The notes beneath the pieces were generated by a model. That model made no database searches and was not told where the DNA came from. It was given only the letters and a program-made list of their open reading frames with translations. From the NCBI GenBank assembly GCA_015068495.1, contig SVKL01000001.1, positions 62,001-126,000 on the forward strand: a stretch of 64,000 nucleotides of DNA, in the 5' to 3' direction. The position numbers were made by a program, and so were the translations under genes. Shown piece after piece: positions 1 through 64,000 of the stretch (the stretch's first letter is position 1; each line of letters starts with the position of its first letter). Origin of the DNA: Oscillospiraceae bacterium. Lineage in GTDB: Bacteria; Bacillota; Clostridia; Oscillospirales; Oscillospiraceae.

Positions 1-1
1 G

Positions 2-1288
2 TGGGATAAGCGTCCTTTGACAGAGGTGCAGCAAGATGGGATGCCCAGTGAATTTGTAAGACGTAAGCTGGATGAGAACATTGAGGCAAAGAGCAAAACA
101 AACTATGTATACCACTACCCCTATGACGAGCCGGAGTGCCGCGGCGTTTCTCCCATTTACGTAAAGAATGTTTATGAGTATATTGCGGAGAAGGACCCTT
201 ATCACGTGGTTATGATGACCACCCGCAGCGCCGGTGAGCACGCGGATTGCGCCGACTGGTTTGAGGTGCATCCTTATATCGCTCCCGAGAATATGCCGGA
301 TGGTCGCCGGGTTTACGGTCGCCCCATGAACACCATGGGTAATTACATTGACGATATTTCCAAGCTGAACCGGCCGGACAAGTGCATTGGCTTCCTGCCC
401 ACCACATTCTCCTACCAATTCAGCTCTGTCTATGCGGATTATCCCACCTTTGATGAACTGATTTGCCACACTTGGGCGGCAATGATTCACGGCGGTAAAT
501 CCCTTGACCCCTATGCTTATCACGATGTGAATGACCGGGCGGCGATGTATGAGGGTATGCGCTATGTGTTCGGCAGCTTTGAGGCGCTGGAAGACTTTAT
601 GCTGTTTGGCAAGCGGACGGTGCTGCTGCGGACGCAGGATGCAGAGGCTGTGCTGTATGAGCTGAACGACCAGAAGATGTTCGTGCTGGTAAACTTCAAT
701 CAGACACCCCAGACAGTTACTGTCGACGGCATCAGCGGCACTTGGCACGAGTTCCGTCACAACCGTACCATTACCGGCAATACCTTCCAAATGCAGCCCT
801 TTGAGGTTGTGATCGGCACCAGCGAGGTGCGGGATGCCCGTATGCCTACCTATCAGGAAACTAAGGAACTGATTGATGCCAAGGAATATGAGCGTACCCA
901 CACCGGCAGCCTGCTGTTTAATAAGCATAACGAAATTGCCATTACATCAGCCGGTATCACAGCCCATCGCCAGTGGAAGATGTTTGACGGTGTGCGTGAT
1001 AACTTCGCTCTGCAAATTTTGAAAGACGGCGAGCGTTTCTATGAGCTGGACCTGACCAAGGTGAAGCCCAATTTCGATAAGGTGGTTATCAGCGGCTGGC
1101 ACTTGGACGGAATCAATCTGAAGCTTCGGGTGAACGGCGAGCTGGTGGAGCCGGAAATTATCGAGGCAACCAACAAGGAGCTTTCTACCGTTACCTTTGT
1201 GCTGAAGGAAAAGGTATGTCCGGAAGGCTTGCGGCTGGAGTTTACATCCCCCAGCGGTATGGAAATTTACGAAATTGAAGTCTTTTAA
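2..1288 (+). CDS. CBM9/glycoside-hydrolase-like paralogue, copy 1 (5' truncated by window edge)
   Basis: C-terminal part of the first of four tandem paralogues; the frame is open to the window edge, so the true start lies upstream. It covers the C-terminal half of a TIM-barrel-like core with the motif DEPE (codons from 125), which the other copies share and which resembles the acid motif of several glycoside hydrolase clans. A beta-sandwich follows (NFNQTPQTVTVDG), then a C-terminal beta domain of about 110 residues. It is the most divergent of the four: it has YPYDEPE where the others have YINDEPE. An intrinsic terminator follows directly. The fold assignment comes from motif reading, the substrate is unknown and enzymatic activity is unproven. 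Confidence 0.7.
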   Translation, partial: WDKRPLTEVQQDGMPSEFVRRKLDENIEAKSKTNYVYHYPYDEPECRGVSPIYVKNVYEYIAEKDPYHVVMMTTRSAGEHADCADWFEVHPYIAPENMPDGRRVYGRPMNTMGNYIDDISKLNRPDKCIGFLPTTFSYQFSSVYADYPTFDELICHTWAAMIHGGKSLDPYAYHDVNDRAAMYEGMRYVFGSFEALEDFMLFGKRTVLLRTQDAEAVLYELNDQKMFVLVNFNQTPQTVTVDGISGTWHEFRHNRTITGNTFQMQPFEVVIGTSEVRDARMPTYQETKELIDAKEYERTHTGSLLFNKHNEIAITSAGITAHRQWKMFDGVRDNFALQILKDGERFYELDLTKVKPNFDKVVISGWHLDGINLKLRVNGELVEPEIIEATNKELSTVTFVLKEKVCPEGLRLEFTSPSGMEIYEIEVF

Positions 1289-1303
1289 CAGAATCTAACC
1301 GGA

Positions 1304-1335
1304 ACCGGGGTACGCTATGGCGTACCCCGGTTTTT
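1304..1335 (+). terminator. Intrinsic terminator after copy 1
   Basis: A 12-bp perfect stem (ACCGGGGTACGC / GCGTACCCCGGT) with a TATG loop is followed by a T run. It separates copy 1 from the promoter of copy 2. Confidence 0.9.
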
Positions 1336-1382
1336 GCGGCGGCAATCCAGCAAAATAATCACAGAAAAAAGCAAAATTGTCA

Positions 1383-1410
1383 TTGTGTTTTGGGTGTGGT
1401 TTGTTATAAT
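1383..1410 (+). promoter_or_regulatory. Sigma-A promoter of copy 2
   Basis: TTGTGT, 16 bp, TATAAT. The same spacing and relative position occur before copies 3 and 4. Confidence 0.75.
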
Positions 1411-1416
1411 GAGCCT

Positions 1417-1565
1417 GTATAGAAAAATACAAATTCCCGAAACCGCAGGGCAAAAACTTGCGGGACTGCCAACGCTCCTGCGCCTGCTGAGGCGGAGAAA
1501 TTTTTGTTTTTTTTGTTGGCAGTGTGAAAGCTCCCCAGTTTGGAGTTTCACAGAAAGGAGAAAAA
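1417..1565 (+). promoter_or_regulatory. Structured RNA leader, first instance
   Basis: The leader starts about 6 nt after the -10 box. Helices in order: P0 GTAT/ATAC; P1 CCGCA/TGCGG; P2 CTGCCAAC/GTTGGCAG with an inner arm GCCT/AGGC; P3 GTGAAA/TTTCAC. P3 ends just before AGAAAGGAG. The same architecture recurs before copies 3 and 4 with changed but still paired bases. The class is not recognised. Its position, ending at the Shine-Dalgarno sequence, suggests control of translation or transcription in cis. Confidence 0.7.
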
Positions 1566-4241
1566 ATGGCAAATAAGAATTGCATTACGCTGGACGGACG
1601 TATGGAGGATAAGGCGTGGGAAAATGCCCAAGTCTATGCAGATTTCAAACGGATGAAGTCGGAGGGGGACGACCTTGGCGGCGCACCTACAGTCTTCAAG
1701 ATTCTGCCTATGGAGGACCGGATTTACTTTGGCTTTCAGTGTATAGAGCCGGATATGCGGCAGGTGATTGACAACACCCCCGGCAGGGAAGTGCAGGAAA
1801 TATGGGGCGCAGACCGGGTGGAGCTGTTTTTTGCACCCACCGGCAGCACCTATGAATACTATCAGTTTGTGATGTTCTTCAGCGGAAAGACAGTGTGTAA
1901 TTACTATGCAGAGGGCGGCCAGATTCGTCCGGAGCCCTATGCGCCGGAATGGAAAAGCGCGGTGTATGTGGGGGAAGACCACTGGTCTGTGGTGGCAGAG
2001 ATTCCCCTGACAGCGTTGTATATGACCCCCAACGACAGTATGGGCGACACGTGGCTGGTAAACGCGATTCGCTGCCGTACGCAGGAGGGCTTGATCCGGC
2101 CGCTCAACAGCTCTATTTGTGAGCTGAACAGAAAATTTACCGAGGTGTTCCTGCCTGTAGCGGGAATGCCCAAGCGTCCTGTGGAGGATGATATCCGCAT
2201 TGTATCTGCAACGCCGAATTTGACGGAAAAGGACGGCGACGGCTACCGCGGCACCATGACTGTCAAGACCTTAAACGGCGTAGACGGCGCATTTACATTC
2301 ACCTCTGACCACGGGGAAGCTGCTGAGGTTTCCTTAAAAGCAGGCACAAATGAATTTGAAGTGCCTTGCTATTTTGCAGAGCTGGGGCGGCATCAGGTCT
2401 CCTTGGCATTGACCCGCGCAGGGGATGGAAAGGTATTTAAGCGGTATTATCCTGTAATTGCTACCTATGAGCCCATCAAGCTGCGGTTTACGTGCCCCGA
2501 GTATCGCTGCAACTTCTACCCCGGACAGGACTACTCCAAGATTGTGGGTACTGTAACGGCGGCAAAGCCCGTTACCTTGAAGCTGGAGGGCCCCGGCATT
2601 GAGACCCAAGTGAAGACCCCCAACGCAGACGGCAGCTTTACATTTGACACGCCTAATTTTGAAGAGGGGGAAGCTTGGCTGACTGCCACCATCGACGGCG
2701 AGGAAAAGAAGCAAAAAATCCGCCGTTTGGCACCTACCGGTCACACAATGGCTTGGATTTCCGGCGGTAATTTGATTGTTAACGGTAAGCCGGTGCTGGC
2801 GCGGAATATGTTCTCTCCGGGATATTTGGGCAGCAGAGTTCTTGCCCAGCGGTACGCTGCAGAGAATTTCCACGAGACCAGAGAGGTTTGCGGTCAGTCC
2901 GGCTGGATGGCAGCGGACACGATTTTGGTCAGAGAGCTGAAAATGTCTGCCGCTGAGGTGCGAGAGGACATTATGCCCTGTGACGAGGTGCTGCGGTTCT
3001 TTGATAAGCAAATCAAAGCAAATGCGGAGCGGGATTTTGTCTACTACTACATTAACGACGAGCCGGAATGCCGCGGCGTGTCTCCCATTTATCTGCAGAA
3101 TGTTTACAACTACATTTCGGATCACGATCCCTACCACGTGATTATGACCACCAGCCGCAGTGCAAGCAACTTTATTGAGGCGGTGGACTGGGTGCAGACC
3201 CACCCCTACATTGACCCGGAGAATATGCCGGATGGCCGCCGGGTGTATATGCGTCCGATGAATACCATAGGCAGCTTTATCGACGATATTGCAAAGCTGA
3301 ACCGGTCGGATAAGTGCATTGGCTTCCTGCCCACCGCATTTTCCTATAAATTCAGCTCTAACTATGCGGATTATCCCACGCTGGATGAAATTATCTGCCA
3401 CACTTGGGCGGCGACCAATCACGGCAGTAAGACCCTGCATCCCTACGCCTACCACGATATGAATGACCGTCCGTCGGTGATTGAGGGTATGCGGTATCTG
3501 TTCTCGTCCTTTGAGGCACTGGAGGAGCTTGTGCTGCTGGGAAAGCGGACCATACTGCTGCGGACAAACGATGCGGAAGCGGCGCTGTATGACTGTGGGG
3601 ATGAGAGGATGTTCGTACTGGTGAACTTCACCCAAGCACCTCAGACGGTGACGGTGGACGGCATTAGCGGCACTTGGCATAATTTCCGCCATAACAGCAC
3701 CTTTACCGGCAATACCTTTGAACTGAAGCCCTTGGAGGTGTTGGTCGGCACCAATGTGGTAAAGGATGCGGGTCTGCCCACTTACGAGGAAACCGCTGCG
3801 CTGATTGACAAGCTGGAGTATGAACGTACCCACGGCGGCAGCTTGCTGTTTGAACGGCATAACGATGTGGAGGTAAATTGCGTCGGTATGACAAATGTTT
3901 CCGGTTTGACAAGCAACAACCGATACAGATTCTTTGACGGCGTGCGGGAAAATCTCGGCGCAACCATACTCAAGCAGGGCGAGCGCTACTGTGAGGTGAA
4001 TCTGACCAAGGTGCAGCCTACTTTCCGGAAGGCAGCCATCAGCGGCTGGAATTTGCAGAACAATGTAACGCTGAAGCTGTGTATTGACGGTGAATGGATT
4101 GAGCCTGACATTGCGCAGATAGAGGCAAATGACCGGACCACCACCTTTATTTTGAAGGACGGGGTTTCTCCCGAGGCAATACGTTTTGACTTCTTCTGCG
4201 AGGATTACGGTGAAATTTTCGAGATTGAAGTTTTTGCGTAA
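1566..4241 (+). CDS. CBM9/glycoside-hydrolase-like paralogue, copy 2
   Basis: 891 residues. The start ATG follows AGAAAGGAGAAAAA and begins MANKN, without signal peptide or membrane segment, so a cytoplasmic location is inferred. Residues about 5-190 read as a CBM9/DOMON-like domain (ITLDGRMEDKAW at the start, RVELFFAPTGS later). Two beta-rich segments follow to about residue 400. A GH-like core begins at GGNLIVNGKPVLARN and contains DEPE at residues 498-501. Next come a beta-sandwich (VNFTQAPQTVTVDG) and a C-terminal beta domain. This domain order is typical of polysaccharide-active proteins, but a substrate cannot be read from sequence. The gene is transcribed alone: promoter, structured leader and terminator all flank it. 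Confidence 0.75.
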   Translation: MANKNCITLDGRMEDKAWENAQVYADFKRMKSEGDDLGGAPTVFKILPMEDRIYFGFQCIEPDMRQVIDNTPGREVQEIWGADRVELFFAPTGSTYEYYQFVMFFSGKTVCNYYAEGGQIRPEPYAPEWKSAVYVGEDHWSVVAEIPLTALYMTPNDSMGDTWLVNAIRCRTQEGLIRPLNSSICELNRKFTEVFLPVAGMPKRPVEDDIRIVSATPNLTEKDGDGYRGTMTVKTLNGVDGAFTFTSDHGEAAEVSLKAGTNEFEVPCYFAELGRHQVSLALTRAGDGKVFKRYYPVIATYEPIKLRFTCPEYRCNFYPGQDYSKIVGTVTAAKPVTLKLEGPGIETQVKTPNADGSFTFDTPNFEEGEAWLTATIDGEEKKQKIRRLAPTGHTMAWISGGNLIVNGKPVLARNMFSPGYLGSRVLAQRYAAENFHETREVCGQSGWMAADTILVRELKMSAAEVREDIMPCDEVLRFFDKQIKANAERDFVYYYINDEPECRGVSPIYLQNVYNYISDHDPYHVIMTTSRSASNFIEAVDWVQTHPYIDPENMPDGRRVYMRPMNTIGSFIDDIAKLNRSDKCIGFLPTAFSYKFSSNYADYPTLDEIICHTWAATNHGSKTLHPYAYHDMNDRPSVIEGMRYLFSSFEALEELVLLGKRTILLRTNDAEAALYDCGDERMFVLVNFTQAPQTVTVDGISGTWHNFRHNSTFTGNTFELKPLEVLVGTNVVKDAGLPTYEETAALIDKLEYERTHGGSLLFERHNDVEVNCVGMTNVSGLTSNNRYRFFDGVRENLGATILKQGERYCEVNLTKVQPTFRKAAISGWNLQNNVTLKLCIDGEWIEPDIAQIEANDRTTTFILKDGVSPEAIRFDFFCEDYGEIFEIEVFA

Positions 4242-4256
4242 GACATAGATAATGAA

Positions 4257-4288
4257 ACGGGGTGTGCGTGCAGCACACCCCGTTTTTT
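4257..4288 (+). terminator. Intrinsic terminator after copy 2
   Basis: ACGGGGTGTG / CACACCCCGT stem with a 7-nt loop, followed by a run of T. Confidence 0.9.
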
Positions 4289-4333
4289 GTGTGGCAAAAT
4301 CGCAAAACAATCAAAGAAAATCGCAAGAAAACG

Positions 4334-4361
4334 TTGCATTTGTGGAAAACACTGGTATAAT
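4334..4361 (+). promoter_or_regulatory. Sigma-A promoter of copy 3
   Basis: TTGCAT, 16 bp, TATAAT. Confidence 0.8.
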
Positions 4362-4367
4362 AAAGCC

Positions 4368-4520
4368 GTATGGAAATACATAAATCCCCGAAACCTCAAG
4401 GTGAAAAACTTGAGGGTCTGCCAATGCTCTCAGCCCCTTTGGAGCGGAGAAAATTTTATTCTTTTTACATTGGCGGTGTGAAGAAATCCCACCTTTGGGG
4501 CTTCACAGAAAGGAGAAGAA
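4368..4520 (+). promoter_or_regulatory. Structured RNA leader, second instance
   Basis: P0 GTAT/ATAC at the 5' end; P1 CCTCAAG (4394-4400) / CTTGAGG (4409-4415); P2 CTGCCAATG (4418-4426) / CATTGGCGG (4468-4476); P3 GTGAAG (4478-4483) / CTTCAC (4501-4506), followed by AGAAAGGAG. Compared with the first instance, P1 changes several base pairs while remaining paired, and P2 and P3 also keep pairing. Confidence 0.72.
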
Positions 4521-7169
4521 ATGGCAAACAAGGACTACATCACATTAGACGGACGTATGGAAGACAAGGCTTGGGAAAAGGCGCAGGTCTATACCAATTT
4601 CCTGCGGATGAATTCTCAGGGCGGCGGCGTTGCTGAGGCGCAGACAATCTTTAAGATTCTGCCCTTAGAGGACCGGGTTTACTTCGGTTTCAAATGCTTG
4701 GAGCTGGATATGAAGCACGTAGCTGAAACCCATTCTACTCGGGATATGTGGGGTAATGACCGGGTTGAATTGTTTTTTGCGCCTACCGGCAGTACTTATG
4801 AATACTATCAGTTCGTGGTATCCTTCGGCGGCAAAATGGTGTGCAATTACTACGCAGAGGGCGGACAGATTCAGCCGGATCCCTATGCGCCGGAATGGAA
4901 GAGCGCGGTGTATGCAGGTGAGGACCACTGGTCTGTAGTGATAGAGGTGCCTCTGACAGCACTGTATATGACACCTAACGACAGCCTGAGCGATACTTGG
5001 CTGGTGAATGCAATTCGCTGCCGCACAGCCGCAGGAAAGGGCTGCATGAACAGCTCTTGCTGTGAGTTGAACAGAAAATTTACGGATGCATTCTTGTCTG
5101 TAGAGGGAATGCCAAAACGTCCCATGGAGGATGATATCCGCATTGCATCTGCAACGCTGAATATTACTGACAAAGACGAAGAGGGCTATATCGGTACCAT
5201 GACCGTGAATACCCTCAACGGCACAGCCGGCAAGTTTACCTTTACCTCCGACCACGGGGAAACTGCCGAGGTTTCTCTGGAAGCTGGCGCAAATGAATTT
5301 GCTGTGCCCTGTCGGTTTGCAGAGTTGGGACGGCAAAGAGTGTCTTTGGCGTTGACTCGTATTGGCGACGAAAAAGAATTTAAGCGCTATTATCCTGTGG
5401 CGGTTACTTATGAGCCCATTAAGCTGCGGTTTACCCTGCCTGAATACCGCTGCAACTTCTACCCCGGACAGGATTATTCCAAGATTGTGGGTACGGTAGC
5501 AGCTGCAAAGCCTGTTACGCTGAAGCTGGAGGGACCCGGCATTGAGACCCAGGTAAAGACCCCCAATGCAGACGGCAGCTTTGAATTTGATACTCCCAAT
5601 TTTGAACTGGGTGAGGCTTGGCTGACTGCCACCATTGATGGCGAGGAGAAGAAGCAGAAAATTCGTCGTTTGGCGCCCAGCGGCCGTATGATGACATGGA
5701 TTTCCGGCGGTAATCTGATTATCAACGGTAAGCCTGTGTTGGCACGGTATATGTTTGCCAACGGATATTTGGGCAGCCGGGTACTGCGGGAAAGATACCA
5801 AAACGAGGACTTCCACGAAACCAGACAAATCAGAAGCCAAACCGGCTGGATGGCGGCGGATACCATTCTGGTCAGAGAGCTGAAGATGCCTAAGGATGAG
5901 GTACGAAAGGACGTTATGCCCTGTGACGAGGTGCTGCGGTTCTTTGATAAGCAAATTGAGGCCAATAAGGACAGAGATTTTACCCACTACTACATTAACG
6001 ACGAGCCGGAGTGCCGTGGTGTGTCTCCCATTTACCTGAAAAATGTTTACGACTACATCACAGACAAAGACCCCTACCACGTAGTTATGATTGCCAGCCG
6101 TAACGCAAGCAATTTCATTGATGCCATTGACTGGGTGCAGTCCCATCCCTACATTGATCCCGAGAATATGCCGGATGGCCGACGGGTTTATATGCGCCCC
6201 ATGAACAGTATGGGCAGCTTTATCGACAGTATTGCGAAACTGAATCGGCCGGATAAGTGTATCGGCTTCCTGCCTTCAGCCTTCTCCTATGAATTTAGCT
6301 CTGTTTATGCAGATTATCCCACGCTGGATGAAATTATCTGCCACACATGGGCGGCAATGATTCACGGCGGCAAGACCTTGAGCCCCTATGCTTACCACGA
6401 TATGAACGACCGTCCTGCGGTGATTGAGGGTATGCGGTATCTATTCTCCTCTTTTGAGGCATTGGAGGAGATTGTGCTGCTGGGCAAACGTACAACCTTG
6501 CTGCGGACGAAGGATGCTGAAGCGGTGCTGTATGACCATGGTGACGAGCAGATGTTCGTGTTGGTGAACTTCAATCAGACACCTCAGACGGTTACCGTTG
6601 ACGGTATCAGCGGCACTTGGCACGAATTCCGTCACAACCGCACTATTACCGGTAACACCTTTGAAATGAAGCCTTTGGAGGTTATTATCGGCACCAATGT
6701 GGTGAAGGATGCGGTTCTGGTTACCTATGAAGAAACCGCTGCGCTGATTGATAAGCTGGAATACGAGCGTACCCACGGTGGCAGCCTGCTGTTTGCTCAC
6801 CAAAATGATGTTGAGTTGACCTTTGCAGGTATGACAAACGTCAGCCGATACAAGCTCTTTGACGGTGTACGGGAAAATCTTGGCGGAACAATTCTCAAGA
6901 AGGGTGAACGCTTCTTGGAGGTAAATCTGACCAAGCTGCAGCCTACTTTCCGGAAGGCAGCCATCAGCGGTTGGAATCTGAAGGGCAATGTAAAGCTTCA
7001 GCTGCGTGTCGGTGGCGAGCTGGTTGCACCGGAGATTGCAGAGGTACAGGAAAATGAGCGGACGACCACCTTCATTCTGAAGGATGCGGTATCTCCCGAG
7101 GCAATTCGCTTCGAATTCTCCTGTGATGATGACTACGGTGAAGTTTACGAAATGGAAATCTTTGCATAA
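4521..7169 (+). CDS. CBM9/glycoside-hydrolase-like paralogue, copy 3
   Basis: 882 residues, with the same layout as copy 2: CBM9-like N-terminus (ITLDGRMEDKAWEKAQ), beta-rich middle, GH-like core with DEPE at residues 494-497, beta-sandwich (VNFNQTPQTVTVDG) and C-terminal beta domain. The start ATG is fixed by the AGAAAGGAG ribosome site. No signal peptide is visible. It is very similar to copies 2 and 4 over the whole length, which argues for tandem duplication. The segment just after the GGNLIINGKPVLAR motif differs most between copies (MFANGYLGSRVLRERYQ here) and could be a specificity loop; that is inference. Confidence 0.75.
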   Translation: MANKDYITLDGRMEDKAWEKAQVYTNFLRMNSQGGGVAEAQTIFKILPLEDRVYFGFKCLELDMKHVAETHSTRDMWGNDRVELFFAPTGSTYEYYQFVVSFGGKMVCNYYAEGGQIQPDPYAPEWKSAVYAGEDHWSVVIEVPLTALYMTPNDSLSDTWLVNAIRCRTAAGKGCMNSSCCELNRKFTDAFLSVEGMPKRPMEDDIRIASATLNITDKDEEGYIGTMTVNTLNGTAGKFTFTSDHGETAEVSLEAGANEFAVPCRFAELGRQRVSLALTRIGDEKEFKRYYPVAVTYEPIKLRFTLPEYRCNFYPGQDYSKIVGTVAAAKPVTLKLEGPGIETQVKTPNADGSFEFDTPNFELGEAWLTATIDGEEKKQKIRRLAPSGRMMTWISGGNLIINGKPVLARYMFANGYLGSRVLRERYQNEDFHETRQIRSQTGWMAADTILVRELKMPKDEVRKDVMPCDEVLRFFDKQIEANKDRDFTHYYINDEPECRGVSPIYLKNVYDYITDKDPYHVVMIASRNASNFIDAIDWVQSHPYIDPENMPDGRRVYMRPMNSMGSFIDSIAKLNRPDKCIGFLPSAFSYEFSSVYADYPTLDEIICHTWAAMIHGGKTLSPYAYHDMNDRPAVIEGMRYLFSSFEALEEIVLLGKRTTLLRTKDAEAVLYDHGDEQMFVLVNFNQTPQTVTVDGISGTWHEFRHNRTITGNTFEMKPLEVIIGTNVVKDAVLVTYEETAALIDKLEYERTHGGSLLFAHQNDVELTFAGMTNVSRYKLFDGVRENLGGTILKKGERFLEVNLTKLQPTFRKAAISGWNLKGNVKLQLRVGGELVAPEIAEVQENERTTTFILKDAVSPEAIRFEFSCDDDYGEVYEMEIFA

Positions 7170-7185
7170 AAACATAAACCGTGGA

Positions 7186-7215
7186 ACGGGGTGTGCAATT
7201 TGCACACCCCGTTTT
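7186..7215 (+). terminator. Intrinsic terminator after copy 3
   Basis: 11-bp stem ACGGGGTGTGC / GCACACCCCGT, loop AATTT, then TTTT. It is nearly the same stem as after copy 2, so the terminator was duplicated with the gene. Confidence 0.85.
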
Positions 7216-7301
7216 GTTGCATTTATAATGAAAACCAACAATGAATCACCGGAAAGAGCAAGATGTCAGCAAAAAAATGTGATAAATAGCAAGAAACGTC
7301 A

Positions 7302-7329
7302 TTGCATTATGGGAAGGGTTTGGTATAAT
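7302..7329 (+). promoter_or_regulatory. Sigma-A promoter of copy 4
   Basis: TTGCAT, 16 bp, TATAAT, as for copy 3. Confidence 0.8.
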
Positions 7330-7335
7330 GAGCAT

Positions 7336-7472
7336 TGTATCGTGGATACGCATTTCGAACCCCCGGCGCAAGAAACGCATGGGGTCTGCCAATGTACTTG
7401 CCGTTTGGGGAAGAAAACTTGCATTGGCGGTGTGAAGCATCCTGCATTTGGGCTTCACAGAAAGGAGAAGAA
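7336..7472 (+). promoter_or_regulatory. Structured RNA leader, third instance
   Basis: P0 GTATC/GATAC (7337-7349); P1 with a rewritten sequence CCCC..GCG / CGC..GGGG; P2 CTGCCAATG / CATTGGCGG; P3 GTGAAGC / GCTTCAC, then AGAAAGGAG. Primary sequence in P1 and in the loops has diverged, but helix order and the GGTCTGCCAA junction are kept. The gene-to-gene gap of 303 bp holds only the terminator, promoter and this leader. Confidence 0.7.
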
Positions 7473-10124
7473 ATGGCAAACAAGGACTACATCACACTAG
7501 ACGGACGTATGGAGGAAGCCGCTTGGAGAAATGCGAAGGTTTTTGCTGACTTCAAACGGATTAAGGCAGAAAATGGCGATCTTGGCGGAGCGCCGACGGT
7601 ATTCAAAATTCTGCCTATGGAGGACCGGATTTACTTCGGTTTCCAATGCTTAGAGCCGGATATGCAGCACGTAATTGACTCCCATCCCACCAATGGTATG
7701 TGGAACACAGACCGGGTGGAGCTGTTTTTCGCGCCTACCGGCAGCACCTATGAATACTATCAGTTTGTGGTGACCTTTGGCGGTAAAATGGTGTGCAATT
7801 ACTATGCGGAGGGCGGTCAGATTCGTCCGGAGCCCTATGCGCCGGAATGGAGAAGCGCAGTCTATGCGGGGGAAGACCGGTGGTCTGCGGTGATAGAGAT
7901 TCCCCTGACAGCGCTGTATATGACTCCCAATGACAGCATGAGCGATAGCTGGCTGGTAAATGCGATTCGCTGTCGTACCCAAGCGGGGCAGCCCCGGGCT
8001 TTGAACAGTTCTCCCTGTGAGCTGGACAGAATCTTTACCGAGAAGTTTTTGCTGGTAGAGGGGATGCCCAAGCGTCCTGCGGAGGATGATATCCGCATCG
8101 TGTCTGCAACGCCGGACATTACGGATAAGGAAGAGGAAGGCTACAGCGGCAAGATGACTGTCAAGACCCTCAACGGGGTAGACGGCACGTTTACCTTTAC
8201 CTCCGACCACGGGGAAACGACTGAAGTTTCTTTGAAAGCAGGCGCCAATGAATTTGCGGTGCCCTGCTGCTTTGCAGAGCTGGGGCGGCATAGAATTTCT
8301 TTGGCTTTGACTCGCGCAGGTGACGGAAAGGTCTTTAAGCGGTATTATCCTGTAATCGCCAGCTATGAGCCCATTAAGCTGCGGCTTACGCTGCCGGAGT
8401 TCCGCTGTAATTTCTATCCCGGACAGGACTATTCCAAAGTTGTGGGTACAGTAACTGCTGCCAAGCCGGTTACCTTGAAGCTAGAAGGCCCCGGTATTGA
8501 GACGCAGGTGAAGACCCCCAACGCGGACGGCAGCTTCCAGTTTGATACCCCCAATTTTGAATGTGGCGAGGCGTGGCTGACAGCCACCATCGATGGCGAG
8601 GAGAAAAAACAGAAAATCCGCCGTTTGGCGCCTACCGGTCACACAATGACTTGGATTTCCGGCGGCAATTTGATTATCAACGGTGAGCCTGTGCTGGCGC
8701 GCCATATACACGCAAAAGACTATCGGGCCGGCAAGTGCCTCCAAGCTAGGTACGAAGCAGAAAACTTTCACGAAACGCTGCAGGTAAGAGGTCAGGCTGG
8801 CTGGATGGCAGCGGATACGATTTTGACCAGAGAACTGAAAATGTCTGCCGCTGAGGTGCAAAAGGATGTTATGCCCTGTGATGCGGTGCTGCGGTTCTTT
8901 GACAAGCAGATTGATGCCAACAAGGACAGAGATTTTACCCACTACTACATCAATGATGAGCCGGAATGCCGTGGCGTGTCGCCTATTTACTTAAAGCACG
9001 TGTATGACTATATTACGGACAAGGACCCCTACCACGTAATTGCAACCTCCAGCCGTAATGCCAGCGGTTTTATTGAGTCTTTTGACTGGGTACAGACCCA
9101 TCCCTACATTGACCCGGAGAATGTGCCGGATGGACGACGGGTTTATATGCGTCCCATGAATTCCATAGGCAGCTTTATCGACGATATTGCAAAGCTGAAC
9201 CGGTCAGATAAGTGTATCGGTTTCCTGCCAACAGCGTTCTCTTATGAGTTCAAATCGAAATTTGCGGACTATCCCACGCTGGACGAGATGATCTGCCACA
9301 CTTGGGCGGCGATGATTCACGGCGGCAAGTCGCTGAATCCCTATGCCGGACACGATTTGAATGACCGTCCGTCGGTGACAGAGGGTGTGCGGTATATTTT
9401 CTCCTCCTTTGAGGCGCTGGAGAAAATTGTGCTGTTTGGCAAGCGGAGTGTGCTGCTACGGACAAAGGATGCCGAGGCTGTGCTGTACGACCACGGGGAT
9501 GAGCAGATGTTTGTGCTGGTGAACTTCACCCAAGAGCCCCAGACGGTTACTGTGGACGGTATCAGCGGCACTTGGCACAACTTCCGCCATAATGGCACCA
9601 TTACCGGCAATACCTTTGCACTGAAGCCCTTGGAGGTTATTGTCGGCACCAATGTGGAAAAGGGCGCAGACTTGCCTACCTACGAGGAAACTGCCGGGCT
9701 GATTGATAAGCTGGAGTATGAACGTACTCACGGCGGCAGCCTGCTGTTTGGTCATCAGAATGATGTGGAGGTAACCTTTGCCGGTATGACAAATGTTGTC
9801 CGCTACAAGCTCTTCGACGGTATGCGGGGAAACCTTGCTATGACGGTGCTTAAGCAGGGTGAGCGGTACTGTGAAGTAAATCTGACCAAGGTGCAGCCCA
9901 CCTTCCGGAAGGTGGCCATCAGCGGTTGGAATCTGCAAGGCAATGTAAACCTTCAGCTGCGTGTGGACGGTGAATTGGTAACGCCCCACCTTGCGCAGGT
10001 AGAGGAAAATGAGCGGACCACAACCTTCGTTTTGAAGGATGCGGTATCTCCCGAGGCAATTCGCTTCGCGTTCTCCTGCGATGAAGACTACGGTGAAATT
10101 TACGAAATTGATGTTTTTGCCTAA
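7473..10124 (+). CDS. CBM9/glycoside-hydrolase-like paralogue, copy 4
   Basis: 883 residues. A longer in-frame reading exists upstream but lies inside the RNA leader, so the ATG after AGAAAGGAGAAGAA is chosen. The layout is as in copies 2 and 3, with DEPE at residues 495-498. After GGNLIINGEPVLAR the copy-specific segment reads HIHAKDYRAGKCLQARYE, unlike the other copies. YAGHDLND replaces YAYHDMND in the barrel. No export signal. Last gene of the array; a terminator shared with the opposite-strand gene follows. Confidence 0.75.
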   Translation: MANKDYITLDGRMEEAAWRNAKVFADFKRIKAENGDLGGAPTVFKILPMEDRIYFGFQCLEPDMQHVIDSHPTNGMWNTDRVELFFAPTGSTYEYYQFVVTFGGKMVCNYYAEGGQIRPEPYAPEWRSAVYAGEDRWSAVIEIPLTALYMTPNDSMSDSWLVNAIRCRTQAGQPRALNSSPCELDRIFTEKFLLVEGMPKRPAEDDIRIVSATPDITDKEEEGYSGKMTVKTLNGVDGTFTFTSDHGETTEVSLKAGANEFAVPCCFAELGRHRISLALTRAGDGKVFKRYYPVIASYEPIKLRLTLPEFRCNFYPGQDYSKVVGTVTAAKPVTLKLEGPGIETQVKTPNADGSFQFDTPNFECGEAWLTATIDGEEKKQKIRRLAPTGHTMTWISGGNLIINGEPVLARHIHAKDYRAGKCLQARYEAENFHETLQVRGQAGWMAADTILTRELKMSAAEVQKDVMPCDAVLRFFDKQIDANKDRDFTHYYINDEPECRGVSPIYLKHVYDYITDKDPYHVIATSSRNASGFIESFDWVQTHPYIDPENVPDGRRVYMRPMNSIGSFIDDIAKLNRSDKCIGFLPTAFSYEFKSKFADYPTLDEMICHTWAAMIHGGKSLNPYAGHDLNDRPSVTEGVRYIFSSFEALEKIVLFGKRSVLLRTKDAEAVLYDHGDEQMFVLVNFTQEPQTVTVDGISGTWHNFRHNGTITGNTFALKPLEVIVGTNVEKGADLPTYEETAGLIDKLEYERTHGGSLLFGHQNDVEVTFAGMTNVVRYKLFDGMRGNLAMTVLKQGERYCEVNLTKVQPTFRKVAISGWNLQGNVNLQLRVDGELVTPHLAQVEENERTTTFVLKDAVSPEAIRFAFSCDEDYGEIYEIDVFA

Positions 10125-10137
10125 AGCAATACAAGGA

Positions 10138-10171
10138 AAAGGCAGCCCCTCACAGAGGGACTGCCTTTTTT
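10138..10171. terminator. Bidirectional terminator
   Basis: AAGGCAG..CCCT / AGGG..CTGCCTT hairpin with T runs usable on both strands, between convergent copy 4 and the SanA/YdcF-like gene. Confidence 0.8.
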
Positions 10172-10838
10172 AGCCGTTGGTAATATTTCCGTCCCCATAG
10201 ACGGGGATGGTTTCGCCTAAGTAGGTGGGCTTGGGTTTGGTAATGGAAGTGACAAAGTCCTTATTTCTTGCCAGAATTTCCCGCAAATCCCGCATAAGCT
10301 GACCCCGGTAGCTGCGATAGTCGGCAGATACGCCGTAAGCTTCCAGATTAAGGGCGTTGGCGATGTGCAGAGCTCTGTGCAGGTGGTATTTTTGGGTCAC
10401 AATGATAATCTTTTTGGCTTCAAAAATATGCTTTGCCCGGTAAATGCTTTCGTAGGTGGAAAAGCCTGCGTGGTCCATAAATATGTCAGCTGAGGGGACG
10501 CCGGCATCGATGGCGTATTGCTTCATTACGTTCACTTCGTCATAGTCCGCCTGTCCGTGGTCACCGCTCATCAGGAGCTTTGGGGCGGCACCCTGTTCAT
10601 AAAGCGCCACGCTTTGTTTCAAGCGGTCGGCAAGCATAGCGCTTGGCTGCCCGTTGGCATAGACCCCACAGCCTAGGACCAAGATACAGTCTGCATTCTG
10701 CATAATGGTGGTATCCTCAGGGGATAGAATCTGCCCTTTGGTGGATTGCATCACATAGCAGTTGATGCAAAGCACAACCGCTGCGCAAAAAATCCCCACA
10801 GCCACGGCGATGGAAAAAATTCTTCTGAAAAGTTTCAA
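10170..10838 (-). CDS. SanA/YdcF-family (DUF218) membrane protein
   Basis: About 222 residues from a TTG start at 10838 preceded by GGAAAGGGG. An ATG 22 codons upstream gives a longer form but has a poorer ribosome site. An N-terminal membrane segment (about residues 7-27, IFSIAVAVGIFCAAVVLCI) is followed by a DUF218 domain with the motifs ILVLGCGV, LMSGDHG and TQKYHLHRA. Family members act at the cell envelope (E. coli SanA affects vancomycin sensitivity); the biochemical role is unknown. It is convergent with the paralogue array and shows no operon partner. Confidence 0.8.
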   Translation of the reverse strand: MKLFRRIFSIAVAVGIFCAAVVLCINCYVMQSTKGQILSPEDTTIMQNADCILVLGCGVYANGQPSAMLADRLKQSVALYEQGAAPKLLMSGDHGQADYDEVNVMKQYAIDAGVPSADIFMDHAGFSTYESIYRAKHIFEAKKIIIVTQKYHLHRALHIANALNLEAYGVSADYRSYRGQLMRDLREILARNKDFVTSITKPKPTYLGETIPVYGDGNITNG

Positions 10839-10976
10839 CTTTGCTACCCCTTTCCGAAGTATTTGGAATATTTTAGCACAAAATGGATGAAAATGCAACA
10901 TCAAAAGGTTGGGAAAATGTTGGGAAGACTTTTTCGATTTTCTGTGGTACTATAGTTATGCCGAGAGTAGACGAAT

Positions 10977-11034
10977 ACAAAACAAGCGGAGCGCAAAGGG
11001 CAGACCTGCTGCCCAACAGCGCTTCGCTTGTTTT
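10977..11034 (+). promoter_or_regulatory. Long hairpin in the leader of the phage cassette
   Basis: Nested inverted repeats: AACAAGCG..AGCGC pairs with GCGCT..CGCTTGTT, enclosing GGCAG/CTGCC. It ends in TTTT about 30 bp before the terminase small-subunit gene. It could act as an attenuator or terminator for read-through into the cassette, or as a leader structure. No clear sigma-A promoter was found just upstream; TACTAT at 10948 is the best -10 candidate but lacks a good -35. Confidence 0.45.
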
Positions 11035-11062
11035 ATGAAAAGGAGGAGATGCTGGGGCGATT

Positions 11063-11404
11063 ATGGCGGAAAAGAAGATTTCGCCGAAACGGATTCTCAA
11101 AGAGCTGGCAGCTATCGGCTTTGCAAGTGTGCCGGACTGCATGGATTTTTCTGAGGGAGATGTGCGACTGAAAGAGGGGTTAAAGCCTTTGCAGCGGGCG
11201 GCGATTGCCTCTGTGGAAAAGACAAGCAACGGCGTGCGGGTGAAGTTCTACGACAAAATGAAGGCGCTGGAGCTGCTGGGCAAGCATTTGGGTCTGTTTG
11301 AGGGGAAAGAGAGTACGGAAGTAAAGGACAACAATCTACTGGAGGCAATTTTGCAGGCAACCCGTCAGGAGGTGGACGTATGTGATGTATCAGAGCTTCA
11401 GTAA
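11063..11404 (+). CDS. Phage terminase small subunit
   Basis: 113 residues. The C-terminal segment VKFYDKMKALELLGKHLGLF is the signature of the Firmicutes phage terminase small-subunit family, placed directly before the large subunit with a 23-bp overlap. The N-terminal half (KRILKELAAIGFASVPD) is the DNA-recognition part in related proteins. It selects packaging-site DNA and hands it to the large subunit. Slightly short for the family (usually 130-180), so part of the N-terminal DNA-binding domain may be reduced. The start ATG is preceded by a weak purine stretch. Confidence 0.8.
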   Translation: MAEKKISPKRILKELAAIGFASVPDCMDFSEGDVRLKEGLKPLQRAAIASVEKTSNGVRVKFYDKMKALELLGKHLGLFEGKESTEVKDNNLLEAILQATRQEVDVCDVSELQ

Positions 11405-12611
11405 GCGGCAGATGCTGGCTATGACTTGGTGGAACCGGCCGGAGCTGAGCTTTTACGAGGGGATTGTGTGTGACGGCGCGATTCGCTCGGGGAAAACCTT
11501 GAGTATGGTAACAGGGTTTTTCCTTTGGAGCATGGGGAATTTCGATGGCTGCTGCTTCGGAATATGCGGCAGAACCATTGGCGCGCTGCGGCGGAATATT
11601 GTGGGGAACCTGCTCGGTTGGCTGGGGGGTGTGGTGGACATTCAGGAAAACCGCAGCGAGAACAAGCTGGTTGTGAAAAATGCCGATGGCAGGCGCAACA
11701 CCTATTATCTGTTTGGCGGTCAGGATGAAAGCGCTTATAAGCTGATTCAAGGCATTACACTGGCGGGGGTACTGCTGGACGAGGCGGCGCTGATGCCCCG
11801 TTCCTTTGTGGAGCAGGCTTGCGCCCGTTGCTCGGTGAAGGGGTCGAAGCTGTGGTTTAACTGCAATCCGGAAGGACCGGAGCATTGGCTGTATAAGCAG
11901 TGGATACAAAAGGCCAAGGAGAAAGGGCTTTTACATCTTCACTTTACTATGGAGGACAATCCCGGACTTGACCCGGCAATCCGCAGGCGTTATGAGGCAA
12001 TGTACACCGGTGTGTTTTACCGGCGGTATATCCTAGGCCAATGGTGTATGGCAGAGGGACTGGTGTATGACTTTTTGCCGGACAAGCATATTGCCAAGGA
12101 GCTTCCCGCAAATGGCCGGTATTACATCTCTGTGGACTACGGCACGTGTAACCCTTTCTCGGCGGGGCTTTGGTGCGTGACGGGGGATAAAGCGGTGCGA
12201 ATGCGGGAGTTTTATCACAGCGGACGGGAAACCGGAAAAATGCTCACCGATGAGGAATATCACAAAGAGCTGGTGAAATTGGCAGGTGACCTGCCGGTGG
12301 AAACGGTGGTGGTTGACCCGTCGGCGGCATCCTTGATTGCCACCATCCGCAGGCACGGCGTTTTTTCTGTGCGAAAGGCAAGAAATGAGGTGTTAAACGG
12401 GATTCATTTGGTGGCAAGCCTGCTGCGGGAGGGGCGGCTGCAATTTGCGCCCCAATGCAAGGATACGATTCGGGAATTTTCTCTGTACCGGTGGGAGGAG
12501 AACGGAGAGACTGACCGAGTGGTAAAAGAGAACGACCACGCGATGGATGACATTCGCTATTTCTGCGCGACGGTTTTGCGCAGAGACAAGCAGATAAGGA
12601 GAACAGAATGA
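11382..12611 (+). CDS. Phage terminase large subunit (PBSX/SPP1-like)
   Basis: 409 residues, full length for the family. Walker A GAIRSGKT is at residues 32-39 and the Walker B-type segment is GVLLDEAAL. The C-terminal RNase H-like nuclease supplies acidic motifs (YISVDYGT, VVVDPSA, NDHAMDDIRY). It is the packaging ATPase and headful or cos nuclease. All key motifs are intact, which argues against decay. The start overlaps the small subunit; ATG at 11382 or 11385 are both possible. Confidence 0.92.
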   Translation: MMYQSFSKRQMLAMTWWNRPELSFYEGIVCDGAIRSGKTLSMVTGFFLWSMGNFDGCCFGICGRTIGALRRNIVGNLLGWLGGVVDIQENRSENKLVVKNADGRRNTYYLFGGQDESAYKLIQGITLAGVLLDEAALMPRSFVEQACARCSVKGSKLWFNCNPEGPEHWLYKQWIQKAKEKGLLHLHFTMEDNPGLDPAIRRRYEAMYTGVFYRRYILGQWCMAEGLVYDFLPDKHIAKELPANGRYYISVDYGTCNPFSAGLWCVTGDKAVRMREFYHSGRETGKMLTDEEYHKELVKLAGDLPVETVVVDPSAASLIATIRRHGVFSVRKARNEVLNGIHLVASLLREGRLQFAPQCKDTIREFSLYRWEENGETDRVVKENDHAMDDIRYFCATVLRRDKQIRRTE

Positions 12612-12805
12612 AAAAATATCTACAAAATTATTTTCTTCCCATATGGGCAAAGGAGACCCTATTGCGGGACAAACGGAATTTGGAACGGGAAAACTTGGCG
12701 CTGAAGCAAAAAATTGAAAGCTTGCAGGCGTATATTGACGGCTTGCATATGGGTTTGCGCAGCAATAAACGGATCCATATTATCAATCGGGGAGGGGAAG
12801 CATGA
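12608..12805 (+). CDS. Small coiled-coil phage protein
   Basis: 65 residues, overlapping the terminase stop and the portal start by 4 bp each. The central stretch (LLRDKRNLERENLALKQKIE) has heptad-like leucines typical of a short coiled coil. No family is recognised. The tight overlaps on both sides indicate a real, translationally coupled gene in the packaging module. Confidence 0.65.
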   Translation: MKKYLQNYFLPIWAKETLLRDKRNLERENLALKQKIESLQAYIDGLHMGLRSNKRIHIINRGGEA

Positions 12806-14094
12806 GCATTTACAAATATGAGCAGGTATTTGGCGCATGGGATAAAACCAGCGGCGCGATGCGCCGGGCCATCCAGCGATGGTTTGCTATGTACTATGAT
12901 GCAGAGACCGGAGAATCCACAGATGCCTGCCAACGGATTCCCTACACAGTGGTCAACAAGCTGGTGAAGGCGGTGTTTGGGGAATACAAAGCCTCCAGCA
13001 ACACAGCCTTTGGCAGGAAACTGCTGAAGCGTTTGGATGAAAAGAAACGGTTAGCTTTGCAATTGGCACTGGTAGGCGGTGCGTGCTACATTAAGCCCTG
13101 TCCTGAAAAGGACGGGTTTTCTTTTACCCTTGCACCGAGAAATCAGGTGCTGCTGTTTGGGGTAGATGGGGAAGGAAGACCCACCGATATAGGTCTCGTG
13201 GAGAGAAGTGTGGAGGGAAACTACTATTACACACTTTTAGAACGGCGGACGGTGGACGCAGATGGCTATCTTACCATTTCCAACCGGCTGTATCGGAGCA
13301 GAGATTCTCAGAATCTGGGAACAGAAGTGCCGCTGAGGAACGTTTCTGCATACAAGGATTTGGCGGAAAGCTATTGCTTCCCCAAGCCGGTGGGTTCTGT
13401 GGGCTTGGTGGAAATGAAGCTGCCCATACTCAACTGTGTAGACGGCTCCTGTGACGGGGTATCGGTCTACGCTGCCGCGGAAGGGCTGATTCGCAACATT
13501 AACACCAATGAAGCCCAAATGAACGGAGAGTTTATCCGGGGAGAGAGCCGGATTGTTGCCTCGAAGGATTTGCTGGATGGAGAGCAGGGCTTACAGAACC
13601 ATTTGTTTGTGGGCTTGGATGAAGACCCGGAAAGTGTGGGCATTACCGTTTTCTCGCCTCAGCTGCGGGAGCAATCCTTCTTGGCGCGAAAGCAGGAATA
13701 CTTACGGAACATAGAGAGCATCATCGGTCTGAAACGGGGTATGCTGTCCGATGCCAATGAGCTGGACCGCACCGCAACGGAGATTTCTGCCAGCACAGCG
13801 GAGTTTTCCCTCACGGTGCTGGAGTTTCAGGTGATGTGGCAGCAGGCGCTGGAAAAGGTGATGATTTTGTGCGAGATTCTTGGGGAGCTGTACGGTATCA
13901 CCCCTTGCGATGCAGGGGAAGTGACCGTGGACTGGGGCAACGGCACACTTTATGACCAAGAGAAAATCTGGGCAGATTATATGGAAATGGTGGATAAGGG
14001 CATTTTGAAGCCCGAGGTGGCGCTGGCTTGGCGGTTTGGTATGACCGGCGAGAGCCAGCAGGCGATCCGGGAAAAGCTGATGCCGCAGAATTAG
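12802..14094 (+). CDS. Phage portal protein (SPP1 gp6-like)
   Basis: 430 residues. Its position after terminase and motifs such as RIPYTVVNKLVKAVFGE, EAQMNGEFIRGESRIV and NELDRTATEISASTAEF fit the SPP1-type portal family. It would form the dodecameric DNA channel at the capsid vertex. Full length. In related phages a Mu F-like minor head gene follows; here a 190-bp gap with repeats follows instead. Confidence 0.85.
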   Translation: MSIYKYEQVFGAWDKTSGAMRRAIQRWFAMYYDAETGESTDACQRIPYTVVNKLVKAVFGEYKASSNTAFGRKLLKRLDEKKRLALQLALVGGACYIKPCPEKDGFSFTLAPRNQVLLFGVDGEGRPTDIGLVERSVEGNYYYTLLERRTVDADGYLTISNRLYRSRDSQNLGTEVPLRNVSAYKDLAESYCFPKPVGSVGLVEMKLPILNCVDGSCDGVSVYAAAEGLIRNINTNEAQMNGEFIRGESRIVASKDLLDGEQGLQNHLFVGLDEDPESVGITVFSPQLREQSFLARKQEYLRNIESIIGLKRGMLSDANELDRTATEISASTAEFSLTVLEFQVMWQQALEKVMILCEILGELYGITPCDAGEVTVDWGNGTLYDQEKIWADYMEMVDKGILKPEVALAWRFGMTGESQQAIREKLMPQN

Positions 14095-14110
14095 TCGTCT
14101 TGCGGAAACG

Positions 14111-14178
14111 GCAAGGACCGTCGGGGACGCCGGTCCCTACAATGGGCAAGGACCGTCGAGGACGCCGGTCCCTACAAT
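14111..14178 (+). repeat. Two tandem copies of a 33-bp palindromic repeat
   Basis: Units at 14111-14143 and 14146-14178 differ at one base (GTCGGGG versus GTCGAGG). Each contains GGACCG / CGGTCC arms. The tail TTCGCAATGACA matches the end of the element at 17024-17056, so both belong to one dispersed family. They lie in the only sizeable gap of the packaging-head module. Confidence 0.75.
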
Positions 14179-14284
14179 TCGCAATGACAACAAATAAGGT
14201 GATGAAGACAGCCGGGAGGCTGCTTTTTTCATAAATATTTTGGGATGCAACCCCGTAAAAAGCGTAAAGCGAAAGGAGAAAAGA

Positions 14285-14797
14285 ATGAAACGAGAATTTT
14301 TGCAAGGTCTGAAGGTAGGGGAAACACCCCTTTCCAAAGAGGTGATCGATGCCATTATGGCGGAGAACGGTCGGGACATTGAGGGGGTAAAAGCCCGATA
14401 TGCCGACTATGAGGAACTAAAACAGCAGCTTGCGCAAGCGGAAACGGTTGCGGCAAAGACTTGGGAGGAGCGTCTACACCAGCAGGTGGATACCCACAGA
14501 CGGGAAATGTCTGATTTGATTTTCAGCCACAATCTGGAAAAGGCAATTCTCTCGGCAAAGGGCCGCAACGCCAAGGCAATCACCGCCCTTTTGGATGTGG
14601 AAACCCTTAAGACCAGCGAAAATCAGACGGCCGACTTGGAAGAAGCGCTGCAACAGTTAAAACAGGACTGCGGCTACCTCTTCCAGTCGGAGACCCCGCC
14701 CCCTTACGCAAGGGGCACCGGCGCAAACCAGCCGGATGTAAACAGAAGTCCTGCCACCTTGGCAGGCGCACTGCTAGAAAAATTTGAAAGGAAGTAA
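14285..14797 (+). CDS. Phage scaffolding protein (GP20-like)
   Basis: 170 residues from the ATG following GAAAGGAGAAAAG; an in-frame upstream start lacks a ribosome site. The protein is charged and helical (YEELKQQLAQAETVAAKTWE), with the usual start KREFLQGLKVG and the ILSAKGRNAKAITALLD segment of the Phage_GP20 minor structural/scaffold family. It lies directly before the capsid gene, as expected for an assembly chaperone that leaves the prohead. Confidence 0.82.
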   Translation: MKREFLQGLKVGETPLSKEVIDAIMAENGRDIEGVKARYADYEELKQQLAQAETVAAKTWEERLHQQVDTHRREMSDLIFSHNLEKAILSAKGRNAKAITALLDVETLKTSENQTADLEEALQQLKQDCGYLFQSETPPPYARGTGANQPDVNRSPATLAGALLEKFERK

Positions 14798-14803
14798 TGA
14801 ATT

Positions 14804-15775
14804 ATGGCAATTACACTCGCAGAAGCAAAGGTCGGTATGGCCGACAAGGTAGATCAGCAGATCGTTGATATGTTCCGTCGCAGCTCTTTACTGCTGGACA
14901 ATATGGTATTTGATAACGTGATTTCTCCCGGCACCGGCGGCAGCACCCTGACTTACGGCTACATTCAGCTGAAGTCTCCCGCAACCGCAGCCACCCGTAC
15001 CGTGGGCAGTGAATATGTCCCCGGTGAGGCAAAGAAGGAGAAGAAGACCGCCAATGCAATCATTATGGGCGGCGCATTCCAGATGGACCGCGTGATTCAG
15101 AACACCGCCGGCGCTGCCAACGAAATGGCATTTCAGGCGGAGCAGAAGATTAAGGCAACTGCAAACTTCTTCCACAATCTGGTGATTAACGGCACTGGCG
15201 ATGCGCAGGGCGATGGCTACGTGACCGGCACCTTTGACGGTCTGAAGAAGCTGCTGTCCGGCACTGCCAACGAAATTACCAGCCAGGTGAGTCTGAAGAC
15301 CTCCAACGAGCTGGACGCCAACTACAACGCATTTTTGGACGAGATGGACAGCTTCATCAGCACCTTGGACGGCACACCCTCTATGCTGCTGATGAACAGA
15401 GCGATGCTGGTGAAGCTCCGCTCCATTGCCCGCCGCGCCGGTTACTATGAGCGCAGTCAGGATGATTTTGGCCGCACTGTAGAGACCTATGCCGGTGTGC
15501 CTATGGTGGATATGGGTCAGTACTACAACGGCACTACCGTTGAGGACGTGGTCGCCACCAAGGGCGGCAAGACTGCAATCTATGCGGTATCTCTGGGCTT
15601 GGACGGCTTCCACGGCATTTCTCCTATGGGCGACGGCGTGGTCCAGTCCTACCTGCCTGACCTGAATGCTCCCGGCGCGGTGAAGACCGGCGAGGTGGAG
15701 CTGGTGGCAGGCGTTGTTCTGAAGAACACTCTGAAGGCTGCTGTGCTGAAGGATATCGCCATCGCCGCTGCGTAA
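14804..15775 (+). CDS. Phage major capsid protein
   Basis: 323 residues, following the scaffold by 6 bp. The sequence (AEAKVGMADKVDQQIVDMFR at the start; later SMLLMNRAMLVKLRSIARRA and TYAGVPMVDMGQYY) resembles HK97-fold coat proteins of Firmicutes siphoviruses that use a separate scaffold. Intact length. Codons are more regular than in neighbouring tail genes, consistent with high expression. Confidence 0.88.
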   Translation: MAITLAEAKVGMADKVDQQIVDMFRRSSLLLDNMVFDNVISPGTGGSTLTYGYIQLKSPATAATRTVGSEYVPGEAKKEKKTANAIIMGGAFQMDRVIQNTAGAANEMAFQAEQKIKATANFFHNLVINGTGDAQGDGYVTGTFDGLKKLLSGTANEITSQVSLKTSNELDANYNAFLDEMDSFISTLDGTPSMLLMNRAMLVKLRSIARRAGYYERSQDDFGRTVETYAGVPMVDMGQYYNGTTVEDVVATKGGKTAIYAVSLGLDGFHGISPMGDGVVQSYLPDLNAPGAVKTGEVELVAGVVLKNTLKAAVLKDIAIAAA

Positions 15776-15792
15776 TCCCGGAGGCACCGCCT

Positions 15793-16113
15793 ATGGTGAA
15801 ATACGAATTTTATGTAAACCAGTATTTGGGCAGCGCCATTCCGGAGAAGGCCTTTTCCGGCGTGGCGGCGCAGGCGCAGCAGCACTTAGACAGATTCAAG
15901 CGCATCTATCGGGTGGATTCCTCCGGTGAGGCGGCAGAAGGTATGGCGGTATGCGCTATGGCGGAAACCCTGTGGGACAGACGAAAAGAGGGGACGGCAT
16001 CTGCCAGCATAGGCGGCGTATCTGTGCGGTATACAGCAGATAAGCTCCCCCTCAACCGTGCCCTTTATCAAAAGGCGTCCATTTATTTGGACATCTATCG
16101 GGGGGTGGGGTAA
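15793..16113 (+). CDS. Head-tail connector protein
   Basis: 106 residues, located just after the capsid gene where the adaptor of gp6/gp15 type lies. Mostly helical (VAAQAQQHLDRFKRIYRV; NRALYQKASIYLDIYRGV). No enzymatic motif. It likely joins portal to head completion proteins. Called mainly by position and size. Confidence 0.6.
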   Translation: MVKYEFYVNQYLGSAIPEKAFSGVAAQAQQHLDRFKRIYRVDSSGEAAEGMAVCAMAETLWDRRKEGTASASIGGVSVRYTADKLPLNRALYQKASIYLDIYRGVG

Positions 16114-16514
16114 TGCCTGCTTCGGATTTGGAGAAGCTGCAAAGCTGGCTTTCTGCCTATCCTAATTGGGAGACCTTTCCCGGGAATGTATGCGTGCTGC
16201 CCAAGGAAAAGAAAGAGGTTTTCCGGCGGGAGGATGTGCTGGGGAATGCGGTACTGGGCTGCCGATATTATGTAACCCTGATTTGGGAGACAGCAGGGCA
16301 AATTGGCGATGGGAAATGCGCCGCCCGTCTGCTGGATTTTCAGTCTTGGGTACAAGAGCAGAGCGTCTTAGGCCTTGCGCCCCACTTTGGGGATGTGCCT
16401 GCCCAAGAACGGGTGTGGACAGAAAAAGGCGGTCTTACCGTCGGCTCGCAGATTGTGACATACACCGTGACACTGGTTGCGGATTTTACGAAAGTTTATG
16501 AGGTGAAAAACTAA
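16113..16514 (+). CDS. Minor capsid / tail terminator-like protein
   Basis: 133 residues, start overlapping the previous stop by 1 bp. It has a mixed alpha/beta pattern with ELISA-like beta strands near the end (TVGSQIVTYTVTLVADF). Position between connector and tail tube fits a tail-completion or tail-terminator protein. No specific family was recognised with certainty. Confidence 0.5.
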   Translation: MPASDLEKLQSWLSAYPNWETFPGNVCVLPKEKKEVFRREDVLGNAVLGCRYYVTLIWETAGQIGDGKCAARLLDFQSWVQEQSVLGLAPHFGDVPAQERVWTEKGGLTVGSQIVTYTVTLVADFTKVYEVKN

Positions 16515-16993
16515 TGGCAAAGATTGAAAGAAAGTATTTGGCGCATTTTATCAACACCGCCGCAAACGGCGGCGCGGCTGCTTATGAGCGGCTGGGCAAG
16601 GATTTGGAGGAGTTTTCCCCGGAGCTGGCGGCTCAGGTAGACACCAAGAAGAATATTTTGGGTGAGAGCTCCATTCTGATTTCCGGCTACGAAAAGACAG
16701 CTGCAGTAGAGCCTTTCTATGCTGAGGAGGGCTCTGACTTGTTTGCCCGACTGCAGGACATCATCGACAACGGCTTGCTGCTGGATAATCTAAAGACCGA
16801 CGTGGTGGAGGTCAAGCTTTGGGAGCAGGCCGAGAGCGGCGCTTATCCTGCAATTAAGGAAGAAGCCTACATTGAGGTCACCAGCTACGGCGGTGATGTC
16901 ACCGGCTATCAGATTCCCTTTACCCTGCACTTTACCGGCGCAAAGGTCAAGGGCAAATTTGACGTAGCCACCAAGACCTTTACAGCAATTTGA
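16514..16993 (+). CDS. Phage major tail (tube) protein
   Basis: 159 residues, overlapping the preceding stop by 1 bp. The beta-rich sequence with YIEVTSYGGDVTGYQIPFTL and GAKVKGKFDVATKTF matches the tail-tube pattern of Firmicutes siphoviruses. It polymerises around the tape measure protein. Followed by a 128-bp gap with a palindromic repeat. Confidence 0.75.
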   Translation: MAKIERKYLAHFINTAANGGAAAYERLGKDLEEFSPELAAQVDTKKNILGESSILISGYEKTAAVEPFYAEEGSDLFARLQDIIDNGLLLDNLKTDVVEVKLWEQAESGAYPAIKEEAYIEVTSYGGDVTGYQIPFTLHFTGAKVKGKFDVATKTFTAI

Positions 16994-17023
16994 TTGCAAA
17001 AGGGTTTCAACTGAAAGAATGAG

Positions 17024-17056
17024 ATTGCCACACCAGTGTGTGCACTGGTTCGCAAT
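17024..17056 (+). repeat. Palindromic dispersed repeat
   Basis: ATTGC..ACCAGTG / CACTGGT..GCAAT arms around TGTG, embedded in GAGATTGCCAC...TCGCAATGACA. The end is shared with the tandem repeats at 14111-14178. It sits between the tail-tube and tail-chaperone genes and might fold as an mRNA hairpin that sets their expression ratio (inference). Confidence 0.65.
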
Positions 17057-17121
17057 GACAAGCGGTTAATCACAAGGGGGAGGGAGAAATCTCTCCCCCG
17101 TAACAAAGAAAGGATCGTACT

Positions 17122-17562
17122 ATGGAGAAAATTTCATTTGACAGCGGCGTAAAAAGCTACAAGATTAACGGCGCCGGCGTGCTGCGGTTTAACCCCGGTG
17201 ACCCCAATGTATACGCCCGCTTTTTGGAGGCGGCGGACAAGCTGCAGGATGTGGAAAATGCCTTGGTGGAGGAAGCGAAAAAGCTGCCGGAGGCAGACGG
17301 CACCGGTGTTGTGCAGCTGCTTGCCCGGGCGGATAAGGAAATGAAGCAGGTGCTGAGCTGGGTGTTTGGCGAAGGGAATGATTTTGACAAAATCCTCGGC
17401 GGTGTAAACCTGCTGGCGGTGGCGGATAACGGTCAGCGGGTGGTGACCAATTTGCTGGCGGCGCTGCAGCCTGTTTTGGTAGAGGGCGCAGAGCGGTGCG
17501 CCAAGGAGAAGGTAGATGCCGCGGTGCTGAAAGCCAAAGCGCGGCGGGGTGAGCAGCGGTGA
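17122..17562 (+). CDS. Phage tail assembly chaperone-like protein
   Basis: 146 residues after a good AAAGGA site. It lies between tail tube and the Gp15 protein, the place of the first tail chaperone. N-terminal beta segment (ISFDSGVKSYKINGAGVLRF) then helices; acidic middle. The stop overlaps the GTG start of the next gene, giving GTGA. The two together replace the frameshifted gpG/gpGT pair of lambda. Confidence 0.65.
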   Translation: MEKISFDSGVKSYKINGAGVLRFNPGDPNVYARFLEAADKLQDVENALVEEAKKLPEADGTGVVQLLARADKEMKQVLSWVFGEGNDFDKILGGVNLLAVADNGQRVVTNLLAALQPVLVEGAERCAKEKVDAAVLKAKARRGEQR

Positions 17563-18113
17563 CACCTTGGGAGCTGCCCCGGCAGGCGGTGTTTGGCGGC
17601 GTGAGCTATCCCATTCATTCGGACTATCGGGATGTGCTGGAAATTTTCTCCTACTTTGACGATCCGGATTTGCCGGAATATCTCAAGTGGCGGATAGCGC
17701 TGGCGCTGTTTTATGAGGGGGAGATTCCGGAGGCGCATTTGCAAGAGGCAATGGTGTTTCTGACGGAGTTTTTGAAAGGCGGCAGGCAGGATGCAGAAAG
17801 GGCTGCCCCTAAGCTGCTGGACTGGGAGCAGGATGCCGGTGTGATTGTTGCGGAAGTAAACAAGGTGGCGCAGCAGGAGATTCGGGCGATGCCCTATGTG
17901 CACTGGTGGACGTTTTTGTCGTGGTTTCACGGCATCGGAGAGGGGCAGCTTTCTTTGCTGGTGGGGATTCGGGAAAAGCTTCGCAAGGGCAAAAAACTGG
18001 AGCCCCACGAAAAGGATTACTACCGGGAGCATAAGGCACAGGTGGACTTGAAGAAACGGTACAGCCGTGAGGAGCTGGCGCAAAAACAAGCGCTGGAAAA
18101 GCTGTTGGGATAG
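17559..18113 (+). CDS. Bacteriophage Gp15 family protein
   Basis: 184 residues, GTG start overlapping the upstream stop. The sequence SDYRDVLEIFSYFDDPDLPE followed by WWTFLSWFHGIGEGQLSLLVGIREKLRKGKKL is characteristic of the Gp15 family found before tape measure genes in Listeria and Clostridia phages. It acts as a second tail assembly chaperone by position. Confidence 0.82.
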   Translation: MTPWELPRQAVFGGVSYPIHSDYRDVLEIFSYFDDPDLPEYLKWRIALALFYEGEIPEAHLQEAMVFLTEFLKGGRQDAERAAPKLLDWEQDAGVIVAEVNKVAQQEIRAMPYVHWWTFLSWFHGIGEGQLSLLVGIREKLRKGKKLEPHEKDYYREHKAQVDLKKRYSREELAQKQALEKLLG

Positions 18114-18176
18114 TCTTGGGATATATATTCTCTCCGCGGTGATGCTGCGGAGGTTATTTGATAGGTAGGTGAGTAG

Positions 18177-19694
18177 ATGGCAAACAGTGAACAAGTAATT
18201 TACGTAAATATGAATACAGACAATGCAGTTTCTGCGACACAGCAGCTGGACAAGGAGCTTTTGGTGCTGCGGCTGGCGTTGGGAAAGCTGAAAGCAGCTA
18301 TTGTCAACGCGGTAGCACCCATCGGCGCGGTATTTGTTCCTATAGTGCAGAAGGCGGTGTGGGCAGCAACACGGCTGGTGAAGTCTGTGGGATCGGTGAT
18401 TGCCGCGCTGTTCGGATATGGCAATGCTGCAAAAACAACGGTAAAGACACAGGAAAAACTGGCAAAGACAAATGAAAAAGTGAAGCGGTCACTGATGGGC
18501 TTTGACGAAGTGAACCGGTTAAATGAAAATTCCGGAAGCGGAGAAGTGGCGACAATTGCGCAAAGCAGCACCCTTGCACCCCAGTTGCAGGCGGTGGTGG
18601 ATAAGATTTTGGCAATCCTTGCGCCGCTGAAGGAAATTGATTTTGCGCCGGCGGTGGCGGCGTTTGGACGGCTGAAAGAGGCGATAGCTCCCATCAGCCG
18701 GGCGTTATTTGCAGGACTGGAGTGGGCGTGGTTTAATCTGTTGGTGCCGCTGGCGGCGTGGACCATTGAGGATTTATTGCCGGTGTTTTTGGACACGCTC
18801 AGCAGCGCGCTGGGTGTGCTCAATTCTGTAATTGTGGCGCTGCAACCTATGGCAAACTGGCTGTGGGAGAGTTTTTTGAAACCTCTTGGACAGTGGGCAG
18901 GAGAGCAAATTATAGCCGCATTAGGCAGGCTGAAAGAACGGCTGGATGGTGTCAGCGCGTGGATTTCTGAAAACAGAGAGCTGACCCAGAAAATCGCGCT
19001 GGCGGCGGTTGCAATCGGTGTTGTCAACGGCGTATTGGGAAAAATGACGGATCTGACTAGCGGACTGGTAAACCCTGTGGCCTTGGTAAGCAATGGAATC
19101 AAGGCGCTTGGCGGTGTGATTTTACTGCTGGCTGCCAATTGGGATGTTGTGAAAGCCGCTTGGTCAGGCGCCGCCGGCTGGTTTCAAAACAATCTGCTAA
19201 AGCCGTTAAACACCGGTTTTCGAGGTTTGGTAAACGGTATCATTGGCTTTTTGAACGGTTTGATTGCCGGCGTGGTAGCGGCGGTCAACAGCATTGTGGG
19301 CGCAGTGAATAAGCTGAAAATCTCTGTGCCCGGCTGGGTGCCCGGATTGGGCGGCAAAAGCTTGGGCTTTAACCTGCGTACGGTGAATGCGCCGCAAATC
19401 CCGTATTTGGCGCAAGGTGCGGTGCTGCCTGCCAACAAGCCCTTTTTGGCGGTGGTGGGCGACCAAAAGCACGGCACCAACGTGGAAGCGCCCCTTGCCA
19501 CCATTCAGCAGGCGGTAGCTGCCGTAATGGGTGACCAGACAGCGGCGATTGCCGCCGGCTTTGCCACTTCTGTGGAGGTACAGCGGGAAATTCTGCAGGC
19601 GGTGCTGGGAATTCAGATTGGCGACGATGTAATCGGCAACGCAATGCGCCGCTATCAGCAGAAATGGTCTGTGGTGAACGGAGGTTTTGTATGA
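18177..19694 (+). CDS. Phage tail tape measure protein (short)
   Basis: 505 residues. N-terminal helical region (QLDKELLVLRLALGKLKAAI), the SLMGFDEVNRLN motif common in tape measure proteins, then long helices and several hydrophobic segments, with a glycine-rich part near 360-400 (PGWVPGLGGKSLGF). It would span the tail lumen and set its length. At about 0.15 nm per residue this predicts a short tail near 75 nm. No lytic domain is visible. Confidence 0.82.
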   Translation: MANSEQVIYVNMNTDNAVSATQQLDKELLVLRLALGKLKAAIVNAVAPIGAVFVPIVQKAVWAATRLVKSVGSVIAALFGYGNAAKTTVKTQEKLAKTNEKVKRSLMGFDEVNRLNENSGSGEVATIAQSSTLAPQLQAVVDKILAILAPLKEIDFAPAVAAFGRLKEAIAPISRALFAGLEWAWFNLLVPLAAWTIEDLLPVFLDTLSSALGVLNSVIVALQPMANWLWESFLKPLGQWAGEQIIAALGRLKERLDGVSAWISENRELTQKIALAAVAIGVVNGVLGKMTDLTSGLVNPVALVSNGIKALGGVILLLAANWDVVKAAWSGAAGWFQNNLLKPLNTGFRGLVNGIIGFLNGLIAGVVAAVNSIVGAVNKLKISVPGWVPGLGGKSLGFNLRTVNAPQIPYLAQGAVLPANKPFLAVVGDQKHGTNVEAPLATIQQAVAAVMGDQTAAIAAGFATSVEVQREILQAVLGIQIGDDVIGNAMRRYQQKWSVVNGGFV

Positions 19695-20065
19695 GAAAGA
19701 CAACGGATTTGTTTTTGATTGACGGGAGGCCTATACTGGCGCCTGACGAGAATGTGGAAATCTCCTTGGAGGACATTGACGCCTCCGATTCCGGCCGGGA
19801 TGAAAGCGGTGTGATGCACCGGTTTGTGGTGCGGCAGGGCGTGGGAAAGTGGACATTTTCCTATGCCTGCCTAACCGGGGAGGAATACGCCTATATGGAA
19901 AGCCTGTTTGCAGGCAAGGCAACCTTCTGTTTCCGGTATTCCGACTGCGCCGATGGTGGGCAAGCCAAGGAAATTACCGCATATCGGAGCAAGCACGGAA
20001 TTGTATGGCAATCGGCAGCCACCGGACAATTCCGGAACTATCAATTTAGCATTATTCAGTGCTAG
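19691..20065 (+). CDS. Siphovirus distal tail-associated protein
   Basis: 124 residues. The ATG overlapping the tape measure stop (ATGA) is preferred to an upstream in-frame start inside that gene. Sequence MRKTTDLFLIDGRPILAPDE and the GKWTFSYACLTGEEYAYMESL segment resemble small tail proteins placed between tape measure and baseplate in gut Firmicutes phages. Likely a tail-tip component. Confidence 0.6.
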   Translation: MRKTTDLFLIDGRPILAPDENVEISLEDIDASDSGRDESGVMHRFVVRQGVGKWTFSYACLTGEEYAYMESLFAGKATFCFRYSDCADGGQAKEITAYRSKHGIVWQSAATGQFRNYQFSIIQC

Positions 20066-20076
20066 GAGGTGACACG

Positions 20077-21585
20077 TTGCTGAAAAATTTGATTGTTTTG
20101 CCGGATGGAACAGAAGTTTTCTCCGGCACAGGGGAAGTCAACGCCCTGCAAAGTGTCACCCTTACCCAGCGCGTGAACGCAAGCACAGAGCTGACGCTGG
20201 GGTCAGCTTGCGCCAATATGCTGGAAGCCACCCTCCTGACGCCGGCCGGTGGCCTAAACATTATGCCCGGTATGGAGCTGACCCTTTACAAGGTGGCAGA
20301 GGACGGCACGCGGAGGAAAATGGGCCTTTTTACTGCGGAAAAGCCCACCCGTCCCAGCGCCAATCTGTATAATTTGACAGCTTATGACCGGATTTCGTGG
20401 CTGGACAGGGATTTGACCCAATGGCTGGAAAGCTTAAACGGGTGGCCGTACACACTGCTTCAGTTTGCGCAGATGGTGTGCAGCGCGTGCAATGTAAAGC
20501 TTGTCAATGAGAGCATTCCCAACGAGGATTGGCAGATTCAGAAATTTTCTGCAAATGGCATCACCGGCCGGCAGATTATGACGTGGATCGGGCAGGCCAG
20601 CGGGCAGTTTTGCAGGGCAACGGCAGACGGGGAAATCGAATTTGCGTGGTATACCCCTACAGAAACGGAGATTTCTGCAGAGGGGGAGCATCCGATTCTT
20701 TCGGTGCAATTTGCCGACTATCAGGTTACGCCCGTCGACAAGGTGCAGATCCGGCAGACGGAGACGGATATCGGCGGGATATGCGGCGCAGGCAGCAACG
20801 CTTATGTGATAACCGGAAACTGTCTGCTGGCAACGGACACATTGGAGCCGGTACAGCGGGTGGCGCAGCAGCTGCTTACCCAGCTGCAGGAAGTAACCTA
20901 TGTGCCCTGCAAGGTGCGGATTCCTGCTACCACCGCTATTGCAGCGGGGGATATTGTCCGGCTTACCGACCGGAACGGAAAAACCTTTCCGCTGTATGTG
21001 ATGACAAAAGTACAGGCAGGGCAGACGGATACGCTGGAATGTGTGGGCAGCGCGTATCGAAACAGCACCACCGCTACCAACTATGACCGTTTTACGTCCC
21101 CTGCGGGCAAGGTGCTGGAAATGCAAATGAGTATGGAAGGCATCAAAGCGGAAAATCGGGACAGAGACGGCAAATTGACCGCGTTAACATTGACAGTGGA
21201 CGCTCTGCAGGCAAGGGCTGTGGACAGGGAAACAGAAATGGAGAAGATAACCGAGAGGATGTCTGCGGTGGAGCAGACCGCGACAGGGCTTTCGGTGCAG
21301 GTGCAGAGCGTTCAAAATGACGGCGTGACCAAGGTTAGCACCGCTACCGGGTATACCTTTGATGAAGAGGGTATCACTGTGGAGAAAAGCGGTCGGGAGA
21401 TAAAAACACAGATTACCGAAGACGGTATGCGGGTATTTAAGAACGGCAATGCGGTGCTGACCGCCAGCAGTGAAGGGGTAGATGCGGTGGATTTACACGC
21501 GTCCACCTATTTGGTGGTTGGCGGAAGAAGCCGCTTTGAAAATTTTGAGACAGACCGAACAGGCTGTTTCTGGGTAGGAGGATAA
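20077..21585 (+). CDS. Phage baseplate hub / tail-associated structural protein
   Basis: 502 residues from TTG at 20077, just downstream of AGGAGG; the GTG at 20059 lies before that site. The N-terminal part, about 340 residues, resembles the prophage tail hub/endopeptidase family (MELTLYKVAEDG, NLTAYDRISWLDRDL, GITGRQIMTWIGQ). After GKVLEMQMSMEGIKAE comes a coiled-coil region and a C-terminal beta repeat (GYTFDEEGITVEKSG), as in tail-fibre proteins. It probably forms the tail-tip hub that holds the receptor-binding proteins. Confidence 0.78.
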   Translation: MLKNLIVLPDGTEVFSGTGEVNALQSVTLTQRVNASTELTLGSACANMLEATLLTPAGGLNIMPGMELTLYKVAEDGTRRKMGLFTAEKPTRPSANLYNLTAYDRISWLDRDLTQWLESLNGWPYTLLQFAQMVCSACNVKLVNESIPNEDWQIQKFSANGITGRQIMTWIGQASGQFCRATADGEIEFAWYTPTETEISAEGEHPILSVQFADYQVTPVDKVQIRQTETDIGGICGAGSNAYVITGNCLLATDTLEPVQRVAQQLLTQLQEVTYVPCKVRIPATTAIAAGDIVRLTDRNGKTFPLYVMTKVQAGQTDTLECVGSAYRNSTTATNYDRFTSPAGKVLEMQMSMEGIKAENRDRDGKLTALTLTVDALQARAVDRETEMEKITERMSAVEQTATGLSVQVQSVQNDGVTKVSTATGYTFDEEGITVEKSGREIKTQITEDGMRVFKNGNAVLTASSEGVDAVDLHASTYLVVGGRSRFENFETDRTGCFWVGG

Positions 21586-21589
21586 AACG

Positions 21590-23263
21590 ATGGCATTGGG
21601 AACACAAACTTTTTCTACAGGTGACTATGCTTGGCAATCCTGGTCAAACGGCTATGTGATTTCTCTGACACTGACCGAGGAATCAACAGATGTGGCAACC
21701 AACACATCCTTGGTGTCCTACCTGTTCACCATCAGCAATACCAACAACAACCGCTTTACTGAGAGCAATAACAGCTGGACAATATCCATTGGCGGGCACA
21801 CCATTTCTATCAGCGGGTTTAACTTTAATTTGGGAACGAATTATACCACGCAGACCATTGCCTCCGGCCAGCTGACGGTGGAACACAATGCAGACGGCAC
21901 GCTGGATATGCCCTATAATGTGTCTATTCCCAATATACAAGCGGGAAACCGTTACGGTCCGCCGGCAATGAGCCTGTCAGGCACGTGGACGTTGACACCA
22001 ATTCCCAAAGCCTCTTCCGTGTCTTGCTCCGGGGGCACAATCGGGAAAAATGTGGACATTACAATCCATAAAGCCAGTGACAGCTTTACCCATACGCTTC
22101 AGTATTCCTTTGAGGGTGGCGTGTCCGGTACAATTGCAGAAAATACGGGATTGTCTACGGTTTCGTGGACAATCCCGGAAACATTTTATGGGGAAATACC
22201 GAACCAAAAAGAGGGCACCGGAGTGATTTTCTGTACTACCTACAACGGTGCTACGCCTATCGGGGAATCCAGCTGCACATTTTCCGCAAAGGTGGATGAG
22301 GCAACCAGCCAGCCCGATCTTTTTGCGCAGGTGATTGATATCAATGCGGCTACGAAAGCGCTAACCGGCGACGAGAATGTTCTGATACGGTATCACAGCA
22401 CAGCGCAGGCGCTAGCCAGCTATTGGGCAAATAATCTGGCGGCTGTAACGGAATATAGGCTCTCCCATAACGGCAGAAGCTACACGGAAACCCCTGCGGT
22501 GATTGCGGAGGTGGAGAACGGACAGTTCGACTTTTCGGTTACCGATACCCGTGGTTATACCCGGACACTTGCTGTTTCCAAGCAGGTGATTCCCTATGTG
22601 AAGCTGACCTGTAACCTCAATGACAATAAGCCTGATGTTGACGGGAATATGACGGTTTTTGTATCGGGTAATTACTTTGACGGCGCTTTGGGCACGGAAA
22701 GCAACACGCTGTCAGTATGGTATCGGTATAAGGTAAGCGGCGCTGCGTGGCTGGATACATCTGAGGAGTGGCATTTACTGACCCACAGCGTAGCCGGAAA
22801 TGCCTATACAGCGCAAGCGGAACTGACCGGCTTGGATTATCAAACGGCTTACACCTTTCAGGCAAAGGCAATGGACAGGCTGGCTGTGGTTTCTTCCGGG
22901 GAATACACGGTCAGAGCAACGCCGGTGTTTGATTGGAGCGAAAAGGATGTCCGGTTCCACGTGCCTGTTTACGGCATTACCCCGGATATGGTTGGCGCAA
23001 GATATGTGTCAACAGATGGGGCGAATTTGTTGGAAAGAGCAGGCGCGGAGAGCGGCGTGCTGTTTATAAAAGATGCAGGCGATTTGAATCACTGTTATTT
23101 TGGCTTCTTTTACGGATACCGGTATGGACAGGCGGCAACGGTCTACTCCCTCTGCGCCAAAGGACTGTCCGTTATCACAAATCCATACGGTACAATCACT
23201 GCGCTGAACGCCACAGGGGAAGTGACATACAGTGTGCTGCCCTTTGACAGCCCGAAAAACTGA
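21590..23263 (+). CDS. DUF859-like phage minor structural protein
   Basis: 557 residues. Beta-rich throughout. The start (GTQTFSTGDYAWQSWSNGYV) and the DGTLDMPYNVSIPN region resemble DUF859 phage structural proteins, which carry Ig/fibronectin-like repeats. A late segment (VRFHVPVYGIT) marks a transition to a C-terminal tip domain. It is likely a tail fibre or receptor-binding component. Confidence 0.72.
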   Translation: MALGTQTFSTGDYAWQSWSNGYVISLTLTEESTDVATNTSLVSYLFTISNTNNNRFTESNNSWTISIGGHTISISGFNFNLGTNYTTQTIASGQLTVEHNADGTLDMPYNVSIPNIQAGNRYGPPAMSLSGTWTLTPIPKASSVSCSGGTIGKNVDITIHKASDSFTHTLQYSFEGGVSGTIAENTGLSTVSWTIPETFYGEIPNQKEGTGVIFCTTYNGATPIGESSCTFSAKVDEATSQPDLFAQVIDINAATKALTGDENVLIRYHSTAQALASYWANNLAAVTEYRLSHNGRSYTETPAVIAEVENGQFDFSVTDTRGYTRTLAVSKQVIPYVKLTCNLNDNKPDVDGNMTVFVSGNYFDGALGTESNTLSVWYRYKVSGAAWLDTSEEWHLLTHSVAGNAYTAQAELTGLDYQTAYTFQAKAMDRLAVVSSGEYTVRATPVFDWSEKDVRFHVPVYGITPDMVGARYVSTDGANLLERAGAESGVLFIKDAGDLNHCYFGFFYGYRYGQAATVYSLCAKGLSVITNPYGTITALNATGEVTYSVLPFDSPKN

Positions 23264-23285
23264 AAATAAATAAGGAGGAGAAAGT

Positions 23286-23588
23286 ATGTATAGAGGAACA
23301 ACACCCACGTTTACGTTTACGCTTCCTTTTGATTGCGCAGAGATTTCTGCGCTGAATTTGTGCTTTGCTCAGCAGGGGCAGATTGTTTTGGAAAAAGCAT
23401 TGTCTGACTGCGCTGTTGCGGGAAACACCCTGCGTGTTACGCTGAAGGAGGCGGAAACCCTGCTGTTTCAGGCGCAAAAGGGTATGGTGGAAATGCAGCT
23501 GCGCGTGGGCTGTGGGGAGGCAAGACTTGTCTCAAAGGTGATGCGTATGACTGTGGATGACATTTTGAAGGATGGGTGCTTGCTATGA
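23286..23588 (+). CDS. Small phage tail protein
   Basis: 100 residues after AAGGAGGAGAAAGT. Predicted beta fold (TPTFTFTLPFD, LVSKVMRMTVDDILKDG). Small proteins of this kind occur between tail fibre genes in gut Clostridia phages; no function is known. Its stop overlaps the next start (ATGA), so the two are translationally coupled. Confidence 0.6.
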   Translation: MYRGTTPTFTFTLPFDCAEISALNLCFAQQGQIVLEKALSDCAVAGNTLRVTLKEAETLLFQAQKGMVEMQLRVGCGEARLVSKVMRMTVDDILKDGCLL

Positions 23589-23881
23589 ATTATGAGATGA
23601 ATTTTGCGGAAACAGAGATGGCTTTCACGCCGGCGTTTGGAGAAGTAACCGCTATAGGAACCGGTGGGAAAGGGACGGTTTTTATTCCCACGGTGTCGGA
23701 AGAGGGCGTTATCAGCTGGAGCAATGACGGCGGTTTGCCCAATCCGGAGCCTGTGAGTATTAAAGGCGCAGACGGCTATACACCGGTAAAAGGCACAGAT
23801 TACTGGACGGCTGCGGAAAAGAGCGCAATGGTAGCCGATGTGATTGCGGCCCTCCCGGTCTACAAAGGGGAGGTGGTCTGA
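23585..23881 (+). CDS. Tail fibre/baseplate accessory protein
   Basis: 98 residues from the ATG overlapping the previous stop. The C-terminal half contains VSIKGADGYTPVKGTDYWT then AEKSAMVADVIAALPVY, a segment found repeatedly in Firmicutes phage upper-baseplate and fibre proteins. It probably serves as an attachment or trimerisation module for the next protein. Confidence 0.6.
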   Translation: MNYEMNFAETEMAFTPAFGEVTAIGTGGKGTVFIPTVSEEGVISWSNDGGLPNPEPVSIKGADGYTPVKGTDYWTAAEKSAMVADVIAALPVYKGEVV

Positions 23882-24894
23882 TGGCAACGGTAAAAGGTGT
23901 TTATACATTTAATGACACGCTAACACCCGCCACTTTCGAAAGTCAAGATGTGTATTTTGATTTTTTTGATGCGGATACCGGTTACCAACGGCGTGGTATT
24001 CGTATAGGGGTGAGCGAAGTATCCCTTGTGTATTGTTACAATCGCTATCACGCGACAAATCCAGAAATTGTCGAGACACGCACCTATGAAGCATACATTT
24101 ATCCCAATGATTATAATTTGCCGGTTGGTTGGTTTAGTACAGCGTCAAAAACGGTTGACTTCGGTGAAACACCGCAAGAGGTGTCTGGCGAGTTTTATGC
24201 TTGGCTAATGGAAAACGCGGTTTCAAATGTTATTGAAATTAACATTACCCAAAACGGCACAACAACTCTTGCAACTGCAGGGAAGTACTGCGACAGGAAC
24301 ATTGATTTGAATGTGGATGTCTCTGCGGTAAATGCAATATTGGACGGCTCTTTTAGCGGTGCATATGAAAATGACAGAATCACGTCACTAAAGACCCACA
24401 TTTTTAGTGAAATGAAAAATATAGCAAGCATATCCTTGCCAAATTGCACTGATTTTGTCGGGCAAAGACACTTTTATAACGCAGAGAACCTGGAAAGCGT
24501 ATATCTGCCGAACTTAACCATAATAGAAAACGGAACCTATACGTTTGCTAATACAAAAATAAGGGAATTGGATTTGCCAAGTTTAACAACCATTAATGGA
24601 ACGGTTACTCCTTGTTACAGTATGCAAGCGGTTGAGAGAATAAACCTGCCTAAATTGGGCGGTGCTACAATGGGCAATTCTGGGTTTTATAATACGAAAG
24701 CGCTTACTACCTTGGTTTTGGGTGGAGATGTATTAAACCCGCTTGGAAATACAAATGCGTTTAACGATTCGGGTATCGCAAAAGGCACAGGCTATGTTTA
24801 CGTTCCCGATGATTTGGTAGACACCTATAAAACCGCAACAAACTGGGCGACCTTTGCAGACCAAATTAAGCCCATCAGCGAATTGGAGGAATAA
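23881..24894 (+). CDS. Phage tail-tip protein with BspA-like leucine-rich repeats
   Basis: 337 residues, start overlapping the previous stop by 1 bp. N-terminal half has no recognised family. From about residue 180 there are BspA-type leucine-rich repeats (LESVYLPNLTIIENGTY, IRELDLPSLTTING, VERINLPKLGGATMG) and a C-terminal capping segment GYVYVPDDLVDTYKTA, as in surface BspA proteins. Base composition is clearly more AT-rich than the surrounding phage genes, which suggests separate acquisition. A receptor-binding or adhesion role is inferred. Confidence 0.72.
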   Translation: MATVKGVYTFNDTLTPATFESQDVYFDFFDADTGYQRRGIRIGVSEVSLVYCYNRYHATNPEIVETRTYEAYIYPNDYNLPVGWFSTASKTVDFGETPQEVSGEFYAWLMENAVSNVIEINITQNGTTTLATAGKYCDRNIDLNVDVSAVNAILDGSFSGAYENDRITSLKTHIFSEMKNIASISLPNCTDFVGQRHFYNAENLESVYLPNLTIIENGTYTFANTKIRELDLPSLTTINGTVTPCYSMQAVERINLPKLGGATMGNSGFYNTKALTTLVLGGDVLNPLGNTNAFNDSGIAKGTGYVYVPDDLVDTYKTATNWATFADQIKPISELEE

Positions 24895-24897
24895 CCG

Positions 24898-25077
24898 ATG
24901 GTAAAAACAGAATTGCTGAAAAACGGAACTTTGATTCGACATTATTCCGACAGCGGTAAAAAACTGTCGCAAATTGAGACCGGTATGGAATATGATGAAG
25001 CGATAGATGTTGTTCCTTGTCGGTATACCTACAAGGAGACGGACATCATGGTGGAAAATAAGGAGGAAGCGTTATGA
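24898..25077 (+). CDS. Small phage protein, 59 codons
   Basis: MVKTELLKNGTLIRHYSDSG at the start and MVENKEEAL at the end. It follows the repeat protein by 3 bp and overlaps the endolysin start (ATGA), so it sits within the operon. The sequence resembles the small proteins between fibre and lysis genes in gut phages, but no function is assigned. Confidence 0.6.
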   Translation: MVKTELLKNGTLIRHYSDSGKKLSQIETGMEYDEAIDVVPCRYTYKETDIMVENKEEAL

Positions 25078-25937
25078 TGAAAATCTATATCAATCCCGGA
25101 CATTCCGACCGGGACCCCGGCGCGGTGGGTTATGAAACAGAACGCAAGCTGAATGTGGCTGTTTGTCAGCATATGGATGCCCATCTGCAGGCACATTTCC
25201 TGTGTGAAACCCGTATGAATCCCGGCACAATGGATAGCCTTTCGGAAATCTGCGGGGATGCCAACAGCTGGGGAGCGGATTTGTTTGTGTCAAACCATTT
25301 TAATGGCGGTGGCGGAGACGGCTATGAGGCGTTGGTCCACAATGAAAATCGTGTGGAGCTGGGCAAGGTCTTTGAAAAATATGTGGTGCAAGCCGGTCAG
25401 AACAGCCGGGGCGTGAAGCTTCGCCCCGGCTTGGCGGTGCTGAAAAACACCAATATGCCGGCCATTATCAATGAGGGCGCCTTTGTGGATAACTTCACAG
25501 ATATTCAGGACTGGAACGAGGCAGCAGAGCTGAAGGCTTTGGGAGAGGCCTATGCCAAAGCGGCTGCGGAGTTCCTTGGGCTGGAGCAGAAGCCGGTTTC
25601 CGAAGAAGCGCCTGCCAGTGAGGACTACAGCTTGGAGCAGTTTGTACGGGATGTGCAGAACGCAACAGGCTCCCGGGTGGACGGCATCGCCGGTCCGGAG
25701 ACCCTTGGCAATACAGTGACGGTGTCAGCAAGGGTCAACCCCTCGCATCCGGTAGTAGCATTTGTACAAAAGCGGCTGTACACCTTGGGTTACACCCAAG
25801 TTGGCGCAGCCGACGGCATTGCCGGACCAAAGTTCGATTTGGCAGTGAAGGCATTTCAAAAAGATAACGGCTGCTACGTCGACGGCGAGATTACCGCAAA
25901 GAATTTGACTTGGCGGAAATTACTGGCGATGGCATAG
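25074..25937 (+). CDS. Phage endolysin, N-acetylmuramoyl-L-alanine amidase
   Basis: 287 residues. Residues about 1-170 form an Amidase_3 domain: zinc-ligand motifs NPGHSDRDPGAVG, the conserved Glu after METERK-like start (YETERKLN), FVSNHFNG and NEGAFVDN. The C-terminal part holds two short peptidoglycan-binding-type repeats (VDGIAGPETL and ADGIAGPKFDLAVKAFQ). It cleaves the amide bond between MurNAc and the stem peptide during lysis. No signal peptide, so it depends on the holin genes just downstream. Confidence 0.9.
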   Translation: MMKIYINPGHSDRDPGAVGYETERKLNVAVCQHMDAHLQAHFLCETRMNPGTMDSLSEICGDANSWGADLFVSNHFNGGGGDGYEALVHNENRVELGKVFEKYVVQAGQNSRGVKLRPGLAVLKNTNMPAIINEGAFVDNFTDIQDWNEAAELKALGEAYAKAAAEFLGLEQKPVSEEAPASEDYSLEQFVRDVQNATGSRVDGIAGPETLGNTVTVSARVNPSHPVVAFVQKRLYTLGYTQVGAADGIAGPKFDLAVKAFQKDNGCYVDGEITAKNLTWRKLLAMA

Positions 25938-25950
25938 GGGAGGTGCGTAC

Positions 25951-26205
25951 GTGAGCGAACCAATCCTTGTTGCGCTGATTACCGGAGGACTGTCCCTTGC
26001 AGGTGTAGTAGCCACCTGCATAGCCACGTCCAGACGGAGCGAAAAAAAGCAGGAGATTGCGCAGGCGGTTATGCGCACCGAACTGGCAGAGCTGACCAGA
26101 GAGGTCCGCGAACACAACGGGTTTGCCCGACGGATGCCCGTGGTGGAAGAACAGATTAAAATTATCAATCACAGATTGACTGACTTGGAAAGAGAGGTGT
26201 CCTAA
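25951..26205 (+). CDS. XhlA-like lysis-associated membrane protein
   Basis: 84 residues, GTG start after GGGGAGGTG. One N-terminal membrane segment (ILVALITGGLSLAGVVATCIA) followed by a charged helical, coiled-coil-like region (VVEEQIKIINHRLTDLE). Located between endolysin and holin, like XhlA-type accessory proteins. Orientation differs from classical XhlA, in which the membrane segment is C-terminal. Confidence 0.6.
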   Translation: MSEPILVALITGGLSLAGVVATCIATSRRSEKKQEIAQAVMRTELAELTREVREHNGFARRMPVVEEQIKIINHRLTDLEREVS

Positions 26206-26208
26206 GAA

Positions 26209-26403
26209 ATGAAAGAGTTTGCCCATAAGCTTGCAGAGCTTCTGAAGGTAAAAACGCTGGTCACCTTTGCAGTGGTTGCCGTGTTTGCGGTGCTGGCGCT
26301 GCAGGGGAAGATTCAGGCAGATAATGTTATGATCATTGTGTCTATGGTGGTGTCCTTCTATTTTGGCACCCAGCACGAAAAGTCCGAAAAAACCGGACAG
26401 TAG
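26209..26403 (+). CDS. Phage holin-like protein
   Basis: 64 residues with two hydrophobic segments (VTFAVVAVFAVLALQG and VMIIVSMVVSFYFG) and a charged C-terminus (HEKSEKTGQ), as in short Firmicutes holins. It ends the cassette and is followed by a strong terminator. It would permeabilise the membrane to release the amidase. Confidence 0.75.
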   Translation: MKEFAHKLAELLKVKTLVTFAVVAVFAVLALQGKIQADNVMIIVSMVVSFYFGTQHEKSEKTGQ

Positions 26404-26440
26404 AAAAAAGCCCCGACTCTCAGGAGTCGGGGCATATTTT
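26404..26440. terminator. Bidirectional terminator closing the phage cassette
   Basis: Perfect 10-bp stem GCCCCGACTC / GAGTCGGGGC with loop TCAG, A-rich on one side and T-rich on the other. It serves both the holin and the convergent Spo0A-like gene. Confidence 0.9.
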
Positions 26441-27135
26441 TATAGCTCCAGCATTTCCGCCAGATGGGAAATGAAAGCTTTGTTGGTGGGACAGGGGATT
26501 GCGCCGGTAGCGTCCGGCGGAAAGTATTTTGCCCAAACAGTGGCATCCTTGCGTTCCCACGCAGAGGCAATCGCTTTGCGGATAGAATGCTCCACCGTTC
26601 TCGCATCCGGCAGACCAAAGTGCTTTGCAATGGCAGGGTAGAGCTCCTTGGAAAGCCGCATATTGGGATTGCTCGCAAAGATTGGAATACCGACGCACAA
26701 TTGTTGATAGCCGTCTAAATGGGTGAGGAAATTCAGAATATGCAGGTGCACAACGGTTTGGGCAGAGAGATTCTCCTTGGTGGTAATGGTGGTGGCAATC
26801 ATATCCGTAAGACGTACCCGCAGGACGTTGACAGTGGGCATAATCATAATATACTGTATGCCTAAGTTTGCGGCAACCTGTTCAATATAGGGGTTTATGT
26901 AAGGGCTGATTGCCAAAATCACCTTTGGCTTGTGAGCACTTTCCTGCAAAACGGTCAGCCCGTCCTTAAAGGGGAGCATCAAATTGAGAATCAGCACATC
27001 TGGACGGAAATCCACAAGCATTTCCAAGGCGGTTTCTCCGTCGTGACACAGCTGCAGTTGGAATTCGTTGACAAAGATTTCTTTCAAGGCGTCGGTATAG
27101 GGCTCGGAGCTGTCTGCAATCAGTAATTTATACAT
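26440..27135 (-). CDS. Spo0A-like regulator with degenerate receiver domain
   Basis: 231 residues from the ATG preceded by GGAAAGGGGC; a longer in-frame form upstream lacks a ribosome site. The C-terminal half (about 125-231) matches the Spo0A DNA-binding domain: LNFLTHLDGYQ, LSKELYPAIAKHFG, RTVEHSIRKAIASAWER and CPTNKAFISHLAE. The N-terminal half is a receiver fold, but the phosphoacceptor position reads Asn51 (DVLILNLMLP, codon AAT) instead of Asp. The acidic pair is reduced to ADSSE, and the conserved Lys before Pro is Met99. Canonical phosphorylation therefore looks impossible. It may be a Spo0A paralogue controlled otherwise or constitutively active. Confidence 0.85.
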   Translation of the reverse strand: MYKLLIADSSEPYTDALKEIFVNEFQLQLCHDGETALEMLVDFRPDVLILNLMLPFKDGLTVLQESAHKPKVILAISPYINPYIEQVAANLGIQYIMIMPTVNVLRVRLTDMIATTITTKENLSAQTVVHLHILNFLTHLDGYQQLCVGIPIFASNPNMRLSKELYPAIAKHFGLPDARTVEHSIRKAIASAWERKDATVWAKYFPPDATGAIPCPTNKAFISHLAEMLEL

Positions 27136-27236
27136 ATCCTTGCCCCTTTCCTTAGTATGCCTATAGCATACCAAATTCGGGCCTTGATGGCAAGTAGCTT
27201 CGGCTTGCAATTTTTCGACATTTTTCGAGCATAAAA

Positions 27237-27278
27237 AGAGGGCGTGTGGAAGTTATCCTTCCACACGCCCGTTTTTTT
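27237..27278 (-). terminator. Terminator after metF
   Basis: 13-bp perfect stem GGGCGTGTGGAAG / CTTCCACACGCCC with a 5-nt loop and T-rich flank on the minus strand, just downstream of metF. Confidence 0.9.
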
Positions 27279-27282
27279 GTAA

Positions 27283-28248
27283 TCAGATAGACAAGCCAGC
27301 CTTGTCCAAAATGGTGGGAACGTTCTTCTCTGCGCCGATAGCCATAATATGTACGCCATCGCCCAAGCCCTGCGCCTTGATTTCTGCGATCATCTCGGCA
27401 GCCATCTCGATGCCCAGCTTTGCAGGCAGACCCTTAACGCCCTTTTCCTTACCCTCTGCAGCAGCAGCGGCAAGACGGTCGATCATATGCTGAGGCACAT
27501 CGATACCGGGAACGTTTTCGTTCATATATTTTGCCATACCGGCGGCCTTCAGAGGAATGATACCGGCCATAATGTGGGTCTTGATGCCGGCCTTGTCTAC
27601 AGCTTCCAGGAAGCGCTTATAGGTATCCAGATCGAAGATGCCCTGGGTCTGGATGTACTTTGCGCCTGCCTCTACCTTCTGACGCAGCTTGTTGATCTGC
27701 AGGAACAGAGGCTCGTAAACGGGAGTAACGGAAGCGCCCTTGTAGAAGGTGGGAGTGGCGGACTTGTCGGTGATTTCGCCGGTCTCTTTGTCAACTACGT
27801 TGCCGGACAGGGGGTTGCCGCCACAGTCCCGGCCGCTTTCTTCCATATTGGTCAGCATCTGCAGGATGCCAACGGAGTCCAAATCGTAAACAGGCTTGCT
27901 GTCGCGGCAGTCACCCACAACAGGGTGGTCGCCGGTGAGGGCCAGCATAGTGTCAATGCCAAAAGCGGCAGCGGACAGGGCATCGCCCATCAGCGCCATA
28001 CGGTTACGGTCACGGCCGGTCATCTGCAGAATGGGCTCTACGCCTGCCTGCTTCAGCTTGATGCACAGACCCAAACCGGTGGCCTTCAGGCTGGCAGACT
28101 GCATATCGGTAACGTTCACGCCGTGAACCTTGCCCTTCAACAGCTCGGCAGCTTCCATCTGCTCGGTGAAATCACAACCCTTAGGAGGGGCCATTTCTGC
28201 GGTAATACCAAACTTACCGGCTTCTAATGCTTCTTTTAACAAACTCAT
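27283..28248 (-). CDS. metF: Methylenetetrahydrofolate reductase (MetF)
   Basis: 321 residues. TIM-barrel MTHFR: GITAEMAPPKGCDF at the N-terminus, NVTDMQSA, MTGRDRNRMAL, LTGDHP, and the late GVHIMAIGAEKNVPTIL. It reduces 5,10-methylene-THF to 5-methyl-THF in the methyl branch of the Wood-Ljungdahl pathway or for methionine synthesis. It overlaps metV by 1 bp, the pairing typical of acetogens, where MetV and MetF form a complex with iron-sulfur clusters. No other Wood-Ljungdahl gene is in the window. Confidence 0.92.
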   Translation of the reverse strand: MSLLKEALEAGKFGITAEMAPPKGCDFTEQMEAAELLKGKVHGVNVTDMQSASLKATGLGLCIKLKQAGVEPILQMTGRDRNRMALMGDALSAAAFGIDTMLALTGDHPVVGDCRDSKPVYDLDSVGILQMLTNMEESGRDCGGNPLSGNVVDKETGEITDKSATPTFYKGASVTPVYEPLFLQINKLRQKVEAGAKYIQTQGIFDLDTYKRFLEAVDKAGIKTHIMAGIIPLKAAGMAKYMNENVPGIDVPQHMIDRLAAAAAEGKEKGVKGLPAKLGIEMAAEMIAEIKAQGLGDGVHIMAIGAEKNVPTILDKAGLSI

Positions 28249-28898
28249 TATTTCTTCCCCCTCAGGCTGATAGTTCTGGGATAAGCGAAATCGCCGTAAC
28301 CCTTGTCCTTGCGGCGTACACCCAGCTTATCCAGCTGGCCTGTTGCCTCCAGACGCTCGTAAATCTTGATCCACGCGCAGGGGTTCTCGGGGTTGACCTC
28401 GCACTTGCCGTTCTTCTGGCCGCCGCAGGGGCCGTTGACAAGGCTCTTGGCGCACTGGGTGATGGGACACACAGCGCCGGTCTGACCCAGCACACAGTCA
28501 CCGCAGAAGCGGCAGGACTCTTCCCAAACACCGAACTTAACGGCTTCGCCTAAGTACATTGTGTTGTTGGAAGGATACACGGGAATGGTGGGGGCGTTCT
28601 TAGCCACACACTGTACGCCGTCACCGCAGGACATACAGATGACGCAGTCGGGGTTTGCGGCATTGATGGGCTTCATCTTTGCCTTTACGCCCAGATTCAT
28701 ACAGCAGTAGTCAGCGATGGTGGTAGCAACTACCTTCTTGCCGGCAGCTTCTAAGATAGCAGCCAGTTCCTTAATCTGCGGCTCACCACCGGTTTGACAG
28801 GCGGTAGCGCAGCTGTTACAGCCAACGATAGCAACGGTCTTTGCGTCGCCAACCAGAGCCATAACCTCTTCAATGGGTTTTTTCTGAGTGATAATCAT
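28248..28898 (-). CDS. metV: MetV, iron-sulfur/zinc partner of methylene-THF reductase
   Basis: 216 residues. The ATG at 28898 is chosen because AAGGAG is 9 nt upstream; a TTG two codons earlier is too close. Cysteine-rich: GCNSCATACQTGG, DYCCMNLG, CMSCGDGVQC, CRFCGDCVLGQTGAVCPITQC and GPCGGQKNGKCEV. This is the MTHFR C-terminal/MetV family that binds clusters and passes electrons to MetF. It is the first gene of a two-gene operon with its own promoter. Confidence 0.9.
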   Translation of the reverse strand: MIITQKKPIEEVMALVGDAKTVAIVGCNSCATACQTGGEPQIKELAAILEAAGKKVVATTIADYCCMNLGVKAKMKPINAANPDCVICMSCGDGVQCVAKNAPTIPVYPSNNTMYLGEAVKFGVWEESCRFCGDCVLGQTGAVCPITQCAKSLVNGPCGGQKNGKCEVNPENPCAWIKIYERLEATGQLDKLGVRRKDKGYGDFAYPRTISLRGKK

Positions 28899-28979
28899 GT
28901 ACAACTTCTCCTTTATGTTCCGTAGCGGGTGATATAAAGAATTAACCTTTGACGGCAGAGCCGTCTCATATCACGTTAT

Positions 28980-29007
28980 ATTATAACGCATTTCTCTCAA
29001 AAATCAA
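28980..29007 (-). promoter_or_regulatory. Promoter of metVF
   Basis: On the minus strand TTGATT, 16 bp, TATAAT. The leader contains a small GACGGC/GCCGTC hairpin (28950-28964) and no recognised riboswitch. Confidence 0.75.
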
Positions 29008-29025
29008 CAGGAATTGTCAAAACAC

Positions 29026-30462
29026 TTATTCTTCTGTCCAAACATATTCCTTCGCCTTGGCGTAATGCTTCTTAAAAAGCTTTCTGCGGAACAGATAAAC
29101 CGTGTAGACAAGCCAAAGGGTGAAGAAAATTCCGCAGGCAATACAGGCATTCTGGAAGGAAGAGCCTGCAAATTTCAGCAAAAACAGCAGCGGCGCAATC
29201 ATCACCATTGCCGGGAAATTGGAGAGGATATACAGGCTGGACACAGGGGTCTTCAAACCCGGGTCAATCTCCTTCATCAGAATCATACCGTTGGAGGCGG
29301 TGCCGGTGAGGGTGCCGAAGCTCATCAGGAAGAATTCGTGCTCAAAGCCCTTGAAGCAGTGCTTTGCCACCCGTCGGATGTACACATAGGTAATCACCGT
29401 GCCCACAAGGCTGAGAATTACAATGGGCAGAATGTAATTTTTGATATCGTTGATTTCAATGGCTGCTACGCCTGCCACAATCATCAAATCAAAGGAGAAG
29501 CCGGAAATCCGGTCCATTTGATAGTTGTTGATGTAGCTTCTGTGCATCAGATTGCGTTTTTGCAGCAGCTTAACCACCGGCTTGATTGCCATAGCGGCAA
29601 GGGATGCCCACAGGAAATTGAAGCCCCAAGCGATGCTGTTGGTAAAGTTGGACAGCTTCCCCAGCAGACACATAAAGCCGAAGGCAATGGCGTAGGCCAG
29701 CGCCACAAAGCCCATTTGGATGGAGAATTTGTCCACAGATTCGTTGTCGGGAATCTCGTTGCCGCCGGGGTTGGTCAGGTCAACAAATTCCTTTTCATCC
29801 CGGGCCTCACGGAGTTGGATATGGCCACGCTTCTTGCCGATGTTGATATGTAACACACCGAAAACCGATGCCACCACAAAGCCGATGGAGGCTAAAGACA
29901 GGCCAAAGCTGCCGTTGCCGGCAAACTGGGCGGCAGGGGTGTTGGTGAAATTCACGTCCCAAGTTAAGGCATTTCCCGGACCCTGACCGAAGCCCAAGGG
30001 GAGAATCAAGCCGCAAACATAGGAAATGACGTTTTTGCCATATCGGGTCAGCAGGAAGAACACAATGGTAATGGCAAGACCGGTAAAGGCCTGCAGCATA
30101 TAGGTGCCGCCCTGCAAAGCGCCAAACTCCACAACCTGGCAGCGGTGGGTTTTGACAGTGCTTTTTTCCGTTTTTAAGGACATTGCCGCAAAGCCGATGG
30201 CAAGACAGTGATAGGTAATCACCTGCATCATCCGGTTATCCACCAGTGTGATGCCGCAATGCTTCGTGATAATATCCACAATCAGCAGCAGTGTGCCGCC
30301 AAGGAGCGCTGAGGGAATCAGACATTTCCGGAACAGGGGAATTGTTCTGCGGAGAATATTGCCCAGCATCAAAAACAGCAGCAGCAGTCCCAGCTGCACC
30401 AAAAACGACCAAACCGGGCCGTAGTTGGCCATCGTAAAATCCCAATTTAAGGTTGTATCCAT
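29026..30462 (-). CDS. gltS: Sodium/glutamate symporter family (GltS-like) protein
   Basis: 478 residues with about 10-12 hydrophobic segments, beginning VWSFLVQLGLLLLFLMLGN. Motifs GFGQGPGNAL and FGTLTGTASNGMILMKEIDP are the two re-entrant-loop regions of the ESS family. A cytoplasmic charged loop near residue 220-250 is longer than in E. coli GltS (401 aa). It begins 3 bp after larC and so is part of the lar operon; the transported compound may differ from glutamate. Confidence 0.82.
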   Translation of the reverse strand: MDTTLNWDFTMANYGPVWSFLVQLGLLLLFLMLGNILRRTIPLFRKCLIPSALLGGTLLLIVDIITKHCGITLVDNRMMQVITYHCLAIGFAAMSLKTEKSTVKTHRCQVVEFGALQGGTYMLQAFTGLAITIVFFLLTRYGKNVISYVCGLILPLGFGQGPGNALTWDVNFTNTPAAQFAGNGSFGLSLASIGFVVASVFGVLHINIGKKRGHIQLREARDEKEFVDLTNPGGNEIPDNESVDKFSIQMGFVALAYAIAFGFMCLLGKLSNFTNSIAWGFNFLWASLAAMAIKPVVKLLQKRNLMHRSYINNYQMDRISGFSFDLMIVAGVAAIEINDIKNYILPIVILSLVGTVITYVYIRRVAKHCFKGFEHEFFLMSFGTLTGTASNGMILMKEIDPGLKTPVSSLYILSNFPAMVMIAPLLFLLKFAGSSFQNACIACGIFFTLWLVYTVYLFRRKLFKKHYAKAKEYVWTEE

Positions 30463-30465
30463 TTC

Positions 30466-31623
30466 TTATTGCTCCTTGTCTGTAATATCTGCTAGAGACA
30501 CCCCGTTTTCCCGGGCAAGCCGGGCAAGATCCTCATATTCATATTTTTTTCGCTCTACGCCGTAGCCGGTGGCGATTTTCTGCCGGACAGGGCCATAAGG
30601 GGTCTGTACTGTTTCGGTTTTTCGGCTGAGAACATATCGGTGCAGCCGGTTCTCTCGTACACCCAAGGTGGTGGTGTGGCGGAAAATAAGTGGCACAATA
30701 GTATCTTTATCCTCCGGACGGCATAAAACGGTTAACATAATTCCGGGGCGGTTCTTTTTCATACCAATGGGGGTAGTGAAAACATCCAGCGCGCCGGCGT
30801 TCAGCAATTGCTCTGTAGCAAAACCGATGCCCTCACCGGTCATATCGTCCAAGTTGCAGCTCAGCTCCAAAATATCATCGCTTTCGCCGGCAGCTTCCCC
30901 CAGCATTGCCCGGACGCAGTTGGGGGCATCAAAATCCTTTTTGCCCATACCGTAGCCGATGGCTGTTACTGCTATCGGGGGCATATTGCCAAAATGGTTT
31001 ACATAATATTTCAGCAGTGCGCCGCCGGTAGGAGTGCAAAGCTCGCCTTTTATCTCGCCACCGTAAATGGGTATGCCCTGTAAAATGAGGGCCGTGGCGG
31101 GGGCGGGAACAGGCAGCAGTCCGTGGGCGCATTTTACCTGCCCGCTGCCAACGTGAACAGGGGAGGCGTACACCTGCATAGCCCCCAGTTTGTCCATTAA
31201 GTAGGCTGTGGCGGTGATGTCTGCGATGGCATCCATTGCGCCAACCTCGTGGAAGTGAATCTGTTCCACCGGCTCGCCGTGAACCTGACTTTCTGCCTTG
31301 GCGATGCTTTCATAAATATCCAGCACCTGCTTTTTTACGGTGTCGGAAGCCTGCAAATGCTCCACAATGTGGGCGATATCTGCCAACCGGGAGTGATGGT
31401 GATGGTGGTGTTCCCCTTCCTCTTCGCCGGCAATCAGCACCCGCAAACGGGTACCGGTGATACCACACTTTATGCTATCTTGCCGGATAAATTTCACGGA
31501 AGGAATCCCAAGGGCGTTCAGCTCCGCCAAAATTTCATCGCTGTTGGGAAACAGCTCCAGCAGAGCGGCGGTGAGCATATCGCCGGCGCAGCCCATAGCG
31601 CAGTCTAAGTAAAGAATTTTCAT
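30466..31623 (-). CDS. larC: LarC, nickel insertion protein for the pincer cofactor
   Basis: 385 residues. N-terminal LarC1 part (YLDCAMGCAGDMLTAAL; a natural run HHHHHH near residue 73; IHFHEVGAMDAIADI) and C-terminal LarC2 part (LSCNLDDMTGEGIGF; TTLGVRENRLHRYVL) are in one uninterrupted frame. In Lactiplantibacillus the two parts are joined by programmed frameshift, which is not needed here. It inserts Ni using CTP into the P2TMN-type precursor. Overlaps larB by 4 bp. Confidence 0.92.
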   Translation of the reverse strand: MKILYLDCAMGCAGDMLTAALLELFPNSDEILAELNALGIPSVKFIRQDSIKCGITGTRLRVLIAGEEEGEHHHHHHSRLADIAHIVEHLQASDTVKKQVLDIYESIAKAESQVHGEPVEQIHFHEVGAMDAIADITATAYLMDKLGAMQVYASPVHVGSGQVKCAHGLLPVPAPATALILQGIPIYGGEIKGELCTPTGGALLKYYVNHFGNMPPIAVTAIGYGMGKKDFDAPNCVRAMLGEAAGESDDILELSCNLDDMTGEGIGFATEQLLNAGALDVFTTPIGMKKNRPGIMLTVLCRPEDKDTIVPLIFRHTTTLGVRENRLHRYVLSRKTETVQTPYGPVRQKIATGYGVERKKYEYEDLARLARENGVSLADITDKEQ

Positions 31624-32375
31624 TGCGTTCCTCCCATATGGTTCAGCATACCCGCAAGGTAGCCGGCGCCAAAGCCGTTGTCGATATTCACAACGCTCAC
31701 GCCGCTGGCACAGGAGTTGAGCATTGACAGCAGGGCAGCAAGTCCGCCAAAGGCTGCGCCGTAGCCAACACTGGTAGGCACGGCAATCACGGGGCAGTCC
31801 ACAAGACCGCCTACCACGCTGGCAAGAGCGCCTTCCATACCGGCAACGGCAATCACAACGCTGGCGCCCATCAGTTCATCGGAGTGGTTTAGCAGCCGGT
31901 GCAGTCCCGCAACGCCTACGTCATACAGCCGCACCACGGGGTTGCCTAAAAATTCTGCGGTGAGAGCGGCTTCCTCTGCCACGGGAATGTCGCTGGTGCC
32001 GCCGGTGGCGACCACGATTTTTCCGATTCCGCCGGGCTTTGCCACTTCACCTGCAATCGCCAGCTTGGCGTTTTCGTAATAAGTAATGGGAACGTTCTCG
32101 TTGATGGCGTCTGCTTTTTCCTTGCTTAGCCGGGTGATGAGAACGTTTTTCTGTCCGTTTTGCTTCATCGTGTCCAAAATGCCGATGATTTGCGCAGCAG
32201 TTTTGCCCTCGCCGTAAATTACTTCGTTGGCGCCCTGCCGCACCTTCCGGTGCAAATCCACCTTGGCGTAGCCCAAATCGGCAAAGGGCTGCTTTTTTAA
32301 TTGCAGCAGCGCGTCGTCTACGCTGATATGGCCTGCCTGTACGGCCTGTAAAAGTTCACGAATATCGGTATTCAC
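31620..32375 (-). CDS. larB: LarB, pyridinium carboxylase/hydrolase
   Basis: 251 residues. C-terminal PurE-like fold with ATGGTSDIPVAEEA and VAGMEGALASVVGGLVDCPVIAVPTS. It carboxylates nicotinic acid adenine dinucleotide and releases AMP, the first step of nickel-pincer nucleotide synthesis. It overlaps larE and larC by 4 bp each (ATGA), so the three are translationally coupled. Confidence 0.92.
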   Translation of the reverse strand: MNTDIRELLQAVQAGHISVDDALLQLKKQPFADLGYAKVDLHRKVRQGANEVIYGEGKTAAQIIGILDTMKQNGQKNVLITRLSKEKADAINENVPITYYENAKLAIAGEVAKPGGIGKIVVATGGTSDIPVAEEAALTAEFLGNPVVRLYDVGVAGLHRLLNHSDELMGASVVIAVAGMEGALASVVGGLVDCPVIAVPTSVGYGAAFGGLAALLSMLNSCASGVSVVNIDNGFGAGYLAGMLNHMGGTQ

Positions 32376-33118
32376 TGTCGCACCTCCAAATCCAAAAGGA
32401 CGGTTGTGTAGTATTTTTTCAGTTCTGCCATAATAGCCTCTCTGTGCTGAAGCAGCAGCGGCAGCTGGGCTTCCCGCAGCTCCAGCTTTGCACCTCCGTC
32501 CAAATGACGGATACGAAAATCGGAAAATCCCAAAGATTGTAAGAAAGCTTCACTGTTTTCCGTCTTTTTAAGTAGTGTAGGGGTGATAGGCGTTCCCATA
32601 GGAATCCGGGTAGCCAGACAGGCATAGGCCGGCTTATCGTGGGTGAAGAGCCCCGCCTCTTTGGAGCACTTGCGGATGGTCTCCTTGGTCAGCCCACACT
32701 CCCGCAGGGGAGAGCATACACCCAGCTCCTGCAGAGCCTGCATACCGGATCTGTCGGCACAGCTATCACTGGCGTTGGTTCCGTCTATGACAAGAGAGAA
32801 TCCGTCTTTCTGGGCTTGCGCTTTGATGGCGGTGAAGATTTGCTTTTTGCAATAATAACACCGGTTTTTCGGATTGGAAACAACCGCCGGGTCAGACAGC
32901 ACGTCCAACGAAAGGGTGCGCATAGGTACATCCAGCTGGGCTGCAAGACGCCGGGCGTCATCGTATTCAAATTGGGGCTGGAAAGGGGTTTTGACATAAT
33001 AAGCGCATACCGCAGCGCCCTGCTTTTTTGCCATATACAGCAGGTATGCTGAGTCCACGCCGCCGGAAAAAGCCAAGGCAAGCTTGGGATGTTGTTGAAA
33101 AAATGCAGACAGCTCCAA
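32372..33118 (-). CDS. larE: LarE, ATP-dependent sulfur transferase
   Basis: 248 residues from a TTG start with a GAGGGGG site. PP-loop ATP pyrophosphatase motif AFSGGVDSAYLL, then NRCYYCKKQIF and PAYACLATRIP; the Cys in ACLATR corresponds to the sacrificial Cys176 of the Lactiplantibacillus enzyme. It adds sulfur to the LarB product. First gene of larE-larB-larC-gltS. No LarA racemase is encoded in the window, so the apoenzyme must lie elsewhere. Confidence 0.92.
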   Translation of the reverse strand: MELSAFFQQHPKLALAFSGGVDSAYLLYMAKKQGAAVCAYYVKTPFQPQFEYDDARRLAAQLDVPMRTLSLDVLSDPAVVSNPKNRCYYCKKQIFTAIKAQAQKDGFSLVIDGTNASDSCADRSGMQALQELGVCSPLRECGLTKETIRKCSKEAGLFTHDKPAYACLATRIPMGTPITPTLLKKTENSEAFLQSLGFSDFRIRHLDGGAKLELREAQLPLLLQHREAIMAELKKYYTTVLLDLEVRQ

Positions 33119-33235
33119 TGTTATCCCCCTCTCGTAAACACTTTTTTATCATATCACAACTTGAAAGAAAAGAAAAGTATTTTCCTTTTAAGTCAACCCA
33201 ACAAATGGCTGCATTTTGCGGCAGGTGGATATCGC

Positions 33236-33264
33236 TTGACTATTTTTTGTATCTATGATATGAT
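33236..33264 (+). promoter_or_regulatory. Promoter of the O-antigen ligase-like gene
   Basis: TTGACT, 17 bp, TATGAT, about 60 bp before the GTG start. Confidence 0.65.
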
Positions 33265-33324
33265 GCAGAAGTGAGAATCTCAATTGTTCGACTATTTTCG
33301 CAATCCCAAAGGGAGGTGTGAACC

Positions 33325-34758
33325 GTGCAGATTGATTACACACATCCGCTGTTGCAGCGGATGAATAAGTTTTTATATTCTCCCGCCTATTTGCTGTTTA
33401 TGGGCGGGTTGACCATATTGTCCAATGTATTTGAACTGGAGCTGTTTGCTTATACCCTCATCCTGCTGACGGGAATATACGTCTGCTTGTTTGCAAGAGA
33501 CCTGTTGCCGCTGTTTCCGATTTTTGTCTGCGGCTATATTTCTCCGTCCAAAGGAAACAATCCCGGGTTGAGTGAGCACTCTGTTTTTTCTATAGAAGGC
33601 GGCGGTGTGTATCTGGCAGTGCTGCTGACACTGCTGGCAGCCAGCCTCATTTACCGCTTGATAACCGACCGGGACTTTGGCGGAAAGAAATTTCTGACGA
33701 AAAAACGGCAGCTGCTATCCGGTATGCTGATTTTGGCAGCCACTTATGTGATTTCCGGCGCGTTCAGCGGCCAGTGGAAGGAGTATGGCTGGCGGAATCT
33801 GCTGTTTGCTTTTTTGCAGCTTGTGGCGGTAGCCGGTCTGTACTATCTGCTCAGCGGAGCGGTACGGTGGGATTTGGCGCCCAAGGCGTACCTGTTCTGG
33901 ACAGGCATCTGCGTGGGCTATGTGCTGCTGATTGAACTGATTGGTATTTACATCAAGGAAGATGTAATTGTGGAGGGCATCATTCGCAGAGAACGGATTG
34001 CCACCGGCTGGGGTCACTACAACTCTATGGGCGCTTTGTTCGCAATGATGATTCCGCTGCCCTTCTTTTTGACCGGCAAGGGCAAATACGCTTGGTTTGC
34101 CTACCTGTCTGCCTTCCTGTTCTGCGTGGCTTTGCTGTTCACCTGCTCCCGTGGATCGATTCTGGTGGGTGTGCCTATTTATTTGGCAACCTATGTGCTT
34201 TCTGTATTCCACAGCCGTCACGCCCGCTCCATAAAGTGGATGCACGTATTCCACGGGGTGATTATCGGTCTTCCCATACTGGTGACGGTATTATTCAATG
34301 ACGAGCTGCAGCGGCTGTTTCAGGCTTTGCCGGCAGTAGGGAAAGACCTGTCTTTCAAGATGCGTTTGGACACCTACGCAGACGGCTTTAAGCAGTTTTT
34401 GAAATTCCCGATTTTTGGCGGATCCTTCTTCCCACTGGAGGATCAGTATAAGTGGGCATCGGCCAGCACGACCTTTGGTTATCTGTTCCCGCCCCGCTGG
34501 CACAACACCTTTTTGCAGCTGCTGGCAACCGGCGGTGTGGTGTGTTTTGCGGCATATGTTGTCCACAGAGTGCAGACTTTCAAGCTGTTCACGAAGAACT
34601 TCTCCGGCGAAAAGCTGTTTGCCGGACTGTCTATTGCAGCTTTGCTGCTGACCAGTATGGTGGACTGTCACTTCTTCAACGTAGGGCCGGTCCTCATTTA
34701 TTCCGCAATACTGGCCTTTGTGGAGTTCCAGTTAAACAAAACAAAATCCGAGTCGTAA
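33325..34758 (+). CDS. O-antigen ligase/polymerase-like membrane protein
   Basis: 477 residues, GTG start after GGGAGGTG. At least ten hydrophobic segments with a large loop near residues 310-400. Motifs GWGHYNSMGALFAM, LFTCSRGSILVG and the late PRWHNTFLQLLATGG fit the Wzy_C/WaaL superfamily, in which Arg and His residues of the outer loop bind polyprenyl-linked glycan. It probably joins or polymerises a surface glycan. No glycan cluster surrounds it. The next 300 bp hold an inverted-repeat element. Confidence 0.75.
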   Translation: MQIDYTHPLLQRMNKFLYSPAYLLFMGGLTILSNVFELELFAYTLILLTGIYVCLFARDLLPLFPIFVCGYISPSKGNNPGLSEHSVFSIEGGGVYLAVLLTLLAASLIYRLITDRDFGGKKFLTKKRQLLSGMLILAATYVISGAFSGQWKEYGWRNLLFAFLQLVAVAGLYYLLSGAVRWDLAPKAYLFWTGICVGYVLLIELIGIYIKEDVIVEGIIRRERIATGWGHYNSMGALFAMMIPLPFFLTGKGKYAWFAYLSAFLFCVALLFTCSRGSILVGVPIYLATYVLSVFHSRHARSIKWMHVFHGVIIGLPILVTVLFNDELQRLFQALPAVGKDLSFKMRLDTYADGFKQFLKFPIFGGSFFPLEDQYKWASASTTFGYLFPPRWHNTFLQLLATGGVVCFAAYVVHRVQTFKLFTKNFSGEKLFAGLSIAALLLTSMVDCHFFNVGPVLIYSAILAFVEFQLNKTKSES

Positions 34759-35035
34759 GGGCAACGCTCCGTAAGGAAGTATTGGTTTTGAACGGCCCCT
34801 TTTCCGCTTAACTGCATAAAAAATTCCCGAAATGCGTTAGCATTCCGGGAATTTTGTTATTTGTTAATCAAAAAAGTTACCACTTCAAAACTGCTTTGCA
34901 CCCGAAAACGGTGGGATTTTCTGCCAGTCAAGGCAAAAAGCGCAGAAATACTTTGTGTATTTCCAGCATTTTTAACGCCGAATGGCGGGAAATTACGCCG
35001 TTTTTCGGGCATTACTTCCTTATGGAGTGTTGCCC
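34759..35035. repeat. 277-bp element with 26-bp terminal inverted repeats (MITE-like)
   Basis: The left end 34759-34784 (GGGCAACGCTCCGTAAGGAA...) and right end 35010-35035 (...TTCCTTATGGAGTGTTGCCC) are inverted repeats matching at 23 of 26 bases. The interior holds a terminator-like hairpin (34824-34851, TTCCCG..GCATTCCGGGAA) and no plausible gene. It starts right at the stop codon of the upstream gene and ends about 30 bp before the stop of the convergent exporter gene. Confidence 0.7.
34820..34856 (+). terminator. Terminator-like hairpin inside the inverted-repeat element
   Basis: TTCCCGAAATGC / GCATTCCGGGAA with GTTA loop and TTTTG; one mismatch in the stem. It would end transcription of the O-antigen ligase-like gene. 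Confidence 0.7.
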
Positions 35036-35063
35036 AAGGCTCGGATTTTTTGCGTTACATTCG

Positions 35064-35840
35064 TCATCCAATTCCCAAAAACTCTAAAAGCACCTTTCCG
35101 GCCAGCAGCAGGATGACAAGCAGAATAACTGGACGCACAATCTTAGCACCGTTTTTTAAGGCAAGACCGGCGCCAAGGTACTGCCCGGCGGTGGCAAACA
35201 CTGCGGAAATCAGACCGAGGGGGATCAGCACCTTGCCGGCAACCAGCGAGGTGAACAGGGCACCCACATTGGAAGCCAAATTGACCAGCTTTACATTGCC
35301 GGAGGCAGTGCGCACATCGATTTTCGCAACATAGCAGAAAGACAGTAGAAGGAAGGTGCCGGTGCCGGGACCGTAGAATCCGTCATAAGCGCCGAAGACC
35401 AAAGAAGCCCCCCAAATAATTCCTCTGCGCAGATGTTCGTTGAGGGGCTTGCGTTCCTCCGGCAGGTCTTTTTTCTTCAAAAGAATCACGGCAATCACAG
35501 GCAGCACAAAAAGCAACACAAGCTTTAAGTATTGCTCATCTATCGCCAAATGCAGCCGCGTACCCAAGTGAGCGCCAACCAAGGCGAGCGCAACGGAGGG
35601 GATACCCAAAAGCCAATCCACGTATCCGTTTTTTATGTAGCGTACTGTGGAGGCAACGGTGCCGATGCAGGAGGAAAGCTTGTTGGTGCCAAGGGCAAAG
35701 TGCATAGGAAGCCCGGCAAGCAGGTAAGTGGGCAGCGAAATGATGCCGCCGCCTCCGCCGATGGCATCGATAAAGGATGCGCAAAATACGCCCACACAGA
35801 CCAGCAATACGACCCATATGGGATAACCGAAAATGTCCAT
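35064..35840 (-). CDS. TauE/SafE (TSUP) family exporter
   Basis: 258 residues from the ATG behind TTAAGGAG; the longer frame starts in a repeat. About eight hydrophobic segments. Family motifs: VGVFCASFIDAIGGGGGIIS near the N-terminus and VFGAYDGFYGPGTGTFLLL in the second half, the internal duplication of TSUP proteins. It likely exports sulfite, sulfoacetate or another small anion; the substrate is not evident from neighbours. Confidence 0.85.
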   Translation of the reverse strand: MDIFGYPIWVVLLVCVGVFCASFIDAIGGGGGIISLPTYLLAGLPMHFALGTNKLSSCIGTVASTVRYIKNGYVDWLLGIPSVALALVGAHLGTRLHLAIDEQYLKLVLLFVLPVIAVILLKKKDLPEERKPLNEHLRRGIIWGASLVFGAYDGFYGPGTGTFLLLSFCYVAKIDVRTASGNVKLVNLASNVGALFTSLVAGKVLIPLGLISAVFATAGQYLGAGLALKNGAKIVRPVILLVILLLAGKVLLEFLGIG

Positions 35841-35858
35841 AAAAATCTCCTTAACTTC

Positions 35859-35941
35859 TTCACTATTCACTATTACTTATTACTTCAAAGCCCGAAAGGC
35901 GTTTTTAGTGAAAAGTGAAGCGTGAAGAGGTAATAAGTAAA
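35859..35941. repeat. Imperfect inverted repeat of the TTCACTATTCACTATTACTT type
   Basis: The left arm (TTCACTATTCACTATTACTTATTACTT) and the right arm (GTGAAGAGGTAATAAGTAA) flank AAAGCCCGAAAGGCGTTTTT. Related sequence occurs at 43376-43465 and 44203-44222. The remaining intergenic DNA to 36064 shows nothing else I can name. Confidence 0.55.
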
Positions 35942-36064
35942 GCCCCAAAGGCGATTGCCTTTAGGTCTTTGGCATATGCTACACAATTTGATACAACCTC
36001 CCCAAGGTGCAACGCAAGATGGCGGAGTGTTGCTCTTTTACGAAAAAGGAGGACTTTGCGGCGA

Positions 36065-37015
36065 TCAGGAGGAAACCGCCTGCAGCAACAGTCTGTGAAT
36101 ATCCATGGCCTGCTGCTGCGTATCGCAGCTGGGTTGATTGATCAGCAAGGCAAACTGCCGGAACGCCAGAATATACTGATTGACCATCCGGGGCTTCTCT
36201 GTTTCCCGGAATAAAAGCTGTTCTGTTCCATCCGGGTGCAGCAGCCGAACTGCCTGATCGCTGTGATCCAGCAAAAGACGATCCTCGATGCCGTGAAAAT
36301 GCAGCAATGTGCTTTTGTGATTGATTCCACGATCCCAGCCGGTACGCATGATCAGCTGTCGGTTATTGCCTTCGTATAAAGATTCCGACCGGCAAACGAT
36401 GTTTTCCTGTTGTTGGGCATTGTGCTGCAGCAGATGTAATCCGGAAAGCTCTGTCAGCCGGCTGCAGACGCTGAGAATGTTGACACCGCTGTCCACACAG
36501 CTGCCGCCCAGGGCTTTCCGGTCCTCAAGAATCACACCGTCGGGCATGTAAGGGTCGAAGAAGCCACACTCCATCAGCCGGATGTTCTCCGGCTGCAGAG
36601 CCGTTTCCAGCGTCTTGCTGTGTTGCAGATACCATTCGATATCCACCCCAAAGGCTGCGTGGAAGGAAACGTGAAACACCCGATGCTGTTCCCGGGCCAT
36701 GGAAAACAGCTGCTCCAGCTCCTGCAGCTCCAGTGTGGCGGGCTTTTCCATCAGCACGTGCTTACCGGCACGCAAGCATTGTGCTGCGATCCGGGTGTGG
36801 GTGTGCAGTGGGGTGCTGACGACCACGCACTGCACGTCAGAAGCCAGCAGCTGCTCCAGGCTGTTGCACAGCAACATGCCGGGGGCTGCGTATTTTTGCA
36901 TGTTTTCCGGATCAAGATCATACAGAGCCGCCACGGTCAGCGGCATATCCGGTTGGGACAGGGCCTGCAAATAGGTGGCAACGATGGTGCCACAGCCGAT
37001 GATCCCCAGTTTCAT
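36065..37015 (-). CDS. Gfo/Idh/MocA-family oxidoreductase
   Basis: 316 residues. Rossmann motif GIIGCGTIVATYL at the N-terminus, STPLHTHTRIA and the family EKPATL (with the catalytic-region Lys). The usual D-x-G-x-H of the active site reads GGSCVDSGVNIL, with Asn where His is common, so substrate handling may differ. It starts 9 bp after the STAND gene and is probably co-transcribed with it, an unusual pairing. Confidence 0.82.
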   Translation of the reverse strand: MKLGIIGCGTIVATYLQALSQPDMPLTVAALYDLDPENMQKYAAPGMLLCNSLEQLLASDVQCVVVSTPLHTHTRIAAQCLRAGKHVLMEKPATLELQELEQLFSMAREQHRVFHVSFHAAFGVDIEWYLQHSKTLETALQPENIRLMECGFFDPYMPDGVILEDRKALGGSCVDSGVNILSVCSRLTELSGLHLLQHNAQQQENIVCRSESLYEGNNRQLIMRTGWDRGINHKSTLLHFHGIEDRLLLDHSDQAVRLLHPDGTEQLLFRETEKPRMVNQYILAFRQFALLINQPSCDTQQQAMDIHRLLLQAVSS

Positions 37016-37024
37016 GCGATCACC

Positions 37025-39403
37025 TCATTGCTCGGGAAGTAAGTAACGGTACACACCCAATTGGTCTGACAAACACCGTGCCTGCTCCAGCGTCTGCTTG
37101 GCAGTGCTATCACCGTTTTGCCGTTGTGCATAAGCCAACGCCAATAGCGCAAACAGTTTGCCGGACCGGTAGCCGGTCATCTCGGCGGTTACAATGGCGG
37201 TTCGGGCCAAACGCTCACCCTGAGCACTTTGACCGGAAGCGGTCATGGCCACGGAAGCGGCAGTCTGGGCCTTACCGCATTCAATCTCGTTGTTCATGCT
37301 GATATTCTTCTCCATGGCTTTGTCGTACCAGGACAGGGCGGCCTCCGGATCCATCAGACAGTTGGATTCCGCCAGGTTTGTGTAAAGCTTGCCCTCTAGT
37401 GCCAGCAGTTTGTTTTCCTGCACCAGTTCCAGCGCGGAGCTGTAGATCAGCGCCGCTTCCCGGTAGTGCCGACGGAAACGGAAAATATGTCCCTTGATTC
37501 GCAGCAGCTCGATCATGTCCGGCAGCGGTGTGTCAGGGGCAGCCAGCAACTGCTCCGTCATGGCCAAAGATTCATCAAAATGTCCCTTCAGGAACAGCAG
37601 ATCCGCATACTTGATGGCAGTGGTGTTGTAAATATGGACGGGGATCAGCGTTTTTACCAGATCCATTTCGTCCAGCAGTTCCCGATAGCGCAGAATGCTG
37701 GTATCGTAGTTGCCCAACAGGTGAGAAATGTGGATTTGCAGGAAACGGTACATATAATGCCAGACGCCCATTTGGGCTTTTTCGATGGGATGGGCGCTGT
37801 CAAAACGCTCTGCTTCTGACAAATTACCTGTACGGCGCAGCCACAGCAATTCTGCATATACTGCCAGCGTATGCAGTGCCGGCGCATCACAGTTCAGCTG
37901 ACCCATCAAAGCAAAACGCAGTTCGTTCCAAAATCCGATGCCGGCAAAATATTCCAGCGCCTCGAACAGCTTGTCCCGCACCGGCGGAATATGCTCGGGG
38001 TAGCGGATCACATTCTCCAGCACCATGGCAAAATAACCATAGAGTCTGCCGTTGCGGTTTTCCAGGATCACATCCAGCAGCTGCTCCAGCAACACGATGC
38101 GCCACTTGACAGGCATCTGCTCGTAAATATGGTTGCGGATGCTTTCGTCCACTTTCCACAGACCGTTTGAGCCGCTCAGTTGCAGAAAAACGGATTTCTC
38201 CAGTAAAATGCTCAGATCGCCCAAATGATACAGTAGCTTCATTTTTTCCAGCAGCTTGGAAGCAATATTGCAGTCAAAGCTCTGCAAGGTGGAAAGTATG
38301 CTGACTGCGTGTTGATCCTTTTCCTTCAGATGCCGCATATAACGGTCAATAATGGTGGTACTACCGGAAAAATGGTCGAAATCCGGAGATCTGCCGTTGT
38401 TGACGGCATCTTCATAAAGGTCCACACACAGATCAAGGTATAGCGGAACACCGCCTGCATGGCAGATGATCGGACGGATCACCGATTCGTCACTGATGGG
38501 GACACGCTCCAAAAACCAGCGGCAGTCCTCATCGGACAAGTTGGTCAGCAGGTGCTGATCCAGATAGGGCTGCCAGTCCTCGTCTTTTTTATCCCAATCC
38601 AACCGATCCCGTGAGCCGATCACAAATAATGTCCGCTCGCAGGATAAAAACAGCTCCTGTAACCAGGCCATATGCTCCACGGAGGAGACCATACCCTGTG
38701 TGCGGGTGGTGAGGATTTCATAGGAATCCAAAAACAGCACATGCAGAACGCCCTTTTGGGCGCTGTGATTTATGCACAGCGCAAGATAGTAAGGCAGACG
38801 CTCAAAAATCTCAAATTCATCCAGCGTGGAGATCTCCTGAATCTCTTCCTTGTACTTTCTGCGAAAGTGCTGATCCTGAATGAAATCGATACTCTTTTCT
38901 AAAATGGTCTTGGGTATGGAGACAGAGGCTGTACAGATGCTGATGGCATCGTTCAGTGCCTCAACGATCACAGGGGAGAGAAAGGCGTTTTTGGTTTTAA
39001 TTGCTTCCATACTGATCCGGGCTTTGGCGTAGTACTGCATCAGCGCATAGTCAAACAGACTGCCGTCGCCATGCAGCATACTCCGGATGGAGGTCAGAAT
39101 GTTGATGGGATTTGCGTAATCATAAGCCTCAAGGTTGATGCAAATGTTGCAGAACCGATAGCCGGGGTGCTTTGGGTAGACAGCTACTGCACTGCTGTCT
39201 GCAATCTGCTTCAGCAAACTGGTTTTGCCGATACCGCCCTTGCCGTAGAAAACAATGATCCGTCGGCTGTGCGCTTCATCGGTTGCAGCGGTCACATCGG
39301 CAACACAGTTGGCAAAAACCGTCTGCGGCTCGGTGCGATCCGTGAATATTTTGTTTGCTTTGAAGGTGTTGCTTCTTTTGGCGAATTTGCTTTTCAGTGC
39401 CAT
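37025..39403 (-). CDS. STAND-type NTPase with TPR-like C-terminus
   Basis: 792 residues from ATG (GGGAG 7 nt upstream); a GTG 8 codons earlier is an alternative. Walker A GKGGIGKTS at residues 54-62; Walker B VLFLDSYEIL; GSRDRLDW (sensor-like arginine motif); GGVPLYLDLC (GLPL-like motif) then a winged-helix region, the order of STAND/NB-ARC ATPases. From about residue 470 the sequence is helical, with TPR-like repeats (LLRIKGHIFRFRRHYREAALIYSSALEL). No separate effector domain, DNA-binding domain or membrane segment is evident. Such proteins act as ligand-triggered switches in regulation or phage defence. Confidence 0.82.
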   Translation of the reverse strand: MALKSKFAKRSNTFKANKIFTDRTEPQTVFANCVADVTAATDEAHSRRIIVFYGKGGIGKTSLLKQIADSSAVAVYPKHPGYRFCNICINLEAYDYANPINILTSIRSMLHGDGSLFDYALMQYYAKARISMEAIKTKNAFLSPVIVEALNDAISICTASVSIPKTILEKSIDFIQDQHFRRKYKEEIQEISTLDEFEIFERLPYYLALCINHSAQKGVLHVLFLDSYEILTTRTQGMVSSVEHMAWLQELFLSCERTLFVIGSRDRLDWDKKDEDWQPYLDQHLLTNLSDEDCRWFLERVPISDESVIRPIICHAGGVPLYLDLCVDLYEDAVNNGRSPDFDHFSGSTTIIDRYMRHLKEKDQHAVSILSTLQSFDCNIASKLLEKMKLLYHLGDLSILLEKSVFLQLSGSNGLWKVDESIRNHIYEQMPVKWRIVLLEQLLDVILENRNGRLYGYFAMVLENVIRYPEHIPPVRDKLFEALEYFAGIGFWNELRFALMGQLNCDAPALHTLAVYAELLWLRRTGNLSEAERFDSAHPIEKAQMGVWHYMYRFLQIHISHLLGNYDTSILRYRELLDEMDLVKTLIPVHIYNTTAIKYADLLFLKGHFDESLAMTEQLLAAPDTPLPDMIELLRIKGHIFRFRRHYREAALIYSSALELVQENKLLALEGKLYTNLAESNCLMDPEAALSWYDKAMEKNISMNNEIECGKAQTAASVAMTASGQSAQGERLARTAIVTAEMTGYRSGKLFALLALAYAQRQNGDSTAKQTLEQARCLSDQLGVYRYLLPEQ

Positions 39404-39451
39404 ATCTGCACTCCCATCCCGCTCCACTTTCCGGAGCTGTTCTTTTTTGCC

Positions 39452-39480
39452 ATTTTACCATGGGTGTAAAAGCTTGTCAA
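39452..39480 (-). promoter_or_regulatory. Promoter of the STAND-oxidoreductase unit
   Basis: On the minus strand TTGACA, 17 bp, TAAAAT. A small hairpin GCTCC/GGAGC follows in the leader near the start codon. Confidence 0.75.
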
Positions 39481-39589
39481 TGCAGCAAAGCTGATGGGAC
39501 AGGTTCAGAAAAACGCCCCGGGAATTTTCTGTAAATATGCTTGACATCCCGGCTGGAGAGCAGTAAAGCGCATTTCGGTATGATGTACG

Positions 39590-39675
39590 CTGAGAAAGTA
39601 TGGGGCTCCGTACCCGGCAGCGCAGGTCCGCCGGGCCAGACTCTCACCTCCGGTTCGAGTCTGCTTCCAACAAAG
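39590..39675. other. Unassigned structured intergenic segment
   Basis: Two adjacent hairpins, CCCGGC..GCCGGG and CAGACTC..GAGTCTG, the second containing GGTTCGAGT as in a T-loop. The T-stem does not pair, so this is not an intact tRNA. It lies between the STAND promoter and the tRNA-Leu terminator. Apart from these, the 313-bp gap (39404-39717) shows only the promoter and terminator listed. Confidence 0.35.
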
Positions 39676-39718
39676 AATAAATCCCATAGTGAATGTATCA
39701 TTCACTATGGGATTTATT
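39676..39718 (-). terminator. Terminator of tRNA-Leu (19-bp perfect inverted repeat)
   Basis: Arms 39676-39694 and 39700-39718 are perfect inverted repeats around GTATC (AATAAATCCCATAGTGAAT). The stem reaches the last base of the tRNA CCA end. Confidence 0.75.
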
Positions 39719-39805
39719 GGTGCCGGTGGCCGGACTCGAACCGGCACGATGTCGCCATCGGTGGATTTTGAGTCCACTACGTCTACCAATTCCATCACAC
39801 CGGCA
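39718..39805 (-). tRNA. tRNA-Leu (CAA)
   Basis: Acceptor stem TGCCGGT / ACCGGCA plus an encoded CCA. Anticodon stem GTGGA/TCCAC with loop CTCAAAA gives anticodon CAA, reading UUG. The long variable arm (CGATGGCGACATCG) marks it as class II and the T arm is GCCGG-TTCGAGT-CCGGC. A promoter (TTGCAA, 17 bp, TATACT) lies at 39817-39845 on the minus strand. Confidence 0.95.
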
Positions 39806-39816
39806 GGCACGAACAC

Positions 39817-39845
39817 AGTATACACTATCTTTTTCAAAATTGCAA
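39817..39845 (-). promoter_or_regulatory. Promoter of tRNA-Leu
   Basis: TTGCAA, 17 bp, TATACT on the minus strand, about 12 bp before the tRNA 5' end. Confidence 0.7.
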
Positions 39846-39861
39846 GAGGTAATTTTCATAA

Positions 39862-39889
39862 AAAAGGAAGTCCGTGAGGACTTCCTTTT
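39862..39889 (-). terminator. Terminator of the ABC exporter gene
   Basis: GGAAGTCC / GGACTTCC with a tetraloop, flanked by A and T runs. Confidence 0.8.
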
Positions 39890-39895
39890 CGTTAA

Positions 39896-41644
39896 TTAGA
39901 ATTGTGCGTTTTGGGTTTGATACAGTTTGGCGTAAATGCCACCCTGTTCCAGCAGCGCTTCGTGGGTGCCACATTCGGCAACCACGCCGTCGGCAATGGA
40001 CACAATCCGCTGCGCCGCCCGAATGGTAGAGAGCCTGTGGGCAATAATCAAGGTGGTGCGGCCTTGGGAGAGGGCATCAAAGGCCCGCTGGATTTTGGAC
40101 TCTGTCAGGGAATCCAATGCAGAGGTGGCTTCGTCCAGAATCAGAATGGGGGGATTCTTCAGGAAAATCCGCGCGATGGCAACCCGCTGCTTCTGACCGC
40201 CGGAAAGGAGCGTTCCCCGCTCACCCACATAGGTCTGAAAGCCTTGGGGCATTGCCATAATGTCCTCGTAGATTTCCGCTTTTTTCGCAGCGGCAACCAC
40301 CTCTTCCATAGTGGCGTCAGGCTTACCGTAGCGGATGTTCTCGAAAATGGTGTCGGCAAACAGAAACACATCCTGCTGCACAATGCCGATATTCTGGTGA
40401 ATGGATTTCTGAGTTACGTCCCGAATGTCCTTGCCGTCAATCCGGATGGCGCCGGAGGACACGTCGTAGAAACGGGGGATTAGTTGACATAACGTTGTCT
40501 TGCCGCCGCCGGAGGGGCCTACAATGGCAACGGTTTCCCCCGGCGCAATCTGCAGACTCACATTGTGTAGTACATCCAAATTATCGGCATAGGCAAAGGA
40601 CACATTCTCCAGTTCGATTGCCCCTTGCACATTTTCCAAATCCGGCGCGTCGGGCTTGTCCATAACGGTGGGTTCCAAGCGCATAATTTCCACAAAGCGG
40701 TTCAGTCCTGCAAAGCCGTTGGCAAACAGCTCAGAGAAGCCAGACAGCTTTCGCATAGGCCCTACAAAGGAGGTGATGTACAGACAGAAGGTGACCAAAT
40801 CCCGATAGTCCATACTGCCCTTCATCACATAGTAGCCGCCCACGCCGATGACCACCACGTTTAAGCTGCAAAGGAAAAATTCCACCGAGCTGTGGAATAA
40901 GCCCATAGCCTTGTAAAACTCCCGTTTGGCGGTTTTGAAAATGGCGTTGGCATTGTCGAAGCGACGGCTTTCTGCCGCCTCGTTGGCAAAGGCTTTGGCG
41001 GTGCGGACACCGGACAGGCTGGACTCAATCTCCTGATTGATGTGGCCGGTGGTTTCCTTTGCGGCAGCGGAGGCACGACCCATTCTTCTGCGCAGACACA
41101 TCACAATGGTCAGAAAAATGGGGATCACCAGCAGAACCACGATTGCCAGCTGCCACTGGATGGAAGCCATCACAATCAGCGCGCCGATAATGGTCAAAAA
41201 GGAGGTAAGCAAATCCTCAGGCCCGTGGTGGGACAGCTCCACGATTTCAAACAAATCCGAGGTCAGCCGGCTCATCAGCTTGCCGGTGCGGTTGCGGTCG
41301 TAAAAATCAAAGCTTAAGGTTTGCATATGCCGGAACAAATCCCGACGGATATCCGCTTCCACCCGCACGCCGAAAATATGCCCGTAGTAGGAAACAATGT
41401 AATTCAGCACAGAGCGCAGCACGTAGCTGAGCACCACCGCGCCCATAATCAAAAAGAACGTCTTGTACATCTGTCCCGGCAGCATATCGTACAGTGCGCT
41501 GCGGGTCACCAGCGGAAAAGCCAAATCCACCCCGGCAATCAGACAGGCGCACAGCATATCCACAGCAAACAGCTTTTTATGGTTGCCGAAGTAGCTGATA
41601 AAAATGAAAAGGGGACTCCTTTTCTGAAATTCTTGCGTGGTCAT
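39896..41644 (-). CDS. ABC exporter, fused membrane and ATPase domains
   Basis: 582 residues from the ATG after AAGGAGG. An N-terminal six-helix exporter domain (about 15-320) is followed by an ATPase domain with Walker A GPSGGGKTT, signature LSGGQKQR, Walker B ILILDEATSALD and switch His in IIAHRLST. It is a homodimer-type MsbA/BmrA-like lipid or drug exporter; no partner half-transporter is adjacent. The substrate is not deducible. Single-gene unit with its own terminator. Confidence 0.9.
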   Translation of the reverse strand: MTTQEFQKRSPLFIFISYFGNHKKLFAVDMLCACLIAGVDLAFPLVTRSALYDMLPGQMYKTFFLIMGAVVLSYVLRSVLNYIVSYYGHIFGVRVEADIRRDLFRHMQTLSFDFYDRNRTGKLMSRLTSDLFEIVELSHHGPEDLLTSFLTIIGALIVMASIQWQLAIVVLLVIPIFLTIVMCLRRRMGRASAAAKETTGHINQEIESSLSGVRTAKAFANEAAESRRFDNANAIFKTAKREFYKAMGLFHSSVEFFLCSLNVVVIGVGGYYVMKGSMDYRDLVTFCLYITSFVGPMRKLSGFSELFANGFAGLNRFVEIMRLEPTVMDKPDAPDLENVQGAIELENVSFAYADNLDVLHNVSLQIAPGETVAIVGPSGGGKTTLCQLIPRFYDVSSGAIRIDGKDIRDVTQKSIHQNIGIVQQDVFLFADTIFENIRYGKPDATMEEVVAAAKKAEIYEDIMAMPQGFQTYVGERGTLLSGGQKQRVAIARIFLKNPPILILDEATSALDSLTESKIQRAFDALSQGRTTLIIAHRLSTIRAAQRIVSIADGVVAECGTHEALLEQGGIYAKLYQTQNAQF

Positions 41645-41710
41645 AACCAACCCTCCTTGTTTCGTTCTATTATACTCCCGTTTGCCAAAAAAACAAGATA
41701 ATTGACACCT

Positions 41711-41738
41711 TTGACAATAGAAAAAACTTTGCTATACT
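41711..41738 (+). promoter_or_regulatory. Promoter of the pseudouridine synthase-EamA pair
   Basis: TTGACA, 16 bp, TATACT, about 20 bp before the start codon. Confidence 0.8.
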
Positions 41739-41756
41739 ATCTGTGAGGTGATTGGG

Positions 41757-42350
41757 GTGGAGATTCTGTATTCCGATGAAAATTTGGCGGTGTGCATCAA
41801 GCCGGTGGGCTTGGATGCGGAGCATCAGGTGCCGGCGCAGCTGCAGCAGCAGTTGGGCGGCGAAATCTATACCCTGCACCGCTTGGATAAAAATGTTGGC
41901 GGCGTGATGGTCTACGCCCGCAATAAGCAGACGGCTGCCGCCCTGTCCAAGGCCATTGCCCAAGGGGAAATGGTGAAGGAGTATGTGGCGCTGGTCCACG
42001 GCGCACCCCCACCCGAGGGGGATTGGGAGGACCTGTTGTTCAAAGACAGCCGGCGGAATAAGGTCTTCGTGGTAAACCGGCAGCGCGCCGGCGTAAAGGC
42101 TGCCCGCCTGTATTACCGCTGCCTGCGCACCGGGGAGCAGTCGCTGGTGCGTATCCGCCTGTACACCGGCAGAAGCCACCAAATCCGCGTCCAGTTTTCC
42201 AGCCGGGGCTATCCGCTGGTGGGAGACCATAAGTACGGCAGCCGGGACACTGCCAAAGAACCGATGCTGTTTTCCTGCTGTATCACCTTCCCTTACGGAG
42301 GGCAGCTGCGGCAATTTGAAGCGATACCGGAATGGGGGAAGGAACTGTGA
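41757..42350 (+). CDS. RluA-family pseudouridine synthase
   Basis: 197 residues from GTG at 41757, 6 nt after GAGGTGA; a GTG at 41748 overlaps that site. Catalytic motif HRLDKNVGGVMVYA (Asp in HRLD), later YTGRSHQIRVQFS and GYPLVGDHKYG, as in RluA/RluD enzymes. There is no N-terminal S4 domain and the protein is short for the family, so it is probably a small RluA/TruC-like enzyme acting on rRNA or tRNA. It overlaps the following EamA gene by 4 bp. Confidence 0.87.
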   Translation: MEILYSDENLAVCIKPVGLDAEHQVPAQLQQQLGGEIYTLHRLDKNVGGVMVYARNKQTAAALSKAIAQGEMVKEYVALVHGAPPPEGDWEDLLFKDSRRNKVFVVNRQRAGVKAARLYYRCLRTGEQSLVRIRLYTGRSHQIRVQFSSRGYPLVGDHKYGSRDTAKEPMLFSCCITFPYGGQLRQFEAIPEWGKEL

Positions 42351-43216
42351 AAAAAGCAACAGTCAGTATGCTCATAGCGATGACGGTTTTCGGCACTGTG
42401 GGTATTTTTGTGCGGGGGATTCCGCTGCCCTCGGCAACCATCGCCTTTGCCCGGGGTGTGCTGGGCGTGGCGGTGCTGTTGTGTGTTATGGCGCTGACAG
42501 GGAAGCGGCTGGACAAGGGGAGCATCCGACAGAACCTGCCCCTTTTGCTGCTGTCCGGCGCAGCCATCGGCGGCAACTGGATCTTGCTGTTTGAAGCCTA
42601 CCGGCATACCACCGTGGCGGTGGCTACCGTGTGCTACTACTTAGCGCCGATGTTTTTGATTTTGGCGTCGCCCCTGCTGGGGGAACGGCTCACCGGCAAA
42701 AAGCTGGGGTTATCTGCTTTGGCGCTGGTGGGTATGGTGTTCGTTTCCGGCGTGCTGCAGGGGGGCGAGTTTAACCTGAAGGGGATTGCCCTCGGCGTTG
42801 GCGCGGCAGTGCTGTACGGGTCTGTAATGTTTATGAATAAGAAGCTGGGCGCCATTTCCGCCTATGACAAAACCGTGGTGCAGCTCTCTGCGGCGGCAGT
42901 GGTGATTTTGCCGTACTGCCTGCTGACCCGGGGCTTTGCCTTGGAGCAGATGACCCCTGTTAGCTACCTGCTGCTGGCGGTGGTGGGCATTGTCCATACA
43001 GGGCTTGCTTACTGGCTGTATTTTGGCGCATTGGGGCGACTTTCTTCCCAAAGCGCAGCGATTCTCAGCTATCTGGATCCGGTGGTGGCAATCCTGCTGT
43101 CGGCGGTAGTGCTGAGAGAAACAATGGGCTGGCAGGAGGCTGTAGGCGCGGCGCTGATTTTGGGAAGCGCCTTGTGTAGCGAATTGAGTGGGAAAAAAGT
43201 TGCGAAAAAGGGTTGA
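42347..43216 (+). CDS. EamA/DMT-family transporter
   Basis: 289 residues from a GTG overlapping the upstream stop (GTGA). Ten hydrophobic segments in two EamA halves; typical parts are MLIAMTVFGTVGIFVRG, SLLGERLTGKKL-like loop and LSSQSAAILSYLDPVVAILLSAVVLRE. It probably exports amino acids or other metabolites. Coupled to the pseudouridine synthase gene by overlap. Confidence 0.87.
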   Translation: MKKATVSMLIAMTVFGTVGIFVRGIPLPSATIAFARGVLGVAVLLCVMALTGKRLDKGSIRQNLPLLLLSGAAIGGNWILLFEAYRHTTVAVATVCYYLAPMFLILASPLLGERLTGKKLGLSALALVGMVFVSGVLQGGEFNLKGIALGVGAAVLYGSVMFMNKKLGAISAYDKTVVQLSAAAVVILPYCLLTRGFALEQMTPVSYLLLAVVGIVHTGLAYWLYFGALGRLSSQSAAILSYLDPVVAILLSAVVLRETMGWQEAVGAALILGSALCSELSGKKVAKKG

Positions 43217-43241
43217 CAATCCAATAACCGTGGGTTATAAT
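43213..43241 (+). promoter_or_regulatory. Promoter of tRNA-Thr
   Basis: TTGACA, 17 bp, TATAAT, 20 bp before the tRNA; the -35 overlaps the end of the EamA gene. Confidence 0.85.
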
Positions 43242-43261
43242 AGCAAAGCTGTCAAGAAAAT

Positions 43262-43337
<76 letters not shown>

Positions 43338-43371
43338 AAAATCCCGTTCACGTAAGTGGACGGGATTTTTA
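43338..43371 (+). terminator. Terminator of tRNA-Thr
   Basis: ATCCCGTTCAC / GTGGACGGGAT stem with GTAA loop, A run before, T run after. Confidence 0.88.
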
Positions 43372-43375
43372 CTTT

Positions 43376-43465
43376 TTCACTATTCACTTTTCACTCTTCA
43401 CTAAATTCACATTCGGGATTTTTGGAAAGTAAGAAGTAATAGTGAATAGTGAAGAAGTATTGCGG
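43376..43465. repeat. Inverted repeat, TTCACTATTCACT family
   Basis: Left arm TTCACTATTCACTTTTCACT and right arm AAGTAATAGTGAATAGTGAA face each other around an AT-rich centre; same family as 35859-35941. Confidence 0.5.
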
Positions 43466-43509
43466 CTTCGGCGCTTTTATGCTACAATACACCAAAGGTC
43501 GGTGATAAT

Positions 43510-44169
43510 ATGTCCAAAATCAAGTTGTTGCTTTCCGGAAATACCAATTTGCAATACTACTTAGATGCAGTGAGAGAAGCAGGCGCCGAGCCGTTTGCAA
43601 AATATCTGCCCGAAATTGACACCGGGTATGACGGCTTAATCCTTTGCGGCGGGAACGATATTGACCCTTCCTACTACAACGAAGCGCCTAACGGCGCAAC
43701 CAATATTGACAAGGCAAGAGATGAAGTGGAATTTTCCTTGCTCAAAGCATATATCGATACCGGTAAACCGGTATTGGGCATTTGCCGCGGTTGCCAACTC
43801 ATCAATGTCTTTTTTGGCGGTACGTTGTTTCAAGACCTGCCGGATGCGCATTTACACACCAATAAAACCGATTTTTACATAGCCCACCCTGTTTCGGCAA
43901 ACCAAACGAGTGTGTTGAGCAAGCTTTACGGAACGACTTTTTCCGTTAACAGTTGTCACCATCAGGCTGTGGATAAATTGGGCGAAGGCCTTTGCGCCAC
44001 CGCGTATTGGGATGGCAGATATATTGAAGCGTATGAGCACCGTTTTTTGCCCATTCTGGCGGTACAATGGCATCCCGAGAGGATGTGTGCAGGGGAGAAA
44101 CGCGCGGACACCGTGGATGGAATTGAAATTTTCAAGCATTTTGTAGCAATGTGCAAGGATAACAAGTGA
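43510..44169 (+). CDS. Class I glutamine amidotransferase-like hydrolase (PuuD/C26 type)
   Basis: 219 residues. Nucleophile in GICRGCQLINV, His-Glu in VQWHPE, and the C26-family segment LILCGGNDIDPSYY. The family hydrolyses gamma-glutamyl amides such as gamma-glutamyl-GABA. The upstream 40 bp are almost identical to those of the next gene, which points to co-regulation or recent promoter duplication. Confidence 0.85.
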   Translation: MSKIKLLLSGNTNLQYYLDAVREAGAEPFAKYLPEIDTGYDGLILCGGNDIDPSYYNEAPNGATNIDKARDEVEFSLLKAYIDTGKPVLGICRGCQLINVFFGGTLFQDLPDAHLHTNKTDFYIAHPVSANQTSVLSKLYGTTFSVNSCHHQAVDKLGEGLCATAYWDGRYIEAYEHRFLPILAVQWHPERMCAGEKRADTVDGIEIFKHFVAMCKDNK

Positions 44170-44277
44170 TTTTGCACTATGCCAAGCGCATGTTTTTGGG
44201 GAAGTAAGAAGTAATAGTGAAGAGGGATTGCCCCTCCGCCGCTTTTATACTACAATACACCAAAGGTCGGTGATGAT

Positions 44278-44982
44278 ATGATCAATTATGCACACAGAGG
44301 AGCCAGTGAGTATGCTCCGGAAAATACGCTTTCCTCTTTTTATCTGGGTTTGTTGCAAGGTGCAAATGGCATTGAAACAGATGTCCAGAAAACCAAGGAC
44401 GGTGTGTTGGTGCTGTTCCACGATGAAACCCTTGACAGAGTTTCAAATAAGCAAGGAAATCTTTGCGATTACACGTGGGATGAACTTAAGGATGTCAAGA
44501 TCTACGGCAATTGCACCACGGGATTTTATGATAGAATTGTTACCCTAAAAGAGTTTTTGGAAAAGTTCTCCCAATACGACATCAATTTTGCTGTTGAATT
44601 AAAAGGTGCGGATGTTGAAAAAGAAACACTTGAAATGGTGAAGGCTTTTGGATTGATGAATAAAACGACCTTTACCAGTTTCCGTTTTCCGTACATTGCA
44701 AGAATTAAGGAACTTGACAAAACCGCCCGAATTGGTTGGCTTGTTTCTTCTGTAAATAATGAGGTAATTGACCAATTATTGCAAGTTGGCGGAGAGGAAA
44801 TTGCGCCCAAAGCCGAGTTGCTTTCAGATGAACTTATGAAAAAGTGCAGAAACGCGGGTCTCGGCGTTAGAGCGTGGGGTGTTTCCAATGTGACGCTTAT
44901 GAAGAAGATGTGTGCACTTGGTGTGGACGGTATGACGGTAAATTTCCCCGATAGGTTGCACGAATATCTGCACACACAGTAA
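44278..44982 (+). CDS. Glycerophosphodiester phosphodiesterase (GDPD family)
   Basis: 234 residues. Family motifs HRGASEYAPENTLSSF, GIETDVQKTKDG and LFHDETLDR give the catalytic His and metal ligands; FAVELKG and GVRAWGVSN complete the barrel. It hydrolyses glycerophosphodiesters to glycerol-3-phosphate. No signal peptide, so cytosolic. Followed by a strong terminator. Confidence 0.9.
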   Translation: MINYAHRGASEYAPENTLSSFYLGLLQGANGIETDVQKTKDGVLVLFHDETLDRVSNKQGNLCDYTWDELKDVKIYGNCTTGFYDRIVTLKEFLEKFSQYDINFAVELKGADVEKETLEMVKAFGLMNKTTFTSFRFPYIARIKELDKTARIGWLVSSVNNEVIDQLLQVGGEEIAPKAELLSDELMKKCRNAGLGVRAWGVSNVTLMKKMCALGVDGMTVNFPDRLHEYLHTQ

Positions 44983-45011
44983 AGTCGATAATGTTTTTAC
45001 ACGTCGGTTTC

Positions 45012-45049
45012 AAAGCCCCCGCTCTCATATGAGAGCGGGGGCTTTTTTA
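45012..45049. terminator. Bidirectional terminator
   Basis: GCCCCCGCTCTC / GAGAGCGGGGGC, 12-bp perfect stem, between convergent GDPD and LysR genes. Confidence 0.9.
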
Positions 45050-45055
45050 TTATTG

Positions 45056-45943
45056 TTAGAGTTCTCGTCCCTCACCGGGAAAGTGCTTTTTAACAAACTG
45101 AATCAGATGGTGCATATTGCTGGACAGGTGTTCTCCCTGCTTCCAAACAAGGCTGACCTGCGTACGCATAGGCGGGTCGAGGGGAATGCCCACAAGACCG
45201 GGTGTGGATTCAAGCAAAAACTGAAAAAGAAAGCCTACGGCAAGTCCGCTGGCAGCCATATTCTGCATGGTGGTTACCTGCGCAGTGCTCAGCAGTATGT
45301 TAGGCGCATAACCGCTTTGCTTAAATCTTTCTAAGATTCGCTCGGTTTGGAAAAAGCTGTTTTTGAATAAGACCAGCGGCGCGTCTTTCAATTCTTCAAT
45401 CGTCAGAGCTTCTTTTTGGGCTAAATTGTGATTTTTACTTACGCAGCAAACGTTATCAAGCGCAATCAGCGGCTGGGATTTCAGGTGCGCATCGATCGGC
45501 CCCTCGTGGGGGAGAAATGCCATATTGATTCTATGGTCCTCCAGCATTTGAATAAGGCCGGTGCGGTCGTCTTCAATGATATTGATTTTGAAATGGGGAT
45601 TATTTTGAAAGAAATCGCCGTACAAAATAGGGAGGATGAACGAGCCAAGCATCGGCGGAATACCAAGATTTAAGACCTTGTTATCGCTCAGCTCCTTCAT
45701 GGTTTTGAGTGTGCGGTCGGTGTTTAACAGCAAATCGTTGGCAAGCTCCAAAAGCACAGCGCCTTCCTTGGTGAGCACCAGCCGTTTGTTTTGGCGGGTA
45801 AAAAGCATTGTGCCAAACTCGTTTTCCAGTTTGCTGATGGCGTTGGAAACCGATGGCTGGGAGATGTTCAGACTTTCCGATGCCCGGCTTACGCTGTTAT
45901 ACTTGCACACGGCTTGGAAATAACGAAGTTGGTCCAGTGTCAT
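45056..45943 (-). CDS. LysR-family regulator of the tartrate/malate dehydrogenase unit
   Basis: 295 residues. N-terminal winged helix (DQLRYFQAVCKYNSVSRAS, then LNISQPSVSNAISKLENEFG) and a periplasmic-binding-like sensor domain (LPILYGDFF, GLIQMLEDHRINMAFL). Divergent from the dehydrogenase gene with a shared 118-bp region holding an inverted repeat, so it probably regulates that gene in response to a hydroxy acid. Confidence 0.9.
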   Translation of the reverse strand: MTLDQLRYFQAVCKYNSVSRASESLNISQPSVSNAISKLENEFGTMLFTRQNKRLVLTKEGAVLLELANDLLLNTDRTLKTMKELSDNKVLNLGIPPMLGSFILPILYGDFFQNNPHFKINIIEDDRTGLIQMLEDHRINMAFLPHEGPIDAHLKSQPLIALDNVCCVSKNHNLAQKEALTIEELKDAPLVLFKNSFFQTERILERFKQSGYAPNILLSTAQVTTMQNMAASGLAVGFLFQFLLESTPGLVGIPLDPPMRTQVSLVWKQGEHLSSNMHHLIQFVKKHFPGEGREL

Positions 45944-45956
45944 AGGTTACTCCTTT

Positions 45957-46022
45957 TATAGATAAAAACTATAAAATAGAAAGATAAAAATATTTTACAA
46001 ATACATTATAGTTTGCTACACT
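45957..46022 (+). promoter_or_regulatory. LysR operator and promoter of the dehydrogenase gene
   Basis: Inverted repeat TTATAG-7-CTATAA, a T-N11-A LysR-box, lies upstream of a promoter TTTACA (45994), 17 bp, TACACT (46017). Confidence 0.6.
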
Positions 46023-46061
46023 GATATTATCAAGTATAAATTTGAACAAGGAGCGACAAAG

Positions 46062-47132
46062 ATGCAAACATATAAAATAGCAGTTATCGCCGGTGACGGC
46101 ATCGGCCCTGAGGTAATTGCCGAGGGCGTAAAGGTCTTAAAAAAGGTAGCCCAGCTGGACGGCAGTTTTGCATTTGAATTTACCGAATTCCCATGGGGCT
46201 GTGAGTACTATCTTGAAAACGGCGAGATGATGCCGAAAAACGGAATGGAAATTCTCTCAAAATTCGATGCCATTTTCTTAGGCGCTGTTGGCGCGCCGGG
46301 AGTGCCCGACCATATTTCCCTGTGGGATCTGCTGCTTACAATCCGCAAGGGCTTTGACCAGTATGTGAATTTGCGTCCTGTAAAGCTGCTGAAAGGCGCA
46401 CCGTGTCCTCTCAAGAATGTGAGCGAGTCGGACGTGGATATGGTGTTTGTCCGGGAAAACAGCGAGGGCGAATATGCAGGAAGCGGCAGCTGGCTGTTCA
46501 AGAATAAGCCCAACGAAGTGGTAATTCAGGACGGCGTTTTTTCAAGAGTCGGCTGCGAGCGGATTATCCGCTATGCCTATGAGCTGGCAAAAAAGGAGCA
46601 CAAAACCCTTACCAGCATCAGCAAGGGCAATGCGCTGAACTATTCTATGGTTTTCTGGGATCAGATTTTTGCGGAAGTGGGCAAGGAGTATCCCGAGGTG
46701 AAAACCTACTCCTATTTGGTGGATGCAGCAAGTATGTTTATGATCAAAGACCCCAAGCGGTTTGAAATCGTGGTTACTTCTAACCTTTTCGGCGACATTC
46801 TCACAGACCTTGGCGCAGCCATCGCAGGCGGTATGGGCTTGGCGGCAGGGGCAAACATCAACCCGGAAAGAAAGTTCCCGTCTATGTTTGAGCCCATCCA
46901 CGGCTCTGCGCCGGACATTGCAGGGCAGGGGAAAGCCAATCCCTTGGCAACGGTGTGGTCTGCAAGCCAGCTGCTGGACTTCTTTGGCCATACCGATTGG
47001 GGTAAAAAGCTGATTGATTGCATTGAAGAAGTGCTTTGCGAAAGAAAGGTGCTGACGGCTGACCTTGGCGGCACCAATTCCACCCGTGAGGTTGGCGACG
47101 AGATTATCAGAAAAATGGAAAGCAGACGGTGA
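46062..47132 (+). CDS. Tartrate/D-malate dehydrogenase (isocitrate/isopropylmalate family)
   Basis: 356 residues. Family motifs: GDGIGPEVIAEG, the NLRPVKLL segment, VFVRENSEGEYAG, and EPIHGSAPDIAGQGKANPLA binding NAD. The sequence is closest in pattern to tartrate dehydrogenase/D-malate decarboxylating dehydrogenase (DmlA/YeaU) rather than to LeuB. It oxidatively decarboxylates D-malate or tartrate. Divergent LysR and a neighbouring L-tartrate dehydratase-like pair support a hydroxy-dicarboxylate role. Confidence 0.8.
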   Translation: MQTYKIAVIAGDGIGPEVIAEGVKVLKKVAQLDGSFAFEFTEFPWGCEYYLENGEMMPKNGMEILSKFDAIFLGAVGAPGVPDHISLWDLLLTIRKGFDQYVNLRPVKLLKGAPCPLKNVSESDVDMVFVRENSEGEYAGSGSWLFKNKPNEVVIQDGVFSRVGCERIIRYAYELAKKEHKTLTSISKGNALNYSMVFWDQIFAEVGKEYPEVKTYSYLVDAASMFMIKDPKRFEIVVTSNLFGDILTDLGAAIAGGMGLAAGANINPERKFPSMFEPIHGSAPDIAGQGKANPLATVWSASQLLDFFGHTDWGKKLIDCIEEVLCERKVLTADLGGTNSTREVGDEIIRKMESRR

Positions 47133-47136
47133 AAAT

Positions 47137-47886
47137 ATGTTTGAAAGAAGGACAGTTAAAAACCCGTGGGAAGGTAAACTGCAGCCCTTCAGAATCATTG
47201 GAAATGTGTACTTTGTCGGCACATTTCAATCGTCCTGCCATTTGATTGATACAGGCGAGGGGCTTATCTTAATTGACCCCGGATATTCCAATGCCTTGTA
47301 TCTGGTGATTCGTTCCATATATGAGTTGGGCTTCAACCCGAAGGACATTAAGTATATCATCAATACCCATTGGCATTGGGATCACGCGGAAGCCACGGCG
47401 GCAATGGTGGATTTGTCCGGTGCAAAGACGTTGATTGGCCGGGAGGATGCAGAAAACGCAAAGCGGTATTTTACCCCGGATATTTTGATTAAGGATGGGG
47501 ATACCCTGACCCTTGGCAACACAACCGTTTCCTTTATGGAAACCCCCGGTCACACCAAGGGAACGGTTTCCTTTTTCTTCAACACAGAGGATAGTGGAAA
47601 AATCTATCGTGTGGGTATGTTTGGTGGTGCAGGCGCAAATACCTTAGCGCAAGGCAACTTTGACTACGATGGCTGCAGAGAGGACTACCGCAACTCTGTA
47701 CACAGACTGCAGAAAGAAGAAGTGGATGTGTTTATCGGCAACCACGTTTGGAACAACGATACTGCCGTGAAGGGCGAATTGCTCTTGAAAACAGGGGAGA
47801 ACAAGTTTATTGACAAAAACCTTTGGCACACATTTCTGACCTTTTGCGAGAAACGCTTGGACGAAGTGATTGCAAAAGACGCATAA
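47137..47886 (+). CDS. MBL-fold metallohydrolase
   Basis: 249 residues from ATG 4 bp after the dehydrogenase stop, with GGTGA as a weak ribosome site. Zinc-binding motif NTHWHWDHAEAT, ETPGHTKGTVSFFF and VFIGNHVWNND. The pattern after the second His resembles class B3-like hydrolases, but there is no signal peptide, so an antibiotic role is unlikely. Co-transcribed with the dehydrogenase; the substrate might be a lactone or thioester of the pathway (inference). Confidence 0.8.
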   Translation: MFERRTVKNPWEGKLQPFRIIGNVYFVGTFQSSCHLIDTGEGLILIDPGYSNALYLVIRSIYELGFNPKDIKYIINTHWHWDHAEATAAMVDLSGAKTLIGREDAENAKRYFTPDILIKDGDTLTLGNTTVSFMETPGHTKGTVSFFFNTEDSGKIYRVGMFGGAGANTLAQGNFDYDGCREDYRNSVHRLQKEEVDVFIGNHVWNNDTAVKGELLLKTGENKFIDKNLWHTFLTFCEKRLDEVIAKDA

Positions 47887-47948
47887 AAAGTTCGTTTTGA
47901 AAGCCAGCAAAGGTGATACCCTATATGCCTGCGCCAACGGATTGCATA

Positions 47949-47977
47949 TTGCAATGGGTCTGCTGTGGTGATATAAT
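47949..47977 (+). promoter_or_regulatory. Promoter of the PH-domain membrane protein gene
   Basis: TTGCAA, 17 bp, TATAAT. Confidence 0.75.
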
Positions 47978-48014
47978 AAATCTGTTAAGATTTATGAAAA
48001 GGAGAGCCTGTTTT

Positions 48015-48611
48015 ATGGTAGACGAACTGAAAAGTATGGTTGGCGGAGATGAAGAAATCCTGTACGAGGGCCGCCCCAACAAAAAGTGCTTTATTTTTGA
48101 AAGTATTCTGAATCCGCTGCTGCCCGTAGCTGTTATCTGGGCGATTCTTGATTCTACCTTCCTAAAGGTCGGCATCGAAAGCGGGAATACGATTATGCTT
48201 CCCTTTATGCTGCTGCATATGATGCCGGTTTGGATCTATTTGGCAGGCGTTATTTTTTCTTTCAAAAAATATAAAAACACTTATTATATTGTGACAGACC
48301 ATGGGATATATATCTCTCACGGCATCTTTACAGTGAACTGTGATGTAAAAACCTTTGCCGAGCTCTCCCGCGTCAACCTGCACAGAGGCCTGCTTGACCA
48401 GATGTTTGGGGTCGGCGATGTGCTGATTACGACCAATCAGTTCACCCGTAAGAATACGCCGGCAGTGTTGGGAATCAACAGCATTTCCAACTATAAAGAG
48501 GTATATAAGCTGATTCAAAAATTGCAGAAGGATATTTATTCGGATATTATGTACCCCAATGATTTAAGGCCCAAGGAAAACTACGGCTACAGAACAAAAT
48601 ATAAAGGCTGA
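48015..48611 (+). CDS. Bacterial PH-domain membrane protein
   Basis: 198 residues from the ATG after AAAAGGAGAG. Two close hydrophobic segments (about 25-45 and 55-75) precede a bPH2-type domain (YKNTYYIVTDHGIYISHGIF, FAELSRVNLHRGLLDQMFGVGDVLITT), the YdbS-like layout. Function of such small membrane PH proteins is unknown. Monocistronic. Confidence 0.8.
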   Translation: MVDELKSMVGGDEEILYEGRPNKKCFIFESILNPLLPVAVIWAILDSTFLKVGIESGNTIMLPFMLLHMMPVWIYLAGVIFSFKKYKNTYYIVTDHGIYISHGIFTVNCDVKTFAELSRVNLHRGLLDQMFGVGDVLITTNQFTRKNTPAVLGINSISNYKEVYKLIQKLQKDIYSDIMYPNDLRPKENYGYRTKYKG

Positions 48612-48698
48612 GGGCATTGGGAAAAGAAACAAAAAACAGCCTTGGCAATTGTTGCATTTCATCCTATATATTAGCATCCGACAAATGAAAAAAATTCT

Positions 48699-48727
48699 TT
48701 ACGAATGAAAAAAATTGATGTATAATA
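48699..48727 (+). promoter_or_regulatory. Promoter of nagB
   Basis: TTTACG, 17 bp, TATAAT. The AT-rich stretch 48612-48698 holds nothing else recognised. Confidence 0.75.
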
Positions 48728-48791
48728 GCTGCTGGAAAAGTGATTTGCTAAGCAAGGCACTTTATCTAAATCATTATGGAGAGTGATAAAA

Positions 48792-49577
48792 GTGAAACTG
48801 ATTATTAAGGAAAACTATGACGAAATGAGTGCATGGGCTGCGCAGCATATTGCAAATGCAATCAACAATCATAAGGAAAACCGCCCCTTCGTTCTAGGTT
48901 TGCCTACCGGTTCTTCACCTCTTGGCGTTTATCGCAAACTGATTGAGATGAATAAAGCAGGCAAGGTTACATTTAAGAATGTGGTAACCTTTAATATGGA
49001 TGAATATGTGGGCTTGCCCAGAGAGCACGACCAGAGCTATTGGTATTTTATGCACGATAATTTCTTCAATCATATCGATATTCCTGCAGAAAATATCAAC
49101 ATTTTGGACGGTATGGCTGCAGATTTGGAGGCAGAGTGCCAGCGTTATGAAGATAAAATCGCTTCCTACGGCGGTATCGACCTGTTCTTGGGCGGCAGCG
49201 GTGTTGACGGTCACATTGCCTTCAATGAGCCCTTTACCTCTCTGTCTTCCCGTACAGGCGTGCGTGCCCTGACGGAGGATACGCTGATTGTAAACTCCCG
49301 TTTCTTTGATAACGACCCCAACAAGGTGCCTAAGACTGCACTGTCTGTAGGCGTTGGTACGGTTTGCGATTCCAAGCAGGTTTTGCTGGTTATCAACGGC
49401 CATAATAAGGCTCGCGCACTGCGTCACTGTGTGGAAGGCGGCGTGGACCACGCTTGGACCATCAGCGCTTTGCAGATGCATCCGGACGGAATCGTTGCTT
49501 GCGACGAGGCAGCCTGTGGCGAACTGAAGGTTGACACCTACAAGTACTTCAAGGAAATCTACAAAGACGAAGTGTAA
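48792..49577 (+). CDS. nagB: Glucosamine-6-phosphate deaminase
   Basis: 261 residues from GTG at 48792 (MKLIIKENYDEMS), matching the family start; a GTG 9 bp earlier overlaps the ribosome site. Motifs LGLPTGSSPLGVY, FNMDEYVGL and GGSGVDGHIAFNEP are the sugar-phosphate loop and active-site Asp/His. It converts GlcN-6-P to fructose-6-P and ammonia. nagA is not adjacent. Confidence 0.94.
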   Translation: MKLIIKENYDEMSAWAAQHIANAINNHKENRPFVLGLPTGSSPLGVYRKLIEMNKAGKVTFKNVVTFNMDEYVGLPREHDQSYWYFMHDNFFNHIDIPAENINILDGMAADLEAECQRYEDKIASYGGIDLFLGGSGVDGHIAFNEPFTSLSSRTGVRALTEDTLIVNSRFFDNDPNKVPKTALSVGVGTVCDSKQVLLVINGHNKARALRHCVEGGVDHAWTISALQMHPDGIVACDEAACGELKVDTYKYFKEIYKDEV

Positions 49578-49591
49578 GCAAAAAAAGCAAT

Positions 49592-49623
49592 AAAAAGCTC
49601 CCGAGTAATCGGGAGCTTTTTTG
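49592..49623. terminator. Bidirectional terminator
   Basis: AAAAGCTCCCGA / TCGGGAGCTTTT with GTAA loop, between convergent nagB and the opine-dehydrogenase-like gene. Confidence 0.9.
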
Positions 49624-49631
49624 TTTGTAAT

Positions 49632-50717
49632 TTAGCCGTTAATGTAGTGCAGGAGTTCCTGCTTGGTCATATTGGCAATGCCCAAAGCCTCGGCGGTTCT
49701 GCCTTCAGTCATTTGGTCGTCCAAAATCGTTCTGCCCAGAGTAATGATTGCATCGATGCAGGGGGTGGGAACGCCTACGATCTTAGCTAGCGCACGGATA
49801 GGCTCCAGAGAATAGGGGATATCCTCCAGCAGATACCGTGTGGACAGGGTGTTGGAGGTCATAATGCCCTCGTAGCCGGGATTTTGCTTGCAAATCTGAT
49901 ACAGGGGCGTGCCGGGCTCGGCACATTCGTACATAGCGATATACTCCTGACAGATGTTGCGCTGCTCGTAACCGAACTCCTTGGCAATGGCGATACGCTC
50001 CTTGTCCATTGCGCAAATGTACTTGCCCACAGAGGGGGTAATGCCCTCGTGATAGTATTCAAAGGGCACGAAAGGATCTGCCTCGATACGGCTGGTATTC
50101 AGCAGCATAGGCGCAGGGTGCATCATAGCGTTCAGATTGTCCAAGCTGACCGCTACTACATTGGAAACCAGCTTAAACCAAGGCAGCTGAGGACAAATGG
50201 CGGCTTCCAGCTTTGCGTTATCGGAAGCGGGAAGGGCAGCCATAGGCACCTCGCTCTTAAGACCGAAGATATATACATTGCCGTTGCTTTGAATACGGGT
50301 GGAGTACAGCAGGGTGCAGGCAGCGCCCACAACCACCTTTGCCTTGCAGTTCATTTCTTCCATTGTTCTGCGGAACTCAATGGCGCCGCAGGAAGCTTCC
50401 GGATGCAGCAGGATAACCTGACCGTCCTTTAAGTGGGGAATCATTTTCTGCGCAATGCTTTTTTGGTAGATAGACGGCAGCACCACCATCAGAATATCTG
50501 CCCCGTCAATGGCCTTGCCCATATCCGTTGTGGCAAATTCCAGAGGGCCGTAGCCTTCTACGGCGTGGCTGATTTTAATGCCGCCCAAGGCGTTGAGCTC
50601 GTCAACCGTTTTTTGCACAACGTCAAACAAGCGTACCTTCTGACCCATAGAGCCCAAATGGCCTGCAATGGCCTGTCCGCCGTTGCCGCCGCCGATAATT
50701 GCCCATACTTTTTCCAT
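49632..50717 (-). CDS. NAD/NADP octopine/nopaline dehydrogenase-family protein
   Basis: 361 residues. N-terminal Rossmann motif IIGGGNGGQAIAGHLG and the C-terminal octopine-dehydrogenase domain (VVAVSLDNLNAMMHPAPMLLN with the catalytic His region). The family reduces imines formed from an amino acid and a 2-oxo acid, or oxidises opines. It lies 16 bp downstream of an enolase-superfamily gene, so the two probably act in one pathway. Substrate unknown. Confidence 0.85.
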   Translation of the reverse strand: MEKVWAIIGGGNGGQAIAGHLGSMGQKVRLFDVVQKTVDELNALGGIKISHAVEGYGPLEFATTDMGKAIDGADILMVVLPSIYQKSIAQKMIPHLKDGQVILLHPEASCGAIEFRRTMEEMNCKAKVVVGAACTLLYSTRIQSNGNVYIFGLKSEVPMAALPASDNAKLEAAICPQLPWFKLVSNVVAVSLDNLNAMMHPAPMLLNTSRIEADPFVPFEYYHEGITPSVGKYICAMDKERIAIAKEFGYEQRNICQEYIAMYECAEPGTPLYQICKQNPGYEGIMTSNTLSTRYLLEDIPYSLEPIRALAKIVGVPTPCIDAIITLGRTILDDQMTEGRTAEALGIANMTKQELLHYING

Positions 50718-50733
50718 AAATTCTCTCCTCCTG

Positions 50734-51870
50734 TTATTCTACAGTTTCGCGACGAACCAAGTATTTGTTGACTGCTTCGTCGTCTATGGTGATACCGAGA
50801 CCCGGCTCGTCGTTAATATACACTTTACCCTCTGCCGGCTTTACCTGCCGGTAGTAGCTGCAGATGTCTCCGTCCAGCCGGTACGGAGAGAAGAATGCGT
50901 GACCGATGGTTTGCACAATATTGGTGCAGGTGGCTGCAATGTTTAAGCTTGCCGCCTCGGTGATGCCTTCTTCAATCATAGAGTTGAAGAACACCTGTAC
51001 GCCGTTGGCATCGGCGTATTCGCAAATGGCCTTGGCAGGACGGATGCCGCCGTTCTTGGTGACCTTAATGCTGAAAATGTCCACAGCCTCTGCTTTTACA
51101 AGGTTACGGGCATCCTGCAAGGTCATAACACCCTCGTCAGCAGAGAGGGGGATGTCAATGCTGCGCCGTACTTTAGCCATTCCGTCTACGTCCCAGCTTT
51201 GCAGGGGCTGTTCAAAGAACAGAATGTCGCAGTTGCGAATCTGCTTCCAATAGCGGATAGCGGTGTCCACATCCCAACCTTGATTGGCATCTACAATCAA
51301 GGGATAATCCTTGCCGACAGCTTCCCGGACAGCGCAGGTTCTGGCGGCATCATTCTTCCAGTCAGCGCTGCCAATCTTAATCATACAGCCGCAGTATCCG
51401 GCCTCTTTTGCCTCCAGCACTTCCTTGGCGCTTTCCTCGGGAGTGCTGCCGCCAATGGACCACATACAGTTCATACTGTCCCGGCGCTTGCCGCCCAAAA
51501 GCTGGTGTACCGGCATACCGCTTGCCTTGCCCCAAATGTCATAGACAGCCATATCCACAGCGGATTTGGTCAGGTGCTGGTTGCGGATGATGGCATCCAT
51601 AATGCGGTGGATTTCGTTAATATTGGTGGGGTCTTTACCCAACAGGGCAGGGGCTAAATGCTCCCGGAGAACCAGCGCTGAAACAGGAGCGCTATCGCCG
51701 GTGAAAAGGGGCCACGGGTCACATTCACCGTAACCGACAATGCCTTCGTCAGTGTAAATCCGTACCACAACCGGTGTGGCGGTGGAGAAAATCCCGTATT
51801 CTTGGGATAGATGGTAGGGGTGCTTTAAGGGTACTGCCAGTGTTTCAATGTCAATTTTTGTAATTTTCAT
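50734..51870 (-). CDS. Enolase-superfamily enzyme (muconate lactonizing subgroup)
   Basis: 378 residues. The N-terminal capping domain is followed by a barrel with GCMIKIGS (second Lys of KxK present, first replaced by Met), VDANQGWD, FFEQPL and SADEGV supplying metal ligands, and IFSIKVTKNGGI with the second catalytic Lys. This set fits MLE-subgroup racemases, epimerases and cycloisomerases; a dipeptide epimerase or N-acyl amino acid racemase would fit the opine-dehydrogenase neighbour. Divergent from a LysR gene. Confidence 0.85.
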   Translation of the reverse strand: MKITKIDIETLAVPLKHPYHLSQEYGIFSTATPVVVRIYTDEGIVGYGECDPWPLFTGDSAPVSALVLREHLAPALLGKDPTNINEIHRIMDAIIRNQHLTKSAVDMAVYDIWGKASGMPVHQLLGGKRRDSMNCMWSIGGSTPEESAKEVLEAKEAGYCGCMIKIGSADWKNDAARTCAVREAVGKDYPLIVDANQGWDVDTAIRYWKQIRNCDILFFEQPLQSWDVDGMAKVRRSIDIPLSADEGVMTLQDARNLVKAEAVDIFSIKVTKNGGIRPAKAICEYADANGVQVFFNSMIEEGITEAASLNIAATCTNIVQTIGHAFFSPYRLDGDICSYYRQVKPAEGKVYINDEPGLGITIDDEAVNKYLVRRETVE

Positions 51871-51892
51871 AACACTACCTCCTTATGAAATA

Positions 51893-51937
51893 ATCATATC
51901 ATATGGACTTGCTATTGCATAATACATATGATATGAT
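51893..51937. promoter_or_regulatory. LysR operator overlapping divergent promoters
   Basis: Perfect 13-bp inverted repeat (ATCATATCATATG ... CATATGATATGAT) with a 19-bp spacer. The plus-strand promoter TTGCTA (51909), 17 bp, TATGAT (51932) lies inside, and a symmetric TATGAT on the minus strand could serve the enolase-family gene. A second small repeat ATAACT-4-AGTTAT is at 51945-51960. Confidence 0.65.
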
Positions 51938-51973
51938 AGAAGACATAACTACGAAGTTATGAGGAGGGCATAT

Positions 51974-52903
51974 ATGTTTCGCTTGCGTACTTACATTGAG
52001 GAGATTGTAAAGACAGGAAGCTTTTCTCAGGCGGCTGCCAATCTTTACATATCCCAACCGTCTATCAGCGCCTGCGTAAAGCGTTTGGAGCAAAAGATAG
52101 GGGAGCCGCTGTTTGACCGCTCGGTGACACCTGTGCAGCTAACCCAGTGCGGTGAGGCGTATCTCCGCGCCGCCCGGCAGATTCAGCTGGCAGAGGAGGA
52201 TTTCTCCACTTTTTTGGATGAGTATCGGGAATGTGGCGGCGGCAAACTGGTTATTGGCGGCTCTAATTTGAACATTTCCTACATTCTACCGCCTCTGCTG
52301 CAACGGTTTTCTGCCCGCTACCCGGATGTGGAGCTGGAATTGGTAGAGGGCAGCATTGACGCGCTGCAGCAAATGCTTTGGGAGGGCAGTGTGGATTTGG
52401 TTATGGACAGCTGTGATGCAGATGCCAGCCGTTTCCGGACATATTACTATAAGGATGAAAACTTGATTTTGGCAGCGCCGCCGCAGCTATCTCGCAATTT
52501 AGAGGCGTATGCGTTAAGCTATGAGGACATTCGCAACAACCGCCATCGGGATTCTGCAGTGCAGCCGTTGCCGCTATACCTACTCAACAATGTGCCGTTC
52601 ATATCCCTGACGCCGGAAACGGATACGTGGCAGCGTGTGCAGACCATCTGCCGGGAATCGGGATTTGAACCTAAGATTGTGTTTTCCTTAAGTCAGCAGA
52701 CAACAGCTTTCAATATGGCCAGCGCAGGGCTGGGTGTTACCTTCGTCAGTGACACGCTTATAAAAAATGCAAACTTCGTTTCGGATATGAAATTCTTTAA
52801 GGTGAGCGACAGGGAAGGGCACCGTCAGATTAAGGTATTTCAAAAGCTTAACCGTTATACCAGCTACGCAGTAAAGGCCTTTTTGCAATTGTTAGAGAAA
52901 TAA
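51974..52903 (+). CDS. LysR-family regulator of the enolase/opine-dehydrogenase unit
   Basis: 309 residues from the ATG after GAGGAGG. Winged helix (RLRTYIEEIVKTGSFSQAAA, then LYISQPSISACVKRLEQKIG) and substrate-binding domain (KLVIGGSNLNISYILPPLL, FNMASAGLGVTFVSD). Divergent from the enolase-superfamily gene across a perfect inverted repeat, the usual layout of an autoregulating LysR activator. Confidence 0.9.
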   Translation: MFRLRTYIEEIVKTGSFSQAAANLYISQPSISACVKRLEQKIGEPLFDRSVTPVQLTQCGEAYLRAARQIQLAEEDFSTFLDEYRECGGGKLVIGGSNLNISYILPPLLQRFSARYPDVELELVEGSIDALQQMLWEGSVDLVMDSCDADASRFRTYYYKDENLILAAPPQLSRNLEAYALSYEDIRNNRHRDSAVQPLPLYLLNNVPFISLTPETDTWQRVQTICRESGFEPKIVFSLSQQTTAFNMASAGLGVTFVSDTLIKNANFVSDMKFFKVSDREGHRQIKVFQKLNRYTSYAVKAFLQLLEK

Positions 52904-52946
52904 AAGTCCCCTCTGTGAGAGATTGCGAAACTGACAAAAATTTATC

Positions 52947-53009
52947 TTGACAAAAACCGTTAAACAAGTATAATTGTATACAATAGTGCAGAACAGCACT
53001 GTGTATACA
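52947..53009 (+). promoter_or_regulatory. Promoter and GntR-type operators of gntR-TRAP operon
   Basis: TTGACA, 16 bp, TATAAT (52947-52974), followed by the perfect palindrome ATTGTATACAAT (52973-52984) and TGTATACA (53002-53009). An inner AGTGC/GCACT pair makes the whole region a nearly symmetric double operator placed over the transcription start, as expected for repression. Confidence 0.7.
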
Positions 53010-53048
53010 TATCTTGTTATTGTCACACCGGTAAAGGAAAGGATATGT

Positions 53049-53717
53049 ATGGGAGATTTTAAGAACGTCTCAATGGCAAATCAAGTGTTTGACCGCTTGG
53101 AGAACGATATTATACAAGGCGTGTATGCCAAAGGTGAAATTCTCACTGAGCAGAAGCTGGCGGATAAGCTGGGGGTCAGCCGTCCCTATGTTCGCGAGGC
53201 GCTTCAGCGCTTGCAGCAGGAGCATTTGATTGAAGAGAGTGGCAAAGGCGCAAGAGTTGTAGGAATATCCGAAGAAGATGTTTTGGATATTATGGCGATT
53301 CGGGAGCAGATTGAGGGCCTGGCGGCCTACTATGCTGCGCGGAACATTACCCCGGAGGGGGTTGAAAAGCTGTCACATCTGGTGGAGCTTCAGGAATTTT
53401 ACTTTTTCAAACGGGATGCCCACCGGTTACGGCAAACAGATGAGCAATTCCACGATATGATATGCACCTTGGGTGGGCGGAACGTGATCACAGATACCCT
53501 TGCGCCCCTACACCGGAAGACACGCCGCTGCAGGCAGCATTCTATGGAGAATTGGGAGCGCGCAGCCCTGTCCAGACAGGAACATTACAAAATTTATAAA
53601 GCCATTGCCGCGGGAGATGCTGAATTGGCGCAAAAGCTTACAGATCAGCACGTTTCCAACGCAAAGGCACAAATGATAAAAAATTTTTCAAGAGGTATTC
53701 AGGAGGAAGAATTATGA
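53049..53717 (+). CDS. GntR-family (FCD/FadR subfamily) regulator
   Basis: 222 residues from ATG with GGAAAGGAT upstream. N-terminal wHTH (QVFDRLENDIIQG, LADKLGVSRPYVREALQRLQ), C-terminal FCD domain (IREQIEGLAAYYAARN, DEQFHDMICTLGGR, RQEHYKIYKAIAAGD with metal-binding His positions). First gene of an operon with the transporter; its stop overlaps the next start (ATGA). Likely represses the operon until a carboxylate is present. Confidence 0.9.
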   Translation: MGDFKNVSMANQVFDRLENDIIQGVYAKGEILTEQKLADKLGVSRPYVREALQRLQQEHLIEESGKGARVVGISEEDVLDIMAIREQIEGLAAYYAARNITPEGVEKLSHLVELQEFYFFKRDAHRLRQTDEQFHDMICTLGGRNVITDTLAPLHRKTRRCRQHSMENWERAALSRQEHYKIYKAIAAGDAELAQKLTDQHVSNAKAQMIKNFSRGIQEEEL

Positions 53718-54670
53718 AAAAGCTAATTTCTGTCATTTTGGCGCTGGTTTTGGTACTGGCACTGACTGCATGCGCAGGCGGCACAACAAAAATGACTATG
53801 GGTACCGGCGGTACTGCCGGCACTTACTATGCCTTTGGCGGTGTTTTGAGCCAGTACATCAAAAACCACGCCGGTGTGGATGTAACCGTTGTTTCCACCG
53901 ACGGCTCCAAGGCAAACATTCAGGGCATTGCTTCCGGCGACTATCAGCTGGGCACTGTGCAGTCTGACGTTATGGCTTACGCTTGGGCAGGCACCCGTTC
54001 CTTTGAGTCCGAGGGCAAGGTAGATTCCTTCCGTGTTGTTGCCGGTCTGTATGCAGAAGCTGTGCAGCTGGTTACGATGGATCCCAGCATCAAGAGTGTT
54101 GCCGACCTGAAGGGTAAGGCTGTTTCTATCGGCGCTCCCAACTCCGGCGTTTACTTTAACGCAATGGATGTGCTGGCTGCTGCAGGTATGACCGAGGCTG
54201 ACATTAAGCCCCAGTACCTGAGCTTTGCCGACAGCGCTGACGGCTTGAAGGACCGTAAGATCGACGCTGCATTCATCGTGGCAGGCGCTCCCACCGCTGC
54301 TATCTCCGAGCTGTGCACCACCAATGATGCTTACTTGGTACCCATCGACGGCGATGTAGCTGCTAAGCTGATGAATGACTCTCCCTTCTACACCGAGTAT
54401 AAGATTCCTGCCAACACCTATAAGGGTCAGACCGAGGACGTGACCACGGTTACCGTTAAGGCTACGCTGATTGTTTCTGCCGATGCCGACGAGACAACTG
54501 TTTACAATCTGACCAAGGCAATCTTTGACAATGCCGATGCAATTGCCAGCGAGAACGGCAAGGGCGCTGAGCTGAGTGTTGAGAATGCAACCAGCGGTAT
54601 GACTGCTCCCTTCCACGCAGGTGCAGCAAAGTACTTTGCTGAAAAGAATGTAACAGTACCCACCAACTGA
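53714..54670 (+). CDS. TAXI-family TRAP transporter solute-binding lipoprotein
   Basis: 318 residues. Lipoprotein signal MKKLISVILALVLVLALTAC with the lipobox Cys at residue 20. Binding-domain motifs MGTGGTAGTYYAFGG and VSIGAPNSGVYFNAMDVL are typical of TAXI proteins. It captures a substrate outside the membrane for the fused permease encoded next. Substrate in this context is probably a di- or tricarboxylate, but glutamate-like ligands are also known in the family. Confidence 0.92.
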   Translation: MKKLISVILALVLVLALTACAGGTTKMTMGTGGTAGTYYAFGGVLSQYIKNHAGVDVTVVSTDGSKANIQGIASGDYQLGTVQSDVMAYAWAGTRSFESEGKVDSFRVVAGLYAEAVQLVTMDPSIKSVADLKGKAVSIGAPNSGVYFNAMDVLAAAGMTEADIKPQYLSFADSADGLKDRKIDAAFIVAGAPTAAISELCTTNDAYLVPIDGDVAAKLMNDSPFYTEYKIPANTYKGQTEDVTTVTVKATLIVSADADETTVYNLTKAIFDNADAIASENGKGAELSVENATSGMTAPFHAGAAKYFAEKNVTVPTN

Positions 54671-54749
54671 TCCGATTCGTTTCAGAAATTGATTGGCTGC
54701 GGATGCGGTTGCTCCGCAGCCAATTTTAATGCAATACGAGGAGGTTTTT

Positions 54750-56699
54750 ATGGCTTTTTTTAAGAAAAAGACACCCGTAGCGGAAGAAGCTATGGACCTA
54801 GAATCTGTAATGAAAAAATACGACAGAGAGTCCAACACCCGTGTGTGGGAAGGGACTCCCAGAATCGTCGTTACCTGCGTCTTGGCGCTGTTTGCTGTTT
54901 TTTGCCTGTATGTGACCCTGTTTGCCCGTTGGCTGGAGGAGTGGAGACTCACATCCTTTGTAGCCGGCATCGTGTTCATCGGGTATCTGGTTTTTCCCAT
55001 CAAAAAAGGTACGCAAAGAACCAATTATCTTCCTTGGTACGACATCTTGCTGATGATTTTGGGTACCGGCGCATTTTTGTACTTTACCTTTAACGCAATC
55101 GACATTATCCAGCAGGGAAGTCGGTTCCAGTGGTATCAGATTGTCATTGGCGCGGTTGGCATTCTGTCTTTGGCAGAGATTTGCCGCCGCAGCGTAGGCT
55201 TGCCTATTTTGATTGTGGCAGCGGCATTTATTCTGTATGCCTTCACATTCGGATTGGCAAATCCCACTTTCTCCGGAAAGCTTAACTATATCGTACGTTA
55301 CCTGTTTTACAGCAAGGAGGGTATCCTCTCCACACCCATCAATGTCTGCTCTAAATTTATCGTGGTTTTCATCATCTTCGGCGCGTTTTTGGAGCGGACC
55401 GGTATTGCGGACTTCTTTATTAACATTTCCAACGCCTTCGTAGGCGGCTTCTCCGGAGGACCGGCAAAGGTTGCTGTGGTTGCCAGCGCTATGGAGGGTA
55501 TGGTTTCCGGCTCTTCCGTTGCCAATACTGTAGGCAGCGGCGCAGTGACCATTCCGCTGATGAAAAGGACCGGCTACAGACCGGAATTTGCCGCTGCTGC
55601 TGAGGCAGCTGCCTCCACCGGCGGACAGATTATGCCGCCGATTATGGGCGCTGCCGCTTTCTTAATGGCAGACTACGTACAGCTTCCCTACAGTGACATC
55701 GTGGTGAAAGCAATCCTGCCGGCAATTCTCTACTTTGCAGGCATCTTCATCTCTGTCCATTTGGAGGCGAAGAAGCTGGGGCTGCGGGGCTTAAGCCGCG
55801 AGGAACTGCCGAAGCTGCGTCCGATGCTGAAGCAGCTGTATCTGCTGATTCCGCTGGTACTGCTGATTTATTTGGTTTCCTCCAGCAAGAGCACCATCCA
55901 GTATGCTGCTGCCATTGCCATTGTAGCTGCCATTGCGGTGAGCCTGTTCAATAAGGGAAATCGCATCACCCCCAAGCGGGTATTGGAAGCATTGGCTGCC
56001 GGCGCGCAGGGAACAATTACCGTTGCTGCGGCTTGCGGTATTGCCGGTATCATTGCCGGTACCATTACAATGACCGGCTTGGCTACCACCTTAATCAACG
56101 GCATTGTTGCACTGGCCGGAAATCACGTCATTATTGCCTTATTCCTCACGATGCTGTGTTGCATTGTGCTGGGTATGGGTGTGCCCACCACTGCCAACTA
56201 CTGCATTATGGCTGCAACCTGTGCGCCTATCTTGGTGCGTATGGGTGTACCCACAGTTGCGGCCCACTTCTTTGTGTTCTACTTTGGTATTGTTGCGGAT
56301 TTGACACCTCCGGTGGCATTGGCTGCTTATGCAGGCGCGGCAATCGGTCAGGCAAATCCCATGAAGACGGCAATCACGGCTACGAAGCTTGCCATTGCAG
56401 CATTCATTGTGCCGTATGTGTTTGCGCTGAATCCGTCTATGCTGTTTATAGACACCACTGCGTGGGAGGTTATCCTTATCTGCATCACATCCTTTGTGGG
56501 TATTTTGGGTGTTTCCGCGGCGCTGGAAGGTTACTTGCTGACCCATATGAAGTGGTTCTGGCGAATTGTGGTTGCGGCTGGCGGATTGATGCTGATTATC
56601 CCCGGTGTCGTCACCGATGTGATTGGTTTGTCTCTGTTTGTGGTTGTGGTGCTTACACAGCTCATCGACAAGAAAAAGACATTGGCAAATCAAGTATAA
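54750..56699 (+). CDS. TRAP transporter fused permease (DctQM type)
   Basis: 649 residues from ATG behind GAGGAGG. Four N-terminal membrane helices (DctQ part, to about residue 150) and about 12 more (DctM part) with the typical segments GGFSGGPAKVAVVASAMEGM, GSSVANTVGSGAVTIP and GQIMPPIMGAAAFLMADY. It uses an ion gradient for import with the TAXI lipoprotein. Last gene of the operon; a terminator follows. Confidence 0.92.
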   Translation: MAFFKKKTPVAEEAMDLESVMKKYDRESNTRVWEGTPRIVVTCVLALFAVFCLYVTLFARWLEEWRLTSFVAGIVFIGYLVFPIKKGTQRTNYLPWYDILLMILGTGAFLYFTFNAIDIIQQGSRFQWYQIVIGAVGILSLAEICRRSVGLPILIVAAAFILYAFTFGLANPTFSGKLNYIVRYLFYSKEGILSTPINVCSKFIVVFIIFGAFLERTGIADFFINISNAFVGGFSGGPAKVAVVASAMEGMVSGSSVANTVGSGAVTIPLMKRTGYRPEFAAAAEAAASTGGQIMPPIMGAAAFLMADYVQLPYSDIVVKAILPAILYFAGIFISVHLEAKKLGLRGLSREELPKLRPMLKQLYLLIPLVLLIYLVSSSKSTIQYAAAIAIVAAIAVSLFNKGNRITPKRVLEALAAGAQGTITVAAACGIAGIIAGTITMTGLATTLINGIVALAGNHVIIALFLTMLCCIVLGMGVPTTANYCIMAATCAPILVRMGVPTVAAHFFVFYFGIVADLTPPVALAAYAGAAIGQANPMKTAITATKLAIAAFIVPYVFALNPSMLFIDTTAWEVILICITSFVGILGVSAALEGYLLTHMKWFWRIVVAAGGLMLIIPGVVTDVIGLSLFVVVVLTQLIDKKKTLANQV

Positions 56700-56705
56700 T
56701 GAATA

Positions 56706-56740
56706 AAAAATCCACCGGCCATTGCCGGTGGATTTTTTTA
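56706..56740. terminator. Bidirectional terminator
   Basis: TCCACCGGC / GCCGGTGGA with A and T runs between convergent operons. Confidence 0.9.
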
Positions 56741-57298
56741 TTCAATACTGGATAAATAGTTTGCTTTGCCTGTTTCGTAAAGATTGTTGCCTTGGCTGTC
56801 GATAATGACTACAGCAGGAAAATCCTCCACAACCAAACGGCGAATTGCCTCTGCGCCTAAATCCTCATAGGCAACGATTTCTGCCTGCTTAATGCAACGG
56901 CTGAGCAATGCGCCGCAGCCGCCAATGGCGCCGAAGTATACTGCACCGTGCTGCTTCATTGCTTCAATTACTTCCGGTCCACGTTTGCCTTTGCCAATCA
57001 TACCGGTCTGCCCCTGCGCAATCAGAATAGGGCTGTAGGCGTCCATACGGTAGGAGGTGGTGGGGCCGGCAGAGCCAATGGCCTGACCGGGCTTTGCGGG
57101 GGTAGGGCCTACAAAGTAAATTACACTGTCGCGAATATCCATAGGAAGGGGCTTTCCCTGCGCCACCAGCTCACACAGCCGCTTGTGTGCCGCATCCCGG
57201 GCGGTATAGATAACGCCGGATATCAAGCAGCTGTCACCGGCCTTTAAGTTTTTAACCACATCTTTGGTTAACGGTGTGGTAATATGTATGTTTGCCAT
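56738..57298 (-). CDS. Class I fumarase / L-tartrate dehydratase, beta subunit
   Basis: 186 residues. Beta-subunit pattern: LKAGDSCLISGVIYTARDAAHKR, YVGPTPAKPGQAIGSAGPTTSYRMD, MIGKGKRGPEVIEAM, and GAIGGCGALLSRCI. It completes the [4Fe-4S] dehydratase with the alpha subunit encoded 1 bp upstream. Fumarase and L-tartrate dehydratase are not separable from sequence alone here; the nearby tartrate/malate dehydrogenase makes tartrate plausible. Confidence 0.88.
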   Translation of the reverse strand: MANIHITTPLTKDVVKNLKAGDSCLISGVIYTARDAAHKRLCELVAQGKPLPMDIRDSVIYFVGPTPAKPGQAIGSAGPTTSYRMDAYSPILIAQGQTGMIGKGKRGPEVIEAMKQHGAVYFGAIGGCGALLSRCIKQAEIVAYEDLGAEAIRRLVVEDFPAVVIIDSQGNNLYETGKANYLSSIE

Positions 57299-57299
57299 A

Positions 57300-58139
57300 T
57301 TAAAGCACCTCCGTTTTATGTCTGGTGACGTGGCAATTCACGTTCACTGCAACAGGCAGGCCTGCAATATGGGTAGGGAGGGTTTCGATATTCACTGCCA
57401 ACGCAGTTGTCTTGCCGCCAAAGCCTTGAGGGCCGATGCCCAGCGCGTTGATTTCTTCCAAAAGTGTTTTTTCCAAATCCGCATAGAAAGGGTTACTGTT
57501 TGGAACATCTGTGCTTCGCATCAGAGCCTTTTTTGCTAAGTAGGCGGCTTTGTCAAAGGTGCCGCCGATTCCAACGCCGATGACAATGGGGGGACAGGGA
57601 TTGGGGCCTGCATCCTCCACAACCTTCAGCACGAAATCCTTAACGCCTTGCAGTCCGTCAGAGGGGCGGAGCATTTTGATTTGGCTCATATTTTCACTGC
57701 CGAAGCCCTTAGGGGCAACGGTGATTTCTACCTTATCACCGGGTACCAGCTCATAATAAATCATCGCCGGTGTGTTGTCGCCGGTATTGACCCGATCCAA
57801 GGGATCCCGCACAATGCTTTTGCGCAAATAGCCTTCGCCGTAGCCTTGGCGGACACCTTCGTTGACAGCGTCTTCCAAATTGCCGACAATGTGCACGTCC
57901 TGTCCAATCTTTAGAAATACACAGGCAGCGCCGGTGTCTTGGCAGATTGGCTGCTGCTCTTTTCCGGCTATTTCGTAGTTTTCGATGATTCGCTCCAAGA
58001 TTTCCTTGGCTTGTGACCAAGGCTCATTTTCGCAGCTATTTACAATGCGGTTTTGAATGTCGGAAGGAAGCTGACAGTTTGCCTCGATACACAAACGTTT
58101 AATTGTCTGGGTGATTTGAATTGCATCTAATTCTCGCAT
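57300..58139 (-). CDS. Class I fumarase / L-tartrate dehydratase, alpha subunit
   Basis: 279 residues from the ATG after AGGAGG; a longer in-frame form upstream has no ribosome site. Cys ligands of the [4Fe-4S] cluster are in PICQDTGAACVF, GPNPCPPIVIGVGIGG and in the later VNVNCHVTRH. Substrate part KGFGSENMSQIKML. It dehydrates malate or L-tartrate in an oxygen-sensitive reaction. First gene of the pair, convergent to the TRAP operon. Confidence 0.9.
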   Translation of the reverse strand: MRELDAIQITQTIKRLCIEANCQLPSDIQNRIVNSCENEPWSQAKEILERIIENYEIAGKEQQPICQDTGAACVFLKIGQDVHIVGNLEDAVNEGVRQGYGEGYLRKSIVRDPLDRVNTGDNTPAMIYYELVPGDKVEITVAPKGFGSENMSQIKMLRPSDGLQGVKDFVLKVVEDAGPNPCPPIVIGVGIGGTFDKAAYLAKKALMRSTDVPNSNPFYADLEKTLLEEINALGIGPQGFGGKTTALAVNIETLPTHIAGLPVAVNVNCHVTRHKTEVL

Positions 58140-58167
58140 AACAATTCCTCCTTTTTGGACCTTAGTT

Positions 58168-58196
58168 AGTTTAACATTATTTGCACTTTTCGTCAA
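58168..58196 (-). promoter_or_regulatory. Promoter of the dehydratase pair
   Basis: On the minus strand TTGACG, 17 bp, TAAACT. Confidence 0.7.
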
Positions 58197-58279
58197 TCTT
58201 TATGTTTTTCCTCTTCCTTTTTTCATAAGAAAGAGGTATAATGTAAAAAAACGAAAGGGGGTGCGGAACGCTGGAGATA

Positions 58280-59476
58280 GTGATTGCAATTTTATGCTGG
58301 CTGGCAAAGCTGCTTACAGGCTACACAGCGCTGATGAGCATTTTTTGCTTGCTGCCGAAAAAGAAGTACGCAATAGCACCACCGAAAGCGAAATTTGCGG
58401 TATTGATACCTGCGCGAAACGAAGAAAACGTAATCGGGACACTGATTAAAAGCCTGCAAGAGCAGGACTATCCCAAGGCGCTGTACGATATTTGGGTAAT
58501 ACCCAATAACTGTACTGATGAAACGGAGCGTGCTGCACGGGATGCCGGCGCGCAGATTGCCTACTGCAATGTACCTGTGCGTACAAAGGGTGAGGTGCTT
58601 CACCACGTACTTGCCGATTTTGCAGGCAAATATGATGCCTATTGCGTATTTGACGCAGATAATATTGTTGATTCACGTTTTCTATCCCGTATGAATGACG
58701 CCATCGCTGCCGGTGCAAAGGTTGCCAAGAGCCGCCAATGTGCCCTGAACCCTTATGATAATTGGGTATCCGGCAGCTATGATTTGTATTTTCAAAGCAT
58801 TAACCTCTTGTACAGCCGCGCAAGGATGTATTTTCCTGTGAGCGCTAAACTGATTGGCACCGGCTTTATGGTGACAGATTCTCTCCTGCAGGAGCTGGGC
58901 GGCTGGAACACGGTGACCCTCACGGAGGATATCGAATTTGCAGCCCAATGTGCGGCAATCGGCCAAAAGGTATTCTATGTTCCCGACGCGGTTACCTATG
59001 ATGAAGAGCCGTTGTCTTTTCCCGTGTCTATGCGCCAGCGTCGCCGCTGGAGCGCTGGGGTGCAGAGTGTCGCAAACCGCTACACCGGCAAGCTGATTTT
59101 TGCCCGTCCCAGTTGGCTTCGGTGGGATTTGGCCTGCCATATCAATATGATCTATACACAGCTTTTGGCGTTGATACCGGTTGCCTACGGCGTATTGTCC
59201 CTGCCGGTATCCCACGGGCTTGTCAGTTTGGCTGTTTCCGTTTTGGGATTTTTAGGCGGAAGTATTCTGATGGGGCTGTTTCTCTCCCTGACAGCAGGCC
59301 GCAGCCCAAGGAAGCAATGGAAAGCCATTGTGCTGTATCCCATATATTTGGCGTCTTGGTATCCGCTGCATTTTTGGGCATTGTTCTCCAAACCGAAGGA
59401 TTGGAAGCCGATTGTTCACGGCACAGCCGTAGACAGGCAAAAAACAGAAGCAAAAGTAAACGAGCGTGTCGGTTGA
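58280..59476 (+). CDS. Family 2 glycosyltransferase, membrane-bound
   Basis: 398 residues with GTG start; a CTG three codons upstream, 7 nt after AAAGGGGGTG, could be the real start. One N-terminal membrane helix, GT2 motifs AVLIPARNEENVIGTLI, VFDADNIVD, and TEDIEFAAQCAAIG followed by QRRRWSAG, then two or three C-terminal helices. This is the processive/cellulose-synthase-like arrangement. It probably builds a cell-surface glycan or glycolipid. Confidence 0.85.
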   Translation: MIAILCWLAKLLTGYTALMSIFCLLPKKKYAIAPPKAKFAVLIPARNEENVIGTLIKSLQEQDYPKALYDIWVIPNNCTDETERAARDAGAQIAYCNVPVRTKGEVLHHVLADFAGKYDAYCVFDADNIVDSRFLSRMNDAIAAGAKVAKSRQCALNPYDNWVSGSYDLYFQSINLLYSRARMYFPVSAKLIGTGFMVTDSLLQELGGWNTVTLTEDIEFAAQCAAIGQKVFYVPDAVTYDEEPLSFPVSMRQRRRWSAGVQSVANRYTGKLIFARPSWLRWDLACHINMIYTQLLALIPVAYGVLSLPVSHGLVSLAVSVLGFLGGSILMGLFLSLTAGRSPRKQWKAIVLYPIYLASWYPLHFWALFSKPKDWKPIVHGTAVDRQKTEAKVNERVG

Positions 59477-59492
59477 CACGCTCGTTTGTTTT
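59461..59492. terminator. Bidirectional terminator
   Basis: CGAGCGTGTC / GACACGCTCG with GGTT loop, overlapping the end of the glycosyltransferase gene. Confidence 0.85.
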
Positions 59493-60708
59493 ATTTCGGG
59501 GATAGATCCACATTTCTGCGCAGTATGCTAAGGGGAGGAACAGGAGCAGGCAGCTGCAAGTAAAACTGCATTTGGGGTGTTCTCGGCTCCTGTAACGGCG
59601 CTCCGTCCAGCGTTTGCATATGGTCAACACAGAAGGCGTGGGGCCGGACATCCGGGCCTACAATCTCCAGTGTTTCCCCTGAGGTGAATTTGTTTCGCAG
59701 ACTGCACAGGGCAAGTCCGTTTTCGTCGCAGCTTTCCACAATGGCGCAAATCTGCCACTGCCGGATGTAACGGGAATGTTCCGTATACTGACCGGGGAAG
59801 CCGTAGTAGAAGCCTGTGGAGTAATAGCGGTGACTTACGTGCTCCACTTCGTCCCGCCAAATCGGGTCGATTTCCCGTCCGGCAGCAATATCATCAATTG
59901 CGTGGCGGTATGCGCCGGTGACAATGGCGGCGTAATAAGCGGATTTGGCGCGGCCTTCAATCTTAATGCAATCGATACCGGCGTCCATCAAATCCTGCAG
60001 ATGGTCGATGGTGCACATATCCCGGGAGTTCATAATGTAAGTACCCTTTTCGTCCTCGAAAACAGGGAAGTATTCCCCGGGACGCTTTTCCTCCATCAAC
60101 GCGTACTGATAGCGGCAGGGCTGTGCGCATTCACCCCGGTTGGAATCCCGCCCGGTCATATAGTTGCTGAGCAGACATCTGCCGGAGTAGCTGACGCACA
60201 TAGCGCCGTGACCGAAGGTCTCAATCTCCAAATCCTTGCAGGTCTTTTCCCGAATGGTACGGATTTCGTCCAAGCTAAGCTCTCGCGCCAGCACCACCCG
60301 TTTTGCACCTAAATCATACCAGGCTTGGGCGCATTCATAGTTTGCGATAGATTGCTGGGTGGAAATATGGCGCTGACAGTTGGGGGCATATTTGCCGGCA
60401 AGGGTAAATGCGCCCATATCGGCAACAATCAGCGCATCCACGCCCGCATCCTGAAGCTGTTCCAGATACGGGGGGAGTGCGGCAATCTCCTCATTGCGGG
60501 GCATAGTGTTCACCGTGACGTGGACCTTTACACCGTGGCTGTGGGCAAAAGCCACTGCCTTGGGCAACTCCTCTGGAGTAAAGTTACCGGCAAAGGAGCG
60601 CATACCAAAGGCAGTGCCTGCCAAATAGACAGCATCTGCGCCGTACAGGACGGACATTTTCAGCCGCTCCATATCGCCGGCAGGGCTGAGTAATTCCAGT
60701 TTTTTCAT
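59491..60708 (-). CDS. Peptidase U32-family protein (probable tRNA or rRNA hydroxylation protein)
   Basis: 405 residues. N-terminal ELLSPAGDMERLKMSVLYGADAVYL, the U32 signature ETFGHGAMCVSYSGRCLLSNY with cluster-binding cysteines, ECAQPCRY and IKIEGRAKSAYYA. Homologues TrhP/RlhA make 5-hydroxyuridine in tRNA or 5-hydroxycytidine in 23S rRNA. Its start overlaps the stop of mltG by 1 bp, so it is in the tmk-DJ-1-mltG operon. Confidence 0.87.
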   Translation of the reverse strand: MKKLELLSPAGDMERLKMSVLYGADAVYLAGTAFGMRSFAGNFTPEELPKAVAFAHSHGVKVHVTVNTMPRNEEIAALPPYLEQLQDAGVDALIVADMGAFTLAGKYAPNCQRHISTQQSIANYECAQAWYDLGAKRVVLARELSLDEIRTIREKTCKDLEIETFGHGAMCVSYSGRCLLSNYMTGRDSNRGECAQPCRYQYALMEEKRPGEYFPVFEDEKGTYIMNSRDMCTIDHLQDLMDAGIDCIKIEGRAKSAYYAAIVTGAYRHAIDDIAAGREIDPIWRDEVEHVSHRYYSTGFYYGFPGQYTEHSRYIRQWQICAIVESCDENGLALCSLRNKFTSGETLEIVGPDVRPHAFCVDHMQTLDGAPLQEPRTPQMQFYLQLPAPVPPLSILRRNVDLSPK

Positions 60709-62252
60709 CAGCCACCCATCAATTCTGCCACATTCTTTAAGTGCTCACTTTGTGTGACAGCAAAGCGGTGGGCACCTTTTTCTTTATCGTATACAAAATA
60801 TTGGTAGTCGGTGTCATTGGGCTCCAGCGTGGCATACAGCGCCTGAACACCCATATTGCAGATCGGTCCGGGAGGGATTCCTTTGTTCTTTCGGGTGTTA
60901 TAGGGACTGTCTGCATCCAAATGCTCTGCGGTGAGCTCTTTGATTTCAAAGAAATAGTCGCCCAGTGCGTAGTGGACCGTGGCGTCAGCGCCCAGAGACT
61001 GGATGCTGGGATTAACCAGACGGTTATAGAATACAGAGGCAATGTCATAGCATTCGCTGTCCGACGAGGTCTCCTTTTGGGTTACAGAGGCCAAGGTGAC
61101 CACTTGGTGGAGCGTCAAAGGATGCTCGTTGATATAGGTGGTGCTGAAGCCGTTGGATTTCAGACGCTTTGCGTATTGCTGTTGAATGGTTTTGAAATCC
61201 TCTTTCATCTTGTCGGTGAAACGGTCATCAAACTCGTTGAGGAATTTTTCAATGACACGGCGGGGACTGTCGTTGGTGTAGAAGCTGTAGGTATCCGGCG
61301 CCATATAACCCTCTAAGCAGTACTTATCGCCCCGGGCCACACCCTCCAAGAACCAGTATTCCTCCAGTTCGCCGTTGGCGGCGTATTCCTCCAGCTCGGC
61401 AACTGTGCATACATTTTTCTCCTCCAAGAGCTTGAAAATCTGCGCGCAGTTGTAGCCTTCCGGGAACATTACGTCCACAACGTCACGGCCTGCGCCGTAG
61501 GAGTACATAGCGTTAATCATTGCATTGTAGTCAAACTGAGAATCCAAAGTGAAGGTGCCAACGCTGATATCCTCATCCTTGCCGGTAATCTTGGCAAAGA
61601 ACTCAAACAGGCCGGGATAACGAACCAAACTGGCATTTCCCAGCTTCTTGGAGATGGTCTTGATATTGTCATCCTCTGTGATGGTAATGGTAACCTTTTG
61701 GGGCTCTTTGCCAAATGCCATAACATCGGCGCAGCATACCCACAAAACACGTCCCAAAGACACACCGATGGCAACAATCAGCGCCAGCCAAATGACAGTA
61801 GCTAAAATGTGGGGGATTCCCAACAGACCGTAGCCGTCCTTTTTCTTGGGACGTCCCTTTTGCTCAATAATCTTTTTGAATCTGCGGCGTCTGGGAGGCT
61901 GTGTTTCCTGTGCTTCAGAAGCTGCAGGGCTTTCCTCAGAAACAGCACTTTCATCTGTTTCCGCAGGCAAGTTTGCTTCTTCTGTTTCGCTTACGTTCAG
62001 CCAGTCTTCCGCAAGGATTTTCTCCAGCTCGGCATCGTCAATTTCGGCAGCTTCTCCCGCATCTGCTATAGAATCCTCCGGCTCCTGCATAGGCAGTACT
62101 TCCTGAGGGGGGAGCGCAGGCTCCGGTTCCGGACGGGCAAACTGCCGTGCCAGCTCGTTTGCGCTTACCTCCCGGGAATCCGGGGAATTCAGCAAATCGT
62201 CCAACCATTTCTGGTTTTCTGCTGACAACCGATTCTTTTCGTAGTTGTCCAT
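60708..62252 (-). CDS. mltG: Endolytic murein transglycosylase MltG
   Basis: 514 residues. A long acidic cytoplasmic N-terminus of about 145 residues, one membrane helix (ILATVIWLALIVAIGVSLG), then the YceG domain with catalytic Glu in ASVTQKET; the preceding Glu of the usual EKE is Gln here. NRLVNPSIQSLGADATVHYAL and GIPPGPICNMGVQAL are conserved. It ends glycan-strand growth. The extended acidic N-terminus is longer than in E. coli (340 aa in total) but common in Clostridia. Confidence 0.93.
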   Translation of the reverse strand: MDNYEKNRLSAENQKWLDDLLNSPDSREVSANELARQFARPEPEPALPPQEVLPMQEPEDSIADAGEAAEIDDAELEKILAEDWLNVSETEEANLPAETDESAVSEESPAASEAQETQPPRRRRFKKIIEQKGRPKKKDGYGLLGIPHILATVIWLALIVAIGVSLGRVLWVCCADVMAFGKEPQKVTITITEDDNIKTISKKLGNASLVRYPGLFEFFAKITGKDEDISVGTFTLDSQFDYNAMINAMYSYGAGRDVVDVMFPEGYNCAQIFKLLEEKNVCTVAELEEYAANGELEEYWFLEGVARGDKYCLEGYMAPDTYSFYTNDSPRRVIEKFLNEFDDRFTDKMKEDFKTIQQQYAKRLKSNGFSTTYINEHPLTLHQVVTLASVTQKETSSDSECYDIASVFYNRLVNPSIQSLGADATVHYALGDYFFEIKELTAEHLDADSPYNTRKNKGIPPGPICNMGVQALYATLEPNDTDYQYFVYDKEKGAHRFAVTQSEHLKNVAELMGG

Positions 62253-62266
62253 ATCGTAACCTCCTG

Positions 62267-62809
62267 TCAGCGAATCACAATCTGCCGGGCAATTGCATTC
62301 GCGGCATCTGCCCCTTTCAGCGCTTCAATCAGCATAAGCCCAAAGGGAACAGCGCAGCCGGCAGAGGTGCCGGTGATTAAATTGCCATCCCGCAGGCAAG
62401 GCAAATCGGCAGCAACATCAGCACTGCCCATATCCTTTTCGCAGCCGGGGTAGCAGGTGACGCGCTTTCCGTCAGTAATGTGTAAATCTGCAAGGACAGT
62501 AGGCCCTGCGCAGATTGCGGCAACAAATTTATTGTTTTCCCAAGCAAAGCGCAGCGCGTCCAAAGCCCCTTGGCTGGCTCTGGCAGATGCCACACCACCC
62601 AGCCCACCGGGCAGAACTATCATATCCAGATTGGTCAAATCCATTTCGTCCAGCGTGATGTCCGCTTCAACGGTAATGTTGTGACCGCCGCATACTTTTT
62701 TTCCGGTAATGCCCACCGTAAGCACGTCAATGCCTGCGCGGCGCAGCAAATCCACGGGGGCAATCGCCTCCACCTCTTCAAAACCGGTACCCAGTAAAAC
62801 GTATACCAT
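62267..62809 (-). CDS. DJ-1/PfpI-family protein
   Basis: 180 residues from the ATG 6 nt after GGAGGA. Nucleophile Cys in AAICAGPTVLADL, Glu in GFEEVEAIAPVDLLRRAG and the family segment TGTSAGCAVPFGLMLIE. DJ-1 members act as glyoxalase/deglycase-like or chaperone proteins. It begins 2 bp after the tmk stop, in the tmk operon. Confidence 0.88.
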   Translation of the reverse strand: MVYVLLGTGFEEVEAIAPVDLLRRAGIDVLTVGITGKKVCGGHNITVEADITLDEMDLTNLDMIVLPGGLGGVASARASQGALDALRFAWENNKFVAAICAGPTVLADLHITDGKRVTCYPGCEKDMGSADVAADLPCLRDGNLITGTSAGCAVPFGLMLIEALKGADAANAIARQIVIR

Positions 62810-62811
62810 AC

Positions 62812-63480
62812 TCATTCCTCCAAACAATGGCGAACATGACGATAAATTTCTTCGTGAATGTCTTCAATAGACCGCATTGCGCCGTCTTTTACGCAGGAAA
62901 TGACAGTCCATCCGTAGTACTCTGCCGCGCTGCGTCCGATTTCCCGACAGGTGGCCAAATACTGCATATCCTGCTCGTGAATGTCAGCTTTGGTGTTGGT
63001 GTCAGCTTCCCGGTGACGCAGGAGCTTTTCGGTGAAGTCTGTGGGAACATCCAGATAAATCACCAAATCCGGCTGGGGAAGACCCAGCTTGTTGTACTCA
63101 AAATCATACAGCCAGTGCAAAAACTGCTCTCTTGCTTCTTTCGGCTCTTTTGAGGTCTGATGTACCGCGTTGGAAGTGGTGTAGCGGTCGGAGAGCACAA
63201 GCCCCCCGTCTGCATACCACTGTCCCCAATCCATCTTAAAGGAGGCGAAACGGTCAACTGCGTAAAAGGTGGATGCGGTATAAGCATTTACATCTGTGGG
63301 CTTTCCGCCAAACTGTCCACCCAAATACATCCGAATCAGCGCAGAGCTGTCCTCACTGTAGCGGGGGAAGACGATATGCTTGAATGCCACATTGTCTTTC
63401 TCTAAATGTTCAGACATTAAACGGAACTGCGTGGATTTTCCGGAGCCGTCAGTGCCTTCAATTACAATTAGTTTGCCCAT
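62812..63480 (-). CDS. tmk: Thymidylate kinase
   Basis: 222 residues from the ATG in MGKLIVIEGTDGSGKST; an upstream in-frame start has no ribosome site. P-loop EGTDGSGKST, DRY motif in LSDRYTTSNAVHQ and LIYLDVP-like strand (LVIYLDVPTDFT). It phosphorylates dTMP. First gene of the operon tmk, DJ-1, mltG, U32. Confidence 0.9.
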   Translation of the reverse strand: MGKLIVIEGTDGSGKSTQFRLMSEHLEKDNVAFKHIVFPRYSEDSSALIRMYLGGQFGGKPTDVNAYTASTFYAVDRFASFKMDWGQWYADGGLVLSDRYTTSNAVHQTSKEPKEAREQFLHWLYDFEYNKLGLPQPDLVIYLDVPTDFTEKLLRHREADTNTKADIHEQDMQYLATCREIGRSAAEYYGWTVISCVKDGAMRSIEDIHEEIYRHVRHCLEE

Positions 63481-63601
63481 TTTTGCAAACTCCTTTGCTT
63501 TTTTTCTATAAAATATCACCATAAAATATAGCATATTTTAATCCGTTTGTCCATTGAAATATGAAATTTACTGCCCCTAACGGAAAAAGAGGCGGGAAAG
63601 G

Positions 63602-63630
63602 TTGCAAAGAAACAGAAAATCTGCTAAAAT
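63602..63630 (+). promoter_or_regulatory. Promoter of the DEAD-box helicase gene
   Basis: TTGCAA, 17 bp, TAAAAT, 35 bp before the start codon. Confidence 0.7.
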
Positions 63631-63665
63631 AACCGGGTTAAATGGAAAGAAAAGGACGTAAAAAT

Positions 63666-64000
63666 ATGAATGAAACTTTGACATTTCGGGACTTGGGCTT
63701 GTCGGAGGCTATGCTCAAGGCGTTGGAGAAAAAAGGATACGGCTATCCAACCACCATTCAGGCGCAAGCCATTCCCGAATTTATGCAGTGGAAAGATGTG
63801 ATTGCAAAAGCGCCTACCGGCACAGGCAAGACCTTTGCCTTTGGCATCCCGATGATTGAGCACGTGGACACAAAATGCGATGAGGTGCAGGGACTGATTC
63901 TTGCGCCTACCCGGGAACTGGCCATCCAAATCGGCGATGAGCTAAGGGGCCTTTTAACCTATTATCAGGGCATTCGTGTGGCAGTGCTTTACGGTGGCGC
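63666..64000 (+). CDS. DEAD-box RNA helicase (3' end beyond window)
   Basis: First 111 codons. Q motif TTIQAQAIP, motif I APTGTGKT, motif Ia APTRELAIQ and GG are present in the usual spacing. Translation start ATG follows GAAAAGGACG. It is an ATP-dependent RNA unwinding protein; which subfamily cannot be said from this part. Confidence 0.9.
   Translation, partial: MNETLTFRDLGLSEAMLKALEKKGYGYPTTIQAQAIPEFMQWKDVIAKAPTGTGKTFAFGIPMIEHVDTKCDEVQGLILAPTRELAIQIGDELRGLLTYYQGIRVAVLYGG

Follow-up and report, generated by a model that had tools for sequence, protein, structure and literature searches.

Near-duplicate sugar-enzyme genes lie in tandem in the genome of a gut bacterium, and the segments ahead of them raise the question of whether these form a structured RNA and, if so, what such a leader would do for the message. 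The window analysed is a stretch of 64,000 nt from Oscillospiraceae bacterium (GCA_015068495.1, contig SVKL01000001.1, positions 62,001-126,000, forward strand); the array itself comprises eight paralogues (G000:C9:49265-72121), four of them wholly outside the window and one about half outside. An earlier, sequence-only reading gave each complete paralogue its own leader, and this holds for the three window copies, whereas across the whole array of eight the leader is present in five: by leader type, five copies are long, one is short, one is divergent and one has none. The array genes have codon adaptation values of 0.41-0.49, average next to 46 other open reading frames of the window (0.40 ± 0.10) and ribosomal genes (0.63-0.77); codon usage thus gives no pointer to very high expression of the array, and that idea was rejected. 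In a further genome (G060), the genes adjoining a family member resemble an ABC sugar importer on a reading of their translations.

Table 1. Features of the array and its leaders, in window positions
Feature	Position	Strand	Remark
Array copy 5, 3' half	2..1288	+	Long leader upstream of window, model match G000:C9:60518-60640
Promoter of copy 6, TTGTGT-16-TATAAT	1383..1410	+	Sequence
P0 hairpin at predicted +1, copy 6	1416..1431	+	
P1 hairpin, copy 6	1443..1463	+	CCGCAGG/CTTGCGG
P2 with inner arm and A/U-rich linker, copy 6	1466..1522	+	CTGCC...GGCAG base
P3 hairpin abutting Shine-Dalgarno, copy 6	1524..1551	+	
Invariant AGAAAGGAG (Shine-Dalgarno), copy 6	1552..1560	+	
Array copy 6	1566..4241	+	Glycoside-hydrolase-like protein with CBM9 domain; start codon 1566
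Terminator-like hairpin, copies 6/7 intergenic	4257..4289	+	Sequence
Promoter of copy 7, TTGCAT-16-TATAAT	4334..4361	+	Sequence, placed by eye
P0 hairpin, copy 7	4367..4380	+	
P1 hairpin, copy 7	4394..4415	+	CCTCAAG/CTTGAGG
P2 with inner arm, copy 7	4418..4476	+	
P3 hairpin, copy 7	4478..4506	+	
AGAAAGGAG, copy 7	4507..4515	+	
Array copy 7	4521..7169	+	Start codon 4521
Terminator-like hairpin, copies 7/8 intergenic	7186..7216	+	Sequence
Promoter of copy 8, TTGCAT-16-TATAAT	7302..7329	+	Sequence
P0 hairpin, copy 8	7336..7350	+	
P1 hairpin, copy 8	7360..7384	+	CCCC..GCG/CGC..GGGG
P2 with inner arm, copy 8	7386..7430	+	
P3 hairpin, copy 8	7432..7458	+	
AGAAAGGAG, copy 8	7459..7467	+	
Array copy 8	7473..10124	+	Start codon 7473

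Twelve complete leaders from four genomes of one genus form the comparison set, five from the array and seven from three further genomes. Outside it stand two truncated leaders (G110 copy 5 and the G064 copy at L040:9302), divergent leaders (two in G072, and that of G000 copy 1), short leaders (G000 copy 3, G041, G066, two in G060, G064 and G110 copy 2), as well as G000 copy 2 and the G051 genes, which are leaderless, unclassified or at a contig edge. The common architecture first described, four helices P0 to P3 with an inner arm in P2, is present in all three window leaders (Table 1), which measure 149, 153 and 137 nt for copies 6, 7 and 8 by arithmetic from a predicted start six bases past the -10 element. 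A promoter spacer of constantly 16 bp had also been proposed; it is found in 13 of 17 matched family promoters, whereas the other four have 17. P0 starts 5-7 nt past the -10 element in 12/12 complete leaders and thus lies near the predicted +1, and P3, said to lie against the Shine-Dalgarno, does abut AGAAAGGAG but does not pair with it. The energy of P0 is indistinguishable from that of 62 promoter-like control sites (p=0.06), P0 is nearly absent (-0.7) from the short leader of G110 copy 2, and compensatory changes in P0 are seen on the hand alignment only.

The three window leaders have folding z-scores of -3.45, -2.16 and -2.72 relative to dinucleotide shuffles. The minimum-energy folds of the 12 complete leaders invariably contain P1, P2 and P3 with their full or nearly full set of pairs; P0 is present in 10 of these folds and the inner arm, in its drawn register, in eight (four G000 leaders adopt another register). 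On an automatic alignment of the 12, 88.0 % of cells pair, as opposed to 69.5 % in shuffles, and 300 phylogeny-aware simulations fall short of the observed values throughout: double-sided changes occur at 14 of 23 pairs (simulation maximum, 13), summed covariation is 106 (0.3 ± 11.2; maximum, 40) and the paired fraction is 0.88 (maximum, 0.67). The covariation is therefore significant on a set that takes in homologues outside the array, and the claim that P1, P2 and P3 are rewritten with pairing kept is borne out, the base of P2 being nearly fixed. Conclusions are rested on the automatic alignment because the hand alignment was fitted to the structure; the start point of the former (P1) was picked after several inputs had been tried, and P3 is misplaced on it by one column in the three G060/G064 rows. 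RNAalifold recovers P1-P3 from it unprompted. RNAalifold was also applied to A6, a model-aligned set that includes two truncated leaders; there it found P1 and P2 and not P3, which counts against P3 on that alignment and is likely explained by the one-column G060/G064 shift. Over all column pairs, a comparison of low power with 12 sequences, one of 22,366 pairs reaches E<=0.05 and lies in the structure, as do six of the 10 pairs at E<=1; when the test is restricted to the structure, 3/23 pairs (automatic alignment) and 11/45 (hand alignment) reach E<=0.05.

What is conserved in the leader is its shape and not its sequence. Of the five pairs in the base of P2, three never vary and two vary only to G-U, making this the one part, the Shine-Dalgarno apart, whose sequence is nearly invariant; the invariant columns belong to the P2 base, to AGAAAGGAG and to a handful of isolated positions, and loops and junctions differ between leaders of the same genus. 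That the leaders travel with tandemly duplicated genes, and that related copies share sequence, would suit inverted repeats that are DNA operators or left-overs of duplication without a role as RNA. Such repeats are very improbable as an explanation, since phylogeny-aware simulations do not reproduce the covariation, the promoter lies upstream of the repeats, and a DNA operator leaves unexplained why P1 and P3 are rewritten with pairing kept and G-U accepted.

At gathering cut-offs, Rfam returned two tRNAs only for the whole window, nothing for loci L039 and L052, and one tRNA and no leader match for L015, L042 and L043. The first impression that the leader belongs to no known class survived this check: no family reached its gathering cut-off on a leader in the window or at these five loci, the best permissive match, between leader 1 and L10_leader (RF00557; 17.9 bits against a gathering cut-off of 44, E=0.66), was rejected as a chance match, and leaders 2 and 3 gave nothing up to E=1 in the permissive scan. 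A description of the leader was not found in the literature searched, which is no proof of absence. A covariance model run over 136 genomes of the genus produced 22 matches, 14 of them strong (E<=1.2e-5) and located in 4/136 genomes; these are the 12 training sequences plus the two truncated leaders, and all precede this enzyme family, as does a 15th match (G110:C14:43507, E=0.004). The seven others (G081, G072:C261, G111, G067, G069, G045 and G107; E 4e-5-0.098 per genome) share no common downstream gene and look like chance. Least certain among the seven is the G081 match (4e-5), before a gene read as an SGNH-hydrolase. Sampled genomes of other genera gave no strong match with eight candidates scored per genome (25 within the genus), and negatives obtained in this way are weaker than they look. 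The simpler pattern of P2 base plus AGAAAGGAG occurs at 49 places in 33/136 genomes, 12 of them known leaders and 37 others, against six for a reversed control; among 25 of these loci that were inspected, the four known leaders combine two or more additional P2 pairs with a P3 stem of at least 7, and none of the other 21 does so. One recurrent pattern match (G078, G112, G115) is an intergenic hairpin in an operon read as microcompartment. Since the covariation exceeds that of the simulations, Rfam contains no match and the strong model matches all precede this family, the RNA is real and uncatalogued: the leader is an evolutionarily conserved structured RNA that is absent from the Rfam copy searched.

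As to function, 18 family leaders were compared with 51 control genes for the hairpin abutting the Shine-Dalgarno. It is the stronger in the family (p=3.5e-7, an optimistic value because the family leaders are related) and unremarkable in G110_1, G110_3 and G072_2, for which 15, 13 and 17 of the 51 controls are at least as strong. Within computed folds, made without ligand and with energy models that leave aside proteins and co-transcriptional folding, the Shine-Dalgarno is more open than in dinucleotide shuffles, both in the 12 long leaders (0.623 vs 0.427 ± 0.065; 1/200) and in all 18 (0.578 vs 0.440 ± 0.053; 1/200). Accessibility of the ribosome-binding site in these folds is a property of the group: three of the 18 leaders go the other way (G072_2, G000_3 and G110_2 are less open than their own shuffles), and the site is about half open in G000 copies 4-7, with copies 4-6 near their own shuffles. 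Three folded short leaders (G000 copy 3, G041 and G110 copy 2) lack P1 and P2 and have a strong hairpin at the Shine-Dalgarno. By eye, no clear hairpin of this kind was seen in the fourth G060 copy.

The sequence-only reading hinted at a riboswitch for sugars or nucleotides, and a multi-helix leader that adjoins the Shine-Dalgarno, one per gene and ahead of carbohydrate enzymes, would suit a metabolite riboswitch of a new class that controlled translation via P3, the Shine-Dalgarno and J01, the segment between P0 and P1. Isolated J01 is also a better partner for the Shine-Dalgarno than shuffled J01 (-4.42 vs -2.98 ± 0.41; 0/500), and a closing helix between the two was attractive in single folds and isolated duplexes, but it was rejected by whole-leader folds, in which the native J01 leaves the Shine-Dalgarno less paired than shuffled J01 does (0.25 vs 0.31; 97/100 shuffles reach the native value); nor did the leaders' own J01-Shine-Dalgarno pairs fit better than swapped ones (p=0.12). 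A search for a hairpin plus T-run, by a rule that finds all three intergenic controls, found none in 15 of 18 leaders and a weak 5-bp candidate in G000_5, G000_6 and G000_1 only, and attenuation is disfavoured; a first search of the three window leaders had found none on the + strand, and this same search missed the + strand intergenic hairpins. A conserved aptamer core sequence was not found across the 12 leaders, and whereas known aptamers conserve their loops and junctions, those of the leader are unconserved even within one genus. Some paralogues do without P1 and P2, Rfam offers no relative, and strong matches occur in so few genomes of the genus and in none of those sampled from other genera. 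With no convincing terminator, a fixed sequence in P2's base only, paralogues that lack P1 and P2, and a Shine-Dalgarno more open than in shuffles, the findings leave the hint unsupported, and a riboswitch is unlikely.

We consider the chances about even that the leader is instead a gene-family-specific structured 5' UTR that stabilizes the message, insulates the start site and is possibly read by a protein at CUGCC/GGCAG; decay protection, protein contact and any regulation are what we infer. Each such paralogue would start its own transcript with the P0 hairpin at or near the 5' end, where RppH and RNase J should then find no single-stranded end; purified Bacillus subtilis RppH requires at least two unpaired 5' nucleotides, according to PMC3997798. 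P1 to P3, together with the inner arm of P2, would fold the remaining leader into local hairpins, and P3, ending exactly where AGAAAGGAG begins, would keep the Shine-Dalgarno unmasked by upstream RNA. The default state would be ON, with the message protected by the 5' hairpin and its ribosome site left exposed by P3. A plain stabilizer does not need a fixed P2 base, and this counts against stabilization as the whole account; a nearly fixed 5-bp helix (CUGCC/GGCAG), with the rest rewritten, may mark a single point of sequence-specific contact, whose partner is probably a protein and which could tune decay or translation.

Control of each paralogue's translation or decay by an RNA-binding protein that reads this helix (the enzyme itself, perhaps, or an antiterminator-like factor that responds to sugar) is a tentative alternative in its own right, possible though clearly short of even. 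The helix is the one nearly invariant part outside the Shine-Dalgarno, CTGCC/GGCAG recurs in P2 of the divergent leader of G000 copy 1, strong model matches stand ahead of one gene family only, and the neighbouring genes in G060 are importer-like. Most RNA-binding regulators, however, read a conserved loop or bulge, and the leader has neither; the partner protein is hypothetical, G072_1 has no P2-base element, and the short-leader paralogues have no P2. It is likewise conceivable, if rather doubtful, that the leader represents a new class of cis-regulatory RNA confined to one gut clade, in which a trans-acting factor reads the fixed CUGCC/GGCAG helix and joins paralogous carbohydrate enzymes into one post-transcriptional regulon while the other helices drift.

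A well-supported RNA family missing from the Rfam copy searched was thus first spotted from three copies in one window, and the paralogues of a single genome sufficed to show covariation. Long, short and absent leaders on related genes also constitute a natural library for measuring what hairpins contribute to decay and translation in gut Clostridia. The 5'-terminal stem-loop stabilizers of Escherichia coli ompA and papA, in which pairing matters and sequence does not, have a hairpin at the 5' end, further hairpins and a single-stranded Shine-Dalgarno, features that the leader is predicted to share; unlike them, the leader belongs to another phylum, its helices are several and covary, the base of its P2 is fixed, and it occurs on a set of paralogues. 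Stabilization of mRNA by 5' secondary structure is described in PMC3997798. The xyl-doc 5' UTR of Clostridium papyrosolvens, likewise long, structured and ahead of carbohydrate-enzyme genes in a clostridium, is reported in PMC5815224 to prevent transcription, a block that corn stover relieves; its stem-loops are proposed to govern termination, whereas no convincing terminator was found in the leaders here. The cip-cel operon of Clostridium cellulolyticum also combines Clostridia, carbohydrate-enzyme genes and stem-loops, the latter tied to transcript abundance and, according to PMC4423207, acting mainly at the 3' ends of the processed transcripts of a single operon; in contrast, each leader here has its own promoter and is predicted to sit at a primary 5' end.

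The leader is real and structurally conserved: it is a structured cis-acting mRNA leader that belongs to no named family and, as the sequence-only reading had expected of an unrecognised class, has no match in the Rfam copy searched. That reading had counted three leader-bearing paralogues. Leaders are indeed present on copies 6, 7 and 8, but the tandem array is larger, comprising eight paralogues (the other seven 62-79 % identical to copy 7), and inspection of the sequence upstream of all eight places the long leader, with helices P0 to P3, on copies 4-8. The leader of copy 3 is short and that of copy 1 divergent; copy 2, which starts ~30 nt after copy 1, has none. Because a terminator-like hairpin lies in each of the gaps 5/6, 6/7 and 7/8, copies 6, 7 and 8 each appear, judging by sequence, to form one separate transcript. 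The array products (~880 aa) carry a CBM9 plus a TIM-barrel, without a named family; another genome, G110, has six family members in a row. Two relatives identified by name, both metagenome-derived Oscillospiraceae genomes, come from buffalo rectum and goat cecum.

Positions of the features discussed (G000, source genome; L numbers, fetched loci)
Feature	Location	Strand	Remark
Window	G000:C9:62001-126000		source assembly 1.77 Mb
Eight-paralogue array	G000:C9:49265-72121 (L015, L016, window 1-10124)		
Prophage-like genes	window 11382-23263		start ~1.3 kb past array; terminase, portal, SU10-like capsid (match slightly below its cut-off), DUF859
NMT1_3-type binding protein, then DctM transporter (TRAP-type)	window 53714-56699		codon adaptation of the binding protein is high (0.64)
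Truncated leaders	upstream of L052 3226-5850 and L040 9302-11917	minus	
Short leader of a family gene	G110:C14:43507		fifteenth model match, E=0.004
GC-rich hairpin	L084, L087, L091, ~1500	reverse	shortly before SD, between two genes, three genomes

Inspection of the sequence upstream of family genes (the array paralogues and their homologues) yielded 12 complete long leaders: G000 copies 4-8, two from G060, one from G064 and four from G110. Minimum-energy folding of each of these leaders forms P1, P2 and P3 with all or nearly all of their pairs, and P0 forms in 10 of them. P1 reads CCGCAAG/CTTGCGG, CCTCAAG/CTTGAGG or CCCC..GCG/CGC..GGGG in G000, TGCAGAGCATTT/AAATGCTCTGCG or CGCGGAGC/GCTCCGCG in G060 and G064, and GCCCA/TGGGC, ACCTA/TGGGT or ACCCAAG/CTTGGGT in G110. 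P3 is as variable as P1; conserved in sequence are the base of P2 (CUGCC/GGCAG) and AGAAAGGAG. The truncated leaders, of G110 copy 5 and one G064 copy, have neither promoter nor P0 nor P1, and their P2 is missing its 5' part; these losses are either real deletions or assembly faults.

Covariation was assessed on an automatic MAFFT alignment (A4; 133 columns, P1 to the Shine-Dalgarno (SD); 23 pairs in 12 leaders, 276 cells), in which P3 is shifted one column in three rows, lowering the covariation and pairing figures. Pairing holds in 88.0 % of cells, versus 69.5 ± 1.6 in shuffles (0/500) and 34-44 % with pairing partners slid; both sides change at 14 pairs (shuffles 8.8 ± 1.8; 0/500), the covariation score is 0.523 (0.203 ± 0.024; 0/500) and further pair types number 32 (27.0; 13/500). 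Supplied with no structure, RNAalifold predicted P1, P2 and P3 from A4; P3 was not recovered from A6, a model-guided alignment including the two truncated leaders. Since shuffles take no account of relatedness, phylogeny-aware simulations (FastTree tree, Fitch-mapped substitutions, n=300) were run with our own script, modelled on R-scape but not R-scape itself. The summed APC-corrected G of 106.0 exceeds all 300 simulations (0.3 ± 11.2, maximum 40.2), as do the paired fraction (0.88; maximum 0.674) and the 14 double-change pairs (maximum 13); individually, 3/23 pairs reach E<=0.05. The proposed covariation with pairing kept is thereby borne out in leaders from four genomes, including beyond the array.

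A covariance model built from A4 gave 22 matches in 11 of 136 genomes. Fourteen, at E<=1.2e-5, lie directly upstream of family genes (G000 five, G110 five, G060 two, G064 two); as 12 of these are the training sequences, the informative part is the absence, across the 136 genomes, of strong matches away from family genes. Besides the 15 at family genes there are seven further matches. In L039, searched up to E=10, the only two matches precede family genes, and the solute-binding-protein genes of the neighbouring G060 importer lack this leader. Among 400 genomes of 106 genera, with few candidates scored per genome, the window's own genome was the sole one to match. As far as searched, the leader is confined to a single enzyme family within one genus.

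P0 begins 5-7 nt downstream of the -10 in all 12 complete leaders, close to the predicted first nucleotide; its energy by itself is not above controls (p=0.06). PMC3997798 describes pairing at the 5' terminus as hindering RppH and 5'-end-dependent decay. The end of P3 immediately adjoins AGAAAGGAG, and, set against 51 control genes, 18 family leaders have a stronger SD-abutting hairpin (p=3.5e-7), with three of the 18 showing nothing unusual. In computed ensembles, SD openness is 0.623 for the 12 long leaders versus 0.427 ± 0.065 for dinucleotide-shuffled sequences (1/200), and 0.578 versus 0.440 ± 0.053 for all 18 (1/200); the SD is less open than in their own shuffles in three of the 18, and near that of their own shuffles in G000 copies 4-6. 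P1 and P2 are absent from the three short leaders examined, each of which retains a strong hairpin against the SD. An OFF switch acting by sequestration fits poorly with the P0 site, the SD-abutting P3, the computed openness and the short leaders. Based on these same features, the leader may instead be a 5' UTR that insulates and stabilises and would be ON by default, a mechanism to which we give roughly even chances. Such a 5' UTR does not account for the strict P2 base, and for this reason a regulatory leader bound by a protein is kept as the main rival. No codon adaptation was found in the array genes, so very high expression is not claimed. Among known systems, a selective-processing stem-loop is resembled by the GC-rich hairpin of L084, L087 and L091; of its two flanking genes, we take one to encode a microcompartment shell protein and the other to be EutT-like.
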